This document shows positions 1-64,000 of a stretch of 64,000 nucleotides of DNA, in pieces. The DNA is from Castanea sativa. Its lineage: Eukaryota; Streptophyta; Magnoliopsida; Fagales; Fagaceae. The stretch lies in the NCBI RefSeq assembly GCF_040712315.1, contig NC_134015.1, positions 54,785,464 to 54,849,463 of the forward strand. The letters run 5' to 3'. Both the position numbers and the translations under genes were made by a program. Position 1 is the first letter of the stretch, and the number at the start of each line of letters is the position of its first letter. The notes below the pieces were generated by a model. The model worked only from the letters and a program-made list of their open reading frames with translations, did not search any database and was not told where the DNA came from.

Positions 1-71
1 AGTAAAATCTCTCTTCCTTTTTTTTTCTTTTTTTTTAAATTTGCTTTGGAAAGAAGAAGTTAGAAGTGTAC

Positions 72-377
72 CATATAATCATCAGAGTGTAAATTGGAAG
101 CATTGGAGGGGCAAATAGGGAACATAGCCAAAGCCGTTGAGGTTGCCGTTGCTCCTTCAATGAAACGCCTTCTTCCGCATATACAGCAAAACGACTCACC
201 GTGGCTTCTCTTCATTGGTGCTTTCTGCTTATCATCATCATCGTCATACCGCAAATCAGAGCAACTGAAGGCTGTGATTTTGCCACGTGGAGGTTTCAGT
301 TTAGAGCAACGAGGACTATAAGGTGTAATAATAGGAGTGCTGGAGAAGAAGAGCACGAACGAGGACTTAACTGCCAT
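72..377 (-). CDS. METTL7-like methyltransferase, copy 1, first exon (gene runs off the left edge)
   Basis: The ATG lies at 375-377 and the exon ends at 72, followed by a GT donor (71-70). It encodes about 102 residues: a Ser/Pro/Lys-rich start (MAVKSSFVLFFSSTP) that looks like an organelle transit peptide, a Cys-rich patch (ESFCCICGRRRF) and an Ala/Thr-rich stretch. The same exon, well conserved, begins the six-exon gene at 34288-37986, whose later exons carry a methyltransferase fold; that is the basis for naming this one. The remaining exons would lie left of base 1. The family methylates small acceptors using S-adenosylmethionine; the substrate here is unknown. A MULE is inserted 277 bp upstream of the ATG. 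Whether the gene is intact cannot be judged from this window. Confidence 0.75.
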
Positions 378-653
378 TCTCTCTCTCTCAACTTGTCAGT
401 TGTTCGTTATTCGTTAATCACTCAACTGTATTGTATGAAATGTAATCTATGTGTCTTTTATTTATTTATTCATTTATTAGATAATAATTATCACATACTT
501 GTTTTTTTTTAGAATCACATGTTTTTGTATGCTCACTGTGCACGTACACACGGTCACATAAGCTGAAAATGCAATTTTACTCTCACAATTTGTATTGAAA
601 TTGTGTTTTCAAAACACAATTTTGAAGTAAATGTGTATGAACTATGAAGTATA
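378..653 (-). promoter_or_regulatory. 5' flank of methyltransferase copy 1, cut by a MULE
   Basis: Immediate upstream DNA of the copy-1 gene. Bases 460-640 are similar to 43370-43500, so this is the shared ancestral 5' flank of the two paralogues. It contains a near-perfect 25-bp palindrome at 598-622 that is degraded in the other copy. I see no convincing TATA box. The MULE target-site duplication begins at 654, leaving only about 280 bp of native upstream sequence next to the gene. Confidence 0.45.
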
Positions 654-662
654 CAATAACAA
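654..662. repeat. MULE target-site duplication, left
   Basis: CAATAACAA, identical to 16468-16476. The match can be stretched to 11 bp (adding GG), but 9 bp lets both TIRs start with GGA and fits the family norm. Confidence 0.9.
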
Positions 663-880
663 GGAGAAAATGGCCCATTAGGCATGGATGCTAAAGAATC
701 TAGTTAGTAGGCTCCGGAAGGAAAGTATATAACATACTAATATCTCGACTCTCAGAGAGTCGATTTTCAACCTAAAAATCGAGTCTTAAAGACTCGATTT
801 CCATGTTCTGATCAAATCTGATGTGGCCATTTTCCACGTGGTTGCCACCTGTAAATCGAGTCTTAGAGACTCGATTTACT
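663..880 (+). repeat. MULE left terminal inverted repeat
   Basis: Pairs with 16250-16467. Shared blocks include the terminal GGA-AAAATGG, AGTTAGTAGGC, TATACTA/CATACTA, the palindromic TCGA modules, GATCARATCTGATGTGG and TTTTCCACGTGG. The TIR also contains a CACGTG G-box inside the last block. Further palindromic modules continue inward to 966. Confidence 0.88.
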
Positions 881-966
881 TGTGAAGAAAAATTAAATGC
901 GCTTAAAGGAAATCGAGTCTTTTAGAGTCGGTTTTTAAAGGAAATCGAGTCTTTGAGACTCGATTT
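744..966. repeat. Left cluster of near-palindromic 25-bp modules
   Basis: Five modules start near 744, 776, 854, 910 and 942. Each is built as AAATCGAGTCT, 2-4 central bases, then AGACTCGATTT, so it reads almost the same on both strands. Clustering in and just inside a TIR is what is expected of transposase binding sites or of symmetric methylation targets; this role is inferred. Confidence 0.8.
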
Positions 967-1161
967 GCTATGTTTGGTCCACTTTACTCCACGTGGCTAG
1001 GGCAGCTGCTTTTTATCACCCAATAATAAGTTTCTGAGGTCTGCCGTTTGCCATTGCAAAACAAAATCCAGCAGCTCTCTCTTCCTCTCTCTCTCACTCT
1101 CTCTCTCTCTCACTCTCATAGAAAACTTCAAATCAAACTCATCCTCCATTTACACATTATC

Positions 1162-4100
1162 ATGTCAAGTAAGGTTTTTATACACTCTCTCTAGTTGTTA
1201 GTTTTTTTTTTTTTGAATAGTTGTTAGTTACATAGATGTAATGTTAGGGTTTTTTTTATGGGTAGTTGTTAGTTACATATATGTAATGTTAGGTTTTTTA
1301 TGGGTATGTGTCATTAGTTTTTTTGTTTGGTTTGTAATTTTTCTTTATATTTTTTATAGAATGATTTGAATATTTGTGCATTTAGTTTTTTTTTTTTTTT
1401 TTTAGTATGATTAATGAATTTTCTTTTTTATTTAGAAACAAATGGTAATGATTGAGTATATATGTTAATGTGGGGTTTGTAGATGCATATGATGTAACAA
1501 GTTAGTGTATATATGCTAGGCTTTTTTTTAAAATTTTTTTTTATAAGAAGTAACAAATATTTAAGATATATATTTGTATTGTTAGGCTTTTATCATGGCT
1601 ATTTTTGTTGTTGTTTGGTTTAATATTTGTTATTATCTTTTTGTTAGAATGATTTGAAATTTTGTAGTGGGGGTAAGTGTTGTCTTTAGTTTTTTTATTT
1701 GTTTGAGTATGAAATAATAATGATTGAGTGTGTTTGTATGTGATGTGGAGTGAGTATATGCAAATGTGGGGTGTGTTGGATGTAAGAAGTTGTAATTTTC
1801 CTACTTTGAGTACATAAAAATGTTTTGTAATTGTGTTAAAATATGTCACTAACATATTACCCTTGACTCTAATAGGTTCACAATCTCTGAAGAATATTGA
1901 CGTAAATGTATACTACGGTGGTCCCCTTTTCAATCCTGAACAGATTGACGGATTCGCATTTCAAGGGCCGAATATCGAATGCTATTACATGATACTACGT
2001 CGTAAGTTGAAGACATTGAATGATTTGAAGTTGAAAATAATGAAAGAACTGAGTTTGAGCCCTACTTGTTACGACATAAATATTATTTATCGTTACCCAC
2101 AAGAAGTTCTTTATGAGCGGATAAATTACAAGTACATGGCGATCAAAGAAGATAAACATGTAAAGGTCATGTTTAATAGAATCCATAAAATGCCCCAAGT
2201 AAATGCTGCTGAGTTGTACGTAAGTTCCGAGCCGCTCGCAGAAGTTGATGTCGAAGTTGATGTCGAGGAGTTGCAGCAACAAACAACTACATCTTTGCAA
2301 TTAGACGATGGATGCACTACAATGGGAGGTTACACATTCCCATCTCAAGATAATGCTGCCAATACTAGTGAAACACTTCAACCTCAAGAGACATATTTAG
2401 GGGTGGAGGATGAATATCATTTTGCGAATAATGATGAAAATCTCGATGATATGGATGAGTACGAAGAGAGGATTGAGCGAGGCGACTTTGAGAAGGATGT
2501 GGATGACCATGAACTTGCTTCCAATTTTGAAGAGGAAAATATGGAGTGCCATGATGAAGGTGATGCGGACGATGATATTGGTGTCCAGCATGTTACAAAT
2601 ACGACCACTGCCTACACACCTCCTGCCGAGTCATTCTCCGCAAATACTTGGGAAAATATGGTTGATCCTTCACGTCTTCAGATACCATTTGTTTCTACTT
2701 GGGAAGATGGGATGCATTTTAATAAAGGGTTGACTTTTGCAAATAAAGAGGCGGTGAAGCGTGCATTGATAATATACGCAGCAAAGGATAATAGAAATTT
2801 TATAATCCGGAGGTCGACCAAAACTAAATTGTGCGCCGCGTGCATTGACACCAACTGCAAGTGGTACGTTGGGGCATTCATGAAGGCTAAATTAAATGGT
2901 CTGTGGATGGTCACGTCTTATGTGGTTCCACACAGTTGTATACCATTTGGCTTACGAAGAGACGGTAAAATGATGGGTTCTAATTTTGTTGCATCAGAAA
3001 TTGTGGAAAAATTGCTACAAAATCACACTCGCTCGTATTGAAGAGCTCCGGGCCACATAGATACTAAGTATAATCATAAGCTCTCTTACTATAAGGTATG
3101 GGATGCAAAACAAAAGGCAATTGCTAAGATATTTGGAAATTGGGAGGAGTCTTACCAAAGGTTGCGAAAATTGTTGTTGGCATACTTGGATCAGGATTCG
3201 GGTACCCAAGATGCCTATTGGACCATACCTAGCCCCATAGACGGTACTACGTTACCGCGCTATGTATTTTGGGCATTCGCTCCATGCATTGCTGCATTTA
3301 GATATTGCAAGCCGTTGATCGCATTGATGGGACTCATTTGTATGGTAAATATCGAGGGGTGTTGATGATTGCAATGGCAACGGATGCTAACCAAAAGGTT
3401 TTGCCTCTCGCCTTTGCTGTTGTGGACAAGGAGTCAGGGGCTAGTTGGGGGTGGTTTTTAGAGTGTCTCAGGAATTCGATAGGGCATGTGATACCTAACG
3501 AGGGCATTTGCATTATTTCTGACCGACATAAAGGTATCAAATGCGCCATTGCAGAGTGGCCTTTAGGTGATGATGGAAAGTTACAGGTACATCACCGATA
3601 TTGCCTTCGACATGTTGCTAGCAACTTCAACACACACTTTGATGACCCGACTCTAAAGGCATTGGCCTTGAAAGCTGGATATGCGACTCATGACGCTAAA
3701 TTTAAGTCCATAATGCAAACTATTAAGGATGTCGAGATTAATGCACTGAGGAGGGTAGACCCTGAGGATCCCCATCTTGAACGCCATATGCCATACACAT
3801 ATCTAATGAGTGAGGATGTGGAGAAATGGACCCAGTCACATGATGGTGGAAGACGTTACGGGGCAATGACAACCAATATCTCTGAGTGCTTTAATGGGGT
3901 ACTTAAAGGTGCCCGCGGTTTGCCCATTGCTGCAATGGTTGAGTTCACTTGGTGCAAACTTGTTGCATATTTCCATGATCGACATAAACAAATTACTTCT
4001 GATTGCTCTCAAGGTAAGGTGTGGAGTGATTATGCAATGGGGATCTATAACACAAATTTGCAGAAAACTTCAGGACACACTGTGCGGGAATTTAATCATG

Positions 4101-4636
4101 AGATTGGTGTATATCAAGTGGTTACCCCGTACAACGACCATAAAGGTGGAGGGGGAAACCACAGTCATGAAGTGCGCGTATTTGCTAGAACATGTGGTTG
4201 TGGAAAGTGGCAAAACATTAAGATCCCTTGTTCACATGCAATTAAAGTTTTGCAACAATTGCATCTCAATGCGACTAGCTATATTGACCCATGTTACAGT
4301 TTGGAGAACGCCATTCACACATATTCACATCAATTTGTGGTGCCAATGTCAGAGTCATTGTGGAGGGACGTTCGCGGACCACGGTGGGTGCCTGACCCAA
4401 GTCTGTTGCGGGCCAAAGGTCGCCCTGTGAAGTCAAGAATAAGAAATGAAATGGATGGGGTACGGCGAAAACGGGGAAGCCGGAACCCAGATTCGGACTT
4501 GAGGGAGATTCAACCGAGGCAGCGATGCGGAGTGTGTCATGAAGAGGGGCATAACCGCAGAAGATGTCCCAATTCCCTTGGGGGTTCGACAAGCGGTTCC
4601 CGTGGGGCTTCGACACGTGGTAGTGCTACAAACTAG
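1162..4636 (+). pseudogene. mudrA-like: MURA-type MULE transposase (exons 1162-1168 and 1876-4636; three apparent 1-base indels)
   Basis: Exon 1 is ATGTCAA at 1162-1168, followed by GTAAGG; the intron ends with AG at 1874-1875 and the frame joins as MSSSQSLKNI. After an acidic N-terminal half comes a MuDR DNA-binding domain (about 2700-2940, with paired Cys and a terminal HSC). The MULE catalytic domain has DGTH (Asp at 3326), SDRH (Asp at 3521) and ISECFNGV (Glu at 3884), giving a complete DDE set. A SWIM zinc finger (CGCGKW...PCSH, 4190-4240) and a CCHC knuckle (4525-4566) follow. Extra and missing bases near 3036 and 3057 create a TGA at 3039-3041, and a missing base near 3322 shifts the frame again. 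The gene is therefore dead as read, although each lesion could be a consensus error. It is transcribed inward from the left TIR; a CT-rich leader lies at 1075-1120. Confidence 0.9.
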
Positions 4637-5200
4637 GCAAGTGCCTTTGTTGTTTTCATATAATATGCTCAGAATCTTATTTGGTTTTTGTTCTTCGCAT
4701 TGGAACTAACAACTGCATTTTAATGTTTTTCAGGCGAGCGGAGGCTCGATTTTGGAATGGCATTGTACGTGGGAGTTGTAGTTATCTTCGGTATGGACAA
4801 CAAGTGTTACGCAACTATGTAGACTATGTTGTATCGACTTAGTTGTTATTTTGTTTATTACTGAATGTTGTTGTAATTAAAGCAGTAGCTATCCATTGTA
4901 CTCGTTACATTAGTTGCGTTGTGCAGCTTTTTTGCCTATAATGCCAGCAATCGTACTACTTTGGCATTAGTAGCACTTACTTCGGCAAGTTCAACCACAG
5001 GGGCCTTGTTTGAAGCAATGATAGCTAGTTATCAAATTGTATGCCGGATGTACACGGCCTTAAATTTGTATGGTCTGTACCTAAGAGGGCAACTATATTG
5101 CGCATGCCCAGTAACTAATTAATGTTTGTATACATTGCCCATGTGTTGTGTTCTGGATTTGGTTTACAGTTGCAGGGGGGAAGGAAAAAAAATTTTTGGT
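4637..5200. other. 3' flank of the transposase gene
   Basis: A likely 3' exon or UTR: a CAG acceptor-like site at 4731-4733 is followed by non-repetitive DNA. I see no conserved coding sequence before the GC-rich array. Confidence 0.4.
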
Positions 5201-5204
5201 ATAC

Positions 5205-5815
5205 TGCTGCAGGGCATGCCAAGGCCTTGGCTGCATGCCTTGGCCTTGGCTGCATGCCCTACCTTGGCCTCGGCTGCACGCCATGCGCCTTGGCCTTGGC
5301 TGCTGCATGCACATGGGGGCTGCCTAGGGCCTGGCTGCCTAGGGCCTGGCTGCCTTGGCCTTGTGCATGCCTTGGCCTTGGGAGCGTGCCCATGGGGGCT
5401 ACCTTGGCCTTGGCAGCACGCCCATGGGGGCTGCCAACGCAGCCACGCCCTAGGCAGCCCCCATGTGCATGCAGCAGCCAAGGCCAAGGCGCATGGCGTG
5501 CGTAGCGTGCCCATGGGGGCTACCTTGGCCTTGGCAGCACGCCCATGGGGGCTGCCTTGGCCTTGGCTGCATGCCCTGCCTTGGCCTTGGCAGCACGCCC
5601 ATGGGGGATGCCTTGGCCTCGGCTGCATGCCATGCGCCTTGGCCTTGGCTGCTGCATGCACATGGGGGCTGCCTAGGGCCTGCCTGCCTTGGCCTTGTGC
5701 ATGCCTTGGCCTTGGCAGCGTGCCCATGGGGGCTACCTTGGCCTTGGCTGTGTGGGCCTTGGCCTTGGCAGCACGCCCGTGGGGGCTGCCTTGGCCAAGC
5801 TGCTTGCCTAGGAAG
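5205..5815. repeat. GC-rich minisatellite with an internal inverted repeat
   Basis: Variants of CCTTGGCCTTGGC, GCACGCCCATGGGGGCTGCC and CTGCATGC recur throughout, giving a GC-rich island in AT-rich DNA. All reading frames stay open for long stretches because of this composition, so the long Ala/Leu/Gly/Trp ORFs on both strands are not evidence of genes. Segment 5276-5330 (55 bp) recurs as an exact reverse complement at 5447-5501, and again in direct orientation at 5625-5679 with one mismatch. The array ends in an A-tract at 5825-5843. Confidence 0.85.
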
Positions 5816-5849
5816 ACTAACAGGAAAAAAAAAAAAAAAAAAACCCAGT

Positions 5850-6236
5850 AGAAATCGAGTCTTATAGACTCGATTTCTAGTGTAAATCGAGTTTCTGTAA
5901 CTCGATTTGTATACGACTTATTCACGAAAATACCACTCAAATAGAAATCGAGTGTCAGAGACTCGATTTCCACTGGGAATTTTTCCAGTGGCAGTTGCCC
6001 GTAAATATTTTTGAACTCTCTGCCTGGCGTACTCGCTGGTACTGAACTCGAGTTCCACTGATGCAAATCGACAGTCTAAAACTCGACTTCTAAACGGATG
6101 GCATAATGTAGTGCAAATCGAGCAATAAACACTCGACTTCTGTAGGACTTATTTACAAAAAAACCACTTCAATGGAAATCGAGTCTCTGAGACTCGATTT
6201 CCACTGGGAATTTTTCCAGTGGCAGTTGTCCCTATC
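5850..6236. repeat. Internal cluster of TIR-type palindromic modules
   Basis: Six modules of the same AAATCGAG...CTCGATTT design as in the TIRs start near 5852, 5884, 5945, 6065, 6114 and 6175. Two blocks of about 90 bp (5917-6005 and 6148-6236) are direct repeats and share GACTCGATTTCCACTGGGAA and TTTTTCCAGTGGCAGTTG. The cluster lies between the convergent transposase and PMD genes. It may be a fossil TIR from a nested or fused element, or a functional mid-element site. Confidence 0.8.
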
Positions 6237-6239
6237 TGT

Positions 6240-6900
6240 CTTAAACTTTCAATGGGTAATTTGAGACTCCTGGAAGTACATTGTTTTAGTTTAAAAATTA
6301 TAAACCAAATTTTGAAACCCACTCTTGTATCAACCTTGATCTCTAATTACAAGCCTTTCCTGAAATGATTGCCTGTGCGAGGGTGGTACATTGTAACCAT
6401 TAAAAAACAGGTACTAAACATAAAAATAGCATTCAAACGCCACTCATCTCAACAAATCATGCTCTACGTATTCAAATATTTGCGTTCATATTAATGATAA
6501 AATCACAAGGCTGGTACAGTTCAAGTGCCAAAAGAAAAAAAGAAAAAATAGACAAGTAATGTGACAACAGAAAACGGCTTAAAGCAGCTCACTAAGAATT
6601 TTGAACAGCCAAAAAGGGAAAGTATACCATCTATGAACTTTAAAATTCAACAAGAAGAAAAAAAAAACACTATGTCTCAACACTACAAGTGTTAATAAAA
6701 TACATAACCATCCACAGTCCATTATGTCATGAAAACTATCTCCACTAACAGCTTCCAAAAATAGCTTTTAACTGAAAGCCAGTCAATATATTGTGAAGAA
6801 CCAAATTCCTGCAGCTGCAATCTATAGAAGCCAGTCTTGTGTACATTGAAGAAAAGATTATCCCTCTGAGAAGATACCCACACAGGTAAAAAAATTCCAA
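6240..6900. other. Unassigned MULE interior
   Basis: AT-rich DNA without a recognisable gene or repeat. It could be 3' UTR or intron of whatever transcript contains the minus-strand exons at 6902-8557. Confidence 0.4.
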
Positions 6901-6901
6901 T

Positions 6902-7075
6902 CTAGGAAACAGATTTTAGAAGGATTCCCCATGCCTTCGTTAATTTATTCTGACATTCTGCCTTGTCGTGATCATTCGCTTTAGTGTAGCTAGCCAGAAG
7001 TTGCACTCCAACAGCGATAATGCTAGTTGAGGCCCCTTCTGCAACATCATTTGCCATCTTCAACAAGTAACTATG
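6902..7075 (-). pseudogene. Unidentified terminal coding exon (captured host fragment?)
   Basis: On the minus strand a GCAG acceptor (AG at 7078-7077) is followed, after one phase base, by an open frame of 57 codons ending in TAG at 6904-6902. It contains KMANDVAEGASTSIIAVGVQ and later CQNKLTKAWGILLKS. Codon usage and the clean acceptor and stop look like a real last exon rather than chance. I do not recognise the family. It lies just downstream of the VPE and eL22 fragments on the same strand, so it is probably another transduplicated piece. Confidence 0.45.
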
Positions 7076-7234
7076 CCTGCATTGATATTTAAAATTAGAA
7101 AATAGAAGACATTATTTTGTACCCCCTAGGTATCCATTATTTTTCAAGCACCCAATTAATTTTCCTAAATGTGTGTGATTCTTTAGTGTCCTCCCCCCTT
7201 TTTGAACTTTCATAACAATGCAGTTGGTTCTTAC

Positions 7235-7917
7235 CAATCTATACTGATCGCGCAAAGTTTCTGTCCGCAGATTGTGTTGGTCACTGATCACAAAGTCATA
7301 CCGTTAAAACTAGAACAGAAAAATAGGAATTGCACAGTATCAAGTGGATACTTCTAAATTTTAGTTCATCAGCTTAGTGAAATACCTAAACAGGAGTGAT
7401 CATATAAAGAGAAGCACCCAAAATAGGTGTAGAGAAAAGAGATTCATGATGTGATAGATTTCAGCTAACATGCACTTACCTTTCAATTTTTCTATGTTTA
7501 TATGACTTATTTTTCATTTTTTGGAGGACAGTGGAGGTGCAGAGTCTACTCAACCAAGTAAATTGGAACCATTTTGGAGATAGTTCTTCTATACGGTTGA
7601 GGCTAATCTTAGTATAACTAAAGTGAACCTGATATTTGCAAACTATTCTTGTTATTTCTCATATAACATGCATAAAAATACAGAAAAATTTTGCATACCT
7701 GTCTTCCATCCAAGCAACACTATACAAGTCACCCAAACAAGTTTCATGGATATCCGAGAGGACTAGGATCCTCTCCAGGACAATAAGTTCCCCAACTGCT
7801 CTCTTCTGCATTTGATGATGTTGTTGCATACATATTCAAACCTTCTGGAAGAAATTCAAGATGCTTCCAGACTCACAAGCTTCAAGATAAAATAAGCATG
7901 TTCTAAGGCTTATTGCA
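7235..7917 (-). pseudogene. Captured vacuolar processing enzyme (legumain) fragment, two exons with intron
   Basis: The exon at 7917-7699 contains [10 protein letters not shown] (including the legumain catalytic Cys), [31 protein letters not shown] and DLYSVAWMED. It ends with an AG|GTATGC donor. The exon at 7283-7235 continues in the correct phase (S-DQHNLRTETLRDQYRL) and ends with a GTAAG donor. VPEs are vacuolar cysteine proteases that cleave after Asn/Asp. Short indels after ESGSI and after the PSP motif break the frame, and only part of the protease domain is present, so this is a non-functional copy. The retained intron shows it was captured as DNA, the usual Pack-MULE mode, rather than through mRNA. 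Confidence 0.85.
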
Positions 7918-8378
7918 CTGCACTTGAGCTCAAAAATATAATTAAAGGAAACTGACCGAAAGCCTTAACCCAGAACACTTAGGGAGGAGCTAAATTTATT
8001 TATTTCCTTCTTCTATTATGGACTTATAGTCTGATACACACAAATCAGAACTCTTCACAATTTAAATCCAAATGAAACTGTATGTAAAAAGCCTACAATT
8101 TGCCTAAGAAACACCCAGACACTCATCATTATAAAAGATCACATTTAGCTTGAGCTTCATACAAATTTATGCAAATGCCAATCTAAATTATACATAAACA
8201 ATCCACTAAGTAACTCAGAATCATCAGTCCATGAATTTCATACCAGCTCAAATAGGTGTCCAATAATCAGATGCCAAATAACATTAGAGCATTAGCCTCA
8301 AACACATCAATAAAGATATTCATAAGTGGAAAATATATATTTACACATACATCAGATATGGAAACAAATCAAAATTAC

Positions 8379-8557
8379 CTCTTAGAGAAGTTACTGTCAG
8401 AAGTAACAGTGATCTTGCTCTTCTCCCGGGTTACAGTGACAGTGTCACCAAGAGCACCAGCCTTGCCTCCAACCTTGATCCTCTCCTGGAGAAACTTCTC
8501 CAGGGATGCAATGTCCATGATCTTGTCCTCCACTGGCTTTGTACAGTCAACAACAAA
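8379..8557 (-). pseudogene. Captured ribosomal protein eL22 exon
   Basis: An open stretch reads [20 protein letters not shown], then [17 protein letters not shown], then [15 protein letters not shown]. This is the conserved core of cytosolic large-subunit protein eL22 (RPL22). It stops at AG|GTAATT, which falls inside the Arg codon before the expected KYL block, at a plausible native intron position. The N-terminal basic tail and the C-terminal acidic part are absent nearby. No frame break is seen inside the exon, which suggests relatively recent capture or chance preservation. Confidence 0.88.
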
Positions 8558-8559
8558 TA

Positions 8560-9560
8560 TTTATTGATAGAGGCACCAAAGCAAACACCCCTCTCCCCCT
8601 AATAAAAGCACATACATCTATTTTTTTTTCCCCTCTGCCATTCACACAATCGAATACCAAATGCCTTTGAAATACGCATCTACAATGCAAATGACATACT
8701 CCGTATACATACACAAATCAATACATAAATGTACATTTTGCTTATTAAGTATTTAACACACACAAACGGAGAGAGGGGAGAAGGTGTCAAGTACATTTTG
8801 CTTATTAAATCCATGTAAAAGAGTCATTTAAATTTAAAAGCAAACGAAATATACATACACCAAATGCATTCTGCACTGTCCTTGCCCACACCCCATTTGC
8901 CACTGGCTGACAATACCAACCCAGTGGCTTGAAAGCAATTTTTTGTGTCACTCCTCAGTCCTCCCCCACAAAAAGTCCCAAGCTTAGAAGTACATATACT
9001 CTCCCTCCCCTAATGGAGTTGTCTTTTCACAACTGATATGAATCCAATGGTTCTAAGTGTCAACAAACTAAGCTATATCCTGCAATACAATTAAACCATA
9101 TTAAGCCTCATAGGAAAGACTAGCTATCAAATAATACACACACGCACACAAAAACATGTTGGACTCAAGTGAGCCTAGTATAACTGTAAATTGTACAATA
9201 ACTATTGGAAGAATTAGCCAAGGTTTTCATGTTTGCTTAGCCTTATCAACAAGCCTTGACGATTTTGAACATTTTAATCCAAGAAGAAAAAGCTAAGCTT
9301 AAAACAAACATGAAAAAACCAGGTTACTGCACCAGATTACTGCACCTCCTAGCAATCTATAAGAATACATAAATAACCAAATTCAACTAATAACAACGTA
9401 CCTAACTTTCTAGAATTCTTTTCACCTACAATCTGCACATCCTCCACACATCATTCCCTGCCATACACACACAACACAGAAACACAACCAATAATAAACA
9501 TAAGACAAATATATGAAATATGCCTATCTAACATAGAAATCTGTGTCTCTCTTCTGTCTA
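8560..9560. other. Non-coding MULE interior
   Basis: AT-rich DNA with two short copies of GTACATTTTGCTTATTAA about 60 bp apart (8731 and 8791). No conserved coding sequence is recognised. It lies 3' of the PMD stop codon and probably includes that gene's 3' UTR. Confidence 0.4.
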
Positions 9561-9561
9561 A

Positions 9562-12255
9562 TTACCTTTTTTGAACTTTACGTCGTCGCGCATAATGAGG
9601 AGGAGGTCTTGCATGTCCTTCATCAGATGCCTCGGGCCCAACATTGTGTCCATGTTTGTGCCCCCCTGTCCCACAAGGAGGTGCCTTTGCTATGCGTTTC
9701 GGCCGACCTCCTGCCTCTGCAGGTAACCCAACAGCCTGCTCAACGTGAACATGGGGTGGGTCAATGCCCGAAGAAGGGCCAGTGGATGCACTGTGGGAGG
9801 GTGGCTGCGGGTGCATGTCAGGAGGAGTTAGATCAAGACCCAGGTCGAAGGAAGGAATGGGTGACAGCTCAGGAAATGACCGTGGGGTGGGTGGACGGAT
9901 GTCAGACCCAGGACATGGATGTGGAGTGGGTGAAGGGATGGTGGTGGGGCTAGGGGATGGATGTGAGATGGGTGAGGGGATGGTGGGGCTAGGGGATGGA
10001 TGTGGGATGGGTGAGGGGATGGTGGGGCTAGGGGATGGATTTGGGGTGGATGGGTGGGGATCGGGGGTAGGGACAAGTCTCGGGGTAGCAATAGACGAAC
10101 GAGACCCACGTCCGACAGGAGCTCTGCTTGTGCTTGGGCTTTGAGTAGGTGCTGCCGCAGGAGTAGCTGCCTCCTCATTCGGGGCCTCAGGGATAGGAGG
10201 TTGTACACGGCCAATCTCCTGCACTGCATTTAGCACATCAGTAATGTCCTTGTGGTCCTCGGTGCCCACTGGGTGACGCCTCAACAAACGGGCATATCCT
10301 TCAATCTGACATGAAAAAACCAGGTATATTAGTAATTCAATCGATAATAAAATAAACATTGGTTTTGAATTGGTTCTGCTAGTAATAATTGCAAGTTATA
10401 GGGAGACCAGGTGTTACCTTTGACTAAATTTAAATTATCTTTTATATTAAGGATGTAGCTAGCGCATAGAGTAGACAAAATGCTAATTAAAAATTCAACA
10501 GATAGAAAAGTTACCATTATAATCAATCTAGCACCGAGGACATTGATGAACCTCCGAGTTACCCTTTTGTACCAATCGAAGTACTCGTGTTGTGGAGGCA
10601 TATCACCAACCACTGCTTCACAACGCTGTTGAAGGCGATTACCCCACTCTGTAATATGCGCAGCATGTTTCCGCATCCAATCAACACCAACCTTCCCCCT
10701 CAAATCAATGGCATGGAGCACTGTATCGGTGTCAACATTACGGGGAATTTCTTGGATCATCCCGAATTGACGAACGACACGATCCGGTGTATGTTTCTCT
10801 ACTAGGTGGAAACATACAAGTGGCACCGTTGCCGTCCACATGGCCCTCCCTACAACGCACCACGGCGGAAGGTTCTCGAATTCAGCTTCATACGGCTGCC
10901 ACACCACCTACGACAGCCAAAAAACAAGCAACACATTAGGCAACAATGTTTATATGGCAAAGTTCACTAAACCTATATCTTGTTCCTAAACATGTTAAAT
11001 AAGGCATTTTCATACCTGGCCTGGCAACATTGAAGCTATTTGCTCGCGATACCTGTCCAGGAAGATGTGGGCGGGCCTGTTTTTCTTGTTTGGGACCCAC
11101 AACCACCTACAATCCAGAACAAGTGATCATATTAACCGATATAATTTAGAAAATTTGACACAAAATTATAGTGTATAACCTCTATTTCAAATTGTTTAAT
11201 ATAGACTCAAATAATTCCTAGAAGCTTTTAAAAAAAATAAATTGAAGTGACATGACGTGTATGAGGTAGAGACTTACTTCAGGGACAGTGGACCACGAAC
11301 TGGAGGACCATAAGCATCCACTGGCGGGCCATGTACAACTGTCGGGCACAAATATGGGAACCTAGCCCATGCCCAATACTGGACCAACAGCAAACACCCA
11401 CCAATCTGATTAGCTTTCTTATCGCTTGCCCTGCATAACTCTCGGTACAACCATGCAAGGCAAGCACTTCCCCAGCTGTACCTTCGTGGATTGCGAAGGT
11501 CTTCCAACTGCTGCACCCACATCAGATGCACCCTATCGCCGGATTTGTCCATGAAGATTGTGTCCCCTAGAAGCGCTAGGATGTAGCATCGTGCATACTT
11601 ATGCAACTGATCCTCTGTGGCATTAGGCGGCAAGGGATTGGCAACAGCTTCCAAAAGCCGTTGGATGAGAATCCTCTGGCCATGAAGTTCCTTTCTCTGA
11701 TTGTTTGCAGGTCTGAAGCCAAGAAATTCCTCACACACGTTCTCCCATTCTTTCTGCGTGCTCCCTGTAATGACCTCGCCGTCAACAGGAAGCCCAAGAA
11801 GAACCTCCACATCTTGCAAGGTGATGGTGACCTCACCATGTGGCATGTGGAAGGTGTGAGTCTCCTGCCGCCATCGCTCCACTAAGGCCGTTATCAGGCC
11901 GTGGTCGATCTCTCTACCCGGGGTCCTAAGGAGTCCCTCCAAACCGAGTGCCTTAATGATGTCAATGACTCGGTCGTCCACCATTGGCTCTCGATCGGAG
12001 AACTCTTCAGTACGGACACGGCATTTAAGAGACCCTGGATCCTGCACAGAACAAAACCATGGATTAATATATGACAGCAAGTGCGCTCACATTGTATGAA
12101 TCAAATGTGTGTACATTCGTTAAATATTTAGTGTTGTGCTTTACCTGCCCATTCCAAATAGATTCAGACCGATGGTTGGCCTGCAACGTCAACACCGACT
12201 GGTCAATGGGGCCAGGCTGTGTGTAGTCAATCTGTCCAGCATTTGCAGCAGCCAT
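9562..12255 (-). CDS. Plant mobile domain (PMD) protein of the MULE, five coding exons, 700 aa
   Basis: Coding exons are 12255-12145, 12041-11278, 11106-11016, 10907-10515 and 10305-9562, all with GT/AG borders and matching phases (0, 2, 0, 0). The product starts MAAANAGQIDYTQPG. Residues about 60-430 form the PMD, with FHMPHGEVTITLQDV and LLGLPVDG near residues 101-125 and WLWVPNKKNRPAHIFLDRY later. The C-terminal exon is Pro/Ser-rich, with repeated PSPSPTIPSP units, and ends in a basic tail (ARRRKVQKR). Host PMD proteins (MAIN, MAIL1) act in the nucleus in gene and transposon silencing; PMD-coding genes are also known inside plant transposons. Here the gene reads inward from the right TIR, convergent with the transposase. 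No frame break is seen. Confidence 0.9.
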
Positions 12256-13275
12256 ACTGCACAAGAATGATAAGCAATTAGCACGTAATAGACATTGAAA
12301 ACAATTAAAGGAAATAAATAATGTTGAACTGCATAAGAAGTAATGGAGACAGATTGTACCACTGTTTACAAGAACTATCAGAGTTCCACAGCTAATAACC
12401 CAAAAGAATATCTTTGAGGAAGGATTTGATAAAGTGAAAGGGAAGTAAAAGTTGGTAATCTTGAGTTTATTACCATATCCTGGTAGTAGTCTAAAATAAA
12501 ATTAGGGATAAAGTTTTCCTTCAAATTGGATAAGAGGAATCTCCTATAAGCTATAACCCACCATCCACATGTGTTCTAATCACATAACTCATTAAGTCAT
12601 TTAAACCAATCACATAATTATTAAATATGCCATTTGATTAAAGCAAACACAAATGATCATTTGAATTGCCAAGTATTAGGTTGAACAAATTTTCTCCCAA
12701 ATAAGTTTTGAGAAAAATTCTTTCATAAAGTTAGCCAACTTTTCCATTAAATATTGAGTGCTAAGAGGAAAATGTCACCAAATGGCTATCCAAGCAAACA
12801 ACTATAGATATGTTCTTCCGACTTCCAAGTGGGGTACATAGGTACAATTGGAAACTCTAAAGTTCACAATTTTTAAGTCGTCAAAGAGAGATTGTATAGG
12901 GATTAAACTTCACTACTATATTTAAAACAAAAAGATATATTCAGTAAAAAAAAAAAAAACTTAAGCCAAACCCTAACTAAATTACCATCCATAAAGTCAA
13001 AATGTCATTCAAAACTAGAGAATCAGAATTAATTGCTGTTTAGGGCACTTTCTCTTGGCTTGCAAAGAGTTAATTGTTATACTTCTTTAATGCACAAGCA
13101 GGTGAGTGTTTCTCATTTCTTATATTTGTGCTCCCTAAAGTGGGTGTGCTCAAAATATGTATGAGCCTCTCATCAAAGCTTATAAGTTGACTTAAATATT
13201 TAATAAGTATTCTATAAGAGGGTTATGCATGTTCATCATCACTGGTGCTGATCCCAGATTTGTTATTGTTTTCAG

Positions 13276-13479
13276 GTACCATGTTTGAGTGACAACCATG
13301 CATATCTTTTGCACGATGTAGATACAGGCACAGTTGGTGTTGTTGATCCTTCTGAAGCTACGCCTGTTACAGATGCTTTGAAAAGGAAAAACTGAATTTC
13401 GACATACATATTGAACACCCATCATGATTATGATCACACAGGAGGAAATGAGGAGCTTAAAGAAAGGTACGGTGCAAAG
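13276..13479 (+). pseudogene. Captured glyoxalase II (hydroxyacylglutathione hydrolase) exon
   Basis: An exon with acceptor TTTTCAG and donor AAG|GTATGA encodes 68 codons: [39 protein letters not shown], stop, then STYILNTHHDYDHTGGNEEL and a final GAKV. This is the N-terminal metallo-beta-lactamase fold of organellar glyoxalase II, which hydrolyses S-D-lactoylglutathione. A TGA interrupts the exon, and the metal-binding THxHxDH motif has become THHDYDH, losing one His. It is a dead fragment. Confidence 0.87.
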
Positions 13480-14707
13480 GTATGATATTGTTATCTTTTG
13501 GTCAACTGATTTATTATCTTTATTCTAAAGTATTTATCTTTAAAAGAAAATGTATAAACTTCCTTGTCCAATTGATTTCCATGTTTCAAAGCTTATTCCC
13601 CAAAAATGGTTATGTACGATATATTTTATACAATACACTCATGATGGAAATAGATATTTATATGGAGAATTTTAATTAAATAACCATTCTGATCTGATTT
13701 TAGAATTTAGATATCCTCCTATGTTTTGCTGGTTACAATTAAATTAGCCGACTTATCTGAGTGGTTATTTTGTTTGGTTGTCTTTTTTGTCTTGAAAATG
13801 ATTTGTGGACCACACCAATCTTTCCTCTTTTTATATGTTTCTTTAAAATTTCCATGTTTATCGTATTAGTATTTTTATCTCTTGTAATACTTGATACCGT
13901 CAACTTGTTATAATTTTCTAACACATTCTAAGAATTATTGAAAATGTGGCAATATTGGTAAAACTAGCCGTAGTAACTACTATTATTGCAGAATACGAAT
14001 TTTTCAGAATTAGTATTAGTTTAAGAGATTTACTACAAACTTGATAGAAGTCTTCTTGCCTTGTTCTTGAAGCTGTTCAGTGTTTATATTGGTCTCAACT
14101 TTCATAAATTTTTCTACCTCCCTTTTTAAGTCGCAAATACCTATGATTATGTTGATTGCTATCATTTTGATGGTCAATTCCCTTCTTTGAAGTATATAGC
14201 AGGCGCCAAATTAAATAATGTTGGGCCTTATGCATGCTTCATGACTATAGACCGATCAATGCCAATCAGAGTTTTTCTAATAGATTCTGACATTTCATCA
14301 TTCTCTTATAGTATTTATGTGATGCAGGGAGTACAGAGATAGTTTTATTTAAGTTTAAAAGTCTAGTAAGGTAATTAGGTTTTAGTATTTTATTTAATTT
14401 CATAGGGTTAAGGGTATTTGCCTAATTCAATAATTGGGCTTTGGCCCAAGTGAATTAGAGTTAGGGTTTAGTCTTAGTAGTCTCTCTATATATTATTAGT
14501 ATTTTATTTGATTTCCTAGAGTCTTAGTAGTCTATATTTTATTTATGAACATTAATAAGTTGTTTCTAAAATCAATTTATAACCACACTTTTTTTTTTGA
14601 CAAGTCAGTAATTCCATTAAGAAGATATTAAGTACAAATCAGCAAAGCATCAGCTTTGATGTACTAAACACAAACACTTAATTAACCCCTCAAACTAAGT
14701 TCTAAAA

Positions 14708-15296
14708 GAGAACTACACAATTAGCCAGTACACCTATCCATGCCAAACCTATGCTTTCTACCAAGCTAGAGCCCCAGACTTCCTTCACCTGGCCTCCATA
14801 GGTGACCTCTTCTCGCCGCCGCCTCAAGATATCAGAACCCAGCAACATATCCTCCCCTTCCTCCGCTCTTGTTGCTGGCCAACCCCTCTTTGTTCCTATT
14901 TCATGCTCTTGTAACTCCATTAACACCACCACTAACTTATCCTATGCCAATCTCTCATATGTAATCAAACCAAATGACACTTTCTACATTGTTTCCACCT
15001 CTAAGTTTATGAACCTCACAACCTACTATTCTGTTGAGCTTGTCAACCCCACTCTAGTCCCTACCAACCTTTCTATTGGTGTTACTGTCCTTTTTCCTAT
15101 CTTTTGCAAGTGTCCTAACACGACCCAGGTGCAAAACAGAGTCAAATATCTGATATCCTATGTGTTCCAACCTTTTGATAACTTATCATCAGTTGCTTCA
15201 AGGTTTAATGTTTCACAACAATCTATAATTGATGTTAATGGAAACAACTTTCAGCCTTTCAATACCATATTCATTCCAATGCTAAGGTTTTCGTAA
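14708..15296 (+). pseudogene. Captured LysM receptor-like kinase ectodomain fragment (LYK4/LYK5 type)
   Basis: The fragment begins ENYTISQYTYPCQTYAFYQA, has one frameshift near 14806-14818, then continues LKISEPSNISSPSSALVAGQ, PLFVPISCSCN, VNPTLVPTNLSIG, CKC, and SYVFQPFDNLSSVASRFNV to NTIFIPM. It carries the CxC motifs that separate LysM modules in chitin-receptor-like kinases and covers most of the three-LysM ectodomain. The signal peptide, transmembrane segment and kinase are missing. Such receptors sit in the plasma membrane and sense chitin or related glycans. The long open frame from 14802 to 15296 is notable for a captured piece. Confidence 0.85.
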
Positions 15297-15794
15297 GTAT
15301 TATGTTAAAAGTTATGTCATCATGATCCATTTCTTTAGGGTCTAATCTACTCATCATACCAAAGCTATGAAGTATAAACCATAAGATGCACATAGAAAGG
15401 ACATCATTCTATTATTATGTACCATATTGATTGCAGAATAATACATCCTGTTAAAAATGCTAATGAAGATATTATGAGAGAGTTTCAAATCTTGAACCAT
15501 AACCAAAAACTGATGTAAGTTCCATAAATAAAAAAATAAAAAAAATTGGAGTGGCCTTTGTAAGTTCTTAACCCAGGAATGTGCAAATCATCAACCTTTT
15601 TATTGTATCATATTTGAAGGTGCACATGTTCCACATTAACTAGTCTTCCAATGACAATGTCAATCATGCAATAATTGTAAACAGAAATTTGTGAACAACA
15701 TATTACTCTCAAAGACAATCAGTTCAATCATGATTTTCGAACAAAAACCACTAACCCACATAAAAAAATCACACACTTAAGAAGAAAAACATAC

Positions 15795-16140
15795 CTGCTT
15801 ACTGAGTGAGAGTGGAGAGAGTGCTTGAGAGTGGAGACTATGGCAGGCCGAGTGACAGCTCAGGGGGCGAGTCAGAGGGTGGAGAGCCGTGACAGCTGCG
15901 AGTGAGAAGGTGGACAGAGGCGCAAGAGGGAGAGTGAAGAGGCGCGAGAGGGAGAGTGAGTGACAGAGAGTGGCTCTGGTCTGCGACAGTGAGAGGGTGA
16001 GTGACAGAGAGGGAGAGTGAAGAGGCGCGAGAGGGAGAGTGAGTGACAGAGAGTGGCTCTGGTCTGCGACAGTGAGAGGGTGAGTGACAGAGAGTGGAGA
16101 GAGGCGCGAGAGAGAGAGTCTGTGCGAGAGGCTGGACTTG
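15795..16140 (-). promoter_or_regulatory. Putative promoter and 5' UTR exon of the PMD gene
   Basis: Read on the minus strand this is CT-rich (CTCTCTCT, CACTCTC), like the leader of the transposase gene at 1075-1120 on the other side of the element. It ends with a consensus donor at 15795. It contains a two-copy tandem repeat. MuDR genes are driven from promoters in the TIRs; the same is inferred here. Confidence 0.5.
15938..16103. repeat. 83-bp tandem repeat, two copies
   Basis: Copies start at 15938 and 16021 with the same AGAGGCGCGAGAGGGAGAGT opening and near-identical content, including GTGGCTCTGGTCTGCGACAG. They lie in the putative PMD promoter or leader. Confidence 0.85.
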
Positions 16141-16165
16141 GGTTAATTTGAAAAACCCCTATTAG

Positions 16166-16390
16166 AAATCGAGTCTCAAACACTCGATTTCCAGGTGGTT
16201 CAAGTGACATGTACACGTCACCTGGAAACCGAGTATTTAAGAGTCGATATATAAATCGACTCTTAAAAACTCGATTTCCAGGTGGCCGCCACGTGGAAAA
16301 TCGCCACATCAGATCTGATCAACCCACAAAAATCGACTATCTAAGAGACGATTTATAGCCTCAAAATCGACTCTCTAAGAGTCGAGATGC
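16166..16390. repeat. Right cluster of near-palindromic 25-bp modules
   Basis: Five modules start near 16166, 16226, 16251, 16330 and 16363, the same design as the left cluster but with more substitutions (for example AAACCGAGTA...GAGTCGATAT). Confidence 0.75.
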
Positions 16391-16467
16391 TAGTATACTA
16401 TTAACTTATGAAACAGTGCCTACTAACTATATTCTTCAGCCGTTAGGGCTATTTGCCCATTTTGTCC
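16250..16467 (-). repeat. MULE right terminal inverted repeat
   Basis: Reverse complement of the left TIR with scattered mismatches and only about one net base of drift over 190 bp. More palindromic modules continue inward to about 16166. Confidence 0.88.
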
Positions 16468-16476
16468 CAATAACAA
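16468..16476. repeat. MULE target-site duplication, right
   Basis: CAATAACAA, directly after the right TIR; exact match to the left copy. Confidence 0.9.
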
Positions 16477-16639
16477 GGTTGTAAACATGATTTTTTATTT
16501 ATTTAATAATTTGCTAATATTACCTTGAACTTTGATTGAGTGTCAATTGGGTCCTTATTGGATATTTGATTTAAGCAATTCACCCCTTCGACATTAGGCT
16601 TGTGATAATTATTTTGTTTGTATTTTTTTTAATGGATTT

Positions 16640-18640
16640 AATTACATGATGTGTGTGGTGGGTATTTTTTGTAATATTGGGCTGGACTACCTTCTGCTGT
16701 GCTAGGCCCAAAGTGTTCTGGATCAAGGAGTTGAGATCAGTCCAATTGCAACCTACCTTGGTCCGACTTGTGCACAAACTATGCCCCGTTTACCAAGATT
16801 TTTGATTACATGCCCATGGCAGGCAGAACCACTATAGTAATTACGGCAAACAGAGATAACAAAGATAATAAAAGAGATACATTCGTTATTTAGACAAAAG
16901 TAAATAATGGGTCATTACAAGGAATGCATGTTTTACGAAATAGCAACAAAAATAAATACGGGAGAGGTAGTAATAAGCTTATTGAATCAAAGAGAAATAT
17001 CAGTTTGCTGTGTCAAGTTATGTTATAGGGTCAAAGTCAAGAAGGGAGTCATTTCCTCAATGCGAATAATCTCTTTGGGAAAAAATTAACTGCTTTGAAG
17101 GAACGAGCCTAAATGACTTGTGCCCAGAGAAATCCCTTGCCTTTAGCAGAGAGCATGAGTTTGAGAGAGAGAGAGAGAATCAACCTATCTGGTGCATGCC
17201 TGCTATTCTATTCTCTCCATTTTGTTTTTCATGTTCTCTTTAATTCTTTCTTTCTTTTCTCTTCGTTTTATCTCTCGGTGTTTGCTTAGTTGTTGTGATT
17301 CTCTCCTTAGAGGTTACTATTACCGTCCTCCCTTTCCAGTGCACAGTAAGGGTTCTTTATATAATACCTGCCGCGGTTAGCTTTTACCATTTTAGCCTTT
17401 AATCACCTTTGTCAAGTGTGGGTGTCCTTCCCGACCATTATTGATTGGTCAGTTGCTCAGCCAACACCACTTACTTGTGCTGGCCGCGCCACTCCACATC
17501 ACCAGACGAAGAGGACTGTTTTGTTTGTTTGCTTGCCATGGCATTCTAACCTGTCACATCGTGAGTGCTCTCTCTCCATCCCTCATGGCATGCACTTAGT
17601 GGTTCCAACTCATCCTTGCTTCTTTTGGGCGGTATGTCATTCCAGCAGGACACTTCCCCCAAAAGAGCCTGAGCAGGGACCATAAAATATGTTATCCCTC
17701 TCCCCATTACCAGACCATGCCCTCTTACCTCTGGCCCATGACCCACCACTTCTTGTATTGGCTGGGTACAGGCTGGTGGTGTCTGGGCCTTGCACGTGTC
17801 TCACTTCCTTGCATGTGCCTCACTTCCATGCTCGTCCAAAATATGCTTGTTGCTTATGCGTTTGCCACGGTTTGGAGGTCCGTCGGCCCATTCTGCCATT
17901 CGTCTTTAACTTCTTATGGCGTGAGCTGTTTCTTGATTTCTCATTCCTTATGGCTTGCTCCCTTAGGGGCTGGGCTTTGCCTGATTGTGGGCTTTCCCTC
18001 CTTCAGGCCACTCTTTTACTTCTTCTTGCGGTCCTGTTATCATTTCCTGGCGTATTATTATGCTATTCCTGCCGTGATGTTATTCGACTCAGAACTGCTG
18101 AGCCTCTTTGGGCTTGCTGCTTATTTCTTTTTTGATGACCAGTAAGCTCATTGGGCCTTTTACTACATTACTTGCGGACTCCCGTATCCCATTTACTTCC
18201 TTTTGGGCATCCTTGGCTCATTTACTTTCTTGGAGCATCCTTGGCCCTTTCTAATTCTATGTTTCCCATGGGCTTTTACTAACTCCTTGGGTTTCTCTGG
18301 CTCAATTACTTTATCCTTCATCCTTGGGACTTATAGACTCTCCATTACCCCTTACTTTCTTTACTTGCATTACTTCGGGTCTGTTGTGGCTACTATGGTC
18401 CATTCTCACTTTTCTACATCACATACTGCCCATGGGTTTGCTACTTTTCTCTAACGGGCCTTTTTAGGCCCGTTTGTTTCCTCAAGGTCCATTTGTTTGC
18501 TTTATGGACCTATGATCCATTATTTCTACCGCTTGGGCTTAATGGCTTTGCTATCCAATTTCTAACTCTCTTCTGCCCACATTGTTGGACTTCTTCTTCC
18601 TAATGGGCTTCCAAAAAAAAAAAAGAAAAAAAAAAAAAAA
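16640..18640. mobile_element. Possible LTR-type repeat fragment
   Basis: A pyrimidine-rich stretch with GGGCTT/GGCCCA words and a TATA-like box (TTTATATAATACC, about 17355), ending near an A-rich tract (18613-18640). The composition resembles long plant LTRs. No pol domain, paired LTR or target-site duplication could be confirmed, and the open frames here look like composition artefacts. Confidence 0.3.
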
Positions 18641-18734
18641 AAGAGCATCTACAATGTGCATATTGTTTCCACCGCATTATCAATAAGTTAAAATGGTTAA
18701 ATCATAAAATTAATAATTGAGAGATTAAATTAGA

Positions 18735-18905
18735 CTTTACTTGTAGGTTCAAATTAGTTTAACTGCAAAAGTCTCTTATAATTGAATAAGAGATTTAGGG
18801 TTTGAACCTCATCTACATAAAAAATCAATTGATATCTTAACCTGATGATTAGAGCAATTATTATGGAGTGGGCAATATAAGTTGAAATTCTATAAAAATA
18901 AAAAA
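18735..18905 (+). repeat. tRNA-like SINE candidate
   Basis: TAGTTTAACTGCAAAAG resembles a Pol III A box. About 45 bases later GGGTTTGAACCTC resembles a B box, with an AATAAGAGATTT link between. The layout fits a tRNA-derived SINE head; no clear poly(A) or target duplication was found. Confidence 0.4.
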
Positions 18906-18909
18906 TTAC

Positions 18910-19165
18910 TTAATAAGTTAATAGTTGGATGACTAAGTAGCTTAACATATATTTTGCATTTGATTTTTTGTCATTTTAACATGATATTAAATTGGGGATT
19001 TTCTTTGCAAGTGCTAGGTCACATATCATCTCATCCATATCCATGTCATTATATATAAAAATTATCATGCTCGTGTGGAGTCATATATATAAATACTTTT
19101 TTGAACAAAATAAAATATGTTGTTTGACATCAAATAAAGAAACATGGTAAATTGCTTGATGATAC
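18910..19165. other. Left arm of a segmental duplication (pre-insertion flank)
   Basis: From about 19095 the sequence matches 57970 onward (GAACAAAATAAAATATGTTG shared), up to the retrotransposon insertion point. Nothing coding is seen. Confidence 0.7.
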
Positions 19166-19169
19166 TATC

Positions 19170-19819
19170 TGATGATGCCAAGAAAATCAGTAGGCTGGAT
19201 GCTTCGGACTTGAAAGGACTACTGGTTCTTTCTACGGCCTGAAAAAGAAAGAAAAGCGTATCAAAGGCGACCGGGGCTGCCGGCCAAAAATCCTCCGATG
19301 GTAAAGTTAGTTTTCCCTCTAAGTAATCTGAGTTCCAACTTTCTTTGAGTAAAAACTGAACATACCTTTGCCTTGTCTGAATCAGTCTTTATATAGTGCC
19401 TTCATAGACGGTTATCGAAATGGGAACCTCTCCTGGATTCGAGGCTTAAACGTAACTGCCATAACCGTCCAGGAGTTACATTTCTATTTCACAACGGATA
19501 CATGACCGTTATGCGTGGGATAAGGGATTGTCACATTTTATTCGGAGATTCTCCCAAGTATGGTACCCTCGTCCTGAATTTCCTTCGTCGAGTGCACCTG
19601 CTGATTCCAAGTGTAAAATCCTAGTCCATGGATCTTCACGTGGACGAGTCCTCTCAGGGTAGGCTGTACGCACCCCACGGACGAGGGATGTAGCTTCGCT
19701 ATCACCCTCTGGACGTCCTTGTTCGTTACCCTCGTCCTGAGGATAACTTCTGGACGGCTGCCGAGGTGATGACCGTCCATGGACGGGTTGGGTGGTTTGA
19801 GTGTTTTCATCCCACATCA
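19170..19819 (-). repeat. 3' LTR of the Tat-like element
   Basis: 650 bp, same length as its partner. A short purine run (GACGAGGGGCAAC on the minus strand, 19832-19820) directly precedes it and could be the polypurine tract. Confidence 0.93.
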
Positions 19820-20160
19820 GTTGCCCCTCGTCTAGGAGTTATACGATGTATTAATAGATTTTAAAACGCACCACGTGTCACACATCCATAGGAGGTTAGT
19901 CAACCGGTTTACTCCTCCGAGGCATGCGCCACGTGTCACCTTATAATTAGGTCCGTCGTTGCGGTTACCGAGACTTTTCTGCTTATAAATAGTGGTTTCT
20001 CCCTCATGCCCCTCTCACTTTTTCAAATTTTCCGCTTTGACACTCTCGTCCATCGCTTCATCTAAGAATATCCTCAGCGTCCTTAGTGTCCCTCGTCTAG
20101 AGCCAGGTAATCTTTCTATACTCACTTTAGTTTTCCTTGTTAAGTGTTAGGACGTTTTCA

Positions 20161-21271
20161 ATGGCCTCCTGCTCGTCTAGCGACAGTGTGGTCAGGGCCA
20201 TAGACGAGTATCACGACGACTCTAGTTATGACACCTCTAGTAACGTCAGTAGTAGTAGTGGTCACACAACTGAGGAATATACATCTGGTGCTCCTGGAAT
20301 CCCTGTAGAAACTCTTCAAGAGAGTATTAGGACGAGGACAGCCTCTGGGGTTGACACCTCGACGAGCTCCCCGCCGTCCTCCCCTTTAGAAGAACAGGAA
20401 ACCGTATATAGTTGTGCTCTAGAGGTTCCTTCGAGGACGGACGAGAGAAGGTTAGATTCCCTTAGGACTTGGTTTCATATTCCTGATGATCTAAACCCTA
20501 GGCTAGCTGTCCGAGGTGAGTGGTGTTGCCAGCCTCGTTTTGGAATAGGTGTTTATGAAGCCTATTTGTTAGGGGGGCTTAGACTTCCTTTAAATGCCTT
20601 TGCTAGGGAATTACTAACTAGGCTGGGCTTGGGAGTGTGTCAGCTTAACCCCAACGCATGGAGACTAGTTGTCTCCATGCAAGTCTTATGGATGGAGGTG
20701 TTTGACGGGGACCGTCCTATTACCGTGGACGAGTTCTTGTACTGCTATAAACCCTCCGAGATAAATCAATCTCGAGGCTTCCATCGCTCACGCCTGTGGG
20801 CAATGACTGTAGACTGATTAAGTCTTTGCCCTCGTCTGACAGAAACTGGAAGACGGAGTTTTTCTTCGTCTCTGGTTTCTGGGCGGGGCATCCGTTGAGA
20901 TTGGTAGAGACTCATTATCTCCTTATACTGGAGACATAGGGAACCTTCGTCCAGAAGGTATGTCACGTTCTTCTTTTTTGTTTCTTTTATATTATACTTT
21001 CTGTTTGGACGATGGTCTGACCTTAATTTCTTTCTTCCCTTTCCAGCCATTGGACGACCCTCTTTGAGCAAGTTCCATCGTAACCGCGTCCACAGGGCCC
21101 GTCTACATCCTGAACGAGACTTCCACTCGTTAGTGACCCTTAAGCGTCTACACAAGTGGGGACTCGGCCCTGAACCCTCCGTCGAAGCTTTAGCACACGA
21201 GTTAACTACCCGTAGACGTGAGTGCTCCTCTTAAGATATGCACTTTTCATTTTTGTTTATGATTACTTGTA

Positions 21272-21310
<39 letters not shown>

Positions 21311-22355
21311 TTTTTTTTTTTATTTAGGAATGGCAACCATGAAGGGAAACAAGGGGAAGGAAGTTGTCGACGAGGTAGCTAGACTTGAGCCTCGTCCTGC
21401 CTCTGGAGAAAAAAGGAAAAGCCTGTCCAAGCATGTGGACTTGGCTAGCTTGCCAAGTCGTCGGGGCAAGAAAGCTAAGTCCGGGCCGTCCAGGACTGAA
21501 ACCGTTAGGACTGAACTTCCTCCTCAGCCACCCGTCCTGGTCGTTGACGTAGATTCGTCCACGCCTCTCGTTGCCACTCCGTCCAAGTCTCCTCGCTCTC
21601 GACTCGTCCCGACCTCCTCGAAGGACTTCTACTAATTTATTGGAGAACGAGGACCTGGCTTGGGAACGATTCCAAGAGGCTGTGAAGGGCGAGGACGTAG
21701 CTGCGTGCTACGACATGTCCTTGAAAGAGTTCGAACACTCTGGCGTCCACGATCTCTTCAAGGTAACCATCTTTGCCTCGTCCTGATTTGTCCATGTTTT
21801 CCCAATATTACTTCTATCATCTAAACTTCCTATTCTTCTATGTAGGCAATGTCCAAGTTCATAGCCGAGTCCAGCAGCCACGTAGATGGACAGACGCAGG
21901 GTTCTCCCGGAGAAAAGAATAGAAGAGGTCAAAAACGACCGCAGACGTGCGCAGGTGGCGAACAAGGCCAAGGACGAGGCCGAGGAGTTCAAGACTTTGG
22001 TGGGGGAGCTGAAATCCGACACCGCCAGAAAGACGAGCGTTTTGAACTTCTTCAAAAGGAGAACGACGAGCTGAATCTACTTTTGAAGAAGGCTAAAGAC
22101 GAGGCAGTGGAAGAATTCAAAGCGTCCAAAGAGTTCACTGACCTGATGGATACAAACTACGCAGCAGGGTTTGAGGACTTTAGAATGGATGCTATGGACA
22201 ACTTTCCTGAAGTTGACTTTAGCACCATTAAACTCAACCTTGCTGCTGCTACAAGTTCCCTCGTCCACACAGGCTCAGACAATGTCAACATCGAGGACGA
22301 CGCTTCCACCAAACCGGCTCAGGACGACCCCAACGTTGATGCTCCTTCCTCTTGA
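20161..22355 (+). pseudogene. Antisense extra gene of the Tat-like element, putative gypsy-type transposon domain
   Basis: Exons at about 20161-20957, 21047-21217, 21328-21762 and 21846-22355 have GT/AG borders. The first part is Ser/Asp-rich, then a conserved block (EWCCQPRFGIGVYEAYLLGG, LRLPLNAFARELLTRLGLG, LNPNAWRLVVSMQVLW) matches the 'putative gypsy type transposon' domain family. A WKTEFFFVSGFW block follows. The C-terminal half is a charged coiled coil (EEVKNDRRRAQVANKAKDEA, LLQKENDELNLLLKKAKDEA). It runs opposite to gag-pol. Frameshifts near 20795, 21630 and 21900-22030 and an in-frame TAG (about 20938) break it. Function unknown. Confidence 0.8.
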
Positions 22356-22797
22356 AGAAGTTGTTATTGTTGTTTAGCTTTCTTCTTTTCTCTTTCTCTT
22401 TTTTATTTAAAATGTATTTGAGAATTTGAAATGTTATTTAAGTACAATTCCCTCGTCTAGAGTGTTCTAGACGAGCTTATGAACAACGTATTTTACTGTT
22501 TATTTTATAAGGGTTTTTGGACGGTGGTCGTCTACCCTTTTCAAGTTAAAGAATATCTTCTTTGTTTGTTTATCATTTATGTCATTGTCCTTTAAACTAT
22601 ACTCTAAGTGTTGAATGACCGTCTACAATTTTTTTATGGACGACCCACTTAGGACTAATGATGACTGCATTACTTTAGCCTGTCCTTTAGGCAATTATTA
22701 TTCGCCTTCTCGAAAGCAGTTTATAATGTTTATGCTTTCTCGTCTTGACGAGTGCTCGTCTATGAAATGTTATATCTTAAGGCTTACTTTTCTTCCT

Positions 22798-23115
22798 TAG
22801 ACGAGTGGGCCTTGGCCTTCCTTTTGCTTTATTCTTTTTTGAAGGAAAGCTCTGGACGAGCAGTCCTTGGCTTCTTTCTCTTGCTTTATCCTTTTTTTTT
22901 TTTTTTTTTTAAGGAAAGCTTTGGACGAGAAGTCCTTGGTTTCTTTCTCTTGCCTTTTTTTTTGAAGGAAAGCTTTGGACGAGCAGTCCTTGGCTTCTTT
23001 CCCTTGCTTTATCCCTTTTTTTTTAAAGGAAAGCTTTGGACGAGAAGGCCTTAGCATTTTTCTTGCTTTATCCCTTTTTTTTTTTTAAAAAGAAAGTCTT
23101 AGACGAGTTTGCCTT
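22798..23115. repeat. Tandem repeats with purine tracts in the 3' spacer of the Tat-like element
   Basis: Six units of about 52-69 bp each contain TTTGGACGAGAAG or TTTGGACGAGCAG, CCTTGGCTTCTTT and a T-run of 9-20 bases. On the coding strand of the element they appear as long A-rich purine tracts. Hypervariable tandem repeats in this spacer are known for Tat elements. Confidence 0.8.
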
Positions 23116-23459
23116 CGTCCTGAGATTTTATTTGTCTAAGGCTTTTGCCTCGTCCGTGGATATTATCAAGGAAACTGGAATTCAAGTACATAAGAAATCC
23201 AAACCATATTATTACATGAACATTGTTCACAAACTTGGCACACGCTTACAAGCTAGTGCCTTATTAAGATATCAAGTACATAGCATCGTCTTTCATAAGC
23301 TAGTCTGTAAGTAGTGCAAAAGTTTAAGAACTAGTGCACTTTTATTCATAACACACCATAATAGTAGTAAAAGCACAAGTAAACATAAGCAAACACGCAA
23401 ATCACAACTGTAATTTTGCCACTGACTTCCCTTGTCCCCGCTCATCACTGATAGTACCT

Positions 23460-26400
23460 TCGCAGACGTTCCACGTTCCAAGGATGCTCTAACTTCCGCC
23501 CGTCTAGGGCTTCCAGGTAGTAGGACCCTTGCCTTTTGCAGTTGATCACCCTGTAGGGTCCTTCCCACCGGGTCCCGCTTTTCCATGAGCTGGGTTCCTG
23601 GTCGCCAAGGAGATCCTTTTAAGGACAAGGTCCCCCACACCGAACCGTTTGGGTTTCACCATGGCGTCATGCTGTCTGGCCATGAGATTTTTGTACCTTG
23701 CTGTCCGTTGTTCCGCATCCATTCTTACCTCATCGATAAGATCGAGGTCGAGGCGAAGTTGTTCCCCGTTGTCTTTCTCCCCGGTACTCCATCACTCGGT
23801 GACTCCGCCATGCGGACCTCCGCCGGTATGACAGCTTCACTCCCATAGGCTAGTTTGAACGGGTCTCTCCCGTTGGAGTTCGTGCGGTCGTCCCATAGGC
23901 CCAAAGAACACCCCGGTAGCTCGTCCGGCCATATCCTTTTGCCCCCTCAAGCCGAGTCTTGATGATTTTCAACAGGGATCGGTTTGCTACTTCGCTTGCC
24001 CATTTGCTTGTGGATGGGAGGGTGAAGAGTAGTGATTTTTAATCCCAAAATGATTGCGTGTCCCCGAAGGGTGCGTTGTCAAATTGACGCCCGTTGTCAA
24101 ATACTAATACCCCGGGTACTCCGAACCCGCATAGGATGTTCTTCCCATACGAAATTTTTCACGTTCGCCGAGTGATTGCCGCAAGAGGCTCGGCTTCTAC
24201 CCACTTGGTAAAGTAATCTATTCCAACCACCGTAAATTTCATCTCGTCGGATTCCTACGGAAAGGACTGTGATATCCAGCCCCACCGTGCAAAGGGCCAC
24301 GGGGCCGTCATCGGGGTCCGGCACCGACTCGTCTAGGTACGTTGCTATAACGCCGGCATTGGTCACATACCTTGACATAGGCTTTAGCGTCCGCCCGCAT
24401 TGTTGGCCAATAGTAGCCGGCACGGATGACCTTATGGACAAGGGACCTTGTCCCCGAATGATTTCCACACGATCCTTCATGAACTTCCCTTAGAACATAG
24501 TTTGACTCATCAGAGCCAAGCATCTTAAGTAGGGTTGGGGAAAAGCCTCGCTTGTACAACACTTCATTAATGAGGACATACTTGGCCGACCCGACCCTCA
24601 ACTTTCTCGCCTCATCCTTGTCCTCCGGAAGCCTCCCCTCCTTAAGGTAAATTATTACTCCGACTCATCCAATTCTCTCCTCCTCCTATCCGTCGTATGT
24701 CAAGGATGTCTATACTCGGCATACCGGATGTCGTCGAACTCGTCTATGACCCCGTCGAGGCGGCTTTCGCCAAGGCGTCTCGCTTCGCATTCTCCTCCCC
24801 GGGAAGTTGAATAAAACTTATGGCTGAAAATTTTCGGGCAAGGCGTTTCACTTTGTTAAGGTACTTATTCATTCCATCCTCCTTGACATCACACATCCCA
24901 TTTACTTGGTTGATGACCAGTCGAGAGTCTCCTTTGATTGTTAACGACTCCACCCCTAAGGACTTGGCCAATTCCAACCCCTCGAGTGCAGCCTCATACT
25001 CACCTCGTTGTTGGTAGTTGGATACCGCACGGCCGCATACTCCGGCCTTGTCACCCTCGTGGACTTCGCACAATTCCAATCCCTCCCCGCATACATTGTG
25101 GACGATCCGTCTACATTTACCACCCACATTTCATTTCCTTCGTCCTTGTTCAAAGTCGTCCCGACCGGGGGGTAAATTCTGCAATGAAATCTACCAACGC
25201 TTGCGCTTTTATTGTGCTCCTCGGAGGTACCCGACATCGAACTCGCCGAGCTCAATGGCCCACCGTACCAGCCCGTCCACAGCCTTCCAACCTCGCTCAT
25301 CGCCTTTTTTATGGGGTGGTCCGTCCGGGACGTTGATGACGTGTGCTCGAAAATAATGTCTCGCTTCCTGGAAGCCGTGACTAATGCAAAGGCTAGTTTC
25401 TCCATCATCGGGTATCGTCCTTCTGCCCCTCTCATCGCGTGGCTTGTGTAATAGACCGGCCTTTGGACTCTCCCCTCTTCTTTGACCAACGCTGAGCTTA
25501 CTGCGTGTGGGGACACTGCCAAGTACAAGTACAATTCTTCCCTGTGTACGACGGACTCAACAACGGGGCCGTCATCGATACGCCTTCGGTCTTGGAAGGC
25601 CTTTTCGACACTCGTCCGTCCATTCAAAAGCCTTCCTAAGGACTTTAAAGAAAGGTAAACATTTGTCGCAGCTTTCGATACAAACCCGTTGAGGGCGGCG
25701 ACTCGTCCGCAAGAGACCGGACTTCTTTGATATTTCTAAGTGGCTCCATGTTCAAGCATCGCCCGGATTTTATCCCCCGATTCGCCTCAATTCCCCGTGC
25801 GACACCATAAACCCCAAGAACTTACCCGACGAAACTCCGAAAGCACACTTGCTCGGATTTAACTTCATGTGGTACCGTTGTAACGTATCAAAAGTCTCTC
25901 AAGGGTCGTCAAGATGTTTATCCTCGTCCCGGCTCTTCACCAACATGTCGTCCACATAAACCTCCACATTTCTCCCGATTTGAGGACGAAACATATGGTT
26001 AACCAGCCTTTGGTAGGTCGCCCCCGCGTTCTTCAAACCGAAAGGCATAACCTTGTAGCAATACAACCCTTGGCTTGTGACGAATGAGGTTTTCTCCCGA
26101 TCCGCTTCATTCATCTTAATCCGTTGTACCCCGAGAAAGCGTCCATGAAGCTAAGTATCCCGTGACCCGCCGTCGAGTCCACTAACCGGTCAATGCGCGC
26201 AATGGGTAGCTATCCTCGGGGCAAGCTTTGTTGAGATCGGGAAGTCCACGCACATCCGCCACTTGCCATTGGCTTTTCCGACCATGACTACGTTCGCCAA
26301 ATCCGTCCGGGTAATGAACTTCTCGGATAAACTTCGCGGCGACCAACTTCTGCACCTCTTCCTTAACGGCATTATCTCGCTCGGGAGCAAAAACTCTTCT

Positions 26401-27060
26401 CTTCTGACGCACTGGTTTCGAATAGGGACACACGTTCAGGCTGTGGGTAATGACGTTTGGATCAATGCCAGGCATGTCCTCATGACTCCATGCGAAGACA
26501 TCAAGGTTTTTCTTCAGAAACCGGATCAAAGCGTGCTTTGCCCCCTCTTCCATGCTCGCCCCAACTCTGGTAGACTTCTCGGGCTGGTCATCGTCCAAAG
26601 GGACGTCCTCTAATGCTTCAGTGGGCTCAACCACGACCCTTTTTCCATCTATACTCATCGTCTGCATATGCTCGTCCATGGCCAGCATGGCTAAGTAGCA
26701 TTCTCTGGCAGCCAACTGGTCTCCTTGTACCTGGCCTACTCCGTGCTCGGTCGGGAATTTAATGGACAGGTGGTAGGTAGAGGTTACCGCTTTCAACTGT
26801 TCAAAGTTGGCCTTCCAATAATTGCATTGTATGACGATGCACAATCAACAACAAGGAAATTCACCTCTTTGGTTATCTGCTGCGGATACGTCCCGACGAC
26901 CACTGGCAACCCGATGGTGCCCACAGTTGCACCTTCATTCCTCCAAATCCCACCAACGGCGAGTTCACCGGTTGAAGCCGATCTCGTCCTAGCTTCATTT
27001 GTTGGAACGCGGGTAGTAGAGAATGTCCGCGAGCCGCCATTGTCTATCAATACCCTCCCC
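23460..27060 (-). pseudogene. pol region of the Tat-like element (protease, RT, two RNase H, integrase; frameshifted)
   Basis: In order on the minus strand: a protease-like segment ending SSYNAIIGRPTLNS (27050-26793); a reverse transcriptase with [19 protein letters not shown] and YVDDM (about 25958); RNase H pieces with YYTSHAMRGAEGRYPMMEKL; a second RNase H with VNVDGSS and YEAALEGLELAKSLG (25127-24744); and an integrase zinc finger (HEGSCGNHSG...CDQC, 24601-24308). The integrase core keeps VLVFDNGRQFDN. A missing base in the conserved QANGQ-E region (about 24010) removes the catalytic Glu from frame. Motifs are otherwise well conserved, so the frame breaks look recent or technical. Confidence 0.88.
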
Positions 27061-27249
27061 GGTCGTGTAGTCGAGAGATGAGTAGGGTGATGACTATCGC
27101 GTCATCGTGTGGATGGTGGATTCGTCCCGCCTCGTCCGTGAAAGTAACCGCCCGTTGGTCTACCTCCCTCGTCCTAGGAGGTCGTCCAGATCGTTGGATG
27201 TTCTCCGCACCACCCTCGTGCATGTCTTCCTTGATTTGACGACCGCGCC

Positions 27250-28262
27250 GTCGTGCTTCCTCCTATAATTACCCTTATTTCTCCTAGTGGGGGGCGTGAT
27301 GATTCTTCCACCTTGGCCTTCATTTTCTCATCTCTCTCGGTCCCGTCCAAGGAAGTTCCTCAATTTCCCCGTCTAATGAGATTTTCTATCTCGTTGCTTC
27401 AAGTCAAAGCACTCGTCCGTATCATGCCCGTGGTCCCTATGAAAACGGCGTATTTGCTCCTATTACGCTTGTCGGGGTCTCCCTTCATTTTGTCCGGCCA
27501 CTTCAAGGACTCGATCATCCTTGATCCGCATAAGAACCCGCTCTAACGGCATAGTCGTGGGCGTGTATTGTTGATTCCTTGCGGAGGAACCGGCTTTCTT
27601 ACCATCCTTATCTTTTCTCTCGTCCGCCCGAACTTTCTTCGACGAGGTCCCCGGGTCCCGGTAGCGATGGTGGCCCACCTCCGAGCGCTCTCCGCCCTTT
27701 TTCTTTTCTTGGCTATGATGGCGTCTTCGCATTCATAAAATTCGGGCCGAATGGACAAGCTCGGCCATAGTCCGGGTTCCTCGCTCGTAGAGCTTATGAA
27801 TAAACAAGTCGAATTGACCCCATTGTGGAAAGCGGCCGCAATAGCTTGTCATCCATCTCGTCCACCGTTAAGGCTTCTCTCGTTAAACCGGTGATAAAAG
27901 ATCGCAAACTCTCATTGTCCCCTTGCTCTATGGTCCGGTAGGCTGAGCAGGATCGCTCGTGACGCCCGTCCTCCAATGAAGTTGTTGACAAACAACTTAC
28001 TCGGCTTCTTCAAATGATCCCACCGAGTTTGGGGGAATTCGTCGAACCACACCCCGCGCCGGTCCTCGAGTGTGGTGGGAAAAGCTCGCACATGATCTCG
28101 TCCGGGACCCCCCGCAGGTGCATGGTCGTCTTGAAAGTTGCAATGTGATCGCAGGGTCGCGATTTCCATCGTACGAGTCTAGAGAAGGCATTTTGAACTT
28201 CGGGGGTAGAGGTCGTTGATGGAGGCCGTAAAAGGGAGTCCGTCTTCGTGGACCATATCATC
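27250..28262 (-). pseudogene. gag region of the Tat-like element (frameshifted)
   Basis: Recognisable Retrotrans_gag pieces lie in different frames: MPSLDSYDGNRDP, IATFKTTMHLRGVPDEIM, KLFVNNFIGG, EALTVDEMDDKLL and ECEDAIIAKKRKR. Neighbouring pieces are separated by single-base shifts, so no full gag can be translated as written. Gag would form the cytoplasmic particle of the retrotransposon. Confidence 0.8.
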
Positions 28263-28678
28263 TACCGGGTTTGCTCGCCTCATGTTTTCCCTCATTTCAT
28301 CCATGGCTTTTCTCATCCGGTCCATTTCTTTTTCCAAGTGCGGCACCCTTCTCGAAGCTGCACTTTGTTCGATCTTCGGACTCTACATTCTCCCCTCCTC
28401 CTTCCCCGACTCTGGGCCCTTCCCTCCATGTGTCCTTGACGCCGCCTCCCGAAATTGATCTCCTTATTCAATTCTCGGTTCGACGCGTCGCCATACCCGC
28501 CCATGCCATGGATTGTATGTGCCATAGAAGGCGGTTGCATTACGGTGTGCCGATCTCGCGATCACGGCGGGATTCACGGAAGCATCCCTACTCTCCTGGT
28601 GGCATGGGCTGGTAGCCCTTGATCTTGTTCGAACCATTCAACCTTTTGTCTAGGATAGAATAACAAGTTTACTCTATT

Positions 28679-28696
28679 TCCCACAGACGGCGCCAA
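28679..28696 (-). other. Primer binding site of the Tat-like element
   Basis: One base after the 5' LTR the minus strand reads TTGGCGCCGTCTGTGGGA. The TGGCGCCG start is the usual tRNA-complementary primer site of many plant gypsy elements. Confidence 0.8.
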
Positions 28697-28697
28697 C

Positions 28698-29347
28698 TGA
28701 TGATGCCAAGAAAATCAGTAGGTTGGATGCTTCAGACTTGAAAGGACTACTGGTTCTTTCTACGGCCTGAAAAAGAAAGAAAAGCGTATCAAAGGCGACC
28801 GGGGCTGCCGGCCAAAAATCCTCCGATGGTAAAGTTAGTTTTCCCTCTAAGTAATCTGAGTTCCAACTTTCTTTGAGTAAAAACTGAACATACATTTGCC
28901 TTGTCTGAATCAGTCTTTATATAGTGCCTTCATAGACGGTTATCGAAATGGGAACCTCTCCTGGATTCGAGGCTTAAACGTAACTGCCATAACCGTTCAG
29001 GAGTTACATTTCTATTTCACAACGGATACATGACCGTTATGCGTGGGATAAGGGATTGTCACATTTTATTCGGAGATTCTCCCAAGTATGGTACCCTCGT
29101 CCTGAATTTCCTTCGTCGAGTGCACCTGCTGATTCCAAGTGTAAAATCCTAGTCCATGGATCTTCACGTGGACGAGTCCTCTCAGGGTAGGCTGTGCGCA
29201 CCCCACGGACGAGGGATGTAGCTTCGCTATCACCCTCTGGACGTCCTTGTTCGTTACCCTCGTCCTGAGGATAACTTCTGGACGGCTGCCGAGGTGATGA
29301 CCGTCCATGGACGGGTTGGGTGGTTTGAGTGTTTTCATCCCACATCA
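28698..29347 (-). repeat. 5' LTR of the Tat-like element
   Basis: 650 bp, with TGATGTGGGATG at its start and GGCATCATCA at its end on the minus strand. I count five differences from the other LTR (for example the bases matching 19195, 19204 and 19361), about 99% identity. Confidence 0.93.
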
Positions 29348-29352
29348 CTATC

Positions 29353-30480
29353 CAACGTCACAATTCATAAAATTGATAGAATATATATTTTGACGAATGC
29401 CCTAAGGATATTTGTGTAAAAACTATTTTTAGAAATATTTTATAGGAAAATGATAAAACAATTAACTTTTCTGACAACTTTTTATATTTTTCATAAAAGT
29501 GATGTTAAAAACTTTTTTAATATAATTTATTAACAATTACTCTAAGAGCACCTGTTAGCATAACCCATATATGAAATCCAATATAATTTAGCTACTACGT
29601 GATATCAATTTTAGGTCCAAAATGCCGCTTTCAACACAACTTTAAGACTGAAAAACACAATAGCATAAAATTAGATAATACAGTATCTTTAAATAATTTT
29701 ATTACACAATTAGAAACAGAAACTTAAACACTTCCATATATCAAGTTTAGCTATTAATTGCATCAACCTTGAAGCTACTTCAATGACGAAACTAAGTTAG
29801 GGCTGAGGGGGGCCATGGCCCCTCCCCTCCTCCGTCAATATTTTTTTTTTAAAAAAAATACTTAGTATATATATGCATAGAAAATTGAAAATTTTCCCAA
29901 AATATATATTATTGGCCCCTGTCCTCTATCCAAATTTACAAATTGACTAACCATTTTACTTGTTGTCCCAAGAATAACGAGAAAAACCTTTGGACCTAAC
30001 CAAAAATACCCACAAAACATATCACATTTCGAATCTAAACAAACCCAATTGTCCCAAAAATAACAAGAATGACCTTTAAACAAACCAAAATTATCAACAA
30101 ATTAAGCAACAATCCAATCTAAACAAAAAAGACACAAAACAACCACAAATCTAAAATCACAAAACACAAATTGAGTTTTTCATTGAAACTCAATTTTCTA
30201 AAAATCGATTTTCAAAACAAGGGCATATCCCTAATTAGTTTCAGATAGGGGGTGTTTTGTAGAAAGGGGTAAAACCTCATTTTGGTCTTTTTTTTTTAAA
30301 TATTAAATATATGCTAGCTTAGATTTTCGTGGGAAATTTTTTTTTATACCTTGGCCCCCCTAGGTTTAAACCCTGGTTCTGTACCTGAGCTACTTCCATC
30401 GAATCTGAAACCATAGCATAGAAAAAAAAAAAAAAGTGAAACAAAAGTCATTAAATAAAGTAGATAAAGAAGAAGAGTCC
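29353..30480. repeat. Right arm of the segmental duplication shared with 57950-59770
   Basis: Bases 29605-29790 and 30388-30475 match 59460-59760, including AAGTTTAGCTATT, GAAGCTACTTC, AATCTGAAACCATAGCA and CATTAAATAAAGTAGATAAA. This copy carries the Tat-like element and a 606-bp insertion; the other copy carries a hAT-like element instead. Confidence 0.85.
29782..30387. mobile_element. Small DNA element, 606 bp, with 9-bp TSD
   Basis: It is flanked by AGCTACTTC at 29773-29781 and 30388-30396 and is absent from the duplicate at 59640. The ends carry complementary G/C runs (GGGGGGCCATGGCCCC at the left, TTGGCCCCCCTAGG at the right). A 9-bp duplication with GC-rich inverted ends suggests a non-autonomous MULE. 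It contains a near-palindrome, AAATTGAGTTTTTCATTGAA plus ACTCAATTT, at about 30167. Confidence 0.7.
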
Positions 30481-31550
30481 AAATCTTCTGTCTCAAAATC
30501 AGAGTAGTTATCAACCTCTGATTCTGGGTTTGTTATATACATTATGTGTTTGATAAAATGTATATAATTTGTGCCTTTTAATATTTATAAGTACTCAAAC
30601 AAACTAGAGGTTTAATGATTCTGAATTTGGCACCGTGGTACTGGAGCTCTTATATTCTAGGCTTCAATACATGACTTTTCATATAATAACAAAGCCTAAT
30701 ACCATCTAATACCAAATTGAATACCCAACTCCATGCTGCCAAAATGCAACTCCATAGAGAAACTGTTAGGATTAATTATAGTTTGTGTTTTACATGTTTG
30801 CTATAGCTTTTGAAATTTTAGGCTGTTCTTACTTTAAAATTGTAAATCTCTTTTTATCATGTTAGTTCAAATGAGAGTTTTATTATTATTGGTTAATGTA
30901 TACAGGAAACAATTGGGATTGCTAGATTTTGAGTATTATATGTTTGTAGAATTTCTACAGGAAACAATGTGTTGGGTCATTTAAGTATTTATGTTTTACG
31001 TGTTTGATGCTAGATTGGTGAAAGAATACATCAAACTTTTGTAGTACAGTGATTAAGGTCAATTAAGTGTGGCTATGCTGCTGAAATGCACAAGCTATGA
31101 GATGTAAGGTGACATTTTAGATTGTACGGTTGTTGTTCATTTTGACTTAACTGTCTTATCAAAGGCTAAAAGCATTCTTTATGGACTTTGATTCTAGCTG
31201 TGTTTTAGTTTAGTATATTGCCTCAAGAAACTGAGGTGCTTCATGGGAAAACTTTTGTTACAAACTTGATCTTTTTATTTTTGGTAATCAAATCTTATTT
31301 TCTTTCACAATTTATTGCAGATGGGTTAAGCCAATACTGGTTGTGTACTACCAGATTTATGACACTCCAATGTACAATGCAAGATGGTAAGCTGAATTTA
31401 CAAAAAAAAAAAAAATTCCTTTGGAGCCAACCTATACCAGCCTATCTTGTTCATTATCTGAACCAAGGGAAGCGACTTAATGACTAAAGCAACACATGTA
31501 TCAAAAAACCTGTTAAATTTTCATTCCACCCACTTCACTGCGCATCAAAT
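30481..31550. other. Unassigned intergenic DNA
   Basis: AT-rich DNA with no conserved coding sequence or clear repeat. Confidence 0.4.
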
Positions 31551-31554
31551 TGAG

Positions 31555-31690
31555 ATATAGGGCATGCTGGTGTGGGCATTATGGAATGCAAGGAACATGT
31601 TTAATTTTGAGGGGAAACAGCTTCATCCAAACTAGGTAATGGATATTGCTGATCTACTGCTACAAGATAAGACTACTTTTAAACATTATA
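31555..31690 (+). mobile_element. LINE-derived scrap
   Basis: The frame reads MLVWALWNARNMFNFEGKQL, the pattern found at the C-terminal end of plant L1-like reverse transcriptases (W-x-x-W-x-x-R-N-x-x-x-F). No other LINE domain is adjacent. Confidence 0.45.
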
Positions 31691-31707
31691 ACTACAAACC
31701 TCTTTTT

Positions 31708-32085
31708 TCAAACAAAGTTGGCGTTCTCTCTATGCAACAGCCTTCTTGTGAGCAAAGCCATTGCCCATTGGTCTCTCCATGCATCCAAAGAAGGGAGACA
31801 TTCAGACAAATCTGGAACAAACAGTACAGTGACCTCCTTATGGCTAAAAAGTCCATCCTTGCCAAGTTTGTCATAGTGTATCTGCAAACGCGAAGTAGAA
31901 TTAAAAATTGACTTTCCGAATCTGGTAAATACAGGCACGTAAGTGACGAAAAACAAAATCTCTAAATACAACCCAGAAACATCAAAAGAGTTCAAAAACA
32001 CGATATATTGCACTTTCTCATTTGCATCATAACCAAAGAAGAACGTTTTTTTCATTTTTGTAAATCCCAGCGCTTTGTCTTGCAT
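31708..32085 (-). CDS. Unidentified open frame, possible gene fragment
   Basis: 125 codons. The last 60 residues look protein-like: RLQIHYDKLGKDGLFSHKEV, TVLFVPDLSECLPSLDAWRD. The N-terminal part is less convincing. I do not recognise the family. No neighbouring exon was identified, so it may be a pseudogene fragment or a chance frame. Confidence 0.35.
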   Translation of the reverse strand: MQDKALGFTKMKKTFFFGYDANEKVQYIVFLNSFDVSGLYLEILFFVTYVPVFTRFGKSIFNSTSRLQIHYDKLGKDGLFSHKEVTVLFVPDLSECLPSLDAWRDQWAMALLTRRLLHRENANFV

Positions 32086-32802
32086 TTGGATTGAAATATT
32101 AGTTAGGCCAAATTGATTGCAGGTGTGCTCTAGTTACATAATATGGATGAATAATTAATTCTTAAATATTTGATAATCTTATTAGTTGGTAACAATGATT
32201 TTTTTATTTAAACAATGATGTCACTTGTCATGTCCTGAAGAAAATTTTTTGGGGTGTTAGAAAGTGCCAAAGTGCATTGATTTTTTTTTTTACTAGCTTT
32301 ATTTGTAGGGAGTCAAGCAACTCTAAGCTAAATAGGTATTTATTTATTAGTTTTTATTACTTACCAATTTAATAGGACTCACTTATTGTTCAATTCCTTC
32401 TTATAAACCTGGTTTAAAAGACTAGTATTACTATTTTCGTGTGTATTCTAATAAGTATTATTGTTTACTAAAAAAAATTATCTATTTTTCAAAAAAGAAT
32501 TTATTTTTTAATTTATAAAAATTATGAATCAATCGAGCACCAATTAACATATCCATTCCCCCCGCCCCTCCCTTTTTCTTCTATATCTTGCAATAGTTAA
32601 TACAATGATAACTAATTAAAATCTTATTAATGATATGTTGTTTAATGAGAATCGATTTTCGGGGAAATTAGGGATATTTCTATCTAGTGAAAGAAAGAAA
32701 AAAAAAAAAACTAGTGTGTGTTTGGTTTGGTATTTTGTTGAGCCTTTTTAGTTGTTGCAGGTTGTTTTTGTAAATCCCAGCGCTTTGTCTTGCATTTGGA
32801 TT
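32055..32802. repeat. 38-bp exact direct repeat pair
   Basis: The sequence beginning TTTTTGTAAATCCCAGCGCT at 32055-32092 recurs identically at 32765-32802. The first copy lies at the start of the unidentified minus-strand frame (31708-32085). The DNA between is AT-rich and unassigned. Confidence 0.8.
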
Positions 32803-34287
32803 TTCTAAGCTAGTTCTACACCCCCCACCAAAATTCATGTCTCATGCCACATTGGTAAGAGTGTAGTCAATGATGGTTTTAGGGGTCACAGCTGAAAAAG
32901 TTGCAATCATTTGTATATTAAACATGTAAATAGCTATCTTTTATATGATAATTATTGCACTAGATTACTCAAATATAAAATGAAATACAGAATACAAATA
33001 AAAAATAATATGATGTTATGATTGAATAAACTAGAAGAGAAGGGACTCACAACTCTGCCAAGAGCTGTCTGGTTTGTCATACACCCAAGTATAGCTTGAT
33101 TATTAGTGTTATTATTAAATTTTTTTCTTATTTTCAAGTATAGCTGAATTATTATTATTACTATTATTATAATTACACACGTGTACATATAGTAATGCTA
33201 ATGTATAACAAGCATGAAAGACCACCGACTTTAGTATACCTGCCTCTTAATCATTGGCTCATTATTATTGCTAAATCTTGAGCTTCTTCTTGAATGTGAC
33301 AACTTGCGTGTGGACTTCTCAATTAGATTTTGATAATCAGAGGGTGTAACAAACGAAGTCATTCATATAATTTTTTTCCCTTTTATTTAATATGCATTGC
33401 TCCCTTGGTTGAACTTTGAAACCATCCTTTCCTCTTGAAACAAGCAATGACATTATTCAACCATTAAGCCATTTACTGTGCATTACTGCCTTTAGAGTTG
33501 AAACTTTTTTCTCTGAGTTTATTTACTTGTTTAAAAAACTGTACATACACAAATAAGTTTAAAAAAAAACTAAAGAAAAAGATAGTTACAGACATGCCTA
33601 GGAAAGTCATCACAAGACTAGAGTGAAATATACTATACATTCATCAAATGTGCATCACAATGATAAGTTAAAATCGTATAGAACACTTTGGTCTTGGCAC
33701 ATTCAGGTTCGATCAGATTGCATCAACAAGCTCTTGAATACTTCAAAAAAAAAAAAAATCTAGAAAAATAGAACATTTGGCAAAAGATTTCCCGATGAAT
33801 TTGAACCCAGAAATCGCTGATTCCACACGGCTTATCTATTATGTTTTCAACAAAACATTCTATCATGACCCTACTGCAAGAAATATTCAGCACTAGAACA
33901 CTTAACTGTAAGGCTTGTTTCTCAACATGTTTACAAATGAAATGAGGGGTAGAAAAAAGAACAAACCTTTTCAAACCTATAGCTAAATAATGAGAACGTC
34001 TTCTAAATTCTTTAGTACACAACAACTGCTTCCAATGAATTTGGCCATGCTCTAAGTGAACAATAACTGTAGTGTACAAACTACCCAACAACCAAAAGCA
34101 CTTGATGACTTGGTTGGAATTGTGTACTTGTCAGTCTTCAAATCAAACCCCATGTGTCAATGGTTGTGAACCTTAACTAATGGAATGACCACCCTGGTAC
34201 CCACACAAATCTAAAGCAACAATCTACATCAAAAGTAGCTGAGATATAGGAACTGGAATTGAGAATAACAATGAGTTACTCTTGGTG
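32803..34287. other. Intergenic DNA 3' of the methyltransferase gene
   Basis: No gene recognised. Two near-copies of AAGTATAGCTTGATTATTA / AAGTATAGCTGAATTATTA lie near 33090 and 33137. The region nearest 34287 probably includes the 3' UTR of the gene to its right. Confidence 0.4.
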
Positions 34288-37200
34288 CTACTTCCTAGCT
34301 ATACCATAGACCTGGGGGTTTACATAGAAGGCTTTAGACAAGAAAGCCATGTTAAGCTCAACACCAGAAAACCCGGCTTCAGATATCTTCATTCCTGTTT
34401 CCCTGGTTAGGTGACACCCATCAGCAATTATCTGTTGCAAAGGATCAAGAACATTCTGCATAAATCTAAGAACTGTTCCATCTGCACCACCAAAACAATA
34501 GCAAAAAGAATGGAAAAGGAAAAGGCCATTCACTATTAGAATAATAGTTGAATAAAAATTCACAATTTCTTAACAATTTAATTTTTGAGGACGATAGGTA
34601 ATTTATCATTCACTAGATCGACAACTTTCTGTCTTGCTAGTTAACCAAGAAGTTCAGCTTAATACCTTTAGCAGCCACATGTTCCACAAAAAGGTAAATA
34701 CCACCAGGTCTCAGCACCCTCTTCACCTCTGGATACAATGGTAACAGAGAACTTGTAAAATATTTGGATATTGAGTCAGAAAATCCTAGTAACTATGCAC
34801 CTCCTTGGGCTGCATTTGGAAATTAAATCCATCAGTTTTTTGTATACAAGCATTTAACATAAGCATGCATGTTATGCTTGGTCCTCATTAGGTAATCAGT
34901 TCGGACTTTCAGTCTTCTGCCAATGCTCCATTATAGTATTATCTCTAATCTAGCGGATGAATTTTTGCCTTCAAATGCTACAAAACTGCGTTGTGCATCC
35001 AAATACTACACATTTTTTCCACTCAGTCTGTTGACTCCAAATCTCAGTAATTAAAGGTAATAAACTTCGAAAAAAAGGTAACACCAATACTCATTTCTAA
35101 GTTATTAAATCAAACTTCAAAGCAATCAACTTATTAGTTAGAACAACAACGCAGTTAAGCAAGCAATTATAGGGAAAGTCTAACCAATTTGCAAAAAGAA
35201 AATCATACTGTATATGAAGTACTTGACTTATGCATGCTCCATTCCTTCTCACAGAATATGAGGTTTCTATATAAACTTCAACTAATTAAATCTATATAAG
35301 TAAAAAGGAATTTTTAAGAGCTAGATGGTTAAATACCTTTCAGTGTCATATCAACATCTTTAACAGAACACAACACAAGTGTTCCAACAACTGCATCAAC
35401 AGAAGCATCACCTAAGGGTATAGCCTCCCCAACCTGTATAATTTTTGCATCTTCAGAATCTAAAGAACGGCTTTGTAGTTCACAACCAAATATTACCAAG
35501 GGAAAAAACAATAAAAACATCATCTAAATCTAGTAGAAAGATATAACATGCCAAAACCTGCCTTCCAAAGTAGCAAGGGCTTGAAGCATTGATTAAAGTA
35601 TCAGTTTTCCAACTCAAAATGCAAATTTAACCGATCAAATGCACATCACTAGGGATGCTTCAATTGCCTTAAATAAGAATCCTAGGCTATCAATCCAATT
35701 GTTGATATTTGAAACAATTTTCATTGGATCTTTCCCCACTAAAATGTCTGAGAAGCATTTTCCAGTCATTTGGATACTTTTCTTCACATGGGTAGTTAAA
35801 GCCAAAATACCACAATGTTGCAAATTATAATGGCATAGAGTGCTACTTCTTGAACACCATCAGTGGATATTTCTAGAATTTAAATTATGGAAAGTACAAT
35901 ATTCAGGCAGAGAAATGTTATATCATAAAAAGTTCAGAATAAAGTAGTGCCATAAAGGGAAGCATTCTTACTGCATGTAAGAATTCAAAATTTGTAAGTG
36001 GCAGGCCAGCGGCCTCTGCTGCTGCCTGAGCATACTTTTCCACCTTTCTATTGGGATCCATACCAAAAACCTGGACATCAGCTTCACCGGCATAGTACTT
36101 GAGATTAGGGCCTGTACCAATGCCAATCTCCAACACTTTCTGAGCCTTCCCCTTCAAGTTGCTAAACAATTGTGACTTGTAATCTGCAATCTACCACACA
36201 ACATAAGATTGCACACACAAGTGCTGTCAAATATGTTTACACTTGACATGAAAAGTCATACATGTACCACACTCCAAACTAATTGCTCTAAAATGGGCTC
36301 TTACCTCAACTTCATAAGAGTCCTTGAGTTTATCCAAAAATGATGCATGGAACTTCTCGTACCAATCTGGTCTTGGAGGGCGAACCTTGTTCAAAACAGA
36401 CTACACAAACGAATTGTTACTCTTAAATCCTAGCTGACACATAATTTTTAACTTATACAGGCAATTCAGAAGTTGGGTGGAGTATCAAACACTACATGTC
36501 ACGACATTGGTACAACACTTAGCTTATGCTTATGCCAATATAAATCAAGTTTTTAGTGCTAACAAAAATGTCTCATATTATCTAAAATCACAAAAGACTA
36601 AGATACACTTTTCGTCCCTTAAATTTTATCCAAAATTGCTTTTCGCTTTTCAACAGTTGCAGTTCAATCCCTGAAAAAGTTAAATGGTATCAATTTCAAT
36701 GCTGATGTGATGTGAGTCATGTGACTAACTTGTCATCGCCTAAAATAAATTTATCTGCAAATAGATAAAATGACTAAATTAATAACTTTTAAATATTTGA
36801 CTAAATTGTAAATTGAACCCTTTGAGTTCATTTTGAATTTGTTACCTTTTATTTAAAATTTTAAATTCATCATTCGCGATCGCTTTAAATCTCAACCTCC
36901 CTTACGTGCATCTACTAATGATGTGGCTGTTAAATGTCACCTAAGTTCAAAATACTATACTTTTTCTATAGAGGAAAAAGAACAAAGTTGGGCCAATTTT
37001 TTTTTTTGAAATGAAAAAGCATATTTCAACCAAATTATTATGAAAAAAATTATTTCTTTTTTCTTGATCTCTATAGAATATTTCTTTTTTATAGATTCTA
37101 GTTAGAGCAACTAATAAAATCTGTTTTTGTCAAATAAAATAGGGTAAATTATAACTTATCCACCTATAGTTTGACCGAAAATTAAGTTACTTACCTGTAG

Positions 37201-37986
37201 TTTGAAATTTGACACTTTAACTGAGGTTTAACCAAAATTTAAGTTACCTACATGTGATTTGTAATCTTATGATTCAAGTTTCTTTTTTATCTTATTTGAT
37301 ATTGTATTTTTATAGTATTTATATTTTTAAATAAAAAAGACATAAAAGTAGAACAAAATTATATATTTAGAATGTTTTTAACAAAAGTGGTTACGAAACT
37401 CTAATAAAGATAACCAACGGTGAAAGTATCAAATGTCAAACTACATTAAGCGACTTAAATTTCAACCAAACTATGTACCGGTAAATTGTAATATGCACAA
37501 TAAAATATATAGGTTTAATCCCGTTCATACTAAAAACCAATTAATATCTTGGTCTAACTATAAAGAAAAAAAACAATCATCACGGAAAAGGTTCAAATTA
37601 TATTCTATCTATCAACATAAAGGAAAATCTCTCTCTCTTTTTTTTTTTTAATTTGCTTTGGAAAGAAGAAGTTAGAAGTATACCATATAATCATCAGAGG
37701 GTAAATCGGAAGCATTGGAGGGGCAATTAGGGAACACAGCCAAAGCCGTTGAGGTTGCCGTTGCTCCTTCCATGAAACGCCTTCTTCCGCATATACAGCA
37801 AAACGACTCACCGTGGCTTCTCTTTATTGGTGCTTTCCGCTTATCATCATCATCATACCGCAAATCAGAACAACTGAAGGCTGTGATTTTACCACGTGGA
37901 GGTTTCAGTTTAGAGCAACGAGGACTACAAGGTGTAATATTAGGAGTGCTGGAGAAGAAGAACACGAACGACGACTTTACTGCCAG
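34288..37986 (-). CDS. METTL7-like S-adenosylmethionine-dependent methyltransferase, six exons, copy 2
   Basis: Exons are 37986-37684, 36400-36305, 36190-35972, 35433-35337, 34728-34666 and 34481-34288, with GT/AG sites and consistent phases; about 325 codons. Exon 1 resembles a transit peptide plus a Cys-rich patch. Exons 2-3 give RPPRPDWYEKFHASFLDKLK and the AdoMet loop VLEIGIGTGPNLKYY with the acidic FGMDPN. Exon 4 holds VDAVVGTLVLCSVKD, exon 5 VKRVLRPGGIYLFVEHVAAK and exon 6 the C-terminal helix region. This is the order of METTL7-type class I methyltransferases. The codon aligned with the copy-1 ATG is CTG, with a TGA nine codons upstream. The first in-frame ATG is codon 74, in RRFMEGATAT, which would remove the targeting peptide. 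Intron 1 (1.3 kb) holds a MITE. Confidence 0.85.
37143..37500. mobile_element. MITE-like element in intron 1 of the methyltransferase gene
   Basis: The left arm (TAAATTATAACTTATCCACC, TATAGTTTGACCGAAAATTA) is matched in reverse complement by 37420-37500 (CAATTTACCGG, ATAGTTTGGTTGAAATTTAA), giving degenerate inverted repeats of about 80 bp. Length and form suit a non-autonomous DNA element, probably MULE-like. Confidence 0.5.
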
Positions 37987-38640
37987 TCTTTCTCTCTGTC
38001 TCTCAAATTGTCAGGGTTCATTCTACAGTACCCCAGTTTTTGTAGTGGGTATGGTACCTACCTTAGGTCCTAACCGTTGATTTTATTGTTTATAATTAAA
38101 AACTAAAAACTAAAAATACTGGAGTATTAGGACTTAATTTTAAAGTTATTTTGTCAAATTTAATATTTGAAGATATTGTAAACAATGCATAAAACCCACT
38201 GCTTAAACGCAAACGGATACGTGAGTTTGGATTTCAGCTGTATCGACACTCAAGTGTCTTGATATTGACAGTTTATTTAATGTTAGTGCTCTACCGGTTA
38301 CAGGTTTAGCAGGTCAGGTATAAAAACCGAAAAAAGGAAGAGAAAAAATCAGTTTGGGTTTGTTCTGTAAGCTGATTTTAGAAAGCGTGCAGAGACCATC
38401 TTATTTTCGCTGTGGGTCTTGAGTTTTGATAACCTCCGCATAGAAGACAAAAATTGCCAATAACCAGCGATCCTAAGGCCAAATCACGCTATTGAGGACC
38501 TTTGCAACCACTAAACTTCTTGATGCTTTTAGATCTGTGCAATTCTACTGTGTGTGGTCGTACTGCATTTTGCAGTGGAGGTCGTGGTGGCCCTGCTTTC
38601 AAAGCAGTGAACTGCACGCCGTACACAAATTAGAAAGACT
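37930..38640. repeat. Segmental duplication unit A (exon-1 start plus upstream DNA)
   Basis: Matches 41340-42140 in the same orientation: the first ~20 codons of methyltransferase exon 1, then TTTTTGTAGTGGGTATGG, the TGATATTGACAGTTTATT block and the AACCTCCGCATAGAAGACAA block. Unit A is the one attached to the working gene. Confidence 0.85.
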
Positions 38641-39461
38641 TTTAGAAGCTGATTTTTTTTTTACCATCTAATTGCTGATTTGGCCCGTAAAACTTAAACA
38701 CGACAACATTTCTTTTTTTTCTTTTTTTTTTTGGGCCAAAAATGGAAATTGTACCTTTTATATTTGACCAAAATTTATTTATACCCTTTAATTTTATTTT
38801 TGTTCGTTTGAGTTCAAGTTTATTTAATTATTAAGGTCTCTCAATTTTTGTTAGATGTTGTTGGGTGCAAATTTTTAATTTTTTTATAGAATTTTTTAAA
38901 TTAAAAAATCCAATTAACTATTAAATATTTTTCAAAAAAAAATTAAACTTTTTTTTTTAAGAATACTAACTATTTTAATATGCACACAATAAAAAAAGAG
39001 AAGACAATAAGAAAGGAGAATGTCTTAAAGAAACTAGAAGAAGATCTTAAACCAGTTAAGAACACTAACAAACTTTTCAACAATTACTCTCTCAAGAACA
39101 CTAACAACAAAAATAAAAATAAAAAATAGTTGAATTAAAATTGTACTATTTAGAAAAATAGATTTTTTTAATTATATTTAATTATGCACATATGTGCATG
39201 AAAAAATTTTTATGAAAAAGTATATAACACAACTTAATACCCATAAACAATAATTTGAAATTTAAAATTTAGAAACAAACACAAATCATAAATTAAGATA
39301 TAAAAAATAGAAAAATAACAACAAAAAAAAATACTTGGAGATAGAGAATCGAGAGAGGTCACCAGTGAGAAATTTCAAATAAGCTTCTTATATATATATA
39401 ATTAGTTTAGGCCATGTAGCATCCTAAGCTACTCCCCAAAAATTTTGGTACAAATGAAACT
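38641..39461. other. AT-rich intergenic DNA
   Basis: No coding sequence or recognised repeat. It separates duplication unit A from the solo LTR. Confidence 0.4.
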
Positions 39462-40377
39462 TGTTAAGTTCTAAGACCTTTAGGTTTAAATATATTAGAA
39501 CACTACTCTGTAATGTTGACAAATCATGATCAAAACGTTTTAGTATTGTTTAGATTGCTCAAAGTATGTGTCTTATATGTAAAGTTGGAATCGAGTTGCT
39601 GCAAAATTTACTGTGCAATCCTGCCTAGCTCGATCGATTGAGAATTAGACTCTATCGATCGAAAGTCGTGCAAATTGTTTTTCTGCAGATTTTTCCAACT
39701 CAGCCCAAGCCCATTAAGGATTAGGGTTTCAGATCTACTTCCCACTATATAAAGGAAACCCTAAACACGTTTTTAAAGGCTTCGAAGAAAGAGAAGAGGG
39801 TGCCTTTTTTTGTTTTTAGAGTTTGCTCCTAAAATCTCTCTAGAGTCTTTGTTACTCATATTACTGTTTGTGTGAATCTCTTGTGAGATCTAAGAGGTGC
39901 TTGCCTTCACACAAGCTTAGAATTATCAAGAAGGAGATTTATGCAAGAGCTTGATGATCATTCAGTTACTGCTATAAGAGCTTAAAGATACACAAGCGGG
40001 AGTGTTTGTACTTGCTGGAGAATCCAAGAAAGAAGGAGTCTGTGGTCTCGAAACTTGCACATGGTCGTGTCAGTAAGTTTTCTACTGGTGGGTAGCAATA
40101 GGATGTTAGTGATCTAAATCGCTATTGTACAAACTTCGATTCTTTCATAGTGGATTCAGTTTTACCTTGAGGATAGCTAAGTTAAATCCTCCTCAGGTTT
40201 TTTACCGGTTTGATTTTCCTAAGTCATCATATCTTTGTGTTTTTATATTCCGTGCTTTACATTGATATAATTATATGATTGTATTAACCTAGATCTGAAA
40301 TTTGGAATATATAATAACTTGGCTTGTTAACTAGGTTAATCCAATTATGGTTTAAGGGGTCTAAATAAATTCTAACA
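39462..40377 (+). mobile_element. Solo LTR, 916 bp, TSD AAACT
   Basis: Starts TGTTAAGTTCTAAGACC, ends AAATTCTAACA, and is flanked by AAACT at 39457-39461 and 40378-40382. A TATA box (ACTATATAAAGGAAACCC) lies near 39745, consistent with + orientation. The style is Ty1/copia-like. No internal region is present, so this is a product of LTR-LTR recombination. Confidence 0.85.
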
Positions 40378-40671
40378 AAACTCTCAAATGTGATTAAACA
40401 ATAAGGGAACCATTGAATGTGACAAAAGTACGATCAGATGTGATATTGATATTACCCAAAGTGACGATGGAATTGTCAAATGTGAGAAAAAAAATTAGGG
40501 TACTATCAAATATGACAAAAATACTATTAGATGTGATATTAGTACTGCTCAATATGACGATAAAACTGTCAAATGTGAGAAAACAAATTAGGATAGCACC
40601 GAATGTGACAAAAGTAAGGTCAGATGTGATATTGATATTGGCCAATATGATAACGAAGCTATCAAATGTAA

Positions 40672-40735
<64 letters not shown>

Positions 40736-41339
40736 GTCCTATAGAATTTGACAAAAGTACAGTCAAATGTGATGTTGGTACAGATCAACGTGACGATGAT
40801 ACTGTCAAATGTGAGAAAACAAATTATGGAAAACTAGATCTGAAATTTGGAGTAAGTAATAACTTGGCTTGTTAACTAGGTTAATCTAATTGTGGTTTAA
40901 GGGGTCTAAATAAATTCTAACAAAACTGTCAAATGTGATTAAACAATAAGAATTGAATGTGACAAAAGTACGATCAAATGTGATGTTGATACTACCCAAA
41001 GTAACGATGGAATTGTCAAATGTGAGAAAAAAAAAGGGTACTATCGAATGTGACAAAAATACTATTAGATGTGATATTAGTACTGCTCAATATGACGATA
41101 AAACTGTCAAATGTGAGAAAACAAATTAGGGTAGCACCGAATGTGACAAAAGTAAGGTCAAATGTGATATTAATATTGTCCAATGTGATAATGAAACTAT
41201 TAAATGTAAAATAATAATTATAATAATAATGGTCCCATAGAATTTGACAAAAGTACAGTCAAATGTGATGTTGGTACCGATCAACGCGACGATGAAACTG
41301 TCAAATGTGAGAAAACAAATTATGAAAAACTAGGGTACC
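40378..41339. repeat. TCAAATGTGAG minisatellite, array 1, including a copied LTR end
   Basis: Units of about 90 bp contain repeated sub-units of the type TCAAATGTGAC/AG with spacers such as AAAAGTACGATC. A higher-order duplication of about 510 bp repeats 40320-40830 at 40835-41330, so the last ~90 bp of the solo LTR recur at 40835-40922. An (AAT)n run lies at 40674-40733. The long minus-strand frames here are low-complexity artefacts. Confidence 0.85.
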
Positions 41340-41398
41340 ACTGAAGGTGTAATATTAGGAGTGCTGGAGAAGAAGAACACGAACAACGACTTAACTGC

Positions 41399-41401
<3 letters not shown>
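41340..41401 (-). pseudogene. Truncated third copy of methyltransferase exon 1
   Basis: The ATG at 41401-41399 begins MAVKSLFVFFFSSTPNITPS and similarity ends there. It keeps the ATG that the six-exon copy has lost. Only about 20 codons remain, so it cannot encode an enzyme. Confidence 0.8.

Positions 41402-41466
<65 letters not shown>
41402..41466. repeat. (CT)n/(CA)n microsatellite
   Basis: About 26 CT units followed by five CA units, expanded from a short CT tract present in the 5' leaders of the other two exon-1 copies. Confidence 0.95.
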
Positions 41467-42140
41467 TTGTTAGGAGTTATTCTACGATACCCCCAGTTTT
41501 TGTAGTGGGTATGGTGCCTACCTTAGATCCTAACCGTTGAATTTATTGTTTATGGCTGAAAATTGAAAAAATAAGTAGATTGGATTCCACTTATTGTTAA
41601 ATCGTTGAAAACTGGAAACTGAAAACTAAAAATACTGTGGCAAAATAATTTTTAAATGTGTAAATAGTGTCGTGAGACCTAGTTTTAAAGTTATTTTGCT
41701 AAATTTTATACTTGTAGATATCGTGAACAATGTATGAAACCCACTACTTAAACTCAAACGCATACGTGAGTTTGGATTTCAACTGTATCCAAACACAAGT
41801 GTCTTGATATTGACAGTTTATTAAATGTTAGTGCTATACCGGTTACAAGTTTAGCAAGTCAGGTATAAAAACCAAAAAAAGGAAGAGAAAAATCAGTTTG
41901 GGTTTGTTCTTTAATCTGATTTTAGAAAGCGTGCAGAGACCATCCTATTTTCGCTATGGGTCTTGAGTTTTGATAACCTCCGCATAGAAGACAAAAATTG
42001 CCAATAACCAACGATGCTAAGGCCAAATCACTCTATTGAGGACCTTGCAACCACTAAACTTCCTGATGCTTTAAGATCTGTGCCATTCTACTATGTGTGG
42101 CCGTACTGCATTTTGCAGTGGAGGTCATGGTGGCTTTGCT

Positions 42141-43290
42141 AAGTACAATCATATATGATATTGATACTGCCCGATATGATGATGAAACTATCAAATGTGA
42201 AAAAAAAATGGTCCCATAGAATGTAACAAAAGTACAAACATATGTGATGTTGGTATTGACTAATATGACTGTAGATATCGCATTTTGTACCCCTTATGAC
42301 TCGAGCTCCGTTCCCCAATGATGTTGAAATTCTAAAACCCAAGGTTGGTTTAAGGCCTGATTATATTAAATTGACTTGAAGAAGGTTTTTATGAAAAAAT
42401 ATAACTCTTTTATGAATTAAATAAGTTATTTTTAGAAAATAAAGTTCATGGAAACCCTAGGGTATGCGTATGGTCAGATGTGATATTGGTACTATCCAAT
42501 GTGACAATGAAACTGTCAAATGTGAGAAAAAAAATAAGGGAACCACTAAATGTGACAAAAGTACTGTCAAATGTGATATTAGTATCGCTGAATGTGACAA
42601 TGAAATTATCAAATGTGAGAAAAAAAAGGGAACCATCAAATGTGACAAAAGAACAATTACATGTGATATTGGAACTACACAATGTGAGAATGAAATCATC
42701 AAATGTGAAAGAAAAATAAGGGAACCACTAAATACGACAAAAGAATTGTCACATGTAATATTGGAATTGCGCAATGTGAGGATGCAATCGTCAAATGTGA
42801 GAAAAAAAAAGGAACCACTAAATGTGACAAAAGTACTGTCAAATGTGATGTTGGAACTATATAATGTGAGGATAGAATCATTAAATGTGAGAGGAAAAAA
42901 TAAGGGAACCACCAAATGTGACAAAGTACTGTTAAATGTGATGTTAGAACTACATAATGTGAGAATAGAACCGTCAAATGTGAGAAAAAAATAAGGAAAC
43001 CACCGAATGTGACAAAAGAACTGTCACATGTGACGTTGGAAGATGTGATGTTGAAACTGCACAATGTGAGGATGAAACTGTCAAATATGAGAAAAAAAAA
43101 GAACCATCAAATGTGACAAAAGAACTATCATATGTGATGTTGGAATTGAACAATATGAGGATGAAACTGTCAAATGTGAGAAAAAAATAAGAAAACCACC
43201 AAATGTGACAAAAAAACTGTCACATATGAGGTTGGAACTGCACAATATGATGATGAAACTATCAAATATGAGAATTTGATAACCTGATAT
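42141..43290. repeat. TCAAATGTGAG minisatellite, array 2
   Basis: About ten units of roughly 85-95 bp, for example GGAACCACTAAATGTGACAA followed by AAGTACTGTCAAATGTGAT and ending in GAGAAAAAAA. It is the same family as array 1, on the other side of duplication unit B. Confidence 0.85.
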
Positions 43291-43369
43291 AGCAGGTTAT
43301 CTATTAGCGGGTACCGTACCCTCTAAAACAAAGAAAGATACAATAAAATTACCTTTAATTACTTATTTA

Positions 43370-43510
43370 TTTAATAAATAATAATTATCACACACTCGTT
43401 ATTAAATGTTAACCATGCACGTACACAAGGTCACATAAGCTAAAAACGCAATTTTACTCTTCCACAATTTGTATTTTCAAAACACATTCTAAAGTAAATG
43501 TGTACGAAGG
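43370..43510. repeat. Displaced ancestral 5' flank of methyltransferase copy 2
   Basis: Matches 455-640 beside copy 1: ATAATAATTATCACA, CACGTACACAAGGTCACATA, GCAATTTTACTCT, AAGTAAATGTGTA. In copy 1 this DNA lies within 100-270 bp of the ATG; here it is 5.4 kb away. Confidence 0.8.
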
Positions 43511-45014
43511 TTGCATTTAAGATTAGAGAAAAAGATGGGCGGCCCAATAGGTTGATTCCATAGACTTTTCTTGGAGGCAGTGGACTTCTTTTCTTTCCTT
43601 GCAGGCTTTTAGTTTCGCCGCCTCGTAACAATTCCTAGGGATTAGATGAGAATAGTTTTTTTTTTTTTTGGATTTTTTTCCTTTTGTCCAACGGTTGATG
43701 CTTTCTTTTCCATTTCTTTTTTCAACTTCAGTATTTTTCTTCTCTTTCTCTGATTCATTGGAACTTCACGCTCTTTCGTGTTTTTTTTTTTTTGACAATT
43801 GTTTCTTTGGCTTCTTTCCATGCTTTTTTTGTGTGAACTTCTTTTTTGCCTTAAAAAAAAAGTTATATGGCACAATATTTTTTTAACCAAAGTTTAATTT
43901 AATTGGAGAGCTATCTAATTCTACATGGTGACTTTTGATAGAAATTTCTTATTAATTAAATGATTTTGTTTTTTTGCCTTAAAAAAATATAATATCTCTT
44001 GGTTTCTTTTATGAGCTTTCAAAGCAACTATTATGTAGTTAGTGGCTAGCATTTAGTAAAAGTCATCTTCACTATTAAGGGATATCTACTTCAGTGTCCG
44101 TTTGACAAAAATTATTTTATCAACTTATTTTACTATTCAGTTTATTTTTACTACTATTTAAATCTCACTGCACTTTTTGATACTATTTATGAGTTCTATT
44201 ATACTATTTCGGCTAGCTTTTACCTTTATTTACCAGCCAAAAGTCGCATGTTTTATCTTATAATGAAAAATGACCCTTTAAACTAGAAAGGCTTGAGGTC
44301 TCGTAACATAATCAAAATGATGTAGTTTTGCGACAATAATTTGAGATTTTTTAATGTAAAAAAAGTGATTATTATAAATTATGAGGAGACATTGGAAGCC
44401 AACAAAATAAACCAACTTGATTAAGGATGACAATAGGGAGGTATGGTGTTGGACCATGGATGACCCAAGTAGGGTGGGAGCAAAGGTAGGTTAGGGTGTG
44501 GTGGGGCAGGGACTGTTAAGAAATTGTTTGACCCCTTGGTTTATTTTACAGTGGTGTTAATCAACTTCAACAAATTAACTATTCTAAAAGCTTAATCCAA
44601 ACTCCAAACCATTGTAAAAGCTTCGCCTGATCTAATTGGCGGACCTTCTGTTTTATATAATTCTTCAAATTCAATTATATCGAATGTAGAAAGTATTAGT
44701 CAAGTGAGAACATCTTTGAGAAACTAGTAAATGAATTGAAGAAAAATTTTTTTTTTTGTTGATACAAGATAAAATTATACTCTAACTTAATTTAAGTGTA
44801 TATGTGTGTGAAACTCTCTCTTGAAGACTTGAACACCCTGACCCTTGCCCCCCACACCCCACAAGTACTTATACTTGTGGAGTAACCATCACGTCAATGG
44901 TGCGTGGTGGTGAATCAAACACAAAATCTTAAATAGGGACCATAAAAGAAATATACAATAGAATTAGTCATGCTAAGACAATTCTTCCTAAGGGACCAAT
45001 CCCCTTCTCCAAAA
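43511..45014. other. Unassigned intergenic DNA
   Basis: Contains T-rich pyrimidine tracts (43650-43870). No conserved coding sequence seen. Confidence 0.4.
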
Positions 45015-45300
45015 TTACTTGGAAAAGAGTTTGACAAAGTCCATCTTGCTAAGACATGTGCAGCTTAATTTGACAAACTCAAGCTGGTCAAATCTTGCAT
45101 GTAGCAATCTAACATCAACAACAAAACTAACAATTCTCCAATGCACTAATTTGGATCTATTGGTCACTACCTCAACACAATTTTTGGAATTACCCTCAAT
45201 TACCACATTCTAAAGCTACATACATTTGACCTGCTAATTCCGCTATGCATAAAAAAACTTTGGCTTCTACTTGAATAGGGACCTTAGTATTCACTTTTTT
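45015..45300 (-). mobile_element. LINE RNase H-like remnant
   Basis: Two short minus-strand frames join as KVPIQVEAKVFLCIAELAGQ and VIEGNSKNCVEVVTNRSKLV, then WRIVSFVVDVRLL. This is the RNase H-like domain at the C-terminus of plant L1-type LINE proteins (E-A-K...V-I-E-G-D-S-x-N-C). It is broken and isolated. Confidence 0.6.
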
Positions 45301-45987
45301 TGAGAAGGCGAATAGGTTACGTATACTATAAGCCTCATTCCATGGGCGCATGTAGGAGCTATGCTTCATACATGATTCTGATATCAAGTTCAACATGACA
45401 CAAAATGAGCACAAATGACTACAATTAGGAGAAAAAGTTTTGTCTTAAAAAATTGGAAACTCAAAACTTGCCTTGAACTATATGGACAATGACAATGTCT
45501 CAAGAGTCAAGGTTAAGTTATGTATAGTTGATTTGCAAAGCTTATAGGGGGATTTAATTCATTCATGAGACCCGATGGTCCTATAGCAGCATTTTAAGAT
45601 TTACAGTGACGTTTTGCAAGAGCCGTAATAGCCCTTGTATTTTGTAGTCGATGTCTCAAGCATACACTGCACATTAAGGCAAGATTGTCACTAGGAACAA
45701 TGTTCTAATCTACAATGTGGCAGGAAGATGAGAAAAAGTAAAGATAAAAAGTATTAATGAAAATGAAAGTCCATATCGACACCATACAAGTCATACAAAT
45801 AAGAACATACCCAAACCTACGTAATGTTTTGTGAGCAAAGACTATTATATGGTCAAAGACACAATTATCAAATGGCATGCACCCACTATTATCCCCCGAC
45901 TCACAAATCAAACTTTAAAGTCTCTTCTCTCTCAAGCATGACATTCACCAACTATTATATTATAATATATGATTCTCATATGAAATA

Positions 45988-46791
45988 TGTAGGGATAAAA
46001 GGCCCAAAAATGCATATTGGGCCATGGGCTTTGCCCGAGAGAGTTTATTGGTCCGAGGACAGACTAACAGTAATGAAGATGTCAGACCTAGGGGTCCACG
46101 AGCGAGTTGCGACTGAAGAGGCTAAGGGTGGTAGCCAAGGAGGGGTGTCTCCTTGGCTAAGCGAAGTAAAGGTCAGATGGTACATCCTGTTGTCTAGAAT
46201 GATCTTCCAGGAGGTTCTATTGATGAGAATATGTTTCATGGGAGCACAGAGCAAATGAGCAGCCATAAAATATGTAAGAGAAAGCTGCTACCACTGCATT
46301 GAATGCTCTGTATCCAACTCTCTGGCCGCATTAATGAGGAAGTGATATCTGGACAGTGATTTTCAACCTTACAGCTACAACTCAAAAACTTCAGGAAAAT
46401 GCTGATGGGACAAATATCAGCACTAGCAATCTAGACCTACATGTGGAAGGAGGAAATGAGAAGGGGAAGGAAGTATAAAATAGAGGAAGGTCCCTAATAA
46501 TGGGGGATCAGAGAAAAAAGAGAGAAAACACAGTAGATTAAAGAACAATATTTGTAATTTGTAATTTGTCATTAAGGAGGATATATAAAAGAACTAGTCT
46601 CCTCGGATTGAGTTTGAGAACGATTTACCTTATACAAACTTGTTTTCATTGCGATCTTGGTCCATTATAATTGATATAAAAGTTCATTAGGGCTTATATT
46701 TCAAACTCATTATCTACAAATTCATTGTATTGGGCTCGTTGGGCCTATTACCTTCCCTATTTTGGGCTTAGGTACAATTTGTGTCCTTACA
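45988..46791. mobile_element. Solo LTR, 804 bp, TSD AAATA
   Basis: Starts TGTAGGGATAAAAGGCCC and ends TTGTGTCCTTACA, with AAATA at 45983-45987 and 46792-46796. The GGGCC/GGCCC-rich ends are common in plant gypsy LTRs. No coding sequence inside. Confidence 0.85.
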
Positions 46792-46928
46792 AAATATTTT
46801 TAGATTTATTCAATTCATTTGTGAATCTTCCAAACCAAAATTCACTCACGAATTAAGACAAAAAAATAGCTTTCGCTTAGAGCTTTCATTTATATTTTCT
46901 ACTATGATTCCACTGTTTCTAGCAATGC

Positions 46929-47969
46929 TGTTAGGATATATGTGTTTCAATTGTTAAGAACATATATTATTCTTTTATGTAATTGGCAAATCCTTTGACA
47001 AAACGCACTTTACTTGTAATTGAGTAGATTTAAGATGTGTTTAATGCTTCAAGAAACTGTGTTTCAAGAAACTGTGTTTCAAGATCAAGTGTTAAAGTCA
47101 TCAAGTCTGTCCAAGAAACAAGCTGCAAAGTGTAAGTTCATTAAAGCTTGACAGCTAGCTCGACAACTAGCATGTGTCGAGGTTTAAAGAGCTGTTCCAG
47201 CCCCGTGGCTCGACAGCTGCTCGACAGCATCTCGATACCTCTATCTGTCGAGGTTTAAGGAAAACAGATTCTAAGTTCTTTTTTTATTCCAATCTGTAGA
47301 TGTGTCTTTGAGCCTTCTTTTCTCCTAATCTAAAAGATTATTTTAAGGGCCGTCAAAGTGTGGCAAGTTTCACAAGCATTGAGAAATCCTTGTTTATGCA
47401 AATTGTGACTTGAGACGAAGTTCTTGCCCTAGTTCATTTCTCTTGTGAAGAAGTTGTTGTGTCTTTGCACCATAGGGTTTTGTAACTAAGTATCTTCTTG
47501 ATCTTCATCGTGTGGATGAATTGAAGAACTTTGCAGCCAACAATCTTCTCCAGTTGGTGATTGAAGTCGCGTACTGGGATTCGCGCAATTGGTGAGTCAC
47601 GTACTTGGAAGTCGTGCATTGAAAGGAGAAATTGTCACTACAGAACAAGTCCAATTGGGTATTGGGGTAAGGGTTCAACTGTAGGTTGGTAAGATACTTG
47701 AGATTCCATTACTTGTAACCGCTTGTTGTGATAATAGTGGAGTTTCGGGAGTAGTGACCTTAAAATCACTCGATGGGATTTTTGCCGTGTAAGTTTTCCC
47801 CATTTGTAAACAAATCATCGTGTCATTTATTTTCCGCTACATTTTTAGTTTATTGGTGATTTGTTTGTACTACCATGCATTTGCATGTTAATTTGATTAA
47901 TTAATAACTTGACTAATTAATCAACTTAATTCATCAAAAGGGGTCAATACGTTATTTTTTGGCCTATCA
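46929..47969. mobile_element. Solo LTR, 1041 bp, TSD AATGC
   Basis: Starts TGTTAGGATATATGTG and ends TTTTGGCCTATCA, with AATGC at 46924-46928 and 47970-47974. Internal motifs (CTCGACAGCTGCTCGACAGC, and TAAGTTTTCCCC before a T-rich end) fit a Ty1/copia LTR. Confidence 0.88.
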
Positions 47970-47974
47970 AATGC

Positions 47975-49100
47975 TTAGCTTCATCAAAAGTCACACATAA
48001 TTAAGTATATACTTTGAAGAGCACTACAAAAGACTATAAAAAAAAAATCCCCTATAAAAGCTAGTAAACTAATCAAATTTCTTTGATAAGGTTCTGAGTT
48101 TATAATTTTCCTCATTTTTTGGTGTTTCGTTTTGGATATGATCTTTTCAAAGATAAGTAACAACAACAACTCATATGGAATGCTATATTTTAGCTATTGA
48201 TGAATATTTACCACTTTTGAGTGTCATCCCCCATATTAAATAAATACTATCTCTTTATATTTACCTATTGAGAAACTAAATATATTTTAACTTTTTAATC
48301 GATAAATCTCATCTACCTAACTGTATATATATAAAAAACTTGTATTAAAGTCTGGTCATTGTTACTAATTGTATAACTAAATTCAACTATATATATTTCC
48401 ATTATAGATCTTTATCTCATGTAATTTGAAAATTTTCAAGAAATACCACTTTCAACTTAGTGTCTCCAAACAATAAGTCATATACATTGGACTTAGAAGA
48501 AAAATAACTACTGGACTTGCCTGACATCACTCGATCCTTTTTCCTATAACCACGTGATCAGAGACGTTGGCAAAATCTTTTCCTTCCTTCCATCTCTCTT
48601 TCAATTTCAACTACATAAAATAAATAATCTTCTTGTTATAATATAATGGGCTTTTAGCTAGCCTCCCCATGGCGGCTTTAGAAATTTTTTTCAAGGTGTT
48701 CCTCAAGAAGTTTAAATTACACATAAAAAGAAAATTTTATATATTGACAACAACAACAACAACAACAATAAAAAAAAACACGCAAATATATAAATTTGTA
48801 CTATATTAACTAAAAATTGATGTTATATAAAAATTAAGTAACTTTTTAAGTTTATTCACTTAATTAACTAAAACTATTATTTTTTTCTAATCAAAATTAT
48901 AGGAAAAAGAAAAAAGAAAAGTAGTTGTACAACGAAAAAAACTAAATTTACGTGACTTTAACTAATTAATTGTATAATATATATTATAATATTTTTTAGA
49001 AAAAGTAGTCGTACAATGACAGTGTGTCAAATAAAGAAAAAACTAAAAGTAAAGCCACAGTATAGGCTTAAAAGAATATAAAAGTATGTGGTTTTTTTTT
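47975..49100. other. Unassigned intergenic DNA
   Basis: AT-rich, with a short (CAA)n run near 48750. No gene seen. Confidence 0.4.
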
Positions 49101-49105
49101 TGCCT

Positions 49106-50205
49106 GATGAGAATCAACAAGCATTCAAGGACCCATTGCATGTTCCAGTTGGGCTTATTACAAAAGCAAGATCCAAGAAGATCAAAGAAGCACTTAATGG
49201 GCTGATTTAAGAGATTTGGGTTAATTCTAACGCAGGACATTCCAAGCTTGGCCCAAAGGAAGATGAAGGTGTAATAAATTTAATCCAAGCTATTGAGGGC
49301 TGATCTGGCTTAATTGGGTGTAATTTATAGCGTGGATTAATAGTTGATTGACTTTCCAGCTCTATATCAGTTAATAGAAATTTTTTCCTATTTTGGAGCT
49401 ATTATTTCAAACCAAATCTACTTGAATTTAGGGTTTTTATTATTTAGAACGTTTTTTAGCTATTTTCCTATTTTGGATCTGCTAATTTTAGACCAAATTA
49501 ACTTTTATTTAGGGTTTTATTATTTAGTACATTTTTTATATTTTTTATATTTTTTATTTTTTAGTCATGTCTTATAAATAGCATGCACTCATTGTAATAG
49601 ATGATTATTGAATAAAAAAAAAATGTGAGGCTTTGCTCTTTTTTTAGTTCTTCAAGAACTGTAAACTTATTAGGGATTCTTCCTTGTGGTATTCAAACTT
49701 TATATCTTCGGTTCGTGATTCAATTATAAACATTGGATCAAGGTCTGTTACTTATATTTTGGTTCGCGTTTCACTTATAAACGTTGGGTCAGGGTTCTAT
49801 CAAAATTTGAATGATGAGAATCAACAAGCATTCAAGGATTCATTGCATGTTCCAGTTGGGCCTATTATGAGAGCAAGATCCAAGAAGATCAAAGAAGCAC
49901 TTAATGGGCTGATTCAAGAGATTTGAGCTGATTCTAACACAAGACATTTTAAGCTTGACCCAAAAGAAGATGAAGGCGTAATAAAGTTAATCCAAGCTAT
50001 TAAGGGCTAATCTGACTTAATTGAACGTAATTTATGGCGTGGATTAATGACTGATTGACTTTTCAATTCTATATCAGTTAATAGAGATTTTTTCCTATTA
50101 TGGACTTGCTATTTCAAACCAAATCTACATGAATTTAGGATTTTTATTATTTAGTACATTTTTTTTAGCTATTTTCCTATTTTAGACCTGCTAATTTTAG
50201 AAAGT
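49106..50205 (+). mobile_element. Rearranged gypsy remnant: two copies of pol C-terminus plus LTR-like DNA
   Basis: DENQQAFKDPLHVPVG and ARSKKIKEALNGLI (from 49106) recur as DENQQAFKDSLHVPVGPIMR and ARSKKIKEALNGLIQEI (from 49811). This resembles the conserved extreme C-terminus of several plant gypsy polyproteins. After each copy comes the same ~390-bp tail. The first is followed by a TATA-like box (CTTATAAATAGCATG, about 49570) and a GAATAAAAAA signal. The order C-term, LTR, C-term, partial LTR implies deletion or unequal recombination. Confidence 0.65.
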
Positions 50206-50494
50206 TTTAATGATAAAAGAAAAAAATCAAAATACCAAAAAACAAAAAAATACATCATGACACCTTGGACTAAGGGCCACCACCAACAAATGTAGCGGTC
50301 CCAAGAAGACATTCATGAAGACATCTAACTTGGACCAAATTCTAGGCTATCATAAGTTGTTAAGTTGCTTAAATTATAGACCAAAATTTAATTTTATTGG
50401 TATAAAAAAAATTTAGGGTGTTCTTAAAAATTTTTTTTTAAAGGTAGATAAATATAAGATTTTAAATTATTATGTATATATATAATTTTTTTTT

Positions 50495-50600
50495 TCAGGT
50501 CAGGGTGGTCCTAGGACCACCCTGGCCATAGGGTGGTGCTGCCCCTGTAGCCAGAACCACCCTGACCATAGGGTACGGCGCTGCCCCTGTAGCCTCCTTG
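50495..50600. repeat. GC-rich inverted repeat
   Basis: GGTGGTCCTAGGACCACC is a perfect 18-bp palindrome. GGTGGTGCTGCCCCTGTAGCC is followed about 40 bp later by a near repeat with GGCGCTGCCCCTGTAGCC. It is probably the end of a small DNA element; no target duplication was found. Confidence 0.6.
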
Positions 50601-50770
50601 TTAGACCAAACAATATAATAACGGTATTCAAGCATCGGTGTGTTCGGTAATACAGTTCAGTCAATCATCTGCAACTACAAAACATCACACTCTCATCTCT
50701 CCCACCCTTCCATTCCATATTTCCATCACACTGACTTTGAAACCTACCTTGAGGAAAATCGTATTCATAT

Positions 50771-53700
50771 ATGGAAAAAGAAAAAATGGGTGCTATTGGA
50801 ATCTTTGCAATCTTTCTTTCAAGCTCTCTCTGTCTCTACTTTTTCTTGGCTCTAATCCGGCTCGTTAACAGACTATGGTGGACTCCTATTCGCATACAAC
50901 ATCAAATGCGTTCACAGGGAATCACAGGTCCTTCTTACAGATTCGTCCGTGGAAGCACCAAAAAAATTTTGAACATGAGAAATGAAGCCATGAGCAGGCC
51001 TATGGATTTATCAAATGACATAATGTCCAAAGTTCAGCCTCATGTTCACTCTTGGATCAACAAATATGGTAACCAAAAAAAAAAAAAAAAAAACTCCAAC
51101 TCTGTCCTTGTAAATTTTACTAAATTTGATCATTTTTCATTTTCTTACATTCCCCCACTTCTCTTCGGTGCAGGGAAGAATTATCTTCAATGGTATGGCA
51201 CTCAGCCTCAATTGGTCATTACAGAACCAGAGCTTATCAAAGAGATAATGAACAATAGAGACAAAGTTTATCCGAAGGAAGAGGTTGTAGGCTATGTTAA
51301 GAAGCTCTTCGGAGATGGGCTTGCTGTGACTACTGAAGGTGAAAAATGGGCAAAGATGAAGAAATTGGCCAATCATGCCTTCCAGGCCGAGAGCCTGAAA
51401 GTAATCTCTTATTTGCTTTGAAAAACATGTTTAATTTATTATATTTAAGTTTACAACAATAACCTGCTCAAAAAAGTTTACAACAATAACAACAACAAAT
51501 TTGGTAGAGGTGTTTGAGTATTGTTGTTCAAAATGATATGAAATTTTGGTTTAAAAAGTGTTGTGAAAACACATATTTAAAGTACTCATAATGTAAAAAA
51601 TGTATTTGGTACTATATTTCTAATAACGTTTTTTCAAAAGTGAAAAAAAAAAAAAAACATAATTATGTATTTGATATGTGTGTGTGTTTTTTTTAAGAAA
51701 AAATGATGACATGTAGTCTAATCGGGGAGACCTATAATTTTTAAAATATTTACAAAAGTGTCATTAAACAATGTTATTTGAAAACTGAAAACTAGTAAGA
51801 GGAGTTTTTTAAATTCAATATTTAAACACCCTAAAATGAAAAATATAAATCAAACACTCAAAAAAAAAAAAAAACACTTCTACCAAACATGTTATTTTTT
51901 TTGGGCTCATAGTTTTCAATGTTTAACACTTAAAACTATTGTTTGAGTTAAGTTACCAAATAGGCTCAGCGTTGGTCCCAAAAATTTTGAGTCAACTATA
52001 AATTCTTAACAGATTAGTTAGGGTTATATATATTCTTTCTCTCTATTCTATTTTATTTAAAGTCATATTTTTTGTTACTCCCTTAATTAGCATGTTCTTA
52101 TATTACTTCTATTTGTTGTAAAATAGCGGAAGCTCAAATTACCAAGATTGATTGTAAAAATATTTTAGATTTGTGAAAGATCTCCAAACTAATCAATAGG
52201 AACGAAGAAAATTAATCCAAAAGAAAATAAACAGAAAACACCAAGAATTTATGTGGCGAACAAATTTCACTATAACAAATTTGGGATAATACAAATTTGT
52301 GTAGAGGTACTCTCACAAACCCAAATCTCAAATACACCCAAATAGCTCTCTCTCACAAATACAAAACCAAAGAACCAAATATGAACCAAAGGTTTACAAA
52401 TACCAAAAACGAGTACCAAATACCAAATGCGAATTGCGCACAAACCAAAGAGAGAGCCACAAAGCAAATCCAAAAGTTGCAATGTATCAAGAGAGAGCAA
52501 ATCATCAAACTGCAAAACCAAGCAGCAACAAACCTCTCTCACTGTTCCAAATTGCAACCCACAAATATCAAAGAACCAAACAAAGGAGAGCCTCTTTTTC
52601 TCACACCCACACCTCTATTTTTTCACTCACTTCAATTGGCGCCGCAACACACTGCTTATATAGGATGTTAAGTCGGTGAAGATACAAGTCCTCCAATCAA
52701 TATAATTGTATTCCGTGCAAATACTAATCGAAGCAACTTTAAGTAGAACTCTAATTCTTATCTATTGAGCACGTGAGGTCCAATATCAATTCCAAATTGA
52801 ATTGGATATCTAAGCCGGTTGGGAATACAATGGGCAATTACCCCAAGCGACTTGGTGCACAATAATAATCCAAGCCATCAAATATAACACTATTAATGTG
52901 ATTTTGGGTCTCTTTCTACATTTTTTTGTTCCCTCAACTCGGATCAACTTATTCTTTCTTGCTGGTGTATTAGTCTCTCTCTTCTAAACATAACCGAACC
53001 ATCTTAAGCAACCCCTCCATCTTTTCATCAATAGGGGCTATCCCTATCTTTAAGCAAATTTCCTCACTTCTAATATTATCTTTCTGTGTACGTTTACATA
53101 TCAATCTTAACATTCTTATTTCAGCTACACTCATTTTATGAATATGTTACTTCTTAACAACCCAACCATAAAGCATAGCTAGTCGTATAGTAGTTTTATA
53201 AAATTTTCTCTTTAGCTTAATAGGTATTCTACAATTGTACAACACTTCTTATGCACTTCTCTATTATATCCAATCTTGCTTTTATCCTATGAAATCTCTT
53301 AGTATTTATGAATTATTAATTCAACATATCGAAAATTGTCGCTCTTTTGTATCTCTTGACCATCAAATCTTACTACCCCTTTGTTTTTGTTTCTACTTTT
53401 ACTAAACTTACAGTCTATGTGCCCTATTTTAGTTGTACTAAACCAGAAGAATTTAGATTCCTGGGTGTCTTGCCAAATTTCTAACTACGTATTAGCTACA
53501 CTTCTAGTTTCATCCACTAAAACTACTAGCATTCAAATTGCGTATTGTGCTGAAAAGTTTTACTTATTTAAAATACATTCAGCTACACATAACAATACAA
53601 TAAAATACTTTAAAATTCATCCGGGTAATGTTGTACATCCATTTATTTGTCCTGCTTGTAATTACACTATTTATAAAATACAGTGGGATACTTTCAACTT

Positions 53701-56700
53701 TAATAAACTATTTCTATTGATTTTAACGATCACAAAAATTAAGGAGAGCATATTCAATAATAATATAAGGTAAAATTCCAATGTATAGATATAGAAAAAC
53801 AATCTTTCAATTATTATCTGTAGAAATACTCAAAGAAGCAAAATTTAAATGTGGATAAACCGAAATAAAATCTTAATGGAAAAAACATCACCTTAAATTC
53901 TATAAATTTGGTGGTATAGATCTACATGACCTTGATATAGTAACTGATTGATAAGAGATAACATAGTTGATAGTTCAAAGGAACTCTGATATATTTATAC
54001 ATATTACAAGATCTTTTATAGCCTTAGCACCAACCGGCATAATCACTTACACTTGCTAGGGAAATCTAAATTGAGAAGTAGATGCCCATGATTGATGTTG
54101 GGATGTTAAATAGATTTAAAAAAAATGCATCGAACATAGTTAACAGTGGCAATTTTTAATACACAAACAACATGTAAATTAAATCCCTGAAAACCATAAA
54201 AGAATAAAATAACCTAAAACAAAATTGGAAGAGAAAAATAAATACATATTTTTCTCTTCCAAGTTATACTTAGCTCAATATTTTGTAGTCTTGAATTCTA
54301 AGAATGCAAATTTCCACTATGGAAGTTTCAAGTGTGTAATGGTCACAGGCACTATTGTGTGAAGCAAATTTTTATTAATAATAAAAGCACATAATTCTAG
54401 TAATTCAAATAGTTCTTTAGCAATTTTTTATAAATCGATGTCCAAAGTTGAAGCACATGCATGCTGGAGGAATTACATCTAAAATCTCATCTTGAACAAA
54501 TTTAAACACAATGAGTAATTTCAATATTTTTCTGTTTTATCATTAGTGCAAAGAGATTTGGATTTAATGTTAATCCTTGATGAAAACCTTTAAGGATAGG
54601 AAACTTGCTTGTGATTCCTCCAGTTGTTATCGCGCTAATTACATCTCTGTCATACATATCCTTAATCAACTTAATATACTTTAGAGGAACTAATTTCTTT
54701 CCAAAACCCACTTCATAACCTCTCTAGGGACCCTACCACATACTTTCTCTAAATCAATGTAAACAATGTGAAGATCTATATGAGCCTCTTTATATTTTAC
54801 CATTAGATGTCTAAGTAAGAAAATAGCTTCCATGGTAGATCATCTTAGCATGAAACCAAAATGATTCTCCGGTATTGTTGTTTCATGTCTTAACCTATGT
54901 TCAATCACTCTTTCTTACAGTTTTATAGTGTGGCTCATACGTTTAATTTTATGGTAATTTAAATAGTTTTGAATATCCTCTTGTTCTTATGAATAGGTAT
55001 TATATTTAACTGTAACTAAACTCAATAACAAACTAGCTTATTAAATTATTCATAACTTAGTTTGAATTGTTAGAAGAGGTTCACTTTTGAATGCAGAATA
55101 TGATTCCAGCAATGATCACAAGTGTGGAGGAAATGCTAGAACGGTGGAAACATCATGAAAGCAAAGAGATCGAAGTATTTGAAGAATTTAGACTATTTAC
55201 ATCAGAAGTAATTTCCAAGACCGCTTTTGGGAGTAGTTACTTAGAAGGGAGGAACATTTTTCAGATGTTGATGAAACTGTCCTCGATAACAGCCATTAAT
55301 GGTCATAAACTCAGGTTTCCTGGCATCAGGTAAAGTCCTTGTAAACTTGGATTTCCTAGCATCAGATAAAGTCCTTTTAGTTGACGTTAAGTATTTGTCT
55401 ATTTTTACAGTAAAATTTATAAAACAAATGCTGAAATTGAGTCGGAGGAGCTTGAAAAAGGTATATACTACTCTATATTAGAGATAATTAAGAAAAGAGA
55501 AATGAAGGTAACAACTAGAGAGTTTGGCAGCAGTACTGGGGGTGATGATTTTCTTGAATTACTTTTAAACGCTCATCATGATGCCAATGTTGGCCGAAGG
55601 ATTACAGTACAAGATATGGTGGATGAGTGTAAGACATTTTACATTGCTGGACAAGAAACCACTACTGCTTTGCTTGCGTGGACTATATTGCTTCTAGCAA
55701 TCCACACTGATTGGCAAGAGAAAGCAAGAAAGGAGGTGCTCAATTTTTTTGGCCAACAAAATCCAAATCCAGATGGCATCACAAAACTCAAGATTGTAAG
55801 AACTTCTGAAAATCATATCAATTACTTATTCTATATCACTTTTAACACCCTGAACACATTAAGCTTTTATATAGAATACTCACTCACTCAATGAAACACT
55901 TGCACTTACCCCTCAGTCTCTAGACACCAATACACACTTATTATCATTCATTCACTTGCTTCACGCACATAGGCACCATCTTCCCCTTTTAATACTTGCT
56001 TCAAGTCGGTAAAGCCAGTGATTTCGAAGGTTCTAAATTGCTCTTTTATTGTTAGTAACTTTTTTCTTATCTATACTCCCATAAGAATTAGTGGTGGTGA
56101 TTTTTTACTTGGAACAGTTTGTAGAAGAATATAGAAATCTAGATGGTGTTTTTACCAAGTGTGGGCAATGATGGGAGAGAAAATTTTCTAGAGAGACAGA
56201 GAGGCACTAATAAGATTTCTAACATTGCAAATATTAAATTCTAATTTTTTTCGATATTCTTTCATATGAAGATGAGCATGATCATCAATGAGGCTTTGAG
56301 GTTATATACCCCTACACTTGCAATACTAAGAAAAGTTGAAAGGGAAGCTAGACTGGGGAAGCTCATTCTTCCAGCTAATCTATTATTGTACATCCCACCT
56401 CTTGTACTTCATCATGACCCTCAAATATGGGGAGAGGACGTGCATCTTTTCAAACCAGAGAGATTCTCAGAAGGTGTTGCCAAGGTTACTAACAACAACA
56501 AAGCTGCTTTTTTTCCCTTCGGAATGGGACCTCGGTCTTGTGTGGGCTTGAACTTTGCCACCACTGAAGCAAAGATTGCTCTTTCAATGATTCTACAACG
56601 CTATGCCTTCACCATATCCCCAACCTATGTCCACTCACCAGTTCACCATTTTACCCTTCGTCCACAACATGGAATTCAAGTGCTGCTACACTCACTCTGA
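50771..56700 (+). CDS. CYP749A-like: Cytochrome P450, CYP749A-like (CYP72 clan), five exons, 523 aa
   Basis: Exons are 50771-51068, 51174-51400, 55097-55329, 55411-55795 and 56272-56700; all borders are GT/AG and phases agree (1, 0, 2, 0). The product starts MEKEKMGAIGIFAIFLSSSL, a membrane anchor for the endoplasmic reticulum. It has the I-helix AGQETTT, the K-helix ExxR as NEALRLY, the FKPERFSEG meander motif, and the heme loop PFGMGPRSCVG with the axial Cys. It ends HGIQVLLHSL. Length and motifs are those of a working A-type monooxygenase of the CYP72 clan, and sequence style fits CYP749A22-like proteins; the substrate is unknown. Intron 2 (3.7 kb) is enlarged by an LTR and a LINE. No frame break is seen. 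Confidence 0.92.
52117..52920 (-). mobile_element. LTR-like insertion in P450 intron 2
   Basis: Read on the minus strand it starts TGTAGAAAGAGACCC, has a TATA-like box (CCTATATAAGCAGTG, about 52665) and ends GCTTCCGCTATTTTACA. The TG...CA borders and layout fit a copia LTR. The flanks (TTTGT left, TTTTT right) do not give a clean duplication. Confidence 0.55.
52980..54935 (-). mobile_element. RTE-type LINE remnant, split by about 1 kb of other DNA
   Basis: The minus strand from 54935 to 54500 encodes reverse transcriptase pieces: ENHFGFMLR, VYIDLEK, KYIKLIKDMYD and FPILKGFHQGLTLNPNLFAL. Continuation motifs (VLVDETR, then CKFSK) lie at 53530-53395, and a C-terminal part follows to 52980. Bases about 53535-54485 do not fit the LINE and are probably a later insertion. 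Stops and shifts are frequent. Confidence 0.7.
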
Positions 56701-58101
56701 AGACCGGCCAGAATTGGCAATAAAATGTGCACTTGGTGCATGGATGATGGAACATCTTGGGATTTGTAGACTTTTTTCGGTTGTTAGTTAGCTTAGGATT
56801 TGATAGCTTGGAAGAAAAAAGAAAAATAAATGAAGTCACGGTTGGGATGTGTGTTAAACTATGTGTACTAGTTGCAGACCCACGAATAATGATGAATAAA
56901 TTGTTCTTCAAATTTTGTCACCACACTCAGCTCCAAACCATGACTCTTCTACTTTAGATATTGTTACACAAACTTCCTACTCGTGGCTCCAAGAACCTCT
57001 TGAAAATTTGATCTCTATAATAAACCTTGGGATGGCTTTATGGCTTCAACCATGATCTACACTATGGCTGCAACAAAGCTGTAACCGTATTGATTTTTCT
57101 CTATATTCTTTTGAAACCATGGGTGAAGGCTATGATTTTCTCTCTAAATAACTCAAGTTATTTACCGTTTACAATCTCACTAAAACTTGTTTACTGGGCC
57201 TTTATGTAGCCTCCCTAATTAAGATTACAAAAACTCACTTGTATAGCAAACATAATAAAATCACGTTAGATCAACAATTGAATCTACAATTCTCGATTGA
57301 TCGGGGATGTATAAATATTCTAGAAACATCATTTTCTTCAATAGATCTTAGGTCTTTATCTCGAACTCACAAATACACATCAAAGACGCAACAAGACTCA
57401 ACATGTTTGTATTTTCATTTTAATTAATAATAGACTCACCAAAAAAAAAAGTAAAATGTATCTATATCTCTAAGTGTGACTATTTTTTAATAACACCCCA
57501 TATGTTTGACTATAGTCTAAATTAGAACTATGTGACTTAGGATTGCTTTATTCCCACAACTGTAGTCCATTTCTTTTGGAATATTTTCATTGGAATTCAC
57601 TGCTTATAAAACAATAAGTATGTGATAGAAACTGGAGCAGAGGAAGATACTATAGAAAGAGAGTTGCTATTGGTGTTCTCAACACTACAATCATCTGACA
57701 AATCTTATGAAAGTTTTGCACACATTATTTAACGCTCCAACTAGATGGCCAAAGGTCTTGTTCTCTACTAGTACTTCCTAATATTTTTAATAAAATGATC
57801 TAATGTTCAAATCTTCTCTCCCCAATGATCAAATTATCAAAAGGGTGTAACTGAGTAGCCCATGCCATTTCCTTGGATGCTATATGTGTAGACTCTACGA
57901 GGATCTGGTTAGAGCAAATTCCTTCTTGTATCACCACACATATACTTATAGATGTAAAACACTATTTCTGAACAAAATAAAATATGTTGCTTGATATCAA
58001 ATAAAGAAGAATGGCAAATTGCTTGATACTATCCAACATCATGATCCATGAAATTTATAGAATAAATTTATTTATAGATATAATCTAATAAAATTCAAAC
58101 T
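56701..58101. other. 3' flank of the P450 gene
   Basis: Includes the likely 3' UTR. No other gene seen. From 57970 the sequence matches 19100-19170 and 29353 onward. Confidence 0.4.
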
Positions 58102-58109
58102 CCCACATG

Positions 58110-59452
58110 CACTATTTTGAAACCCGGATCGGACCGGGCGGTCCGACCGGGAAAACCGGGAACCGGTCTCAAATCCGGTTTTTAAGCTTCAAGGAGCTGG
58201 GTATACTGAAATCTGAGAGAACCGGACGAACCGTTGGCCAGTTCAACCAGTTAGGGCTGTCCATCCAATCCGGAGATCCGACCCACCCGAAGGATCCGAC
58301 CGGATCCGACTCGAAAACCGTCCGACCAGATCAAGTCACCGGTCGGCGGCGGGTCTTTTGTTCCAAAAACCGACGGCGGCGGATCGGTCTCGGTTTTCGT
58401 CTCCAGAACCCGAAAAAACCCGATCCGACCGATGTACTAGGTCTTTCTATAAAAAAATTCCAGATTCCGGTGACTTTTTCCAGATTCCGGCGGTATTTTC
58501 CAGATTCCAGCCTCAAATTTCCAGATCCCGACTTCAAATTTTCAGATTTTGGCACCAGATTTTCATATTTTAGTGACTTATCTAGTAGATCGAGTGATAT
58601 TTTGTCCAAATCTAGTGAGATCTCACCAGATCCGGTGAGTCTCCGCCGGATTTGACGTTTTTTCGCCTGAAATCAACAATTATGGCAGGATTTTTCACCA
58701 TGGACGGTTCCGACCGAACCGACCGTGCTTCCGGTGCAAAACCGACTGCACCGATCCGACTCCCTCGCCGGTCGGCGGCGGGTCAGTATTTGTTCAACCC
58801 GATTCTATCGGGTCGGTCTCGGGTTGGGCACAAACCCGACCCGGACCGACCCGTGGACACCCCTACAACCAATCATGGAATAAGGGAAAATAAAGAAAAA
58901 TGCAGCTGCCAAGATTTGAACCTGAGCGTTGACACCTTGTAAGCAAGACTAAAGCCTTGACCAATGAACCAAGTGTTCTTCTTGGGAACTAATATGCAAT
59001 ATTATTAAATTTATATTAAATTTACATGATTTATAGTTTCTAAACTTCTATTTAATCTTTCTCAACATAATAAATATTACTAAATTAACTTTTTATTTAA
59101 GAATAATACATATGCAATTTATGAATTTATTTTAAAAGTCGTTTTTAGTTAATTGAAATAATTTCTCTTAAAGGATTATTATAAAAATTTCTTTTTATGC
59201 TTATTTATGTTGTACTATTTTTTTATTAACCTTATAATGTACTATTTTATGTATTTTGTTTCAATTTTTAAGATATTTTTAGTAAATTTTGCTAATATTT
59301 ACAAATTTAATATATTTATTTATATTTAAATAATTATTAAATTAATTATGACGTCATCACGATTCAACCCCGGTTCAACCTCGGTTTGACCTTAAAAACC
59401 TTAAACATCTCCCTTTTACGGTTCAATGAACGGTCCGGGTTTCAAAACCATG
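58110..59452. mobile_element. hAT-like non-autonomous DNA element, 1.34 kb
   Basis: It is flanked by an exact 8-bp duplication, CCCACATG (58102-58109 and 59453-59460). Ends are CACTATTTTGAAACCCGG and, reverse complemented, CATGGTTTTGAAACCCGG. An 8-bp TSD is typical of hAT transposons. The left half is rich in GATCCGACC/ACCGG words, which keep frames open (for example 58107-58655) without resembling a protein. No transposase is present. Confidence 0.75.
58910..58965 (-). repeat. tRNA-like Pol III-type box pair inside the hAT-like element
   Basis: On the minus strand TTGGTTCATTGGTCAAGGC resembles an A box and CAGGTTCAAATCTTGG a B box, about 35 bases apart. It is a degenerate tRNA-like or SINE-derived piece; no cloverleaf fold was found. 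Confidence 0.4.
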
Positions 59453-59821
59453 CCCACATGACATCAATTTAATTTAGGTCCAATATGCGGCAATCAACAT
59501 AACTTTAAGATTGAAAAATACAATAGTATAAAATTAGGTAAAACAATATCCTTGAATAATTTTATTTTACAATTAAAAACATACACTTAAACACTTTCAT
59601 GTATCAAGTTTAGCTATTGCATCAACTTTGAAGCTACTTCAATCGAATCATGTATCAGGTTTAGCTATTGCATCAACTTTGAAGCTACTTCAATCGAATC
59701 TGAAACCATAGCACAGAAAAAAAGTGAAACAAAACTCATTAAATAAAGTAGATAAAAAAGACTATGCTTCTATTTAAAAAAGTGGGTGCACAAGTCTATA
59801 AGAATTAACTAAGATGATATT

Positions 59822-60213
59822 GGCTAAAATGGGTATTTACCCATAATTTTAAAACCATGTAACAAAAATACTCATTTTTCAAAGTGTTTAGCAAAATGTC
59901 CCTATTTTAGAACTTGGTTTTAATAAAATCCAGTTCTATGTGAAACGCGATATCCTCAAAATCGAGTTCTATGTGTATTTTTAAGTAGAACTCGACATTA
60001 GCAATGTTAAGTTCCACTTAAATTTTCAAAAAAAAAAAAAAAAAAGTGGCAAAATATGCATAGAACTCAACATTGCTAATGTAAAGAGTTCTACCTGTAA
60101 TATAATTTTATTAAAATCAAGTTCAAAAAACAGTGGCATTTTGCTAAATAATTTAGAAAGAAGGGTATTTTGCTACATAGTTTTAAAATTAGAGATAAAT
60201 ACCCATTTTGGCT
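59822..60213. mobile_element. MULE-like MITE, 392 bp
   Basis: Long inverted repeats (about 110 bp) begin GGCTAAAATGGGTATTTA on the left and, reverse complemented, AGCCAAAATGGGTATTTA on the right. The flanks AAGATGATATT and AAGTGATACT look like an imperfect duplication. The interior has ATCGAGTTC...GAACTCGA pairs, similar in design to the palindromic modules of the large MULE. Confidence 0.7.
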
Positions 60214-60453
60214 AAGTGATACTAGGGATACCTTCACTTTTATTACACAAGTCTTATAAATTGATGAAGTAATTCAAACATTTAGTTATTAAGCTGTTGA
60301 AGTAGCACCAATCATAAAAAGGTAATTCAAATGTTTATTTATTAAATTGTTAAAGTAGCACAATTCACATTCATTCTCACTTCAACTTGTAGGCTTTTGA
60401 TAGCAAAATTGGGTTTCAAGTCATCATATGAAAAGGTCATTCTCAATAAGCTC

Positions 60454-61335
60454 AGTGGCGTAGACACTTGAAGACTGAGGGGGCTTGGCCCCCCCCCCCC
60501 CCCCCAAATTTTATAAAAATTAAAATTTTTTTTGGAAATATCTTAAATAAATTGAAATTTTTAAATAACCTTATTAATTATTTTGCCCCCCATACTTAAT
60601 AATATACATATATATTTAAGAAAGTCTAAAAATAAATATATTTTTCATTTAAATAAAATACAATCTATAAATACATGTGTCAACAAATTACAATAATTAA
60701 ACATTCGACATTTTTAAAATGAACATATAGTTATTTTAACAATTACCTCAACAAAAAAGGGAAATAGATTACAATTTTCATCTCAACACAACTAGAGCTT
60801 ACTTGTACGGTAGAAAAATTGAAAAGTCAAAAATTTTGTTTTGTTAATGTGCCGCACCACCAACTCTCTCTCTCTGTGTGTGTATGTGTGTGTGTGTGTG
60901 CAAGTTTGCCTCACCCTTTTTTTTTTTTGTACACGGGTCACAAATGAGATATTGAAGCTTTTGTTTGTGCCATGGGCCCCTCATCCTCATCCCCAAGTCA
61001 CCTAACTGTGCAGCAATGCTCTATCTATGCCTCATAGCTAACTGACTCTATCTATACCCTAATACTCGTTGTTTTTAACTCTTTCCAGGTACTATTTGCT
61101 TTGTTTTGATTTTTTTTTAATTTACTTTTCATTGCTTTCTTATTTATATTCCTTATAATATATTAAATCGTTTTGTCAAACTTGTTTCATGACTGTTTAA
61201 TTTTAATTGATACATTTTTGTTTATAGCACATATTGAGTTATGAAGTATTATACATTACTATTTTACATTTCATACACACACACACACAAATTTATATAT
61301 GGCCCTCTTAAAGATAAATTCTTGGCTCTGCCACT
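60454..61335. mobile_element. Small DNA element with AGTGGCG ends
   Basis: The left end AGTGGCGTAGACACTTGAAG pairs with the right end AGTGGCAGAGCCAAGAATT (reverse complement). A poly(C) run of about 18 lies at 60490-60508. This type of repeat, with a G/C-run near the end, is common in plants and resembles the 606-bp element at 29782. No clear target duplication. Confidence 0.5.
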
Positions 61336-61339
61336 AAGT

Positions 61340-62160
61340 ATGCTTCTATAAAGTGTATTTGTTTGGACATGAAATAGGATAGATGGAAAATTTTGGAGAG
61401 AAAATAGAAAGAAAAACTCTTTTAGAGTATATTTGGTAGGGTGGGAAGGAAGAAAAATAAATGGTGGGGATTAAATGTTTTCTTCTCGAACCCATCAAAA
61501 AGTTTTCTCTCAAAAATGGGAAGGGAAAGCTCATGAAATGAGCTTCCAAAAATACCCTTGGAATTCACCTCCAAGTCTCCCATGTGGCTTGCTTCTTCTT
61601 CTTCTTTTTTTTTTTTTCTTTTTTTTCTCCTGTTATTAACATGTTGCCTTTTTTTTTTTTTTTTTTCTATTACTAACGTGTTGGTTTTTTTTTTTTTTTT
61701 GGAAGTGTTGGTTTCTTTTCTTTGATTTTTTTTTTTCTAGACGTGAAGCTTTCTTCTTCTTCATTTTCTGGGTGCTCATATGTTTATTTTCTCATTAATT
61801 TTGGTTGGTTTTTTTTTTTTAAACAGTTTTGGTTTAATTTCTTATGCTTTTTTTAAAAAAACTTTAATGAAGTGTCCATCTATATACCATTTTTTTATAA
61901 GTATAATGTGTTACCCTTTGTTTTATTTAATAGGAATATGATAGTAAATTTATACAAACTTTATTTTCAACCAAACAAAAAAGTTTTACATCCACCACTT
62001 TTTCACCCTCTCAACCAAATACAAATGAGGGAAACTAATATCTTTTTTATACTCTCACTTTTCCATCCTCCCAACCAAACGGATCCTAAGAGTCTGAGTA
62101 TTTTCCTTTCCACTAGACCATATAGGACTCTCATATATATATATTTGAAGTGTTGTTTTT
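61340..62160. mobile_element. MITE-like region with pyrimidine tracts
   Basis: TTTGGTAGGGTGGGAAGGAAG near 61430 pairs with the reverse complement of CCATCCTCCCAACCAAAC near 62060. This GTTTGGTTGGG-type inverted repeat is frequent in plant MITEs. Exact ends could not be placed. Confidence 0.4.
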
Positions 62161-62367
62161 AAAATATGTGATTTAATGTTAAACACACTGATTTTATATA
62201 ATGTTCATTCATCATGGAAACATTAGGTCATATTAGATTTGGAAATCCACATGAAGTAAATTGTTGCATATAAATCATAGTCAAGGTCCTGAAAGGAGAT
62301 AATATCATTGAATATGTCAAATTTTATGACATATTGAATTAGGATTTTGATAATTCGATAGTTACAA

Positions 62368-62462
62368 TGGGGGGGGGGTATTTGAACCCTAAATGTGATG
62401 GACACACACTAGGAGATGCTAACCAATTTAGCTACAAAACTCTTGGCATAGATTAGAATTTT
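62368..62462 (-). repeat. tRNA-like SINE candidate
   Basis: On the minus strand TTGTAGCTAAATTGGTTAGC is a good A-box match and, about 40 bases later, TTAGGGTTCAAATACCCC is a B-box match. It is followed by a C-run. No tail or target duplication was recognised. Confidence 0.5.
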
Positions 62463-62739
62463 AGTGTAATAAAATTTGTACATATTTATTTCCATTTGTC
62501 AAGAATGTGAATAAATTGTATTTCACAAGAAAATCTGAAATATTTATGTTCCTTTTGCATAAGTCAAAAGCTTAAGTATGTATATTCATTTAACTTGTAT
62601 CACAAAATATAATAAGTATAGATATGGTTTTCATTCTTAAACATCATTCAGGTGTCATGTAGATTAGGTTCATTAATTTTTCTCACACAACCGGAATTAG
62701 GTAGTACATGAAGTTGTGAGACTTCCATCATCGCAAATC

Positions 62740-63425
62740 TAGGGATATGCTCAAGGTTAATGAGTGATTTTGGGGGGGCTATCACGGCAACGATTCTTAA
62801 TCAACAGCCTCTTGAGGTGGGATGGGTAGCGCCTCCTCCAAATACGTATAAGATTAATGTAGATGGAGCGACATCAGAGAATGGAAAACCCTCTAGTGTT
62901 GGAGTAGTGATCAGGGACTGTAGAGGTTGTGTTATTACAGCAAGAGGGAAGATACTACCTGCTACTTACTCAGCGGAAGTAGCGGAAGCTTTTGCCATTG
63001 AAGAAGGGGTTGTGTTGGCTTGTGAATTGAAGCTGTCAAATGTAATTTTGGAGTTTGATTCTACTGCTGTTATCCAAGCCATAGTTTCAAAATCAGGCTG
63101 TGGAGACATAGGCCCCATTATTCAAGGATCTCTTGTCACGTTAGATTCCTTCTGTAGTTGGAACGCAAGCCATCTGAAAAGGGACTACAACAGAAAAGGG
63201 ACTACAACAGAGCTACGCACGATTTACCCCAGGTAACCAGAACTGCAAAAACTTCCCAAACATGGATAGGGATGGACCCTCCTATTCTGCAGCAAGCTCT
63301 CCTTATTGATCGGTCAAAGTGTTAATGTCCCCTTTGGGACTTCTTGTATTTTGGCATTTCCCTTTGCTGTACCTCAATTTCAGTTCTTTGGTGGAATATA
63401 TCAAAGTTTTCAGTTCAAAAAAAAA
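62740..63425 (+). mobile_element. 5'-truncated L1-like LINE, 3' end with RNase H-like domain
   Basis: The frame from 62760 contains WVAPPPNTYKINVDGATSEN, GVVIRDCRGCVITARG, AEVAEAFAIEEGVVLACELK and LEFDSTAVIQAI, the RNase H-like domain found at the end of plant L1 elements. A 17-bp tandem duplication (AAAAGGGACTACAACAG, 63177-63210) breaks the frame. The original reading then continues to a stop at 63324, followed by a short 3' UTR and an A-tract at 63418-63425. Confidence 0.75.
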
Positions 63426-64000
63426 TCAAGAAAATTCATATTTTGTGAAAAAACCAACAAATGAGTAAACGAGTAATATGACAAAATTGAATTTCAAAAT
63501 ATTTTGTCGATAACTTATTAATAAAAAATTGTTCCATTCAACATTTTCATGCATCATGTAGAACTCATATCTACGATTTAATGGTACAATTTGAAGTTTA
63601 GGATAGATATTGCAAATGACCCTAGAAGTTAGGATAGATGGTTTCAATAGAATTAACTTTGATGCTGCTATAAGAGTATCGAAAGTTTGTACTGCAGTTG
63701 TCTTTAGAGTTAAGAGATCATAAGCAGACATTAATACAATTTGTATTGAAATCTATGGGTTGAAGCTCAACCTAGACTTTTTGCAACCTCCAAAGCTCTT
63801 GAAGTATGTTATACAAGAATTATTATTATAGTCTCTCCACCTCAGTACTCCATTGGAGCAGAGTCTATTATCTCTATTCTGTTTTGTCTTTAAGTCTTTC
63901 CCTCATTCTCTTGTTATAGGGTGGGTTTGTTAGTTTTGATTGTAACTATAGAGGAATCCCTTCCATCTCCTCCATCCCTCTCTCTGTGTTGGAAGTTCAG
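63426..64000. other. Unassigned DNA at the right edge
   Basis: No gene or recognised repeat. Confidence 0.35.

Follow-up and report, generated by a model that had tools for sequence, protein, structure and literature searches.

A Mutator-like element of Castanea sativa with an intact plant mobile domain gene, probably a partner gene, convergent to its transposase

Structure of the element and its two genes

The window analyzed here, a 64,000-nucleotide stretch of Castanea sativa contig NC_134015.1, carries at positions 663-16467 a 15.8-kb Mutator-like element (MULE). Precise ends had been claimed for it in the sequence-only reading, and the analysis bore this out: the exact 9-bp target-site duplication fits the MULE criterion (8-11 bp), and diverged terminal inverted repeats, 76% complementary over 216 nt, were found, with a gapped alignment extending the similarity of the left repeat to about position 966. 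The end motif GGA(G/C)AAAATGG, allowing at most one mismatch, occurs within the element solely at its two ends. The features of the locus, in the order of their coordinates, are as follows.

654-662, unstranded: left target-site duplication CAATAACAA, identical to the 9 bp at 16468-16476
663-878, plus strand: left terminal inverted repeat, 76% complementary to 16252-16467 over 216 nt
1162-4636, plus strand: transposase gene region, from Pfam domains and three-frame reading (main frames 1818-3041 and 3302-4636)
5200-5810, unstranded: GC-rich (68%) minisatellite-like block past the transposase gene, with direct and inverted repeat families
5837-6216, unstranded: inter-gene block of 19-bp palindromes TCGAGT-N7-ACTCGA (RNA fold z-score -11.6)
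8375-8560, minus strand: captured eL22 ribosomal protein gene fragment (Pfam Ribosomal_L22e 2e-21; PDB eL22 chains, best 9e-30)
9562-10305, minus strand: exon 5 of the plant mobile domain (PMD) gene, with proline-rich tail and GRPKR..KAPPCGTGGHK motif
10515-10907, minus strand: PMD exon 4
11016-11106, minus strand: PMD exon 3
11278-12041, minus strand: PMD exon 2, the domain core, with 149 scored genome matches
12145-12255, minus strand: PMD exon 1, with the start codon
14802-15296, plus strand: captured NFP-type LysM receptor gene fragment (Pfam LysM2_NFP 1.1e-23; 10 places at 96-100% identity)
15795-16142 (upper bound approximate), minus strand: probable CT-rich leader exon of the PMD transcript, with donor AG/GTATG at its end
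16252-16467, minus strand: right terminal inverted repeat, 76% complementary to 663-878
16468-16476, unstranded: right target-site duplication CAATAACAA, an exact match to 654-662

The transposase gene, whose first ATG may lie at 1162, gave Pfam matches in separate frames to MULE (6.6e-16), SWIM (5.3e-06) and DBD_Tnp_Mut (1e-05). A DDE transposase gene reading in from the left had been proposed, and the MULE domain confirmed it, though three-frame reading showed that this copy is broken twice, first by an in-frame stop (3039-3041) and then, farther along, by a frame shift, which the sequence-only reading had left unmentioned. Since its own transposase is broken while the PMD gene is intact, the window copy would depend on the transposase of other copies. 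The transposase frames of two relatives, L019 and L020, are uninterrupted at 935 aa (Pfam MULE 6.9e-16 for L019), and among the matches listed 12 of 95 have stop-free transposase frames of at least 918 aa (three in lineage A, four in B and five in C).

The PMD gene lies on the minus strand and its five exons, joined by GT-AG splicing, yield an uninterrupted 700-aa protein (Pfam PMD 7.5e-85); thus, the five-exon gene described earlier as entering from the right is intact and convergent to the transposase. The donor string of the probable leader exon was present at six of the nine right ends examined, lineage B aside, with the lineage C right end taken from L031 by visual inspection. Searched against PDB sequences, the PMD domain had a best E of 0.2, and structure prediction for PMD exon 2 from 21 sequences had a mean pLDDT of 38.8.

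In maize MuDR, the genes mudrA and mudrB converge between long terminal repeats. The window element follows the same plan, but its second gene is a PMD gene by Pfam and is set apart by description from mudrB, whose product is said to have no known function (PMC6446971). The element also resembles Pack-MULEs in carrying captured host gene fragments (NFP and eL22); it differs from them in that the complete members of its family are large and keep the transposase, the fragments being extra cargo. These fragments are partial, and among 19 stretches NFP was present in three and eL22 in two, many of the stretches stopping before those regions. Neither the captured fragments nor the inter-gene palindrome block figured in the sequence-only reading. 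Visual inspection suggested a glyoxalase-like fragment near 13250-13480, but this was set aside, the tested piece (13252-13395) having no Pfam match. The open frame at 6902-7111 had no Pfam match, and no Rfam matches were obtained in window positions 1-20000.

Copies of the element and recurrence of the gene pair

The genome was searched with the left end of the element (query, window positions 640-900; 50 rows, with 40 places scored among 1,008 candidates, the element's own copy included), and the results showed that the terminal repeats are common to copies at the 40 scored places. The copies share a sharply defined left end: the matches at 34 of these places start at query positions 21-28, where position 24 corresponds to window position 663; five others start at 12-19 and the element's own match at 1. 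Eight further copies had 9-bp duplications, three as printed and five after a by-eye shift of the boundary.

Among the matches listed from two transposase searches, 77 of 123 transposase places had a convergent downstream PMD within 25 kb, as against a mean of 0.34 and a maximum of 2 in 400 circular shifts of at least 100 kb each; the PMD is thus antisense to the transposase in the window copy and at 76 more places. In 74 of the 77 linked pairs the lineages of the two genes matched, while 10,000 permutations gave a mean of 26.9 and a maximum of 43. An earlier count, based on a single transposase search, found 67 of 95 among the matches listed (null mean 0.33), its null maximum of 11 arising because very small shifts were permitted. 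Linked pairs in which both the transposase match and PMD exon 2 are stop-free were found at C8:11.1M (lineage A), C4:16.1M and C12:45.3M (lineage B) and C6:44.9M (lineage C), the PMD reading at these places being mostly of exon 2. Together with dN/dS values below 1, the linkage and lineage matching upheld the proposal of a two-gene convergent element with the PMD gene as partner gene.

The occurrence of other copies without the PMD gene had been named as evidence that would speak against such a partnership, and here the outcome was divided: the 77 linked places, 74 of them lineage-matched, have the gene, while 46 of the 123 transposase places show no downstream convergent PMD among the matches listed. 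Deletion derivatives of the family lose the PMD, and seven complete copies of 3.5-9.6 kb with the same ends are without a PMD match (L009, L011, L013, L018, L021, L022 and L023). Two of these short copies, L011 and L023, retain transposase sequence; therefore, the PMD is not required on the same copy. For PMD matches of the 65-66% and 75-78% tiers, a transposase partner was found among the matches listed in 0 of 11 and 0 of 8 cases, respectively.

The palindrome repeats of the inter-gene block at 5837-6216 are shared with the terminal regions, as might be expected if two adjoining transposons, one with the transposase on the left and one with the PMD on the right, had been joined there. However, no transposon end motif was found in this block, copies such as L012 and L026 show the same order with the block again lying between the genes, and the gene pair is found again in lineages B and C, and we regard this explanation as hardly credible. 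A nested-transposon reading was likewise rejected, since the order recurs in other copies and no end motif marks internal transposon borders of the PMD gene; such borders, had they been present, would according to the sequence-only reading have counted against a partnership.

Evidence for co-diversification and for selection on both genes

The comparison of gene trees that had been proposed as a check came out in favour of the partnership. Across 13 lineage-A elements the Mantel r between transposase and PMD was 0.64 (reached by 13 of 20,000 permutations), and across eight elements drawn from lineages A, B and C it was 0.98 (6 of 8,000 sampled permutations), with the two trees conflicting in places. 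The second proposed check, dN/dS below 1 for both genes, also favoured it. For PMD exon 2, compared among mostly open copies, dN/dS was about 0.1-0.4, i.e., purifying selection, with a downward bias because the 20 PMD copies were selected for lack of stops. PMD synonymous sites approach saturation when lineage A is compared with C or D. The values for L035 were 0.30 against lineage B (Fisher p 1e-8), 0.23 against lineage C (p 1e-18) and 0.08 against the window copy (p 1e-5). The transposase C-part gave 0.61 (p 0.01), 0.32 (p 4e-15) and 0.45 (p 0.11, not significant) in comparable pairs, and by point estimates alone the PMD constraint is no weaker than that on the transposase.

Host-gene capture is known from MULEs, and the window element has at least two captured fragments, so that the PMD gene might be a passenger taken up like NFP and eL22. 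We consider this very improbable: the captured NFP and eL22 pieces are only partial, whereas the five-exon PMD gene is complete here, recurs across three matched lineages and has dN/dS values far below 1, and the host cargo differs between copies while the gene pair recurs. The data thus support the PMD gene as a partner rather than a passenger, and point to a working partner gene that selection has retained intact beside the transposase in three related lineages.

Possible roles of the PMD protein and relation to known systems

Host PMD proteins are reported to act in silencing (PMC5418596, PMC7156037); in Arabidopsis, transposon silencing requires two of them, MAIN and MAIL1, and the accounts in PMC7156037 and PMC8616336 describe the function of the domain as unknown. 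Counter-silencing by a transposon PMD has already been proposed (PMC5418596, PMC8616336). By analogy with VANC and with host PMD genetics, a counter-silencing role is the one we favour. With slightly better than even confidence, we propose that the full form of this multi-lineage MULE family pairs a MURA-type transposase gene at the left with a convergent PMD gene at the right, both under selection, and that the PMD protein would be a nuclear accessory factor benefiting the element, in the mode we favour through competition with or mimicry of the host MAIN/MAIL1 silencing complex.

The palindrome TCGAGT-N7-ACTCGA (19 bp), found in the terminal regions and in the array between the two genes, has 7,492 sites genome-wide compared to 50 for the reversed control. 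The array is a candidate target, and the palindromes of the family, terminal and inter-gene alike, might guide the PMD protein. A narrower proposal, which we hold to be doubtful, is that the PMD protein would be a sequence-specific counter-silencing factor, analogous to VANC and built on the host MAIN/MAIL domain, that would act through these palindromes, which would have drifted between lineages.

Alternatively, the PMD protein could be a transposition or integration cofactor, the functional counterpart of maize MURB. The gene holds the convergent second-gene position, and mudrB is reported to be apparently required for integration (PMC6446971); retention with the matching transposase lineage also fits a protein cooperating with its own transposase. 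On the other hand, the PMD-less transposase copies L011 and L023 bear target-site duplications, though the PMD could come in trans, and host PMD proteins are reported to be active in silencing and gene expression. We judge this role possible though rather unlikely, and retain counter-silencing as the preferred reading.

Many transposons bear PMD genes, and if they keep them under selection beside the transposase, the domain would be useful to the transposon, offering a route to host MAIN/MAIL function. The family makes this question testable, since it supplies open-frame gene pairs from each of three lineages, naturally occurring deletion derivatives and a candidate DNA target.

A distinct MULE lineage had been suggested for checking, and neither this nor a new architecture was supported: Table 1 of Dupeyron et al. 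(2019; PMC6446971) lists the PMD as often or mostly antisense in plant MULE groups 42 and 47-50, one of them named MUDR. As described there, these groups share with the window family a SWIM-type transposase, 9-bp duplications, long terminal repeats and an antisense PMD, whereas the selection test, lineage matching and palindrome array are reported here for the window family, the likeness being one of description. Relative to that account the architecture itself is already known, and what is new is the evidence of linkage, co-diversification and constraint, with the palindrome array as candidate target. The Arabidopsis VANDAL elements with VANC (Hosaka 2017, PMC5735166) likewise combine a MULE with an additional gene and with short motifs that recur in non-coding parts of the element, but VANC is not presented in that account as a PMD protein, while the second gene of the window family is one; half of the VANDAL group is listed with PMD and/or DUF in Table 1 of PMC6446971. 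MULE-captured PMD-C (Ikeda 2017, PMC5418596) is also a case of a PMD inside a MULE, with counter-silencing proposed, but is described there as fusions with the transposase in several grasses and Amborella, whereas the window PMD is a separate, convergent five-exon gene. Finally, the Gypsy-encoded PMD (PMD-A) sits in an LTR retrotransposon, in contrast to the window PMD, which lies inside MULE terminal repeats and convergent to a MULE transposase.

Ends, genes and cargo of the element

The 15.8-kb MULE at window positions 663-16467 proved real, with the ends claimed by the sequence-only reading: the 9-base target-site duplication CAATAACAA stands at both 654-662 and 16468-16476, the terminal repeats 663-878 and 16252-16467 are 76% complementary, and within the element the end motif GGA(G/C)AAAATGG (at most one mismatch) occurs at its two ends only. 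The left gene, for the transposase, gave MULE, SWIM and DBD_Tnp_Mut matches and is disrupted in the window copy by an in-frame stop and a frame shift. A single open 935-aa transposase frame was found in two of 19 fetched host-genome stretches with related copies (L019 and L020; L numbers denote such stretches), and that of L019 matched the same three families, DBD_Tnp_Mut slightly under its curated cut-off. The right gene is an intact plant mobile domain (PMD) gene of five exons and 700 aa, reading in from the right as had been claimed. Its exon pattern recurs at one locus of lineage B and is partly present at one C and one D locus (one locus read each; lineages by identity tier, see below), and a C-terminal GRP(K/Q)R...AP.CGTGGHK motif is common to all three. 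Directly inside the right repeat lies a probable CT-rich leader that carries a splice donor; the donor string is present in six of nine right ends, a set that includes the window copy but not the lineage-B locus, where a similar string occurs. The PMD gene and two captured host fragments are placed as follows.

8375-8560: eL22 ribosomal protein gene fragment, inside the element
9562-12255, minus strand: PMD gene exons (exon 2, 11278-12041)
14802-15296: NFP-type LysM fragment, a 164-codon open piece inside the element

The NFP fragment matched 10 places in the genome at 96-100% identity, seven of which fall within members of this family or adjoin them. Given the leader and donor inside the right repeat, the PMD leader may contain this fragment within an intron. 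Of 19 stretches, two contain the eL22 fragment; many of the 19 do not extend as far as that region.

In the host genome (716 Mb, 13 contigs) the left repeat was used as query, and the best 40 of 1,008 first-look candidates were scored, the window's own among them. Duplications of 9 bases flank L009, L018 and L028 as printed, and also L011, L013 and L021-L023 after the boundary was shifted by eye in the flanks. Where both ends of a copy fell within the fetched stretch and no PMD matched, its length was 3.5-9.6 kb (seven copies: L009, L011, L013, L018, L021, L022, L023); L028 (5.4 kb) retains PMD exons 1 and 2.

Association of transposase and PMD genes

A genome search with PMD exon 2 gave 149 scored matches, the best of 1,548 candidates, which were divided, after they had been seen, into tiers of identity to the window copy: A 87-100%, B 79-86%, M 75-78%, C 67-71% and D 65-66%. 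Identity does not cleanly separate C from D; L051 and L054 (67%), D-like in sequence, were placed with D for dN/dS and in C for the linkage count. Two transposase searches (95 and 98 matches listed) merged into 123 distinct places (A 40, B 30, C 51, other 2), at least 77 of which have a convergent downstream PMD within 25 kb (A 33, B 22, C 22), against a mean of 0.34 and a maximum of 2 in a circular-shift null (n=400, shifts of at least 100 kb). Lineages matched in 74 of the 77 linked pairs, with C and D merged; the three mismatches pair one A transposase with a PMD of tier C and two B transposases with PMDs of tier A. Another B transposase copy has its PMD on the same strand, and for one C copy the only PMD listed is upstream and A-tier. 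Among the matches listed, 44 of the 123 places had no PMD, and a transposase partner was found for 34/44 A, 20/47 B and 23/39 C PMDs and for none of the M (0/8) or D (0/11) PMDs. These linkage counts are lower bounds, since the match lists are incomplete: the A-type PMD of L014 and the PMD exons of L026 fall outside the 149. The best 40 terminal-repeat places, own included, hold a convergent PMD in 18 cases and a same-orientation PMD in five, at least three of which are other ends of elements already counted; the remaining 17 lack a PMD among the matches listed, L014 and L026 being in these 17 though PMD-bearing. The proposed co-occurrence of the two genes holds at the linked places; at the other 44 the lack of a listed PMD is due in part to the incomplete lists, and short copies without PMD exist. 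At C4:18.99M (host contig and position), where an NFP fragment adjoins, the PMD linked to a lineage-A transposase has 71% identity, possibly an exchange between lineages.

Transposase and PMD distances were correlated within lineage A (r = 0.64; 13 of 20,000 permutations; n=13 elements) and also for lineages A, B and C taken together (r = 0.98; 6 of 8,000 permutations; n=8 elements). The two trees conflict in places, for example over the window copy's nearest relative, so exchange between copies is likely. For PMD exon 2, dN/dS (Nei-Gojobori, ratios of means) was determined on 20 copies picked among stop-free ones, with L012 and L027, A copies with stops, added. It was 0.26, 0.24, 0.20 and 0.36 within A, B, C and D, and 0.35 (A-B) and 0.22 (A-C) between lineages, synonymous sites being near saturation against C and D. 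The transposase C-part gave 0.41 (copies without stops) and 0.45 (copies with stops) within A, 0.62 for A-B and 0.34 for A-C; its constraint was not significant for L019 against the window copy (p 0.11) and weakly significant for A-B pairs (p 0.01-0.02). Both genes thus lie below 1, as anticipated, with mostly stop-free PMD copies, and in point estimate alone the PMD is at least as constrained as the transposase. A passenger PMD would agree with the copies that lack it; linkage, lineage match, distance correlation and PMD dN/dS argue instead for a partner, and the family is very probably a genuine two-gene MULE whose PMD is a selected partner of the transposase.

Known PMD-bearing elements and mode of action

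The architecture, flagged as possibly distinct, is already known, since in the portion consulted Dupeyron et al. 2019 (PMC6446971) list PMD as a frequent extra gene, often antisense, in several plant MULE groups. We found no earlier report of transposase-PMD co-diversification in the open-licence literature searched. Excerpts of Ikeda et al. 2017 (PMC5418596) describe fusions containing PMD-C in MULEs of grasses and Amborella, whereas the Castanea PMD is a separate convergent gene; they suggest counter-silencing for MULE PMD-C, an idea repeated in part of a review (PMC8616336). Gypsy elements also carry PMD, according to a passage of PMC9289625. In the part of Gao et al. 2022 (PMC9168764) seen, Abermu has an opposite-strand gene of unknown function and its relatives without that gene show recent activity, which counts against a general need for such genes. 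Counter-silencing as the mode of PMD action is a tentative proposal that we hold slightly in doubt; its combination with partnership, in which partnership weighs most, is marginally favored.

Palindrome arrays and neighboring sequence

The palindrome TCGAGT-N7-ACTCGA has eight exact sites in the window, all within the element, against a chance expectation of zero; allowing two mismatches, 15 sites lie in 1-20000, all within the element, and none in 20001-64000. One TCGAGT...ACTCGA pair outside the element has a 22-base gap. Spacing was 7 bases in 97 of 114 pairs from 19 lineage-A stretches, and inter-gene arrays run in 60-, 61- or ~120-base steps in most of ten copies listed. The palindrome also occurs near the right end at one B, one C and one D locus, with mostly different inner bases in C and D. 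A count over the whole genome, at any location, gave 7,492 sites, while the reversed control has 50. This number greatly exceeds the 123 transposase places listed; many short family members probably exist. The palindrome is a strong signature and a candidate binding site. Alternatively, the block could serve both transcripts as a 3'-end hairpin: block 5837-6216 gives a strong RNA fold (z -11.6), which makes that role possible, though palindromes fold strongly as such.

Positions 5200-5810, which follow the transposase gene and precede the palindrome block, form a GC-rich minisatellite-like block of direct and inverted copies, with similar sequence matched in L015 and L019. In the joined stretches L034 and L033 (C2:24.12M), a second palindrome block and an open frame, by eye resembling a U5 snRNP GTPase-like gene piece, lie downstream of a lineage-D PMD. 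Elsewhere in the window are other transposable-element pieces at 20131-20817, 24956-25735 and 62712-63236 (Pfam Transposase_28, RT_RNaseH, RVT_3) and a cytochrome P450-like gene start at 50753-51421 (Pfam p450, 6e-06).
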